From Buxus sempervirens (Eukaryota; Streptophyta; Magnoliopsida; Buxales; Buxaceae): 64,000 nucleotides of DNA. Position 1 is the stretch's first letter. Every line of letters starts with the position of its first letter. Shown piece after piece: positions 1 through 64,000 of this stretch. Where the stretch lies: the NCBI GenBank assembly GCA_947561395.2, contig OX387195.1, forward strand, positions 27,233,126-27,297,125, written 5' to 3'. Below the pieces are notes generated by a model, which did not search any database, was not told the DNA's origin, and saw only the letters and a list, made by a program, of their open reading frames with translations. The position numbers and the translations under genes are program-made.

Positions 1-133
1 GAATAGCATAAATAAACACTAGTTATCCTAAATCCACCCAAAAAGCTGGCCGATGCTGCAGTGACTCCAAATACTGACGTGGCATGTGAGCACAGATGGT
101 AGAGAACTTTTCCTCAATTCCATACCTTCCATG

Positions 134-994
134 TCAATAAGGTTTGTGCTGTTTGTTGTCTCTCTTAAGCTGTACCTTCAACTTTTTACCACTCAATTGG
201 TAACCATTCATTACACTAATGGCAGATTGAGCTGCTTCTGGAGAGTCATAACTAACAAATCCTGCATATAGAGGCTAATGTGAGGTAAAATAATTTCATA
301 TCACTTATGTAAGATCCAAAAGGAAAAAAGGAAATGCAAATACCAAAGCATTTGCTGACACCAGTTGCTTTGTCGACAAAGACCTTAGCACTCAAGACCG
401 TACCAAACGGTTGAAAAGCATTTGCAAGCTCTTGATCACCAAATTCTTGAGGGATGTGATAAATAAATAGATTAGCGCCAGGAGGACCTATGTTCATCAT
501 AGATTAATAATAATCAATAGTTCGACTAGAATGAAGACGTCATGTACAAAAGAATCACAGCAATACCAGACGGAGATGTTTACCAACCTTCAACCTGAAC
601 CCCAGAACTTGTACTGGTGCTTGAAGATGCTGTGGGGTTACTACTCACTATTGGCGGTGTGACTGAACTAGGGGAACTACTCAAAGGCCTTTGATTCATC
701 ATTCCACCAGGATAGGCCATAGAATACTGTAGGCCAGGCACTGAAGGGTATGCAGAACCAATATAACTCGCAGGTGGCATAGAAACAAAATTTCTAGGTG
801 CCATACCCGTGGCAAGATCAGGTGTTAATCCACGCAATGCATTTCCTTGATTTACTGGTGGAATCAAATTGTGGTAACCAGGTTGATTTTGGATGGGTGG
901 CAGACGATACTGCATAATTCCATAACTTCCAGGGGCCTATATGATAAGAATTCCCAAATTATAAAATTATGGATGAGAGCAAAGAAAAAAACAA

Positions 995-1029
<35 letters not shown>

Positions 1030-4000
1030 TGCACAATAAAGAAAGCAAATATTAAAGCTGGAATGTAGTGGAATACAGGTTAAAGAAAACATACACTCTT
1101 CAGATCAGATACTACAAAATATTCCAGCTTTATCTATTCAAATATAAAAAAAATCTCCAATACGTATGCGCAGAATGACTTGATCACTTCAAACTAATTA
1201 TAACTAATGGAACAAACCTGATAACCATATCCATTATATGGGGGAATATAACCCATTGGTAGTGCTCCAAATAATGAAGGTTGCTGGGGAGAGTCAGTAT
1301 TTTGAAAATTAGAAGCTTGGGATTGTGCTTTCTGCGCCCTTCGAGCTTGCCTCTCCTTTTCAGTATCTGCCCACTTGACAACTAAAGGGACATTTGAACC
1401 CTGTAACAATTGAGTTTAGGCCAGATAGTAAATATCAATGTCAGATCATTCATAACACCAAAACAAGCAACCATAAATGTCAACCTTCTCTATCATTATT
1501 CAGAATATTCCATCAAACAAACTAAAATAGACAGGAACTAGTTGTACAAAAAAAATAAATGGGGTCATTTTTGTTTGATAAATTAAGTTTTCAAGGATTT
1601 CAAGAACATGGAACGTACATAAGGCAAAATAAAGAAATAAATAAGTACAACATAAAAACAATCAGAGAACTAAAAGTGGAATCAAATGACCTACACCACT
1701 GAAACATCTTAATGCACATATCCACTTCAGATTTGCACAAGCTTTCAACTTGCACATGGAGTGCTCAATTGCCTAAGAATATAAATAATTAGCAAGAAAA
1801 AAAAAGCATATACCATACTCAACAACAAAGAAATATCTAGGATCTAGTATTCCTGAGGTGTGTAAAAATATTTGTTGTATAATCATAAAGTTCATGTTCT
1901 CAGTTATGACATAATTTTGCAATTAAAGTTCATTACAATAGCATCAAATGAATCAAGAGCATGAAACAGTCAAAGAAGAACCCAATATCAATCAGTCTCC
2001 TGAGGCTCATATCATGAGCAATCAGGAGAAGTGGTCACTAGATGGAAAAAAATTTCCAAGAGATTCTAGAGAAAGATAATGGAAAAACTCAAGAGCTAAA
2101 GCTCCTTTGAAATGTTTCATTGTTAAGCAGATATAATATAAACAATGTGCATGGCCAGTCCTGCACATGGGGAAAGGAGTATTGCATCAACTTTGAAGTC
2201 AATGTAAAACTTTGCTAAATCCCCATGACATAGACCTAACCCATTATTTTAATCTTATGCAGGGTGCTCTCTAAAGATGACAAGTTGCGACAATGAAGCC
2301 CATTAGAAATGATTTGAATACAGAGACAGACTGAAGATGTAGCTTCTGACATGTGATGCAAGAAAACGTCTGACATGGATATCATTCACATTTCCAGAGT
2401 CCAGGTGTTTGTGACAGGTAAAGCTTTTCACTCATGGAACTCGAAAATTCTTTCTTTTTGAGGTCAAAACTGATACAAATTAAGATCAATTCATCAACAG
2501 GTATGACAATGGTAGAGACATTGAGAATGAAACTTCCATATCACAGTTTTCCTCATTTTAAGGACTGCTAAAACACTTCAGGATAAGACAGGAAGAAATG
2601 CAGTTGCAAGAGAGTAAAAGCTCACAACAAATTTCAAGAAGATTGATAAATAAACACAAACCTCCATTTTATACTTCCCATTTATGGCCTCTAAGGCTGC
2701 AAGAGCTTGTTCTTTCGTCTCGTATTTCAAAAAAGCACAGCCTGCATATATGAAATAAAAAAAGACAAAAATTTCTATAAATTGAGTCTCTTTCCTTATT
2801 ACAAATAGAAGTGTATATATTATTCTTTTTTTGTAAAGTAATAACAAATAGAGGTAACAAGGTGTCAGGATCACAAAGCATCTGAAGAAGAAAAGTGGGT
2901 TACGATTAACATACCTTTGCTTGTATGCTGGGAGCCTCTTAAGATTTGTAAATCATTGATAGTTCCATATTTAGAAAATAAGTCAGAAACTTCAGCATCA
3001 GATACATTCTTTGGCAGCATACCAACAAAAAGTTTGTTTTCTGGAGAAAGAGTACAAGTAGAGTCTGTCAAAATTTAAAGGAGTGCATAAATATACTCAT
3101 ATTTCATTATGTCATTAGAAAGCTGAAAACAGGCAGCCTTGCAATCTACAAAGATCAATGGTACCATAGAATGTAACTAAATAGTAAAAAGAAACCAAAC
3201 CTAGCCTTTCCAACTCGCCATCCGCATACTTCACTTGCAACGGGCTGGATGCCTGGATTGAAAAGAATTGATCAGGAATTGACAATCATAACATGCTGAA
3301 TGCAGTAATACGTGGACAAAATGAAAGTAGAAAATAAATAGAGAAAGGACTGCAAGTATCTCTTTCAGCTTAAGAGGGAAAATATTTTTTTTCCACATTC
3401 TCCTCCATTGATGCAATAAAACTATGTGAACACAAAATGTCATTAAGACTACGCCATCTAAAGATATACAGATAATTTAAGTCATACATCCCTTCATAAA
3501 AGCCAAAAACACATTATAGCCATCCCTTTTATTATTGAAATTATTGGCTTACAATTCTTTAAAACTCAGCAAATGGACTTGTGCCTTCATCAGGATGACA
3601 AAGCACATTTTTTTTATCACAGTAAGGAGAAAGGTTATTAAAGAAAAAAGGAATCCGAAACACTATTGAAAGAAAAAATGTAAACAATCAAACAATGCAG
3701 TCCAACCATACAGTTCCAATCCAAACCTAGCCCTATGACAACTTAAGCATACATTTTCAGCCTTTTTGCACTAAATATACCATTGACACAACAAATGATC
3801 AAGATACATTAGATCTCCAGATTACGACAAAGTCTCATGTGAGAACTTCTGGCTGGTGTGCAGTTATTTAAATTGAAAGAGTCACCATCAATCCATAGCT
3901 TCTGCTTTGAAATTGGCCAATGATCATTTGTGATAATTCACCTTTGAAGAGATAGAATGTCATATAAGTGCGTCTATTTTGGGCAATATTTGGCTTTTCA

Positions 4001-7000
4001 AAACAAAATAGTGCAAGATTCCATACCAAATTTTAGTGAACAAGTAACAATGGTAGTCACAGGTCACTTATTAATATATTTTTTTATAAAAAGAAAAATT
4101 TTATTGAGGAATCTATTTCAAAAACAAAAGTATCACCCTCCCAAAGTGGAAGGCACTACAAAAAAGGATGATAAAATTGCCAAAACTACAAAACCAAAAA
4201 GTATGTCCACAAAAAAGCCTCTCTTAAGTCTCTGCGAGATCTCATGTAGCATCTCCACCCTCAAGATAAAGGACTCTCTCAAATCCTTCCTTAGCTAAGC
4301 TATCCACAAATTGATTGCTTGATCTAACTGCATGAGAGAATGAGATGTTTAGGGTATATGCTAGTGCTTAAGTGAATTTAACATAATGAATAAGCCTCCA
4401 ATAGAATAATTGAGACCTGTTGAAGCAAAAGGCAAGTAGCCCTTTCACCTCCAAATCCTTAAAATTGTGTGCTTTCACCTTACTCAAATCTGCTAGCAAA
4501 GCACTACTCTATGCAATAACCACATTTCCATTACCAATTGACCTAAAAAATTCTTGCATTATAACCCCAAGTGACCCTCCAATTAGCCTCGATTCCAGAG
4601 AGCCCAGATTATCAAAAGAATGTCCATCAAAGTTGAGCTTGATAACCCCAAGCTTTTGCTATCATTGAGAGTGAAAATGACACTGAATTCAAAATATGTA
4701 CAAACCCATAAAGCCGCATGACCTTAAAAAATGGAATCTCTCTAAACTCTTTTAAATTACAAACCTACAAAGTAACTAACATCAAGATCAACATTATAAT
4801 AGCTTAACACCTTCCTCTCATCTCCTCCAAGCTCCTCTTGTCCCTGTCCCCATAGAATGACTGAAAGATAGGAAAAATAAACTCAATACATCAGCTTGTC
4901 CCTGTTTCCTGAACTAGGAAAGTTCTGCTCATCAAAAAACAAAAAAGAATAACGATAATCAAGATATCCAGTCCATCCTTACCATTGAAAGTAAGAACCA
5001 CCATATCTCTAGCAATCAAACAGCGAAATAATAAATAGTCTACCAACTCATCTCAAGCCAAGAACATAATGCAATCCTTGGATACAATGATAGGAGATCA
5101 CATGCTTTATATTCCCTTAGCTTTGGCTGTAGAAGGAACCCAGGGCTTCCAAAAAAGACAAGGGATACAAGTCAAGGGTATCCCCTGTAGTTAAGAAATG
5201 AAAGGTAAAGGTGATTAAGTGGAGAAAGCCCTCTAGGATCAAGGATCCAAATTTCTGAGGATCTAGGTCAATATGAACAACAGAAACATCTATTAAGAAC
5301 AAATATCATAATAGTAAATGGATGAATTAACTTAAACTATACAAGAAAGCATAAGCACAAGTATCATAATAGCACAGCCTGTAATGGAATTTAAGGTGTC
5401 TGTGAGAGTAAGCCTATGACTTGAGGGTAATACAAAAATTGGTTCAGTAACCCAAAAATCTATCAGACTATGTGATACAATTACCTTATGATCAAACCAT
5501 ACGTAGAATTCTCAAGGAGAATCGAATATCAATACCCATATGACCACTAAACATATATCATACACAATTTTTCTTAAAATACAGCATCATATGATCCCAA
5601 GAGCTTAAGGAGATTCCAGGTTTATTTTGGCTAGCCGCAATGCAATTCCAGCTTCACTTGCACTCAACTGATAATGCTATATTGATAGATGCAAAAGTAA
5701 CCCTAGGCAGCAAAACTAAACATGCCTACAACAACCACCCACGCACAACACCAACACCAACACCAACACCTAACACACCCCACCTCCCCGGCAAATGGAA
5801 AGATGCTCCCTATGCTGCCAGCAGTTTTGACAATATGAATATAATGTTCAAAAAACTAATAATGAACAATTAACTCTGCTTCCTCTCTTGAAGTGACATT
5901 CTTGTCTTCACATACTTCATTTTAATAATTTATTTATACATGTAAATTTTACAATTATGTTAAAAAGAATTTAGGTTATCTGACCATTGCCTAAGTACTC
6001 CTTAGCTAAGCCAGTAAACTCAAAACACTTGGTATGTGTGCAAATTCAGTACTATTTCTTTCCCTTTATAATAACTATATATCTTTCAAAAAAAATTCAA
6101 GGGAAAAATATGTGTCCATACAGAGAAAGGTATAGAGAGATAGGAGGAAGACAAATGAGAGGTGCAAGTTATGCCATTCAAGGTAATCATTTACCCCCCA
6201 GAATTTGTTTCCGTGGGTGCATCATTAACCTCATTAATACGGATCAGTGAGACTCATCAAAAACAAAAACATGCCACTATCTACAATTGACTAATTATGG
6301 TTATAGCTAAGACACATCCAAGGTTATATTATCTTCTTAGCCCTTTTTTTTGGGTGTGTCAAAAAGATAATTCTTAGCCTTATTATTATTGCTTCTTTAC
6401 ATGTAACTAACATCTGGATTATGGACAATGAAAAAAGGTCATAGAACAATGAGTAGTTGTAGATATATTAAATTCTAATTTCAAACACACGAATGACCAA
6501 CAATGACACAGATCGCCCATGAGGTCTGGAATTGCAAACAAAACCACAAAAAAGACACTTAAAGTCTTTTAAGTTATTTGAAGTGATTACAACATCACTC
6601 AAACTCAACGCAACATATAGAACAATAAAATCTCTCAAGAAAGAGAGAGATCAGACTCCAACTTACCCCAGGAAGCGTTTTCTTATTATGACACGCATTG
6701 ACTGCCTTATCTGCTTCCTGCCTTGACGGACAGATCAGAAAGCAACACCCTGTAAAAACAGAACCAAATAACAGAAACAAAATTTAGGGTTCCAAACAGT
6801 CAGCCACATTACGAACCACTATATCTGCACGCAGATTGAAAAAATGGTCCAAATTACACATTCTCGATCCGTGAGAAACACAAATAAGAAGAACAAAATG
6901 CAGGAAGAAATCCAAGAGAACAAAGTCAATAATGAATTTTCTGAACCTCTTGAGGCTTTAGTCGCCTTGTCTTTTATAATGTTGACCTCATCTACCAAAG

Positions 7001-7115
7001 CAAACTCCTTGAACATGGCGAGAAGCTGAGCTTCACTCATGTGCTTGGGGACCTGACCAACGAAGAGCTTGACGCCCTCCTCGCTGGAATTTTGTGTTTG
7101 GTGTCCTTCCGCCAT
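134..7115 (-). CDS. BRN1: BRN1/BRN2-like (Bruno/CELF-type) RNA-binding protein, three RRMs, nine exons
   Basis: Predicted exons, 5' to 3' on the minus strand: 7115-6947, 6749-6667, 3252-3201, 3040-2915, 2741-2662, 1400-1218, 936-588, 487-344, 261-134. They join in frame to 437 residues, close to the plant Bruno-like proteins. RRM1 covers about residues 16-96 (RNP2 LFVGQV; RNP1 region RGCCFLICP is split by intron 1). RRM2 covers about 104-183 (KLFVGM, KGCAFLKY). A Pro/Ser/Asn-rich linker follows, then RRM3 at about 352-430 ([16 protein letters not shown]). Family members bind 3'UTRs; Arabidopsis BRN1/2 repress SOC1 mRNA and a paralogue is defence related. The ATG at 7115 is preferred; an in-frame TTG lies just upstream. 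The C-terminus after RRM3 is short and basic ([10 protein letters not shown]). The 3'UTR runs toward the window start. Intron 2 is 3.4 kb. BRN1 versus BRN2 cannot be decided here. Confidence 0.93.
997..1026. repeat. (AG)n microsatellite in a BRN1-like intron
   Basis: About 15 uninterrupted AG units lie in intron 6 of the BRN1-like gene, roughly 60 bases upstream (in transcript sense) of the acceptor at 937. On the transcript this is a CU-rich tract. Confidence 0.95.
4076..4665 (-). mobile_element. LINE relic: RNase H-like 3' end inside BRN1-like intron 2
   Basis: On the minus strand, broken frames read KLNFDG near 4640 and, about 350 bases downstream, [17 protein letters not shown] near 4300. 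These are the first-strand and C-terminal signatures of the RNase H-type domain found at the end of plant LINE polyproteins. Several in-frame stops separate them, so this is a pseudogene. The lower boundary is a T-rich stretch near 4076 (an A-rich tail on the minus strand). No target duplication was identified. The element lies in the same orientation as the host gene. Confidence 0.7.
5752..5777. repeat. (CAACAC)n short tandem repeat
   Basis: About four imperfect CAACAC units in intron 2 of the BRN1-like gene. Confidence 0.8.
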
Positions 7116-7838
7116 CAATGCCGAATCTCTCTCGGCTTCAAGCTCTGCAACACGTCCTGATCGATCTTCGCTTCGTTCTTTTAACTTCTCGCAGTCGTCT
7201 CTCTCTCTCCTTCTCGCTCTCTCTCACTTGCGACTAATTTGACGGAAATGAAAGCTTTTGCCAGGGGCAAAGTTGGGTCTTTCCCTTAATATTATAATCC
7301 AAAATACACAAATGCCCCTTATATTCCCTTTAAATACTTAACCGACCTTCATTGTTTTGCTTTAAAGTCAAAACTGCTCGCAAGGCATCGACGGTCGAAC
7401 GCCGAAGAGCCACTGTTTTTTAAGAGTTCGTAGCGGTTAATGACATAAATACCCTCACAACATTTTGTTTATTAAAAACTCGGTTACTTATCATAAACAT
7501 AAAGAAAGCCTTTTTTTGAATTATTGATATTAAAATTTGTGAAAATGAAATTGATTTTGGCCTCCTATAATTTGGCCAATTGTAAATATTTTTGCACTGA
7601 ATTGATTGCATGTTTGAAGGTGCTGCAAACTTACACGGTAAAGCCTCAGGGTAGTTGTACTCGAGGCCAAGGATCAAATCCTTCCTTCAACCCAGAGTCT
7701 CCCTTACCTTAAGACCAAAATAAAAAGAAAAGACAAGAATTCATTGTATCATTTCAACCGTTTGATTAATTGTTGAAAGTCATAAAATAAAGAAATCAAA
7801 TCGTTTGTGCCGACTTGAAATCGACCAGAACCCCCTGT

Positions 7839-7934
7839 TAAAAGATCTGTTAGTCTAATAGCGAGTGGTGTGTACATGTTTGCGAACGACGCTAACATGT
7901 ACACATCCTTCGCCGTTGGACCAGCAGATCTTTT
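7839..7934. repeat. Long foldback (inverted repeat) with 40-base arms
   Basis: Left arm 7839-7880 and right arm 7892-7934 are inverted copies of each other. The inner 12 bp (TGTGTACATGTT and its complement) match perfectly around a 13-nt loop, and the outer AAAAGATCTG also matches. Most mismatches are transitions. It could be a MITE remnant or a source of hairpin RNA. It lies about 0.7 kb upstream of the BRN1-like start codon. Confidence 0.75.
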
Positions 7935-9227
7935 AGAAAGAGCGCTAGTTGATATGGTCTTGTTTGTGCTCTTTGATGCGACTTTCCAAAAAAGCAAGTG
8001 AGAAATTTCTCACCCTTTGAGAAACAAAAAGAGTTTTGATCACCAATCATTGTTGGATGTAACATGTAAGTACTGGAAGGAATCCTTCCATTGTCAGTAT
8101 ATTGATAACAAGTTAATACTAATGAGCCATAGCCAATAGATTGAAAATGCTTTTGTTTTTGTAGATATCACACCAAAAATTATAGTTGAAAGGTGAATCT
8201 TCCCATCGAATTCAAATCACAACAATAACATCTTTAAATATAAAGACTTTTGTGGTAAATATTCAATGAGAGGAGAGATAATTTAGTGCACTATAATGCA
8301 TTGTATGTAACTTATTAAGTCCAAACAACATTACTTCTATTGAATTATTTGCTTGGTTTACTATGACTTTGTTCTCCATCTTAAGATAATCATTTAATGA
8401 ATTAGGAGATTTAGATGGAATGAAAGTTTTTATATTTTTTATAACACTTTGGTCATCAAAATTTTTTTTTTCTAATTTTGGCAACGGTTATTAATTTTGA
8501 TATTTATAAGAACTCCGAGATCCGTCGTCCAAATTATCCGTACGATGCGTCTTTAATAGTGGGCCAGGGTCGTGGACATTCTTCCTGCCCAAGTAAGGAT
8601 ATGATGGTAAAATCAAGTTGAAAAGGGCAATATCCGTAGTTTTGATTGGAAATAAGGGTACAATGATAAGAACGCCAGGCTGTCCCGCCAGGCCGCATTG
8701 CTTTACCTCCGAATACGGGCACGGGGGACCGTAAATCAGGTTAAAACACGATGGCAAAAAAGGTATGTGGTCTATATATCTCGCTATATTTTGATAATTA
8801 CATTTTATTCTCTTGGGGTTTCAAATAATCTTACGAAAAATATATATTGACAAGTTTGCTCGTTTTAAATTCCAAGATACCCTTCAGTGTATTAAAATAA
8901 ATTATTAATATTATTTTTCCTTCTCTTAAAACCTTATTCTCATTTGGCAAATAGGGAAACTGTTACACAACAAAACTTAAGGTTTTGAATTAAAAACTGT
9001 ATTCCAAAACCTCAACGGGAAAAGTGGTATTGCCTGAAACCTTAGCGGTAAAATTGTAATTATCCCTTTTTTCTCATTTGGCATTTAGTATTGACTTGAA
9101 CAACGTGCCTCGTTATAAATTATATTTTTCAAATTTGTGCTGCGTGTAATTTTAATTACGAATTTTTTGGGAAAAAAATTAAATTCAGGTTCTTTTCGTG
9201 TTCAAATCGTTTAACATGCTTTCCTTA

Positions 9228-9357
9228 ATAGCTCTCTGATGTGACTGTGAGATGTTATCACGTGGAGCATTTTATGACTATTATTTTTTATAACAACCAA
9301 AAAATACTGGGCATGAGATGTTGTTCCACGTGGTAGCATGGCAGAAGATTTCATTTG
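9228..9357. mobile_element. Degenerate MITE related to the 17350-17545 element
   Basis: Contains CTGTGAGATG...CACGTGGAGCAT at one end and GCATGAGATGTTG...CACGTGG at the other, diverged forms of the GTGAGATGCT palindromes at 17391-17503. The right end at 9341-9352 is the exact complement of GAAATCTTCTGC at 17349-17360, which is the outer end of the other copy. Confidence 0.6.
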
Positions 9358-9820
9358 GTTCTTCTCCTCTTTTGGAAAACGTTGACGAGGTATAAGGGTC
9401 TTAAAATCTGATGTGTTTGACTAGTTGATAATTTGATATGTTCTTAGAACCGCAAAAATATCCGTCTAAACGGCAGCTTCCGGATCTCGCATTTTGCCAA
9501 GGGTATCTACGGTCCGAGGCGCTAAAACTCAATGTCCTTTTTTGAAGAGACAGGTGTCTTACACGTGAAAAGCAAGAGCCTAATTGGCTAGCTGGCTTTC
9601 TTTCGGAGTCAATGCGTCTCCAGTCTCCGCCTAGAATCTCGGTCTCCCCGATGGCCTGGCCAAATGGTATATTAGGCGGCGCATAACAAAACCCACATGT
9701 GCAGAGGAGTCTGTCTGTGTCCTGATTGGCTCTAATTTATCCTAACAAGTAACAACTACCAATCGTGTGAGATCATATCAGCCGGTCCCTCGCCCAGAAG
9801 ATGTGTACATATAGGCCTTA

Positions 9821-9968
9821 TGCATTTATGTGAACATGTATTTCACTGTTAGATTATCAGATCTTCCAGTTAATGGTTCTAGTTAATTTCATCGTGCATC
9901 TATGTGGACATGTATTTCACCATTGTACTAGCAAATCTTCCAACCAATGACTCCAGTGGATTTCAGTC
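9821..9968. repeat. Two diverged tandem copies of a 74-bp unit
   Basis: Copies at 9821-9894 and 9895-9968 share TGCAT(T/C)TATGTG(A/G)ACATG followed by TATTTCAC and a later ATCTTCCA. Many substitutions show the duplication is old. No gene was recognised around it. Confidence 0.8.
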
Positions 9969-10151
9969 CAATCGCGTCAATGTTGTAGATAGTGTTTAGA
10001 TGTCATAAAAGATGCTGGAAAAGCTTATTTTGTTGTACAAGTATCTATTTGATTTACCTAGGCTGCGTTTGGACACCAAGAACTGCTCTGCAAGAATCCA
10101 TTTTTTCCCTTTTCCCGGTATCCAAAATGTTCCATGCATGCAAGAATCCTA

Positions 10152-11557
10152 GCGGGTGTTTGGTAACGTTTCCAAACACAGTTTTTCGGTTTTTAAAAAT
10201 AGAAAACCAAAAATATGTTTGGTAGAAAGACTTTTTCAAACCGTTTTTTCAAAAACATATCAGATTTTAGAAACGGAAAATTTGGGTTTTTTTTAAATGG
10301 CAATTTTGTAATATTCTGTTGAGGTTCTTCTCGACTCCCATCATCTTCGTTTTCCCCCCTTGACAGGTCTTTTCTTCCTCCATCTTCCTCCATTGTTTCA
10401 GATTTTATGTTTTTTCTTTGTACTTTCTCTTTCCGATAGTATTCATTGTCGACTAGTTGTTTCAATCTTTCGGCTATCGTCCATCATCGTCAGTGGTCCT
10501 CAACTCATGCCGTCCTCTCACAATACCGACAAACTCATCATAAGCCCCAACTCCAACATGCGTCGGCCACGGTAGTCAAATGGAGGAACATTAGGAAAGA
10601 TATAGCGATAGTTGATGACTGCAACGCTGTTGTCGTTGGAGGCATGGATGAGGAATTGCAGTCGAGAATCATCCAATGGGGAAGAAGAGATAGATCAGAT
10701 TTGACGCCTTTTGGGCTTGAGATTCGTGAAAAGAGAAGGTCCAAGCGGCATGATTCTCAACTCATTGTCGTCGTCGCCATGATCCGGTTGTTCTACCGGA
10801 GAAACCCCTCCAAACAGTCTTTGGAGCACATAGTTGGGTTTGTCGACCAGAGCATCCCACCACATAAGAGAGAGGGCTTTGGTTCGTGTTTATAGAAGGG
10901 TTTCTTTTGTAAATTTGAAATAATTTTAGACATTTTTGTTATTTAAAAACCTTAAAGTTAAAATAAATTTTAAATTACACTTTTACCCCTATTTATAATT
11001 TCTTATGATCTTTTAGAATATTTGGGGCTAGTATGTTATATTAAGTTCTTAAAATTCCCTTCATGGGTCATATATATTATGGCTATGGTTCTACTATTTG
11101 TTTTTTAGCTATATCTTACTATTTATTTTATAGCTATAATTTTACTATTTAACAATGCTCAAATAGGGTTGATCATCTCAGCCAATGCCGGTGGTTTTCT
11201 TCACTGATACAATTATTAATTTCCTCTCATCTAATGTTGGAGTTTTGACTTTCGAGAGATTTGTCTTGGTCAGATTAATTGTGTTTTGGGTATTTTCATA
11301 GGATTGCATGTTTAGGCCCATTAAAACTTTCTTATGTTCCTTATGGAAGGACTTATATTAATATAGTATTAATCAAAATCAAGTTTTAAATTATAACTTG
11401 CCAAAAACATTCTTGTTGATTTTAAAAACTGTAATCGGTTTTTAATCAATTGTTACCAAACGGGATTTTTGTTTCCTGTTTTTGAAAACCAAAAAACAGT
11501 TGGAATTGCTTTTAGTTTTCAAACGGTTTTAAAAAAAATAAAAGTTACCAAACGGCC
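10152..11557. mobile_element. Non-autonomous DNA transposon with GTTTGGTAAC termini and non-transposon-like interior
   Basis: The left end (GCGGGTGTTTGGTAAC) and right end (GTTACCAAACGGCC) are inverted. Their subterminal regions are both rich in AAACCGTTTT and GTTTTCAAAAAC-like words, also in inverted orientation. TCCTA flanks both sides (10147-10151 and 11558-11562) as a possible target duplication. No transposase is visible. The interior 10360-10900 is clearly more GC-rich than its surroundings and has long open stretches on both strands, as expected for a captured gene fragment. A superfamily (hAT or Mutator) cannot be assigned from this. Confidence 0.65.
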
Positions 11558-11562
11558 TCCTA

Positions 11563-13278
11563 CATTTCTTGCAATTTCTACCACAAACACGGAGAGAGAA
11601 AGGAAAGGGATAAGAGACAACTCTTATTAGAAACAAAGGAAAAACAAAACAAACTGTTTTTGTTTCTCGTCCAAAAGCTGTGAAATTGCATTATGCGAAA
11701 AAAAAACCTTATTGGGTTTTGTCTAATAATTCTTCTTTCTTAACATCCAAATCAACCATATTATATTTCGAGTTGGATTGTTTCCGACAGATCTTGAGCG
11801 AGATTGGTGATATCTATAAGAATCAAATGATCCATGCTTTTTTATATTAAGAACACCAAAGGAAAATTAAATAAATAAAAATGAATAAATTATTTAACTA
11901 GCTCAATCCATTTTAACTCGATCAACTGATCAAGTTCTAACCTTGGATTATGAAGATAAAGTGTTGAAAAAGGAATAGATACGATTACAGGTAAAGCCAA
12001 AAGCAATTAAAGGTTCTTTAGCGAGTGAGGTGAATCCAGCCACACTACCAGGAGTAAAATTGACTAAAATTGACCCCTAACATGCAAATGTTAGTAAAGA
12101 AAGTGACGGGTAGGAGAGGTAAGCATGAGACCTTTTGATGCCAGCAACATGCATGATTTGAATGATACAAAGATATTGTAGAGCTGTAGGCGTATTTTTA
12201 GTATAAAAATGAGATGAGACAAGGAAGAATTACAAAATTTTCCCTAGTTTCCTGTGTCCTCTTAAGGAGGAACTCAAAGCTATCCTTTTTAAGAGCATTT
12301 GGGAATGGATGAGAATATATTTTTCATTAGATCTACAATCCATAATTTCTTACAGAACTTTGCAATTCAAACAAGAATGACTTAAACAGAATGAGTACAA
12401 TCAAGTATCCAATTAAAATATCCCTGAAAAAAATTCCCCAAAAGACTGGATTCAGTTTAGGTAGGTGAAAATGACGATTTAATGTTTAGGTTTAGATTAA
12501 GAAAGGAGGGGGTTATGTGTGGAGAATTATCGAAGACCGGGTTCATGACAGAACAAATTTACAGTTGGAGTACAAAGAACAAACAGGAGAGACAGATTGG
12601 CCATCGAGTGGGGCAGGAAATTGTTTAGTTTGTTCCGGGGAAAAAATTTAAGGCAATTCAAGTGAATAAGACAAAGTCAGTTATATTTCAGGAACAAATA
12701 GGTCACTTTTAAGAGCTAGAGTAGGTCAATTTAGAGTTGGTTGTTGTACCTAAAAACTTTAAATCAAGGAGTGGTATTCATGGTTTCACACGCCTTTTAC
12801 CAGTCCTTTCCAAATTTGTAGTCTCGGGCTATTTCTGGAACAACACAAGCAAGTTTTCAAACCATATCTGCAAACAGGATTGGGATAGAATTAGCAGCTC
12901 AACTTGAGAAAAAGAAGAAATGATTAGTTTATGCTAGCAGAGAAATTAAATTATTAATCCTTCTGTTCTTATAATCAGTAAATTATGCTGAAGAATGACC
13001 AAAATTTCCCTCAATTGAGAAGGCACAAATAAAAATACAAAAAATAAAATTGCATCCAGATGTTACAACAATTCAATAAAATATACCGAAGACACTTTGA
13101 TCTTCAACATCTGATGTGGTGAATCCAACTCAGATTCAATTCCCTTAAATGGAATCCTGATCTAAACAATCATAAGCACAAATTATTTTCAGTTCAGTTC
13201 CACTGATGGAATGGGCGGTAAATCCGTGAAGATACTTGCAAATTTGAAATAAAATGCGCAAGTAGGAAATCCTTGGGA
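11563..13278. other. Intergenic region, nothing recognised
   Basis: AT-rich sequence downstream of the mitochondrial carrier gene. No exon, RNA gene or clear repeat was identified. The lower-numbered flank may contain the carrier's 3'UTR. Confidence 0.5.
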
Positions 13279-16200
13279 TCAGATAGCTTTTAAGCCTGCA
13301 ATTTCCCGTAGTTTCTCACATAGTGCAAATGTTATGGTGGTTTGTGGACCCAGTCTTGCAAATATGGCAAATCCCCTGACAAAATTTTGGAATGTTAACA
13401 CCCCAAATATTAAAATTTTATGACTAAACTTTAACAGAAAATCATACAGCAGGAATCAAAGTAAAAACAGTATATCTTCCACTAAATTTCTGCTAATTAT
13501 CCAAGTGGGTTGAGTTTAGACATACACTTCAGAAACGTAAGTTAAACTGATGTAATCAGATGTTGCTGTCTAATTTTCCTATCCTGGTTAATAAGAGATT
13601 CTAGGAAGAAATCAAAGACATTAATTCAGGGAATCTTCTCCTTTCCTCCACGAGAGCAATCATAGACATGAAGAGTGTTGATTGAAATACAATGGGACAC
13701 ATTTGTTGCAGTTTTACATGTAGTGTATACATGATAACTCACCCTTTGTAAAGTGCACTAGGGCCTTCTGTGAGAATGACCTAAAAACAAAGTTAGAAAT
13801 GCATTAAATAAGAAAACTACCCAAAGTTTAATGTCAACATAACTTGGATTATTGTATCAATATGCCAAAGGAAATGTTAATAAATTCAAAAATCGGAAGT
13901 TGAAATGATCGATACTAGAAATACTTCTCTAAGAATAGATGGATACTTTTTTCTTAAGATACAAACTCCAAAGGAACCATTCCCAGGAGTCAATTAGAGC
14001 CAACTATCAGATTCTAACAAACAAGATAACTTGACCAGTCAGCAAGAATTTATCTAGTGGCAGAAAATAAAACAAGAAATTTGAAATAATGAGAACCTTG
14101 AGAAGTACACAGGAAAATGTAGCAGAAAGCAGCACCATGCACTTGTTAAGAATAAATAGAACAAAGTGCAGAAACTCATGTTATCAAAGCTAGCGAATAA
14201 TAAGGTCTGAAATAATGATGATAATATAAGAATTACTGCTCCCACATAGATACGAATTACACATTTCCTATGTATCCTTCACTCACTTACCAAAAGAAAA
14301 AAAAAAAAAAAGAAAGAAAAAAATTGTTAACGACAAAAGTCACTGAATCACTATCCTGCCCAGTCTATTTTTAGATTCATTTAGATTTCATAAATCATAA
14401 AATATCATAATATAGTCATCATTTGTCACCATACGCTGTTCCCCTTAATGCTTAGATGCTACTTTTAAATGTTGAAGTTGAACTTAAGCTAATGCAGGAC
14501 AGCACTGACTAAAAATTGTTGATTAACTATGTCAAGCAACGGTATGATAACAAGCACCAGATAACCATGACGAATAATACGATAAGGTAAAACAAGGGAA
14601 AAATATTAAATACAAAAGAAAATTTTGAATAACAAGAACTGGTTTTCCTATTTCAATGAACCATTTGCATTATTCTAAAAGTGATACTTGACTTGAATAC
14701 CTGGTATGCGCAATGGAATCCATTTTTATAGTTCCCAACTCTTTTAGACTCTTTTTGCAACATGAGTCTGGTTTTGATCATGTCCATGGGTGCAGTAACA
14801 AGAGTGCTCATTATCCCTGCTATGGTACTTGATCTTCATCAAGTAAATTCTTCAATTAGTTCCTGATGAAAGGAAAGACTAAAAGGACACATACTTCTGG
14901 GTTCAAGATAATATCTGAAGGAGTTAATGATAAGATATTAAGGCATACATATTTTATACATATTTAGTCTGCTCTTCATCCAATCATGGGATTAAAAAGA
15001 TAGACACTGCACCATACATGAGATGCAGGTAAAATCCTTCTTCTAGAGGTGTCCCCTTTTTCAATACCTATATCATAAGAAACAAGATGAAATCAATATA
15101 ATGTATCAAAGACGATAAAATAAAAAAAAATGGATTGCATCCTGCAGATTTTTACATGACTCAACTATTCAGAAATCTTAAAAATTACTTCGTGTACACT
15201 CAAAGGGAGAAAGAGTATGCTTAGAAATTGACCCGCTTGGATTCATCATATGTAGCCAGCTGAGATGCAGTCAGAGAGGCAGCTCTGGCCATGGCGGGCC
15301 CTAGCCCCTTCCAGAGGACTTTTATTCCTTCTTCTGAAACAATTTTCCGCATTTCAAGAATTGCTCCTCCTCTTCTCACTTCTGAATTCATCTGCAATCG
15401 CACCTGAAAACAGTAAAAAAAATAAGTAACTTTCAAGCAGGATTGAGGCAAGATAACCTTGAGGATCGCTACGCTATGAAAAAGTTAAACCTTCAGAACT
15501 TCTGTTGGATTGGTCAGTGCAGTTGCAGCGGCACCTGAGAATGCTCCAGATAAAACTTTGACCAACAGATTGGTGGATCCAAAAGCCGAATCAAGAAGGT
15601 ATTTGGAAGGTTCATACAAGCCCAAACGAAGACCTCCATAAAGAACAGATCTTGTAAGGGCAGGTGTCAATCCCAAGTATAAAGCTCTTAACCCTTCAAT
15701 TTTCACTATTTGAGCAGTGAGTTTTCCCTGTAAATGTCTGCATTACATAAAATCTGGCAGCAGAAGAAACAGAAAAATCATATTACCATGATGAAACATT
15801 GAAACTGCCAAAAGTTTAGAAAGATACCATTCCACTTAAAGGGCCTTTCTGCCCAACAAGCTGCATTTGCAACCTTACTTTTAGAACATCTGTATTCCAT
15901 GTTGAAGCAAAATAAATAAGATAGGACAATAAATACTATATATTATCAGGTAAAGAAAACCATGCGAATATGGAAGTTCACTACACAGGGAGTGAAAGCT
16001 TGTATTATTGGCTTAGTACAAAATTCTTCGAACATTTAATAGATCATATCATCCCTAATTAACGAGAGAATTAAATAAAAGGAAAATCCTTAGATCCCAT
16101 AAAACATAGTTGTCCTTCTCTTAATCTTCCCTAGCTGCCATTTTGTACACCTATGCATTTAGATGTAACAAAAAACCTCATGGTCGAAGCCGTCAGCAAA

Positions 16201-17228
16201 ATAAACCTCAAAACAGTGGTGGAGCCACAATACCACAAGAATTGATCATTTTTTTTTCCAAACATGTTTCTTCTACCATCAAACTTTGATAAGTGTAAAA
16301 TTTTTAAGTTTTCAGTGAGACTCCTAATCTACAAAGGATAGATAGTTCAATTCGGTGGCAAAGCAACTTCCGCAAACGTTAACTCTTCATGTACCTTTTT
16401 AGAAATTGTAGAGCATCCTTAAAATTTCTGAGGAAAGAGAAAAGGAAAGAAAGGGGACAGAAAATTCACAATTCAAGCATCATATGTCAACACGAGAAGT
16501 AAATAAAAATTCTTCAAAAAAATAAAATAAAATCAAGCTCTAGCATAATTGACATAATATCAGAACCAAATTACAGCATTACACAATTGACGATTTCCAT
16601 TAGACTGTAGTCTTTGTACCCTAAAAAGTACCAAATTTAAAATTTCTCCACAAATATTCTCAGCAATCACTCTCGGCGTCAAATAAAAAATAACACTAAA
16701 TTTAAAGAAACAAGCACAGAGTAAAACCTAAAGGATGAGTGACGCCAGTAGCAGTGGCAACAGATATTCCACTAGTACCGAAGTGATAAAAAGCATAAGA
16801 TGGCGAAACCATGGATTTATTCCGCTCCTCCACCTTCGAAGTCCCTAGACATTTCAACTCAGATTCATCAAAACTCAATTTCGACAATGAATTGAAACAA
16901 ATTAAGTCCAAACAAAAAACTTGCACGGGCAATCGCAGCCAAACAACCACAAATCCAGACAAAAACAAAATAAATAAACCCAATCAGATGTTAAATCAGA
17001 TAAAACGAAGAAGAGGCAAACAACCAAGAATGCGAAAGAGCTCAAACTAGATCTGATAAATCACCGAACCAATCGAGCATTAGAGTTCGAATCACAATCA
17101 CACAAAAAATAAAGAAACCAAAACAATCGAAAAACATTATTGTACAAATCCGCTTCTCGGTTAAATCGATCTGAGACGAATATTGACAGCGTACCCGAGG
17201 TTTTGCATGGAGACGACGAGTTCTCCAT
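13279..17228 (-). CDS. Mitochondrial substrate carrier family protein (ucpB-like), nine exons
   Basis: Exons: 17228-17195, 16844-16728, 15889-15828, 15727-15491, 15403-15233, 15067-15018, 14827-14701, 13780-13743, 13375-13279. They join in frame to 310 residues, the usual size of an inner-membrane solute carrier (three repeats of two transmembrane helices). The three carrier signatures are visible: HPLDVLKVRLQ (about residue 47), NPTEVLKVRLQ (about 143) and APMDMIKTRL (about 236). The second halves of the repeats show GL(R/K)ALYLGL, GIKVLWKGLGP and GPSALYKGGF. It should exchange small metabolites across the mitochondrial inner membrane; the substrate cannot be read from the sequence. The first exon is only 34 bases. 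The acceptor of exon 7 (AAG at 14828) is the least certain border. A MITE lies about 120 bases upstream of the start codon. Confidence 0.92.
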
Positions 17229-17348
17229 CTTTGCTTCCTCGGATATTCGTTCGCTCGTTCTTTTAATTATGCACGCAGTTGTCGGCTAACTTGCGCTGTG
17301 GGTACTGGCCCTTTCTGTGATTACTGATTCCCCGCAATTGGCCTGAAC

Positions 17349-17548
17349 GAAATCTTCTGCAGTTTTATACTGCATTATTTACTTATGTGGCCGTGAGATG
17401 CTGCCATGTGGAGCATCTCACGGCTTGTATTTAATCAATAGAACCCGTGTAAAACAATGAAAGATATGAACCGTGAGATGCTCCACATGTCAGCATCTCA
17501 CGGTCATAGCAGTGACAAATGCAGTGCAGCACTGCAGCAGATGTCATT
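17349..17548. mobile_element. MITE with two internal 33-bp palindromes
   Basis: The element is a near-perfect inverted repeat of about 55 bp per arm. Each arm contains its own palindrome, CCGTGAGATGCT...AGCATCTCACGG, at 17391-17423 and 17471-17503. Outside these, ACTGCATT words and TCTGC(TGC)AG ends are also inverted. It sits about 120 bases upstream of the mitochondrial carrier ATG, so it probably forms part of its promoter. Confidence 0.85.
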
Positions 17549-17575
17549 CCGCCGGTGTATTTTCAATTCGGGGAA

Positions 17576-17876
17576 ATTGGCTTTTAGTGATATTTTTTGA
17601 AATAATTCAGATTCAATCGCCCAATTCTAAGTAATTGAGATTTAATGATATTTTTTAAATAATTAAAACTCAGTGTCATTTTACCATTGGTAAAGTTTTT
17701 TTTTCCCGAAAATACCCACAAAAGACTTTGAAATCTTTTTTACTCATGTTTGTTACATTGAAGTTTGCAAGTCTTTTGAGGGTATTTTCAGAAGAAATTG
17801 TTTATGAACAATAAAATAATATTGATTCTCAATTACTTAAAATTAAATGACTGTATATAAATTATCACTAAAAACC
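17576..17876. mobile_element. Long-TIR MITE (same family as 35023-35432 and 55131-55485)
   Basis: The left arm from GGCTTTTAGTGATA and the right arm ending TATCACTAAAAACC are inverted over about 70 bases, with TCTAAGTAATTGAGA and its counterpart inside. TTTCAATT words flank both ends and may be the target duplication. A further solo half-element of the same type is visible at 17965-18080. Confidence 0.75.
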
Positions 17877-17962
17877 TTTCAATTTTATTAACCACGCGGG
17901 CATCTTACTCAAACCAACCCTTTCAATTTTGATAACCACGTGGGCATCTTACTTAAACAAAA
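17877..17962. repeat. Tandem duplication of a 43-bp unit next to the MITE
   Basis: Copies at 17877-17919 and 17920-17962 both read CCTTTCAATTTT(A/G)(T)TAACCACG followed by GGGCATCTTACT(C/T)AAAC. The repeat starts exactly at the MITE end, so it may derive from target or end duplication. Confidence 0.85.
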
Positions 17963-18584
17963 AGGAAAATGGGTTTAAGGGATGGTTTTTAAACATAATT
18001 TAGATTCAAGCATCCAATTCTCGGTAATTGAAAAATAGTGGACTTTTTCTTAAAATAATTTATAACGAGTATAATTTTAATTATAATAATAAAAAAAGGT
18101 CAATTAGTGGTGGAATAAGTAATGATTTTTCAGAACCGCCCCTGTTGTCATTTCTAGTCAAGTGATGATTAGTGGTGTAATTAGTGGCTTTAAGGAAAAG
18201 AGGAGGAAAAAATACAATTACTAACATAAAAAGAGGATATAATAATCACATTAACTAAAACTGAAACCTCCCATCTTCAACCTCCAAGGACAGAATATAC
18301 AAGAGACCAACAAAATAGTTTCTATGTTATTAGATGAACAAAAACTACTACTTATTGTTTGAGACCAAAAGATCATATTACAGTTTTTGCTGTACAAGAA
18401 TTTCATTTGCACAACTATCAAGCTGGGAGTAACCAAGGAGATATTTACACTGTTCTGGCATCTGGGTGCGATCAAGATGGTAAAGAGGCAATTAGTTCCA
18501 ACCAAGTTCATGGATCTGAACAGCTTACGATATGAGAAGGAGCTCTCGTAGCGAAGGGCTCGCATTTGACATAACCAAGAGCTT

Positions 18585-34207
<15,623 letters not shown>

Positions 34208-34798
34208 CTCTCACTCAAACTTCCCTCCAAAGATTCAATTCAATCCAAACTAAAACTTCTTCCTGTCCCTCTCTTTGCTTTGCTAACGAGTTCCAATGTA
34301 TATCACATCTTCTTCTGGGATTTAAACACTATATATAAGAAGTTGGTAGGTAGAGGATTCAGGATTCTTAGACTTGTGGAATTGCCATATAATAAAAAAC
34401 TTTCCTGAACAATAGTCCATGAACCAATTGTGATGAAACTTCTTCAAGACTGGGAGAGCCATCGATGGAAGTCATTTTTTATGGAAAAAGCAATTTCTTC
34501 CCTTCGTCTTCTTTCTACTTTGGAGGAGACGAAGACCGTGCGTTGAAGGTGGGGTGGAGTCATGTGACCTGTTCAGGCTCTGACGATCTGAAATTCACAG
34601 GCGACTGGTGAGACCGAGACGCGTAGAGAAATGAGTTCAATGATGGAGAAATTGAATTGGGTCTGCTCCTGATTTCTAATTAAGTGCACACATCTGTACT
34701 GTTGGCGTTGCAAATCCGGTGACGCAGTGGATTGCTCTCCGCTTGTAGAATTGGAGTCGTTGCCCCACCCCACCAACTTTAGTGGCGGTGGTTTCATC

Positions 34799-34821
34799 AT
34801 TTATTTATTTATTTATTTATG
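34799..34821. repeat. (ATTT)n microsatellite
   Basis: About five TTTA/ATTT units lie roughly 600 bases upstream of the BON3 start codon. Confidence 0.9.
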
Positions 34822-35022
34822 TGATAACCAATGGTGGTTTCATCTCACCTCAAAGTCTTTTCTTCTTTTTAGAGCAAAAAAATTGATTTGTCAGACAATG
34901 TCTGTGTCAAGGTTAGGTTACGTCACGTTTGAATTGTGATGAGAGAGAGAGGGAACGGTCGAAACGTGGAAGCGATCGGAAACTAAAAGGCGTTTTGAAT
35001 ACATATTTAAAGGAAATTGCAA

Positions 35023-35432
35023 GGGAAATTTAATTTTTAGTGGTACTTTATCAAACTATTTAAGATTTAGTTGGCAAAGTTTTAAGTTTTAATTTTTAAT
35101 ACACTTTTATCAAAATAATTAATTTTTAATATCATTTCACTATTATAATTCAACTATTCCAAAAATACCCTTACATCACTATTCCAAATGACTTGTACAA
35201 GTCATTTTATTACTTGTATAAATCTAAAATGGCTTGTACAAGTCAATTTATTGCTTGTACAAGTCTCAGAAGTAAATTGTATAAGGGTATTTTTGAAAGA
35301 ATTTATCTGTCACAATGAAATGGCACTAACAATTAATTATTTTGATAAAAGTATACTAAAAGTTAAAACTCAAAACTTTGACAACTAAATCTTAAATAGT
35401 TTGATAAATTACTACTAAAAATTAAATTTCTC
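35023..35432. mobile_element. Mutator-like MITE, about 110-bp TIRs, perfect 9-bp target duplication
   Basis: The ends are GGGAAATTTAATTTTTAGT and, inverted, GAGAAATTTAATTTTTAGT. The similarity continues for about 110 bases (TTTATCAAACTATTTAAGAT, TTTTATCAAAATAATTAAT). AAATTGCAA flanks both sides exactly (35014-35022 and 35433-35441). The 9-bp duplication and long TIR fit Mutator-like elements. The middle is built around ACTTGTACAAGTC palindromes. Confidence 0.9.
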
Positions 35433-35640
35433 AAATTGCAATGGGTTGAAAACTTGAAATCAACTAAGAAATAGACGTTCGAAGGTCTTTAAATATAGCA
35501 TGTAGTATGGATAAAATTCCAAAAAATAGAAGAGAGTAGCTTAAAGTAGTTTGAACATATAAAACAGAAACCTAATTTGTGATGCAACTGTAAGAAGATG
35601 TGAAAAGATAAAAAGACATTGATGAAATCAATCAAACAAG

Positions 35641-35758
35641 ATATATAAAAACATAAATTAACAAAGATATGATTATTGACGACGAGATGGAGAGACAATA
35701 TATATAAAAACATAAATTAACAAAGACATGATTATTGACGACGAGATGGAGAGAACTA
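35641..35758. repeat. Recent 59-bp tandem duplication
   Basis: The copies at 35641-35699 and 35700-35758 differ by about one transition (AAAGATATG versus AAAGACATG) plus drift at the junction, so the duplication is recent. Confidence 0.92.
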
Positions 35759-35904
35759 CTTTTGTGAGAAGTAGCTTCTTATGATGATGTTCATAATACC
35801 ATCCATGAAAAACTGACATGAAAACCATGGCCTCAAAAACAATCTAAGCTTATATAAAAGGGAAAAAAGAAAGGAAAAAGGAAGAAAAAAAAAGTTCACA
35901 AGGC

Positions 35905-35925
35905 TTTTTTTTTTTTTTGGTAGTC
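35905..35925 (-). mobile_element. Minute retroposon-like insertion: T14 + GGTAGTC with 13-bp target duplication
   Basis: AAGTTCACAAGGC occurs at 35892-35904 and again at 35926-35938, on either side of 14 T and GGTAGTC. Read on the minus strand the insert is GACTACC plus oligo(A). This looks like an extremely 5'-truncated retroposed 3' end. Confidence 0.75.
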
Positions 35926-35941
35926 AAGTTCACAAGGCAAT

Positions 35942-36801
35942 TGATGATAATAATAGGTATGGCCTCTTTTAATTCCTAAAGCCTAAAATCCTACATTGTT
36001 ATTGAAGCTTTTTTAACTTTTCTAAAAAATCAGATTTTCCCAAAATCTTGCATTGGTGCACGATTTTTGTTGCTTGAACTATGCTACTTTTGTGCATACT
36101 AGCAGGATGCACATGCAATCACAAGCCTACAGTAACGATATATCCACTTTGGCCCATCAGGCTTCACAATTTTGCTCTTAGATTTTACCCCAAAAGGTCT
36201 CATTGCCTGAGGGAATCACAAGCCTACACATATGGACCTTTACTTTCTCCTCCGCAGCAATGTGGGATTCCGAGATCTCACAGAGTCTTCATCACCAAGA
36301 ACATAGAGACCCCAATTCCATTTTTTCCTACCATGCAACACTGGTGATGCAAGAATATCAGAAATGACTAGAAAGTAGGACTTTCGACTACACACAAAAC
36401 AGACCATAATACCAAAAGAATTCATGGTTATTAGGATATGAAAGGGCGAACAGAACATGTAGGAATAAACAAGAAAAATATCATTATCCTCTATGATCCC
36501 CTTCTCCATGTAACCAAATTAAAAGTGAAATTAATTTACAAGACCAAATATCTTTACCCTGAAACATAAATTTTTTGCACAATGCACCAGACTGAAAATG
36601 CCAGAAGGGTGTTTGTTTTCTTGGCATTTCTACAAGCTACCAGGTAAAAGCAGCAACATATCCCGGGCTCTGCCTCCATAGCTCCACCTCTACCCCCAAG
36701 CAAAACAGGGTGAAAAAAATGATAAATATATAAGGAGAAAAGGTACAATTTCTGCCAAAGGTGAGAGGAGCACATAAGGGGCAGAAGCATTCAAGTTTCA
36801 G
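35942..36801. other. Intergenic region and DCD gene 3' flank
   Basis: No exon recognised. The part next to 36802 should hold the 3'UTR of the DCD gene. Confidence 0.5.
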
Positions 36802-38634
36802 TCAGTAGTAAGATGAAGATGGACCTGAAAAGGAGTACCATGATGAGACTGGTGTGGATGCGAGATCAGGTCTGCTGGAGTGGTGGTGAGTGAGGTTGTG
36901 AACTGATATGGCAGTAGAAGGATCTGTTAGGTATAATCTTTCTGGTTCAGCAGCCTCAATCCATTGTGAAAGATTGGTAGTGCCTCCTCCTGTGTAACTG
37001 GAATAAGGTAGGTATGTCTCTCCACTGCCAAGAGGATAAGGTTTGGAAGAGGCTCCCTCTCTCCTGGGAAGCCAAGAATAAGAGTCTGAGGATGTGTTGC
37101 CATACTGGTAAAGATAACGTGGATCCTTCACGGAGGGATCTAAATTGGAAGCAGAAGTTGCTGAAGCAGGAGGGTTTGATGAAGGTAATTCCTGCCCCAC
37201 TCTGAGACCATAGGCTCGATACTCCTTTTCAGTAAGGAAAAGGGGATCAGGGCGAACAGCCGCATTCTGTCTAGTGGCCATACCTCTATCCGTTGGAGCA
37301 GGGATTCTCTCATAATCTTTTGTATATTGATCCGATGTAGCAGTAGGAACTGTAACAGAAGGGGTTGAGGTAAACCGTTCCCGACAAAGGCCATAAGTTC
37401 GATACTCCTTCTCACTCAAAAAAAGTGGATCTCGAGGAACTGTCTCTTTCTTTATAGAGGCCATATTAGGGGATCTAGAGGGCTGTTCCCGTTCATGATC
37501 ATACGGCACAAGAAACCTCCTGGCTTCACCGTATGAGTAGGTGCCTCTAGGTAATGGTTCGATGTATGCCCGAGGTTGAGCTTCTTTAGCATTCACAAGA
37601 ATTTCATCAGCTGGCATGCTTGTCACTGATGGGGCATGAGCAAATGGGCCTAGCTGAGGTTCCTGAACAAAAGAATGCACATTTGCATGCGCATCAGATG
37701 CAGGTCGGAACAGTTGTGTAAGCTTCTCTACCTGGAAGGGCAAGTTAAGATACTCTCAGAGCTAAGAAATGAGCACATATTGAACATCAAACTCTAGAGA
37801 TGGTGTTTCTCACTTGCTGGACAGTAAGCTCCATCTTGAATTTATGTGTCTTTTCATCGTAGTTGCCCTTTATTGCCATCTTAAATACAGTATCAGGTAG
37901 TGGATAGCAATCCTTGTCAACTTTGAACCGCACCTATAGGACCGAACAGTCTCAGTGCAAAGGGCCATGGCTCCAAGTCCAAGCCTCCAAATTTTATATA
38001 AAGAAAGCATAACTAGTTAAAGAAACACAGGAAAAAAAGGGAAAAAGAAAGGAACCTGAGCAGGGAAAGCTCCAGCAAATGCAGCTGGTTCAAGTTTCAT
38101 GCCACCAGCAGAAGATGCTTTATATATCCCATACATAAGCTTGAGATCAAAATCATAGAGGAACAGTTTCAAACCTGGTTTAATTCCCATCACAATATCT
38201 TTCTTGTTCAGAGGAACACCCATGACATGATAGCGGAAACAATCCGGTTTGGTCTTTGCATTGCAAATGAAGATCAACCCACCAAGTTTATCCTTGTTTT
38301 TCTGGTAAGTCTGATTCTTTTCTTTGTATTTGTCATAAGTATCATTCTTTTCTTTGTTTCCATCACGTGATTTCAGGTTCTCTCCATCTTTTCTTTGGTT
38401 GGTATTTGTTTCTTTATTTCCCTCCTGTATGCTCTTTTTCTTGCTCAGAGTTTTTTCTAAACTCTGTGAGTTACCTTGACCTTGTTTTATGTTTGCAATG
38501 TTCTGATTTGACGAGTTCTTTGCAATTTTAGGCTCGGGCTTCAAAGATTTTGGAGTTTCTGTACCAGATGATAATTGTCTTGAGTAGGTTTCAGCAGAAT
38601 TCCCAGCAGCCTTCTCTTTCTTTGCCTGTGCCAT
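36802..38634 (-). CDS. DCD (development and cell death) domain protein, three coding exons
   Basis: Coding exons: 38634-38056, 37933-37814, 37731-36802, giving 542 residues. The N-terminal 115 residues are a Lys/Asn/Gln-rich charged tail. The DCD domain spans about residues 118-245 ([12 protein letters not shown] at its start, [27 protein letters not shown] at its end). The C-terminal half is Pro/Ser/Tyr-rich and disordered. It carries two copies of a 15-residue motif, [15 protein letters not shown] and [15 protein letters not shown], and possible weaker relatives. Plant DCD proteins such as the N-rich proteins act in stress-induced cell death. This one is a DCD protein of a different subgroup, and its exact role is not known to me. 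A non-coding 5' exon probably ends at the donor near 39887 (TCAAG followed by GTATCG), with a 1.2-kb leader intron. Confidence 0.9.
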
Positions 38635-40060
38635 AGTCCAACTTAACAGCCAAGCTTCTCCAGATAAAAGAAATCCTGGATGCAACAAGGAAATTAACCT
38701 TGAATGACCACTTGATATATTCCACCTCTTAAAAAATACTTTTACATGAAAAACAGCATAAAAAAATGTAACAGTAAGGACCAAACAATCTGGAATAGGG
38801 AAAATCAGCCTCTTCATGGCTCCATGACATACTCAAATAGACATTCAACTAATATGCCACGTCTTTTTTCTTCTCTTCTATCAGAATCAAGTTTTTTTCA
38901 GTAGATACTATATTAAAAAGCCAGTCATAACACGTACAGCAGAGACTCAAGTGTGCGCGTATGTGTGTGTGCATGCATTCACAAACCGGAGGTCAAGTAC
39001 TGAAACTATACGCAAGATGTACATATCATCCTCTTTTAACTTATTGTACAAGGGTGATGAGTATTCCTATGCTCTGAACACGATTGAGCACCATTCACAA
39101 ATCTGGAACAACCATCTACTGTACCCATCCAAAGAATTTTGCCATCTACATTCTTCTCTGATCACAAAGGCAGATTTATTTTTGCTCAGTTGAGATTTCA
39201 AATACATTAACTTGGAATCCTGTACCCACCCAACCTACTCAACCAATACTTTCTAGTTTCTACTATCACAGAATGAAACTGATCGTCCCTCTTTGTTGCT
39301 CTAAATTCCTGTTTCTGTTCGCTTCATTCGCCATTTACTGAACTCCATAATTGCAAATTCGGCGACAGCAGCTTAACTGAGAAATTATGATCTGTTTTTC
39401 TCAGTTGATATTTCAAATAACCCTTTGTCACTCCTATTTCTTATTTCTGCTGGCTTCATGCACGAATCACTGTTTCTACGTATTTACAGAATAAATAGAA
39501 TTTATATCCCATAATTAATCTAATAATCACGACACTGAACATACAGTGAGCTTTACCAACAGAGTATGTCAAAAAGCCTCATCTCGAGTCCATATTAATA
39601 GCAACAATAACCAAATAAACAACACAAAAATGCAACAATGAATACCCTTTTCAACCAAATTAAATTACAGATACATTCACTGATATCGTAACTTGAACAA
39701 GAGATTTCTAGCAGCAACCCAGTACAATAATAACATTAAAAGAACATTAAACACTAATCCCGCCAACACAAATTACGCAAGGAAAGCTCAACACGAGTAA
39801 AATTAAACCTTCACGCGAATCCAAAACAGAACTTAAAACCGAAAGAACAAACACCGAAAATTAGGGTTTCTGCTCTAAACGATACCTTGACAAAAGCTCA
39901 GTCCCCGATCCGGATAATCAATCTAAAGCAAAAATAGCCAAAATTGCGGATGAAGTGCTGGCAAAAACCGAATGACTAGCTAGCGATGACTGTGCTTTCG
40001 GAAATCAGAAGCTCCGAACTGTGAATTCGCGAAACCCATATTTCAAAAGATTTATCCCCT
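38635..40060 (-). other. Probable 5'UTR exon and leader intron of the DCD gene
   Basis: A donor-like TTTGTCAAG|GTATCG lies near 39887 on the minus strand, in sequence less AT-rich than its surroundings. A pyrimidine-rich acceptor-like region is near 38680. No coding ORF continues across it. Confidence 0.45.
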
Positions 40061-40499
40061 CAAAGAACTGCATTGACCATGATGTCCTAAGCATCTGGAG
40101 ATTCCTTTTCTTGTGGGCATGGACAGTTACAAGGTTTCTCGTAGCTTGCAACAGGTTGGGCGGGGAAAACATAGCAGAAGATAGACATTAGACAGACGTT
40201 AAAACGCAACAAGGCATTATCCAGCCACCTCTCAATTTCTTGTCGATTTGTAGGGTTAGAAAGTGGGCTGCATCGATGCGTGCTGCTTCTTTAACTCCTT
40301 CCATAATCTATTGCAAACATCTCCTTTCTTTCTAATGAAGATCTATTGGAAACACCGTGTTGTGCTCCACCCGCTTGCACATTTCTTCAGAACAAAAAGT
40401 CTACAAAACCTACATCAGCCTCATATGTCACACGCAGTTTTTTTTTTGGGTATAAGATGGATTTTTTTTTTCTCAAAACGCAAAATCTAAAGAAAGTTG

Positions 40500-40878
40500 G
40501 ACTGAAATATCTTTGTGCTTAATTCTGAATTCGGGAATGTTTTTTTCTCGTAAGCATTTGAGGAATGCTTTCCAAGGCATAGAATGAGTTCCAAAATGAT
40601 AAATGTGGTTTGGTTAGTACATTAAGAAAGGGTTTTGGTGAAACTCATAATTAGGGAATACTTTGAATTTTATATAAAATATTTTTCCGGAGATAAAAAT
40701 ACAAAGTTATCTTTTAGAAAGAAAAAAAAAACTTTTAATGTTAGAAAGTGACAAACTTAAAATATTTGACTACTAGAAAAAGTGAAAGGGCCAAAACCAA
40801 ACATCTAACCCAATTTATCCTTTTTCATTCTGCACCACAATGGGTTCCTAATTCAAAATGAACATCAAACAAGGCCTA
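40500..40878. mobile_element. Truncated Harbinger-like MITE
   Basis: The right end at 40878, read on the minus strand (GGCCTTGTTTG followed by AATTAGGAACCCATT), matches the terminus of the elements at 49760 and 54835. It is followed by TAA, a typical target site. The left part has GGAATG...GAATGAGTTCC words of the family, but a clean left terminus was not found. Confidence 0.55.
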
Positions 40879-41067
40879 AGTTAATAGCAACATCTTTTGG
40901 TAAGACACAGTAGCAGGGTGCACATGTTCAGTACTACACATAAATTAAAATTTACAGGTATATAATGGATTAGGAATTGTTGAAGGATCTCTTTTGGAAG
41001 GTGAAATTTGAAAAATACAAAGTTAACCATGTAAATATATGAGACAAAATGACATTAGAAGGTTATT

Positions 41068-41069
<2 letters not shown>

Positions 41070-41102
<33 letters not shown>
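41070..41102. repeat. Run of 33 consecutive G
   Basis: Uninterrupted homopolymer between TTATTTT and TGTGGAATG, about 350 bases downstream of the L18-like stop codon. Confidence 0.97.
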
Positions 41103-41103
<1 letters not shown>

Positions 41104-41452
41104 GTGGAATGTCATTAGTCGGCACACTTTCCAAGAGTTTCATCCCATTATGTTCAGTACAGATTAGAACTTTGAAGCACAGTAAGACTATGATTTCACA
41201 TGACAGCTTATTTGGTAAGCCTCACTCTTACTTGCGCGTATAATTTAGTTGAATGTACTTGTTCTTTTTCTCTTGTTAAATTGATTATTATTTGATCCAT
41301 CAAGACTGGATGATTTGGTTCATACATGACTACGAATTTTGGTTGGCTATCAACAAAAGTCAAAAACACATTATAAGAGTGATTAAGGGTGAAACTTTCA
41401 CTCTAACCAACAAGAAATCATTAAATTAGATCACTAGAATAGATTTAATAAT

Positions 41453-43168
41453 TCAATCTAGATAAACTTTAACATCTATTCCATTATCAATAAGAGACTG
41501 AACTACTGCTCTAATCTTCCCTTCAAACTTGTCTCTCTCCCTTGGCGTATATGATGCAGTGTACACGTCAGCTTCCCTTGCCCTGTCAGCTAAGATCTGG
41601 CCAATAGACAGGCATGCAGGTATGTCTGACCGGGACTTGAGGACAGCCTTAATATCTTTGGAGTTCGTCCCAGCAACTGCCACCTGCTTACTGGTCACCC
41701 TGTGGGTAAGTGATGCTGAAACAAAACGCTTGGAGATGAAGACATCAAGTGTGAATGGTTCCATGTAAGCTTCTGTGCGGCTTTTGAATGATATATGTTT
41801 TTGTGGGTTCTTTGATTTCTTCTCCTTCTTGTAAGTGTAGGGGCGGCTGTTGTCGTCGTCTAAGAAATCCTCCACCCCGAAGAAGCTTCTTGGAGCAAAA
41901 TGAACCTATAACAAATTCCACAATTAGGGTAGATCCAAAGGATCAAATCTGAATCACGGTGTTATGAATCCCACACCTCCCTGTTCCTTCCCCCACCCAC
42001 CCAAAAAGGGGAAAAAAACACTGGAAACCAACCAAAAGAATATCCAATTACGTAAATGCTTGAACATCCAAACTTGTTGAATTTGTTGTAGAGGGCAGAG
42101 GTGTTCAATTTTTTGTGAAGAGCTGAAATGGCAACTGACAATGTAAGTCTTGTCTTTCTCAAATATTGCAACACCCTAAGCAAATGAAAGCCTAACCTGG
42201 TATCACCACCCAACCATCAATGTTGTAAACAACGCTCAAATTGATAGACTATTTTAGTTTAGTAGTACAAAACTGTATTCTCTCCCCTCATTTTGCTAAA
42301 TTGGACAGACTTACATAATTTCGATGTAGAACACTAGAACTTGATATAATTCCAATAGTTCCCAAGAAATCTGTTAATCTTGTTGATTAATAATGCCATG
42401 GGTCGTAGACAGCAAAGATCGTAACCAGTCCATTCAGAGAACAGGTATGGTTCCATCAAAGAACGTTTTTATCCACCAGAAAGGAGAAAAATTAGACTGC
42501 ATCCTTTCCCATAGGCTTCTATTTTTCCACTACATTCTTAGAGACTTCACTTCCTGCACAACTGCAGTTATTAGGTAATCCCATTTTTACACTGCATGTA
42601 AGATCCATTCAAATTCAACCTTTTTTTTTTGGTAGTGATTCAAATTCAACCTACTAGTATTCTAGGATGCCTCTAATCTGATACACTTGAGAATATTTTA
42701 ACGTATGGCAGTATTCTGGGAAAATGGATTTTGTATATTTTCTCGAGCTTTTAGTTGAAAACTCAGTCCCTAGAATATCCCTCTCAACTTTATAACCCAA
42801 AATTTTTTTTTATCTTAATCTGTCACAAACTGTAGGGATATTTGAATCATAGAGAAACCGAAGAAAAATAAAAATTATTTATCAATGATATCAACATATC
42901 TTCAAAAGTTTTGGTTATGAATGAGCGTGAATTAAAGTGGTAAATTAGTAATAGGTATCGGTTGACCTTGTATGAGTAACAACAATTTTATGAAAAGTAG
43001 GAATGGATACAAACAATTAGTAAAGATTCAGAGCACACTGATAGCATTGCAGAGTACCTTTCCATTGTGGAAACCACTTGCGGACATAAACAAAGAAAGC
43101 CTCCTCCCATCTGCTGTGTGTGCAAAAACCTCGCCACTCCACACCTTGCTCACAATATGCTTCAACAT
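41453..43168 (-). CDS. Ribosomal L18p/L5e family protein, two coding exons
   Basis: Coding exons 43168-43058 (37 codons, starting MLKHIVSKVW) and 41905-41453 join exactly at codon borders to give 187 residues. The C-terminal half has the uL18 fold features: RFVSASLTHRVTSKQVA, then a helix and strand up to RAREADVYTASYTPRERDKFEGKIRAVVQSLIDNGIDVKVYLD. That makes it a plant L18p/L5e-like protein rather than a standard cytosolic L5. It probably works in an organellar ribosome, but I see no clear transit peptide, so localisation is open. A non-coding 5' exon likely ends at the donor near 43803 (GAAAAGGTATTTT), with its acceptor near 43190. Confidence 0.85.
42621..42637 (-). mobile_element. Minute retroposon-like insertion: T10 + GGTAGTG with 14-bp target duplication
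   Basis: ATTCAAATTCAACC occurs at 42607-42620 and 42638-42651, on either side of ten T and GGTAGTG. The insert is nearly identical to that at 35905-35925. It lies in the intron of the L18-like gene. Confidence 0.75.
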
Positions 43169-44039
43169 GTTTCCTCACACCAAAACCCCTGAAGGGTGAA
43201 AGACTAGTTCAGTAAGAAGTTCAACAAACATAGACACAAGAATCGATATACAAATATATGCTTGAAAGCAAGACCAAGAAGGTCACTAGTAACCATTATT
43301 CACAATCTTCAAATATAAGGTGAAATTGCAAAGTAGACCCAGCATAGAACTAGCTCTATATCTTCAGAACAAATAACTAGAACCATTGAAATGGAAATCA
43401 CACATTGTTTGATAGAGAAATGACTATAATAGAGTTAGACACATAGCCCATTTGTACCAATCGATTTGTCAAACATCTACCGAAATTTATACTTGGGTAC
43501 GAAATACCACATTGCTTCTATAAAATGAGAGATCATTCCTTGGTTACCTATTGAAATTTACCAAGTAAGTCAACAGCCGAAAATTCAATCAGAACTGCTT
43601 CTAATAAGCATTTTATCAAACAATATGACTGCCATCTAAATCATCCATCCAAAACAAAAATATTCCAGATATTAATCAACGTTGCAGCGTAGAAGAGAAA
43701 CCCCGAACTTCCTAACGAGAGAAACCTCCAGCAAACAAACACAATATGAACGAGAGAGAGAGAGAGAAAAGGGAAGAAAAAAAGAAAAAGAATCCAAAAT
43801 ACCTTTTCAGTTCAAGCTTGGAGAGGCTAATTTCTTATCAAGTATGCAAAACGCTAGTCGGGCCTTTGGTTACAGGTGAACCCTGACGAGGAAGGACGCA
43901 TCCTCCCCACGGCTTCAGTCTCTAGCTTATGCGGCAAAATGGGATGGCACACATCACAAAAGGAGGCTCTGGGTTGGCTTCGCCACCTCTCAATTAATTA
44001 ATCTCTCCCAACTCCTAAGTCCTAACACCAAGTCACCAA

Positions 44040-44510
44040 TTAAGGACTTGTTTGTTTATCCCTTAGTATATGTTTTAGTACAAAATACTTTCTAATAAAA
44101 AAATATTTCTCGGATGAAAATTTTTTGGATTTTTTGTTCTCTGAAAACTTGGCCATTATTGAGTCGTACTAGCTTTTACCAATTCAAGTTTACGCCCCAT
44201 TACATTATTTTTACACAAAACCAGATTTACTCTCCCAAACTCGGCCTTGACTTGGAACCCAAGACAACCCAAGCGACAGTGTGCGATCCCAAATAAATCC
44301 AAGATTTTAATCCCTAGCCAGTGCTACTGATAGTGTGCTGACGGTAGGGGTCGTGGCAGCAATTTTCCTTTAATTTTTTAACCATTAGTAAAATATTCTC
44401 CTATTTTAATATAAATTTTCCATTAAAACAATATGAAGAAATTAAATTTTAAATTTCTGAAAAATATTTTTCTTCCACCCATTTCCAGTGTAACAAATTG
44501 GATCAAAGAA
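44040..44510. mobile_element. Possible MITE related to 29140-29493
   Basis: AATTTTCCATTAAA(A/G)CAA and nearby GAAAAATA words match the AT-rich half of the 29140-29493 element. The left side begins GGACTTGTTTGTTTATCCC. Ends are not well defined. Confidence 0.4.
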
Positions 44511-45519
44511 ATTTGATGCTGCAATAACAATAAATAACACCGGCAAGCAAACAGGAAATTAGAGGTAGAAGAGCCTGGCATCTTCTCTTTTCCTTTCCAC
44601 AGTTAATCTTAATATACATGCAATAATCACTCAAGACAACAATTTAAATTCCCTGCTCTAATGTACATTATAGAATTCACTTCAAAAGCCAATAAAATGT
44701 CAGCTTAACATCAAACTTTAAAGCAGTGAAAGAATTAATCTAAATTTTTGTTGTCATCGAAATGTCAACGTCCTTGCTTCCAGTCATCCCAAGGAGCTAA
44801 TATCATCCGCCTGTGGAAAGTCATCTTGAAGATTATCACTGGTTCAATACCTTGTATCCAAGCATACAACATTTGAATTCAAATATTAAACTTCTGTCAG
44901 CTAAACCCAGAAGATGCATGAAAAATGCCTAAGAAATATTCTTTTGTCAATTCCACCTGGTATATGATACATTCTAACAGAAACCCAAAAACGTTTTATA
45001 GATTAAAACATTCAAGTAACCTATGCTTTAAAATTTAATGAACTATGACCATTTGATACAGAATTTTTTTTTTTTTTAAATTAAGCGGTACGCAATAACC
45101 TTACCATTGAATAATGATAATATCCACTAGCCCCCAACCTAAATACACATGCACCATCATTTCAGATATTCCAAATCAACAAGGAATATCACTGCTTATA
45201 GTCCCAACTGACAATATAGATGTCGGGTTATAAAAGTTTATGTACCAGGCCAAATTATAAGGGCAATCAGATTAGTAACATCATTATATAGGCATGATAC
45301 TAATCCAGAGCCAACAAATAAGAAGCCACTCAATCCTAATCAATCAGAACACAGACAGGGGTTTGGTTGATCATTTATGAAATGTTGAGGCTCATACAGA
45401 ATTTTTCATCCCTAATATGATAAATTTTATGATACACATGTAACATCAATTTTAGGTCCCAGGATGGGCAACTTTTGCCAAACCAGAAAACAAAAACTTA
45501 CAGATGGAAAACAAAAACT
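44511..45519. other. Intergenic region, nothing recognised beyond the 3' flank of the small membrane-protein gene
   Basis: AT-rich sequence without recognisable exons; the last 200 bases probably include the 3'UTR of the minus-strand gene ending at 45520. Confidence 0.45.
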
Positions 45520-47902
45520 CTAGGTGGTCTTTCTTGGCTCTGAGCTGTGATTTCTCCAAGGATTGAGAGCCTCTTTAATTGTCTGAGCTTCAGGGGAACT
45601 CTCCCAAGCTTGCTTCTCGGACTCCAAAACAGTTACTTTGTCATCTGCTTGGCACTCTAAACATCAGGTGTGCAGTCAAATATATCAATCTTTAGAGTCT
45701 CATGTTGAGACCAATAAAGCCAAGTTCCAACCAAGAGGTTTTATATTATTTGAAAAGAAAAAATGTGGGCAGAAAATGCAACAGCAAAAACATGCTCTTG
45801 TACTATAGTAGCCACAAGTCCCTGTAATTCAACCAAAGGTTACTAATGTTACAACCAGTAATGATACATGTTATGTGAATGTTGCAGCAATGTGAAATCA
45901 GCATCCAAATGGAGAAAATTTAGGTAACAGCTTTGAAAAGTAACATTTAGGAAATAAACAAAAATGTGGGGAGGTAATTCCCTCCTATCATTTAAATAAT
46001 GACTAATTTCACTAGTGAAAGAAAATTTTCTTGCGGGCATGCATGACATAATCCCTCTCCATTTCTTGTGGGCATGCATATAATCCCTCTCCGGTAGTGT
46101 CCAATTGGGAAAATGTAATAGAATACCAAGAATAAATTACCGTTACTTTGATCTCTGAGGTTGGGTTGGGGGTATATCATGACATTTCTGGTCCCCCTAC
46201 TAAACCTAATAAGAGCTAACATGGATTCACTGTCAACATATCGCACTTATCTTCCAGAAATCTCTGTTTTAATAATTTTGTTATGATGTAACCATATTCT
46301 GTTAATTAAAGTCAGATAGTGTAATGAACGAAAATATAAAATAGTATTTAGGTGTTGCCCAAATAGGAGATAAGACAAAGGAAAGTAGACGAATCCAACA
46401 GCATTAGAGGAAGACTGAAAAGAACATGGATCGAGTCAGTAATAAAGGATTTGGATATTCATACAATCTAAGATAAAAATTTTTGATAGGTCGGGATGGA
46501 TGAGGAGGATTCATTTTGCCAATATCAATTAGCTGGGATAACTAACAAGGATTTCATAGTTCTTAATTTTTCAACTACTCATCAATTGAATTATCAACAA
46601 ACCCCATCACTCTAAGAAAGCAATCTCCACATCAATAAATTTTACATAGAAAATAACATTATAGCTTCAGCACTAATCTACCACATCATTTCTTTTGTAG
46701 ACAATATTATCACGTTGTGAAATTGTGAGTGTATAAAACAGAAACTAAATTTCTAACTTTGCAGTTCCCGCTTCCCAAATTAGATTCAAGCAATATTTGT
46801 GGGATCCATGTAGAAGCATGAAGATATTTTTTTTGGTAAATGAGTTGTTATTATTTGTTCTCTGGAACCTAGTAATACAAAATTTGCAGGAAAAAAAAAA
46901 GAACGGAAAAAGATAAGTACTTTATGGAGGCATTTGCAAACAGTCAGCAAAAACACCTTTTTTTTTATCAGTAATAAGGCAAATATATTCAGTAATAAGG
47001 TATATATATATACCCCAAGACCGCAAAAACACCTTATCTGGAGGAATGCTTCAAAGTTTCAATTTTCTTTCCCTGATTTTGTACTACAAGAGATGATTTT
47101 CACTAAAAACCTCTATTTTGGCAAATTTCACTCCAGAAAGACAAGGGCAAAAAAATGAATATTTCATATAAACTTTTCTAGTCCCAGTCAATTCTTGCTT
47201 CAGCTAAAGCTTCCCTAACCACTCTTTTTAACATGACTGATAGGTAGATCCAAGAACTGAATAAAATGAACAATTACTGAATACTGCCTTTTTAGGCAGC
47301 CACATCTTTGTAGCATGAGACTATGAAACTCCATGCCTGACGAAAAAGAACATGAAAAATGAAAGCTTTATCAGCAAATCCATACATTATTCAAAATGTT
47401 AAATAGCAGCCACTCAAATTAAATTGACCTTCACTTTTTCAAGAAGATTGACCAACAAGCAGCATTTCCAGTCTTCCTTCGTTTTATTTTAATTAGAGAG
47501 TGAAAGGAAATAATTTCCCTCCTCTATCATAAAGGAGATTTTGGTAAAAGAAAACTCATCAAATGGCTTCAATGTTCTATTCCACATAATCACTGGGGTT
47601 TCCATATTGAAAAAATGAAGATTGAGGGTGATTTGTTTGAAGGGCGCATCCATGAAAAGACCAACCATATAAAGAAAATCATGACAATACCAATTAAGCA
47701 CAGTGAATGGCATGCAGAAGAGCAATACAAAGCGGCTCTGAAGATAAAACACAAAAAGAAGTAATGAAGCAAAAAGACTGAGGGAAAGGGAAAAAAGGAT
47801 GGTTCTCACACAGAAACCAGTTTTGATCATGAACAATTCCATTGAAGCTCCAACCATGGCTGATACCACTGCTATCTTCAAGTACCAATCCAGAAACTTC
47901 AT
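45520..47902 (-). CDS. Small (71-residue) membrane protein, two exons
   Basis: Exon 1 is 47902-47812 and exon 2 is 45644-45520, separated by a 2.2-kb intron. The join is in frame: the codon T|AT restores ...MIKTGFYDKVTVLESEKQAWE. The protein has one hydrophobic helix (about residues 6-24, YLKIAVVSAMVGASMELFM) and a soluble acidic-to-basic tail (ESSPEAQTIKEALNPWRNH). It resembles a family of short, uncharacterised plant membrane proteins conserved around the MIKTGFYDKVT...WESSPEAQ block. I do not know its function; the size and single helix are compatible with a subunit of an organellar membrane complex, which is only a guess. An in-frame ATG lies 11 codons upstream (47935), but the MKFLDWYLK start fits the family better. 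Confidence 0.8.
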
Positions 47903-49756
47903 ATCCACTGATGAATTCAGAATTTCAGAGTACATAATAAATGCAGAAATAAGGAAGAAAAAAAAATACTTGCATAGAACTCAATGCACACACATACTGT
48001 TGGTGTGGTTGGAATGATATGGCATACACAAGAGGATACATGAGAACCAAATTACTAAATCCCAATGATTCTCATCAGAAGGTCTGACCAGAACATCAGG
48101 TAGCGGATCTTACTCATCCCACTTGATGGTTTTATATTTTTATTCTATTCAACATTTTACACTTACTTCAATATGCATTATCCATAAAATGCTCCATCAC
48201 TTCCATGCAATTCCTTCTTTTGGATCTCTTGCATCTTATTCACCCATTCAATTGTATCAAGAGTCCTCTCCGTATAAATTGATTAGCAATAAAAATTATG
48301 TCAATACAATATCATATACATACTTAACACCACCACCACCACTGACAATGACAACTACAAAACATGGCTGTTCAGAACACTTGTCTGAATGATCCACATT
48401 CTGTAAACAATTAAACATATTGATAGATAAGTAGCAGAAAAACTATCTCTATCATTGAAGACTATAATCCCAGGACCATTCAATGTTTTTTTTTCCATAC
48501 ACTTGTTGGAAATGATACATCATGGATATGGATGTGAGATGTATCTAATACTTCAAATTTCTAACTATACATATACATATATATATATATAGTTTGACAC
48601 CCAACAAGCTCTACGGACACACAAAGAATATTTAGAAGCCTGTCAATATGCTTAAAATCAGTTATATCTTGTATAACTGCGATACATTACTACATTTAGA
48701 CTTTTTATGACTACCTTTAGAGTTTATAGTTGCTTTGTTCATAATTCAACATTTTATTCACAGGATAAACTGTGAATACACACAGACATACACACATATA
48801 AATATCTTTTTTTTTCCTTTTAATCTAGATAATTTATCATCATTTCTCTGATGAATGAAGCAGTAATGAACATTCATCGCCCATTATAAGATACATGGAT
48901 GCACCCAACACCTATACATCGGTCCATTCACATAGCCCTGCAAGGAAGGGAACACCTTTAAGATACATGGTTGGAAAATGAAGATGCTGCAAGTTGTGTA
49001 ACTTGAACTCACTAGCATAGCCCATTTTTCATGCTTTAGAAGCAACGAGTTATGGTTTTGGTATTTAAAGACAAATTCTCCTTTATATGAGTGGTTGAAA
49101 GAAAAGGGATATCTCTTACATGCTGCCCAGGGAAGAAGACTTTGGATCTTCCAAGTCAAAGAGACTCCAATCACATCCTGATGTTACATGCTACTTATAT
49201 TAGTTCCAATAAAAAGAATAAAAGATGTGTTTTCCTTTCTTTCATTCTTCCATTAAACTCAAAATATGAAAACTGATTCTTTGCACCATAACTACATTAC
49301 ATTTAATTAGTTATTATCCTTGTCGAATCGTTCCAGAGTGAAAGATCTATCTATCCCACTTCCACACACAATGGTGTCTGTAGCAAATCAGAGAACCACA
49401 TGGAATTCCAGCCAAATATTTCCCAAAAAAGGCAATTAGATCTTCACAAATGCTCAACCTCAAAAGTTTGAAGCATAATCAAACCCATAAAAATCCCAAT
49501 AGAACTCTGCACAAGAATATCATCGTAGCCTATTCACGATCTCATGGAGATCCAAAATTTAAACATATGAGCTAATATATATAGTTTAACCCAGAACTAA
49601 TGAAACCAACAGGCAATGAAATGCTAAAAGCCACGCAAAAGACTCTAGAGATTGCCTTCCCATCATAAACCCTCGATACATCATGGAAAATTAGACAGAA
49701 ACCTCCTGAATTCACTACAAATTGAAGAAAAAACAAAATGAAGAAATGATAAAAGA
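47903..49756. other. Upstream region of the small membrane-protein gene
   Basis: No further exons recognised. It contains a short (TA)n tract at 48569-48591. Non-coding 5' exons of the small gene may lie here. Confidence 0.4.
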
Positions 49757-50324
49757 TAAGGCCTCATTTGGCTTCCATTCCAGATTAGGAACTCATTCCG
49801 AGAATGAGTTCTTAAAACTCATTTTGCGAATTAATTTTGAAGTCTTTCTAATTGCGTTTGTTTAGCACGTAGTAGAATGAATTTCACCCAGAAAATTGTT
49901 TGGTTAACAAGTAATAAAATGAGTTCCATGAAATTTTTTCCCCCTTTTTTTTTTCCTTTTTCCATGAATAATTATAAGAAACTGGTTGATCCTTAAAAGA
50001 TAAAACTTGAAACACCTAAGAAATGAAAAAGAAAAAAAAAACTTAAAACCATCTTATAAATATATTTGGATACAAATAATTCAAATATATAACAACTAAA
50101 AACGATGTTTTCAATTGCAAAAACTGAATCATGCTTGCAATAAATATTAGTTGAAAGATGATAGATAAAAATAAAATACAAATATGTAATAAATAAAAAA
50201 CAGGTTTGCTAATTATGTCTATTAATTTAAAACACATAATGATAGCAACTATAAGTAAAGTCACAAAGTCCTATCACATCCATGATTTATAGCAAAGTTC
50301 ATTACATTAATACGAATAATACGC

Positions 50325-50455
50325 TCAAGGGTATTCACTATTGCAAGCATGCAATATAGCTTCAGCAATTGATTGTCTAAATGCATCCATCCTCCTTATT
50401 CCTTGTTCTTGTACTACTCCATCTGGATCCGGTTCATCATCAATGTGCACTTCTT
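50325..50455 (-). pseudogene. C-terminal fragment of a Harbinger-type transposase
   Basis: The open stretch reads an acidic segment (EEVHIDDEPDPDG) followed by RMDAFRQSIAEAILHAC and a stop. An acidic linker followed by a final amphipathic R..IA helix is usual at the end of plant Harbinger nucleases. The same ending is repeated at 54375-54422. Catalytic regions are absent. Confidence 0.5.
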
Positions 50456-51741
50456 CAATAATACAAAAGAACTTGCAATAATTAAATAAATAAAAAAACA
50501 GAACAAAAATTCCATCAGTGTTATTCAAGCTGTGTATCATTTTCTATTTTTTTTCTTGTAAACATAATTCTGTGGTTTTCTATGTATTTGAATAACATTG
50601 AATGTAAGAATCCTCCATGTAAACAGAACTACAAAGTTACTGAGACATGAATTTTGATCTTTGCATTGCTCTATTCACTTTTTCTTTAAATAATCAGAGA
50701 AGTTCATTTCTATATTACCTTAAGTCCCTATACCAGGAGCAATGATGCAAATACAAGCAAAGAGTAACATAAGCAGGTTAAAACATATACAAACATAAGC
50801 AAGTTAATAAACGATGAGACCAAGATCTGTTACATTCTAAAATAGTCTTAGCTGGAAGGATTCTTGATAGATGATACTTTTTTCCAACTCTAATTAACAG
50901 TCCACTACCAAACAAGTTATGTCATAATTGGTTCTAAGATTCGACCATGAACACACCCCTTGAACATTTGAGCCTGCATCTAAAAACCCATCCCCTTTAA
51001 GGTTTCAATTTGTAGTAAGCCCAATACAACTGTAAGTGACCCAATCCACGATGGAAGTCTTCTGACAACAGAAGACCCTTGAATGTACAAGCTACTGATA
51101 TATGGAGTACAAAAAACAGACATTATATGCTTCTCACTCCTACCAGCCAGCTTATTAAACTCACGGGAAAAACAATAGGCTAAAACTATCAGCTGTGAGG
51201 AACACAAGATTGAACAAAAATCACCTTCAGAATGACCTGAAAGATGACCATACAGAGTAAAGGAGCAGGACTGCGGGTTGTACCCAAAAGTTCCAAAATG
51301 ATCCTTGAACCTTCCTTCAATTTCAAGGATAATCAATATACTTTTGAGTTACCTGTTGAATACTTTTACAAACAGATCATAGGTTGTAAACAAATTTGAC
51401 AAAACACCAAGTAAACAAGCTCAGAGGCATCTTGCACGGTTCTATTCTGAAGTGGACATAACGAAGCCTCCCGTCACCTAAATTAGAATCGGCCAGATTT
51501 TGCTACAGGATTGCTTAGAAGAGTCACATGTGATCTGTTTTGTACATGGGAAGTGGGGAGAAGAAGAGCATCATGGAGTTGGTACAGGGTGATCCAAGGA
51601 TCATGCCAACTGCTAATAACTCTTCTCATAAACGATAATTTGAAAATGGAGGACCAAGAATATGCCCATAGAAAAAAAAAGGGAAATCAAAAGAAACAAA
51701 GAAACACCCAGCGACCCAACCTAGTTATCACTATCAAGGTA

Positions 51742-51777
51742 GTTCATATCCCAACTAATCACTGTTGGGATATGAAC
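51742..51777. repeat. Perfect 14-bp hairpin flanked by a 24-bp direct repeat
   Basis: GTTCATATCCCAAC and its exact complement are separated by 8 bases. AAAGAAACACCCAGCGACCC occurs at 51699 and again at 51779, just outside the hairpin. It lies within the outer Harbinger-like element. Confidence 0.9.
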
Positions 51778-52797
51778 AAAGAAACACCCAGCGACCCAAC
51801 CCTCTTTTTGATGGTGGAAACTGTAGCGACCGAAATGGCCAAGGGAAAAGATATAGCAATAGTGGCAGATTTTACCATAAAACTAACAGCAATAGCATCA
51901 ACATTCCAATAATCCCTAATAGCCACATGAAAATGCAAGCAATGTAAAACTGGAAAAAAGCACTAGAAAATGAAGTAGACGAAAGGAAAAGAAGAAAAGA
52001 TTTCTCGATCACCTCTGGCCACGATAAGAACGATCGTCAAATCCCTTTGATTTCAGCGCGTAGCAACGGAGCAATGGAGGCTTGCTTCTGCGTTTGAAAC
52101 TTGAGAACGAAAGATTGAAGAGGAAGGGATTTGCTGGTTCGTGGAGGAGAAAGGCTGGATTCCTCTGTTTACATTTTATGCCCCTCTTAATTCATTTTAC
52201 AATTTTGCAACCGGAAAAACGCTCAAAACTCATTCCTAAAATTTGGAAGCGGGTCGGGCCGATCTTAAAAAACACTAGTTTTTCTCATCAAATGAGGCCT
52301 CGTTTGGCTTTCATTTTAGGAATTCATTCCAAGTCTTGGAACTCATTCCAAACCTTGGAATGAATTCTGATACCAAAATGAGTGTTTGGTAAGGCATGCA
52401 AGAACTCATTCTATAAGAATGAAAATGAGAAAACCCCTGATTTTCAGAAACGGCTTCAACCCCGTTTTTGGATTTGAGAATGGGTTTTAAGTTTTATGCG
52501 GTGGCAAACTTGTAATTATTGATAACTTTAAGCAATGGCATAAAATGTAAATATGACTATTGAGCCTTCTCACCTTCAATAAAAGGCTTTCCAATCGTTG
52601 AAGAAGAGGAAACTATTTTTCTTCTTCTTCGTTGCTGCTACTCTGGTTATTGAAGGGGAACTGGTGCATAAAGCTTGGCACGCTGCCCAAGGGGCCTTCT
52701 AGCGTTATATATAGTATAGGTATAGTGATATGGATGAACTCCTCAACAATCATATATACGTACCATATATGTGGGTTGATTATGTTTTGTGTTTCAG

Positions 52798-53219
52798 GAG
52801 GTCATACTGTTGGGGTTGCACATTGTTCTCTTTTCCAAGATCGTCTCTACAACTTCGGAAGCTCCGGCAAACAAGATCCCACCATGGATCCCGGGCTAGC
52901 CGCTGCTTTAAGGTTGAGGTGTCCTCAGAACTCGACGAGAGATAACACGGTGGGTCTTGATCAGAACACTTTCAGTCAGAACATTGTTGATAAATCCTAC
53001 TATCAGCAGTTGCGGCTAAACAAAGGCATTCTTCAAATTGACCAAGAGCTAGCCTTAGACGCACAAACAGAAGCAACTGTGAAATCGCTGGCCGAAGGAT
53101 TTGATTTCAAGACCCAATTTGGTAAAGCCATGGTCAAGTTGGGAGCTGTTGGTGTTCGCACGGGGACTGACGGACAGATTAGGAAGTCTTGCAGGGTCGT
53201 TAATGGCGGGTCGAGTTGA
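52798..53219 (+). pseudogene. Class III peroxidase, last exon only
   Basis: A splice acceptor (TTTCAG at 52792-52797) opens a frame of 139 residues. It starts GGHTVGVAHCSLFQDRL, the proximal haem histidine motif, and ends SCRVVN(GGSS) with a TGA at 53217. The position matches the last exon of classical four-exon plant peroxidases, and sequence such as GILQIDQELALD is like the PER44/PER57 type. The exon is undamaged, yet the distal histidine domain and signal peptide encoded by earlier exons are missing. Upstream DNA is transposon 5' end, so no functional secreted peroxidase can be made. It may be transcribed as a chimaera. Confidence 0.9.
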
Positions 53220-53468
53220 TTAACGAAGAAGAGTGATTTTGTTTTGGTTGTTTGGTTTGAGGAAATTGTTTTTGATTGTAGTTAATAAATGAGTGAATAT
53301 GTGATGGGCATGGAAACCGTGCCTTTTCAGCAAAGGAAATAAGAGGGATGATTCTCAGAATTTGTGGGAAGCACCTAGCATGTTTTTTATTCTAAATACA
53401 TAAATTCTGTTTTCGGATTTTGGAATGGCAAAATCTTAGAAAGAAAAAAGTTGAAAAGTGACTAAAAC

Positions 53469-53500
53469 AAGCATGCGCTCTACCATCTGGGCAACATCCC
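53469..53500 (-). pseudogene. 5' half of a tRNA (tRNA-Ala-like)
   Basis: The minus strand reads GGGATGTTGCCCAGATGGTAGAGCGC..., the acceptor and D-arm of a plant tRNA-Ala with one or two changes and an A-box. The anticodon arm and B-box are absent. It is too short for a functional tRNA. Confidence 0.7.
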
Positions 53501-54374
53501 AGCATGGCTTTAATGTTCCTATAATTATTTATAAATCTATGATCTTAGAGAACTTCCAGTTGCTTTAGGTCACAACTAGACTCAATTTGATCCAGGTTAA
53601 CATCAAGACAAAACCAAACAGAACCAAGTTGAGATCCATCTCTCCAACCCAAAAACCAAACTACAATTAAATGAAAAAACCCTAAGATAAACAAGTCCAA
53701 ACTAACCTGAATCATAAATTCAATTTGGTTTGAGTTGGCTTAGGTTAATTTGACACATAAAATGAGCTTCTAATCTTTATATTCTATAAGGTTAAGCATA
53801 ACAACAAACACAATCTCGGTAAACTAGTTATAAGAAAATAAACAGACACACATATTTCCTTATACATATATAGATTAAATTCGGTCTGGTTTAGTATAAT
53901 ATATTCATATGTTGGATTTTGGTTCAGTTCAATTTATCCCAAGATTGCCCTGAAAGAGTCACAAGTTGGCAGGGTCTGGCATTTCGTTTTAATTAAGTTT
54001 TAAGCAAGCCAAAGCTCTAGGCCTGGCCGGATATAGTTAAAATTTTGTCTGATAAGGCCGGCTCATTGAACTCCTGTCAAGCTACAAAATTAATTGCTAG
54101 AAAACTCATGCCTCCTGCAAGAGTACACTTGCATAAATTTGTTACCAAAAAAGAGAAGAATTGCCTTTCCTGCTTGCAGTCCTCGCTGCAAGCTGCAAAA
54201 CATCTCTATTCAACTACAGCCAGTAGGTCGCTGTCTCTACAAAAGCAGTGCCTCGCATCTGCCCCCAAATCCACCTACATAAAAGCAGACAACCTTTGTC
54301 AAAAAGGAATAAGAACATTAATTCATAAATAATTTATCCACAAAGAGAGAAAAAAATGATAGCATTAGCTCATA

Positions 54375-54422
54375 TCAATTGCTGAAGCTATAGCGCATGC
54401 TTGCAATAGTGAATGCCCTTGA
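54375..54422 (+). pseudogene. Second copy of the transposase C-terminus
   Basis: Reads SIAEAIAHACNSECP and stop; it differs from the minus-strand copy at 50325-50455 at two residues in this span. Confidence 0.55.
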
Positions 54423-55023
54423 GAGTATTATTTGTATTAATGTAACAAACTTTGTTATAAATTATGGATGTGATAGGACTTTGTGACTTTACTGATAGTT
54501 GCTATCATTATGTGTTTTAAATTAATAGACATAATCAGCAAACCCATACTTTATTTTGTTTTTGTTTTTCATTTCTTAGGTGTTTCAAGTTTTATCTTTC
54601 AAGGATCAACCAATTTCTTATAATTATTCATGGAAAAAGAAAAAAAAAGGGAAAAACAAATTTCATGGAACTCATTTTATTACTTGTTAACCAAACAGTT
54701 TTCTAAGTGAAAATTCATTCTGCTACGTGCTAACCAAACGCAATTAGAAAGACTTCAAAATTGATTCGCAAAATGAGTTTTAAGAACTCATTCTCGGAAT
54801 GAGTTCCTAATCCAGAATGAAAGCCAAACGAGGCCTGAGTTTTGGCACACCTTACCAAAACATTTGTGTATCTTTCAAAATTCATTCTGGGCCTTGAAAC
54901 TCATTCCAAGCCGGAATGAGTTTTCAAAATAAAAGACAAACAGAGCCTAACACATGTTGTTAGACAAGATATGCGTTCGGTGGCAGCCTGAGATTTTTTA
55001 TTTTGACCCTACATTTTGTTTTT

Positions 55024-55675
55024 CGTATAAAATGGGAGGGACCAACCAATGTATCTTGCCCAGGCCTGTCGAAAATGCAAGGCCGGACCGACTGGCCCGC
55101 CCGACCCACTACCAACTCGAATTTTCCCACAAGAAAATTGATTTTCAGTAATATTATTTTTAAAAGTAATTTAGATTTAGTCATCCAATTCTCTGAAATT
55201 GAAGATCAATAATTTTTGCTTAAAATAATTGAAAATGAAAGTCATTTTAACAAGTTTCTTTAAAAAATGCCTGACTCCTTAACGTCATTAAAATCGTCTA
55301 CAGAAAATTTTGATCTATTAAGTCATTTCGAAGAAAGCTTTATATATTCGAAAGCTTTATATATAGTAAAATCAATGATACTAATTCTTAATTATTTTAA
55401 AAGTATCACTTATTTCTGATTTTTTTAGAATTAGGTGACTGAATTTAAATTATATTTAAAAATCAGTTAAAAACCAAGTTTCCTCTTTCCACCCATTCTT
55501 CACGCAAGGGAGACAAGGACTCGAGTCAAAACGCGTCAACCTTTCCACGACATTCTATTTCAAATATTGCATCAGAACCCATTATGGCTTTGGTGGGAAG
55601 TGCGCATCCCACTCCTTTCTCTACAGACTACAGCAGCGATACATCAAATGGTCAACAACAGCATCAGTTTGAAGT
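55024..55675. repeat. Local duplication, copy 1 (filled with a MITE)
   Basis: 55039-55130 and 55486-55675 match 58433-58735. Shared words include GACCAACCAATGTATCTTG, CCCATTCTTCAC, AAGGGAGACAAGGACTC, AAAACGCGTC and ATGGCTTTGGTGG. Copy 1 is split by the MITE at 55131-55485 and has a small deletion after its ATG. A possible short frame (ATGGCTTTGGTGG at 55584) ends after about 30 codons. Confidence 0.85.
55131..55485. mobile_element. Long-TIR MITE inserted in duplication copy 1
   Basis: The arms AAAATTGATTTTCAGTAAT...TCATCCAATTCT and, inverted, ...AAACTTGGTTTTTAACTGAT...TCACCTAATTCT are of the same family as 17576-17876. The empty site at 58517-58538 shows exactly what was inserted. TTTCCCAC (55123-55130) and TTTCCAC (55486-55492) are the likely target duplication. 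Confidence 0.85.
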
Positions 55676-56268
55676 TTGAACCATAACTTATCAGACACGT
55701 TGCGTATGTAAGAAGTTCGGATGCACTAATTTACACGTTAGCCACACTATTTTTGTTGATAAGATGTACTAAAAATATTAGGTTTACAAAAAAAAATTTC
55801 CGACCTACAATTGATTTTGAATGCACCAATTTACCAAAAAATTTGGTGTGTCGTTTATAAACAGATAACAGTTTATCAGTTTTGATTTATGTATACCTCT
55901 TCAGAAAAAACAACAGAATAAGGAAAATTAGGGTTTTGTTTCTACGAAGATGCTTTGTTGTTGTCGTGTAAACAGAAGATGTGTATTGGTCATTCAAAGT
56001 GAAAAAAACCATTACTAATTAGTTTGCCCTAATTTTGTGTTCATCTATTTTTATGCTATTTTCTCATCAAATCGACTTCTTCTCTTAATTAATTGAAGGA
56101 TAAAGTCTGACGCTTAGGATTTCCCCAGCATCTTCCACCTCCATGTTTTCTCTCTTTTTTTAATCTCAGAGATTCTTTAGTTAAGGGTGTAAAAGGGTAC
56201 AGATAATTTCAACTTGAACATGCTACGCGGTAGGTACGATCTCGGGCTGCTTCTCGACCATGGAACCT

Positions 56269-56490
56269 TCACGAAAATCGTATCAATGGAGGTTGTTCGA
56301 AAGGAAAAACATGATCAGAACAGGAATGAAGCATTAAGTGAAGTGCGAGATGATGAAGATAATGAAGCATCCATGAGGTCCTGGTGATGAAAATCTCGTT
56401 GAGCTCCATGAGGTTCTGGCGAGTAAGCCTAACATCCACTTTGCCGCGGAGCTTGTTTCGGGCGGCAAGCTTTTTCTCTGGGGTCTCCAA
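56269..56490 (-). pseudogene. Coding-like relic of unknown origin
   Basis: The minus strand is open and GC-richer than its surroundings, reading EKKLAARNKLRGKVDVRLTR and NLMELNEIF, until it runs into a MITE end at 56491. I do not recognise the family. It may be the remains of a gene or a captured exon. Confidence 0.3.
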
Positions 56491-57306
56491 GGCCCCGTTT
56501 GGATAGCAAGAGAGTCGTTTGGATAGCAAAGAGAATGAATGAAGGTGAAAGAAAATAGGGTTTTCTCGCATCACGGTAGCATTTGGATAATTGAAAACTG
56601 TGGGGCCCATTGTTTCTCGAGAGAAAAAAGGGTAATAACCGCCCAAATTTGTTTCAAGTACCTAGAGGTTGGATTTTGTGTCGTGAGAAAAGCAAACACA
56701 CATCTTTCCAATGATACCCTTCCTAAATAACTGTATCTTCTTTGAGGAGTATTTTTCATGATTTCAAAAACTCTATCGAGAGATTTGAAAACTTCTCATG
56801 GTTTCAAAAACTCTATCAAGAGAGAAGTGTTGTGGTGGGATTAAGTATAGGGGAAATTAGTGTTTAGTGTTAATTTTTAAAAGTAATCCTGTTTCAATCA
56901 TTACATGCTTAGTAATTGAAAATTAGTGATACTCTTTAAAAATAATTGCGAATAAGAATTATTTTACTGTTCACATAAGAAAAAAGAAAAAAAGATCTTT
57001 AAGAGGTTGGGTATCATCAATTGCATGATTAAATAATCGATACTTACACCGACTAATGTAAAGAAAAAAACAAAGTCAAAACCATGAATACATGTGAGGG
57101 TAGGATTGGAATCACATTTAACATTCCAATAACATTCTTACTATCTAAACACAAAATTCTAGATTTTCAGTTAAAACTATAAAATTTTTTTATAACATCC
57201 AAACAGTGTTGAGAAAATTACTTTTCAATTTTTTTTACTTCACTTTTCTTTCACTTTCTTTTCTCAAATGTCTTTCTCGTATTCTCTTGGTATCCAAACA
57301 GAGCCC
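56491..57306. mobile_element. DNA transposon/MITE with GTTTGGATA termini
   Basis: The left end GGCCCCGTTTGGATAGCAAG and the complement of the right end GGGCTCTGTTTGGATACCAA are alike. GTGAAAGAAAA follows about 40-60 bases inward on both sides. A piece of the long-TIR MITE family (56850-56960) is nested inside. No clear target duplication was seen. Confidence 0.7.
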
Positions 57307-58413
57307 AAAGGCCAGTTGAGAGAAGATGGCGTTCCTTCGTACTATCAACAACTTGTATCTTAAAAGCTGAAAATGAAGTCGACTGTTAACGTTGAAATCA
57401 ACTTAAGATAACGTTGAAATTGGTTTGTGATGAAATAGGACGCGTGGCGGCGTAAGAGGGATCCCAAGAGGCTTACGTCAGAAAGGAATTCAAAAATTTA
57501 CATGATATTTTGATATCTAGACCGTTTCAAAGCGAACCCAAAAGATTATAGTCTAAAATTTTGATTTGTCAAAAAAATGTAACCTTCGAAAGTTTTCAAG
57601 GACCGCAGCCCCATATCCCCTATATAACCACCCCATGACTTTATAACTATTTTGTGTAGGGGTTTAAGTATGTACTTGCAATATTGTATGGTATGGGCCT
57701 ATGCCCCAGTACTTTTATAGAAGAGTAATGTTTTGAAGCATTCAATTATTAAACGCGTAATATAACGTGTGTTTTTAATTAAATTAAAAATTCATGTTGC
57801 TGGTTGGGCACTTACATTAATATAATAATATTCACTAAAACATGGAGCTATTTTATCACTTTAGTAGATAATGCCATTACTTTTATATATATATACACAC
57901 ACACCCAGTTACACTTATATGTATTTAACAAATATATATATATATATTAATTAAACTGGCACAACATAATATCAAGGTGTAACATGAGCACCACCTATGC
58001 ACAACACAAGAACGCTAGGCACGACATAACTTATACCTAGGCCATAGGCTGGCCGTGTCAGGCAAACCTCTTGGAAGGCTACCATGGCATGATTGAGCAA
58101 ACAAGTCAGCATGTTATGTACAACACATGGACATCTTCTATAGCAAGGAGTGTATATACCCCTTCACATGAATGTATAAGGTCCCCAAATGAATGGTGGG
58201 GCCCTTAAATGAATGTGAGAGGTGTATACACTCCATTGTAGGAGATGCGAATCGTGGTACAACACTCTTAACATGGCTGGCATGACTCAATTGGCTTGTG
58301 GGCATCACGGCACGGACACCCCTGGATTTATGAATGTTAACTTACGTATTTGAAAGTTTAAGACATGTCAAACATACATGATATCATTAAACAGTATATG
58401 CCTAGGCTTGGTC
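57307..58413. other. Intergenic region with dinucleotide repeats
   Basis: Contains (TA)n/(CA)n at about 57886-57905 and (AT)n at 57932-57948. No exons recognised. Confidence 0.5.
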
Positions 58414-58735
58414 AGTATAAACTATAAAAGCGACCAACCAATGTATCTTGGCCAAGCCGGTCGAAATGAAGGCCGTGCCGACTGGTCCGCCCGGTCGACT
58501 ACCAAGTACCAACGCCAATTTTCCCACCCATTCTTCACTCAAGGGAGACAAGGACTCAAAAGAGTCAAAACGCGTCCCCCTTTCCTCCACGACTTTTGTA
58601 TGGCTTTGGTGGAAATTCCTGATCAGTTTCCAACAACCTTCTCAGATCGAGAATCTAATTCCCCATTTGTGCATCAATCCAATCCACTCTCGTGCAACAT
58701 CTTCGTACAGCAGCGCTGCATCAAATGGTTTGGAG
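58414..58735. repeat. Local duplication, copy 2 (empty site)
   Basis: Uninterrupted counterpart of 55024-55675; the MITE position is 58521-58528 (TTTTCCCACCCATTC). A frame starting ATGGCTTTGGTGGAAATTCC at 58600 stays open for about 55 codons. I do not recognise the product. Confidence 0.85.
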
Positions 58736-59154
58736 GCATTGATAAACTAATTTTTCAAGAACCTTAAAAGGATAAAGTGGGATTGTGTAAAATCTTGAAG
58801 TAGATCTGTAATTATTTCCAACGAAAGAATAAAGCTAGCTCCCGTCTCCAACGTGTAAGGTGATTTCCGACCGAGGGCCCAGAGAAATACGCGTATCACA
58901 CTATCACGGATGGAATGGAGCTTTCTCTATTGAAGCACCGCGTTGTATGTTGGACGACCTTTGGTGCCACCCACACGAAGCAGACCATGCAACTTCGGGA
59001 AATGGGATGGGACCCGTGTTTCGTCTCTCAACTGATCACTGCCATAAATGTAATCGTTTCTCTTGTGTGTGTGTGTGTGATAGAACTTATTTTATTCTCC
59101 ATTGTTTCTTCTTCTAAAATACTCTGATCTCCTCAGACTAATTTCCAAAGAAGA

Positions 59155-62100
59155 ATGCAAGCGCGAGGAGCCACAAATGGAGACGCCGATAGTTGTATGC
59201 AGGTTATTTCTAACGATCATCCTCTAATTTTGGTGCATTATATGCTGTGTTTTTAAGTTGATCTTTCAGTTTCCGTTTATAGAGCTTTTGTATTTCTTCT
59301 TTTTGTCCTTTGGGCGTTGTGGTGTGTAGTTTATTTTATGGAGAGCTGATGCAGATGAATGCTATTTCCTGATGGATTTTGCAAAATAGGCAGATTGTTT
59401 TGGTTTATTTTAATGGAAGATTAGTCGAGAAAGTTGAATTAATCGGGGAATAATAATGTTCTTTAATTCCGGTTTAACCGTTTTTATATTCAATTGGAGT
59501 TATTCCTTTGGTTATTAAGTTGAATCTGATGACCGTCTTGAAAGATAGTGAAATGAACTTTTGAATTGATATTCCCATGGAAGAAAATTAGTTTTAAAAA
59601 AAAAGCAGCAAAATATATTCAGAATTTCGGAGGAACGGTATCTTGATAGTTTATCCTGTCTTACTGACTGGCATGCCCTTTGGAGGGAGGGGCTGTGTGG
59701 GTTGGGTTTTGGGTCCAATCATGTGTTTTCCCTGGTGTTGTCATTGTAGTCTATGTGAAAGCTTTAAAAGAAAATGAGGATTTTTTAATACTGATTTTCG
59801 ATGATTATTTCTTATGAGCATGTGATTTCATTAAAACCTTAATGATGTGACAATTAACTTCTCATATTATCATCTATAGGACTCTGATCTTCAGCAAAAA
59901 ATTTGCTTCCATGGACTCCCACTAATGTTAAGTTTATGGATAATATAGACTCTTACTAAAAGTTGGAGTGACAATTGACTGAACTTGGTGTTTATATAGC
60001 TCTGGATCAGGTTCATCTAGGAGTTCCAATGATTCCTTGGGTCAACAGATACTGATTCCGATGCAAAATGTTTCTCCATGAACATATTTTGCCGTAAAAG
60101 CTCAAAATATAGATTCATCCTATCTAAAGCTAATTCTAAAGACTTTTTTTATCGGCAGTTTTACCATGAAATCAAGGAACCCATGAATGAGGAAATCACA
60201 CCTTCAGGATCTAGTGGGATGCGTGCTGATGTCTCTCTTCAAATACCTCCTAGACCTTTGGGCCTTGTTGATGGGAACAGTGTTAGAGGTCTGCTCCAGT
60301 CCCGAAATTCCTTGAAAGGTGGTTCATTCCCCAAAAATATATTGCGTGGGATAAGCTTTAAGAACAAGATGGTTGTAACTGCGGATGAGAGAAGGCTCTT
60401 ACTCAGTCCAGATCATACAGTGGTTCCTGAGAGTCCTGTCTTGGCCAATTTCATGTCTTCATTCTTCTCCAAAAGATGTAATTCTCTTCCTGTTACACGC
60501 ACATCAAACTTATCATCTCCAGCTTCCACTTCTACTAGAGTGAAAATGTACCATGAAGAGAAAAAGTCATATGTAAGCTCTCCCCATTGTTTAACTGTCT
60601 TCCTCATTTTAAACTGATGATTGCAAACTTAATCAGCATAATTTCCTTTTACTTTTGGTTGTAACTTTTTCTTTGCTTAATTTCCTGCTTCCTATAGAGT
60701 AAGTTCTGTGAATTCATGCAGAAAGGTCCATTTCAATGGAAGGTTTCAAGGTCCCTTTCTGTACCAGAACGCCATAATATTTTTATTGTTAGATCTGTTT
60801 CCTCAGCTGGATATATAGAACATGTACCGGCAGATCCTAATGAAGGTATGTGCATGTAATTTACTTTTTATTCATCATGATTTCCCTTAGTTTTAGATTT
60901 CAGGAACTGGCACAACTTGACTGAGCCGGTTCATTCTACTTTCTTTTGTTTTTCCCTTCTATCTTTTATGCTTCATACATATATATAAACCTTGAAGGAA
61001 TATTTTCATGTCAGCAAGTCATTGGGCCTCTGTTTTACAAAATAGTTTTAATAAGGAAGTCTAGTTCTGGTTTCATTTTGAGTTAGATTAAATTCAAATA
61101 AAAAGGAAAAATTTTATATGATAAGGTCATATGTGAACCGTGTATGCCCTGCTTAATTCAAATTTGTTAGTTATTTCAGTTATGTTCTGCAACTCCATCT
61201 CTTGCTAACTCTGGTCAGGTTACTCCTTTTCATATGGAAGACAAAGGCGAAGAGATCCCTGAAGAGGAAGCAGTTTGCCGGATCTGTATTGATACATGTG
61301 AAGGAGAAAATGCTCTCAAGATGGAATGCAGTTGCAAAGGTGCTCTGGGACTTGTACATGAACAGTGTGCGGTTAAGTGGTTTAGTATCAAAGGAAACAA
61401 GAAGTGTGATGTCTGTGGGCAAGAAGTTAATAACTTACATGTAACTTTGCATCGGGGGCAGAGTTCTGCTCAAAGGGATGACAGGCGCAACAGACGAAGC
61501 TCAAGGTTGATAAACAGTCCTCAAAGTTCATGATCTTGTATCTCATTTCTTACATGGGCATCTATGTTTAAAGATTTACCAAAGTTGCCTTGATTTCAAG
61601 GTGACTTTTATTGGTGGCTTGTATGACATGGACCTTGGATGAAGCTTACATGACTGGATGGAATCAGTAAGGTCAAACTTATTATCTGAGTCAATTGGCC
61701 ACACTCCATCTCAGGCAGTTCAGTCTGAGTCAAGTTTTATGCCATCTGAGTAAGCCCAAGTCCAGTGTCTTCAGTTTCTCATAAATTGACCTAGTCATAT
61801 CTGCTTCAACTTGGTTTTGATGCTTATTATCTGAGTCAATTGGCCACACTCCATCTCAGGCAGTTCAGTCTGAGTCAAGTTTTATGCCATCTGAGTAAGC
61901 CCAAGTCCAGTGTCTTCAGTTTCTCATAAATTGACCTAGTCATATCTGCTTCAACTTGGTTTTGATGCTTAGAATCATATATATGAACCTAGTCTCTAAA
62001 TGTGGCAACTTAAAATAGTCCAAACCCGGCACTACAGATATGCATGTTCAATATCCAAGAATAAATTATATGTAATATGGTATCTTATTCTTTCTGTTTA

Positions 62101-63531
62101 TTTTTATGCGTAATTCTGCTAATGCTGATATATATGTTTTATATTTGATTTTCACAGTGTCGAGCAGGACTTCGTGGTGCTTGCCATTATTAGCGTGATA
62201 TGTTATTTCTTCATCCTCGAGCAACTCCTGGTATTCCAGCTTACTTATGAGTATCACTGTGGAATAAATACTGTCTGATTGTGTTGGAGCTTGGACGCAT
62301 ATCTTGTTAAAATATAACAAATTAGCCCAGTTTTAAAAAATTTGGCAAATACAGCTCGATTATTTCTACATATATAAGAAAAATAAAGGGGAAAATAGAA
62401 ATGGGTGTTTGTTTTTGGGAGGTTGGGGGTGGAGTTGGGGGATGGCGTGGCGGCGGAGGAGGAAAAGAAAAGAAGAGAAAAAAGGTGCCACAATAATATT
62501 TTACTTTTGTTTGTCAGTCATACCTCCCAAGATGGATATCACGTAAAATTTGAAGTGCATGGACTTAAAATGATTAATCCAACTTTCCTGTCCGTTACTC
62601 TTTTTTTTGTTTAACTGTACTATGATTTGTGATGCCTTTGTTTATTTCCATGTGCACAACCTCAAATTAAACAAATAAGTCATGCATTATCACAAATACC
62701 AATGTGTTTCTACTCTCTCAATATTGAATAATTTGTGAATTGATCTTAATGTCTTCTTCTCTTTTATAGGCTAATGACATGAAAGCGCGAGCACTCATCA
62801 TTGCATTGCCATTTGCTTTCACACTTGGTCTTCTGGCATCAATGTTGGCAGTTACCTTAGGTAGGTAACCAATCTCTAAGAAACCTCAACAAATGTGAAT
62901 ATCAGTTATAATTTATTCAGAAGTTCTTTGTTTTATAAACAGCTATCAAGGAGTATATTTGGACATATGCGGTGCTTGAGTTCACACTTGTTGCTGTAAA
63001 CCTCCACATATTCTATTCTAAGGTGACCATTGCCTTTAAATTAAATTTTCAATTTTACATGAAGCCATATATGGTTTGCTTCATTGTGCTGAACTGATTT
63101 CCTACTTGTTGAATAATATTGCTTCTGTTTTAGGAAAAAATATAATTAGAGGTATGATGTGAAAAATTTTAAAGTACAAATAGGAGCCTAACTTGCAGTT
63201 TGTCAGGTGGTACTTACTGTATTTTGTTCAAAAATTTTCATTAGTAAGGATATGAAGTTCACGGGTTGTGTCCCTGCCCAAGACTTCCATACTGGTTTTT
63301 AAGGAAATCAAGGAAATTTCTTAGCATTTGTTTTGATCTCTCTCTCGACTCCCTGTTAAATGTTATAACCAGACTTCTTTCTTCTTGCAGATTCATCTGA
63401 ATGCAATTTTTGCCATCCTGCTTTCATCAGTTTTGGGTTTTGGGACTGCAATGAGCCTAAACTTATTATATATAAAATGGTTTATCTGGCGAGTTAGGAC
63501 TGCTGCAGAGATGAACTCTAATCCAGTTTGA
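59155..63531 (+). CDS. RINGv (MARCH-like) E3 ubiquitin ligase with C-terminal membrane helices, eight exons
   Basis: Exons: 59155-59202, 60159-60572, 60698-60845, 61214-61505, 62158-62230, 62770-62860, 62943-63022, 63391-63531, giving 428 residues. The N-terminal 200 residues are Ser/Pro-rich with IPPRPLGL and [10 protein letters not shown] blocks. The RINGv finger lies at about 225-272 ([31 protein letters not shown]4HC3 pattern). Four hydrophobic helices follow (about 305-325, 334-357, 362-382, 385-410). It should ubiquitinate membrane-associated targets from an endomembrane. Exon 1 ([16 protein letters not shown]) fits in frame but is short and less certain; ATG 60183 is an alternative start. 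The exon 3-4 junction keeps frame only if the acceptor is TG at 61212-61213. The ordinary AG five bases later shifts frame into an early stop. Confidence 0.85.
61681..61970. repeat. Perfect 145-bp tandem duplication in RINGv intron 4
   Basis: 61681-61825 and 61826-61970 appear identical base for base (from ATTATCTGAGTCAATTGG to TTGGTTTTGATGCTT), which indicates a very recent duplication or an assembly artefact. Confidence 0.95.
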
Positions 63532-64000
63532 TAAGAAAAACAAATATGTTGGTTTCCACTTTTCTGTGCATAATGTAACACCAATTTCCACATACGGTTG
63601 AAAGAAATTTAAATGATACCAGAAAATCAAAGCCTCCTTTACACCTTTCATTCCTTTTTATTGTGTGAGTTAACCATGATGGCTTTTTTTAGAAGGAATG
63701 CAAAACCCAATTTTACAAGATATAGAGGGAGGTGGAAAGTAGTTAAAATATCATTTGTGATATGCTGGTTTGGGCATCTCCTTCACCAGAGTTTCAAAGG
63801 GTTCAATTTGAAGTTTTTTTTTCCATTTTTTTTGGCAGATTGGGGAAGGGCTTCATTATGTAGCAGTTATATCAATAATATTGTTGGAATTGTTTGCCTT
63901 CACCTCTATATAACCCCTTTGGTGTACTTAACAGTGTTCCATACTTTTAAGAATAGTAAAGACCTGTTTATCCATTTAAAAAGGCATCATTTTTCCCGAA
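63532..64000. other. 3' flank of the RINGv gene
   Basis: Presumably 3'UTR and downstream sequence. No further exon is visible before the window ends. Confidence 0.5.

Follow-up and report, generated by a model that had tools for sequence, protein, structure and literature searches.

A probable Pack-type, PIF/Harbinger-like element of Buxus sempervirens carrying the last exon of a class III peroxidase gene

An undamaged exon lying between the ends of a transposon raises the question of where it came from, by which route it entered the element and whether it still serves any purpose in its new surroundings. Such an exon occurs in the stretch of 64,000 nucleotides of Buxus sempervirens that was analysed here as a whole (C22:27233126-27297125, hereafter the window), and it has been compared with the entire genome assembly, which comprises 676,531,615 bases in 247 contigs. 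A first-pass annotation had proposed that it represents a gene fragment captured by a Harbinger-like element and had suggested searching for a parental peroxidase gene with four exons.

The exon, its parent gene and the copied segment

The exon located at 52798-53219 on the forward strand is the undamaged last exon (exon 4) of a class III peroxidase gene. The acceptor site (cag, 52795-52797) is intact, and the reading frame remains open from 52800, where it starts with GHTVG..., presumably the proximal-His motif providing the haem ligand, up to a TGA stop at 53217-53219, so that the acceptor, haem-ligand motif and stop are all present, as had been claimed. The translated exon matches the peroxidase profile PF00141 with E = 1.5e-21 and covers only positions 147-236 of the 237 of the profile, which means that a complete haem peroxidase domain is absent. 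Among the sequences of solved structures, 25 distinct proteins are matched at E up to 0.001, with the royal palm peroxidase (PDB 3hdl, 6.2e-31) at the top.

A DNA search of the whole genome with window positions 52780-53260 yielded two matches, the window itself and C9:37457233-37457713 (99% identity); such counts are minimum values where repeats or large families are concerned, and diverged paralogs would escape a search of this kind. The second match belongs to an intact peroxidase gene on contig C9, with GT-AG introns and 326 uninterrupted codons followed by a stop, which is distributed over four exons:

C9:37454849-37455067, parent exon 1
C9:37455225-37455404, parent exon 2
C9:37456241-37456400, parent exon 3
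C9:37457251-37457672, parent exon 4

Since this parent has remained intact, the event consists of a copy and not of a cut. A blastn comparison of parent exons 1-3 with the window, at E up to 1e-10, gave no match. The window and C9 align in a single blastn match at 52657-54386, with 1656 identical columns out of 1748 and 41 gap columns, and reading of the individual bases at the 3' join places the end of the captured DNA at 54378. The captured segment thus trimmed corresponds to C9:37457106-37458822, about 1.7 kb, and contains the terminal 141 bp of intron 3, the complete exon 4 and a 3' flank of about 1.16 kb. Because intron DNA and a long downstream part occur together in one match, the segment was copied from DNA, not from mRNA.

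52657..54378, + strand, captured segment (blastn match to C9, trimmed at the 3' join)
52798..53219, + strand, exon 4 of the class III peroxidase (PF00141, PDB 3hdl, 4/422 differences from the parent)
54374..54378, + strand, ATCAA microhomology where the captured DNA meets the 3' end of the element (random-join comparison)

The five bases ATCAA at the 3' join are common to the parent and to the element. A microhomology of at least 5 bp was found in 0.9% of 200,000 random joins (a chance of about 0.009), the 3' end of the outer element described below serving in this comparison as a stand-in for the inner element before capture.

At 53483-53515, the window contains about 20 bp more than the parent, in a stretch which, judged by eye, we take to resemble the 5' half of a tRNA-Ala gene or the head of a tRNA-derived SINE. 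ARAGORN found no tRNA over the whole window, and Rfam, at gathering thresholds, returned nothing across 46000-58000.

Two nested PIF/Harbinger-like elements

The captured segment is enclosed in an element of 2540 bp on the forward strand (52296-54835), bordered by perfect terminal inverted repeats of 20 bp and flanked by TGA on both sides. This inner element lies within a relative on the opposite strand, the outer element (49760-54947), which has TAA on either side. The features, ordered along the window, are the following:

49757..49759, no strand, TAA target-site duplication left of the outer element
49760..54947, - strand, outer PIF/Harbinger-like element, interrupted by the inner element (inverted arms, TAA/TAA, 5' collinearity)
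52293..52295, no strand, TGA target-site duplication left of the inner element
52296..54835, + strand, inner element carrying the captured peroxidase fragment (20-bp terminal inverted repeats, TGA/TGA, nesting)
52296..52656, + strand, 5' end of the inner element, 361 bp (two collinear pieces matching the outer 5' end)
54379..54835, + strand, 3' end of the inner element, 457 bp (93% and 92% identity to the outer left arm)
54836..54838, no strand, TGA target-site duplication right of the inner element
54948..54950, no strand, TAA target-site duplication right of the outer element

Once the inner element is removed together with one TGA, the 5' region of the outer element becomes continuous, and its pieces align in order with the 5' end of the inner element at inner positions 3-110 and 176-256. 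The local scores are 52 and 56, against maxima of 30 and 26 when each was tested with 200 base shuffles; the inner stretch that separates the two aligned pieces is poorly conserved. As read from the sequence, this continuity of the outer element is internal empty-site evidence for both the borders and the nesting. On the other side of the captured DNA, the 3' end of the inner element is 93% identical to 49760-50041 and 92% identical to 50191-50368 of the outer arm, of which the part 50042-50190 is absent from the inner 3' end. The first bases of the inner 3' end are the closing codons of an open frame that also occurs in the outer element, presumably the C terminus of a transposase. The window contains 119 pairs of exact inverted 20-mers spaced 0.5-6 kb apart; among the matches listed (40), all the pairs connect the outer left arm with the inner 3' end, so that this count cannot serve as a clean control for the inner repeats. 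Outside the window, the element ends were not found in 227.5 kb, consisting of 200 kb of C22 and the 27.5 kb around the parent on C9 (blastn, E up to 1e-4); their lack of a match around the parent fits copying in trans.

With respect to classification, the terminal repeat motif G(N)5GTT has been reported for PIF/Harbinger elements of Medicago (PMC2213677). Inwards, the outer element reads GGCCTCATTTGG from the left and GGCTCTGTTTG from the right, and both ends of the inner element read GGCCTCGTTTGG; the motif occurs at both inner ends and at the right outer end, and the left outer end deviates from it by one base. The target-site duplications measure 3 bp and match each other in both elements, TAA/TAA in the outer one and TGA/TGA in the inner one, the latter being unlike the TTA or TAA usual in PIF/Harbinger elements. 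The inner element has no intact transposase of its own, and its ends of 361 and 457 bp are too short for one. Three stop-to-stop frames of at least 80 aa lie wholly within 52296-54835:

within 52296-54835, peroxidase frame of 205 aa
53033-53281, - strand, frame of 82 aa in captured DNA
54021-54332, + strand, frame of 103 aa in captured DNA

The inner element thus consists of a host-gene fragment between terminal inverted repeats, with the parent identified elsewhere, as in the elements of the Pack-TYPE group. Further copies that would point to mobility after capture were not found, the exon region matching only the window and the parent genome-wide; such copies are not required of Pack elements, since single-copy ones have been described (PMC8277862). 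Taken as a whole, the inner element is very probably a non-autonomous Pack-type, PIF/Harbinger-like transposon, in which DNA of about 1.7 kb, copied from the peroxidase gene of contig C9, has taken the place of the interior. The proposal of the first-pass annotation is upheld by the existence of the parent, by the borders at 52296 and 54835, which enclose the exon between identical and inverted 20-base ends instead of excluding it, and by exons 1-3 having no match in the window. Its picture of one exon in one transposon has to be enlarged: the capture stands, the copied stretch (52657-54378) is far longer than the exon, and two nested elements are present in place of one.

Some additional features of the window deserve mention. 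An exact direct repeat of 27 bp occurs within the outer element, at 51695-51721 and 51775-51801. Other frames include a Development and cell death (DCD) domain frame at 38017-38832 (- strand, Pfam 1.1e-30), a RING-variant domain frame at 61171-61530 (+ strand, Pfam 3.1e-14), a Ribosomal L18p-like frame at 41453-41905 (- strand, Pfam 9.7e-9) and an RRM domain frame at 6819-7223 (- strand, Pfam 7.6e-7). The frame at 31254-31970 (- strand), devoid of a Pfam match at E up to 0.001, looks to us like a fragment of a hAT transposase.

Divergence and possible function of the captured exon

The first-pass annotation attributed the undamaged frame either to recent capture or to selection, and proposed to compare the divergence of the exon with that of the intron. 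The exon differs from its parent at 4 of 422 positions, namely 52954, 53051, 53071 and 53210, two of the changes being synonymous and two non-synonymous, and the resulting dN of 0.0063 and dS of 0.021 rest on these 4 changes. Before any cleaning of the alignment, the noncoding DNA differs at 56 of 1277 positions (2/141 in the intron and 54/1136 in the flank), and the exon is lower (p = 0.0004). After removal of the gap columns, of the badly aligned 53483-53516 and of everything past 54357, the noncoding count amounts to 40/1242, with 6/404 next to the exon and 34/838 in the more distant part (p = 0.016), and the exon is still lower than all clean noncoding DNA (p = 0.013), a result which the constraint on the parent alone would give. 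Compared to the adjacent noncoding DNA, the exon shows no significant difference (Fisher p = 0.54). As the exon is not significantly less diverged than its noncoding neighbourhood, a recent capture suffices to explain why the frame is undamaged; of the two possibilities put forward, recent capture is thus retained, at a divergence of about 1-4%, and selection is not. At rates of 5e-9 to 1e-8 per site per year, the noncoding divergence corresponds to about 0.75 to 4.2 million years.

Along 52657-54357, the divergence is uneven, with 13 differences in 984 positions to the left of about 53676 and 31 in 680 to the right, and a change point of this strength is reached by 1 out of 500 permutations. 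This unevenness is not predicted by a single capture followed by uniform decay, and it counts against the reading preferred here. Any of three causes could account for it: constraint on the transcribed part of the parent, mutation rates that vary by region, or gene conversion.

The captured exon is most likely functionless: it lacks exons 1-3, which encode the distal haem-side half of the peroxidase, and nothing points to selection acting on the copy itself. It is very doubtful that the exon functions by being spliced to a leader from the 5' end of the element, or by being translated from the stop-free frame 52602-53219. In its favour, this frame is open through the retained piece of intron from 52602, with a first ATG at 52734, and the intact acceptor could be served by a candidate donor at 52389. 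This donor is the best predicted (7.8), the best within 52600-52700 being that at 52646 (5.8), and the parent's own donors reach 9.3, 7.5 and 4.8 with the same hand-entered splice-donor matrix. Against function stand the absence of the distal half, a divergence that is not significantly below that of the adjacent noncoding DNA, and the small number of changes behind dN and dS. Also very improbable is a combined scenario in which a transcript from the 5' end of the element would be read as a half-peroxidase, the N terminus of which would consist of former intron DNA, while gene conversion by the parent would keep 52657 to about 53676 similar; the protein start from the ATG at 52734 looks hydrophobic by eye. 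If true, this would represent a new half-peroxidase with former intron DNA as its N terminus.

Route of capture and relation to known systems

The most likely route, held with moderate confidence, is a break repaired in place. A PIF-like element already residing inside an older relative would have been broken in its interior, repair would have copied peroxidase DNA in trans, and the 3' end of the element would have been rejoined via the 5-bp microhomology, i.e., by template-switching gap filling. In PMC8277862, single-copy Pack-TIRs of animals are mostly attributed to gap filling of this type, in place and guided by microhomology.

The main rival differs in the route only, and supposes that the capture occurred elsewhere and that the finished Pack element was then transposed as a unit into the outer element. 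The matching 3-bp flanks of the inner element within an outer element that reads through would be expected from it just as well, and no second captured copy was found, which is a weak point against it since cut-and-paste transposition would leave none; it is accordingly regarded as possible, on the less probable side. It is unlikely that two neighbouring insertions, one on either side of the fragment, fused and were mobilised as one element, the model known from Pack-CACTA and put forward also for maize Pack-PIF clusters (PMC8903248), because no element end is matched in the 27.5 kb around the parent and the 3' join runs with microhomology into the interior of the element instead of into an internal terminal repeat. 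The extension of the captured piece about 1.16 kb beyond the stop is what a segmental duplication of the 3' part of the gene would give, the transposon ends adjoining it by coincidence; this reading is quite unlikely, since relatives of the outer element's two ends adjoin the captured DNA on both sides and the terminal repeats match perfectly over 20 bp, with matching 3-bp flanks.

The locus can be compared with previously described systems. Rice Pack-MULEs carry gene fragments between terminal repeats, often with a source on another chromosome, and MULEs in general are characterized by 9-bp target-site duplications and long repeats. The inner element resembles them by its captured gene fragment between terminal repeats and differs from them by its 3-bp target-site duplications and PIF-type ends. 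Rice Pack-MULEs are mentioned in PMC8277862, and PMC13317346 gives a review of gene capture by transposons in plants. Like the animal Pack-TIRs produced by gap filling, the inner element is single-copy, shows microhomology at a join and has left its parent in place; in contrast, it comes from a plant and its source lies on another contig, whereas 59.8% of the animal cases are intrachromosomal (PMC8277862). Pack-PIF elements are known from maize and from rice (Gisby and Catoni 2022, PMC8903248). With these and with Pack-TYPE elements, as portrayed there, it shares the non-autonomous PIF/Harbinger-like nature, the short terminal inverted repeats and the host-gene DNA inside, but it is distinguished by the lack of any further captured copy found and by its nesting in a relative of its own kind. 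The captured DNA, about 1.7 kb with the whole last exon and 3' flank, also exceeds the 163 bp and 58 bp given for one maize Pack-PIF cluster in the same source. A literature search for a class III peroxidase exon captured by a transposon found none.

The locus is a further, ordinary case of the Pack-PIF type that is well resolved, the parent, the copied interval, both borders, the nesting and one likely repair microhomology all being readable at base level. It leaves existing knowledge unchanged, and fits break-repair copying in trans as a route for plant PIF-like elements.
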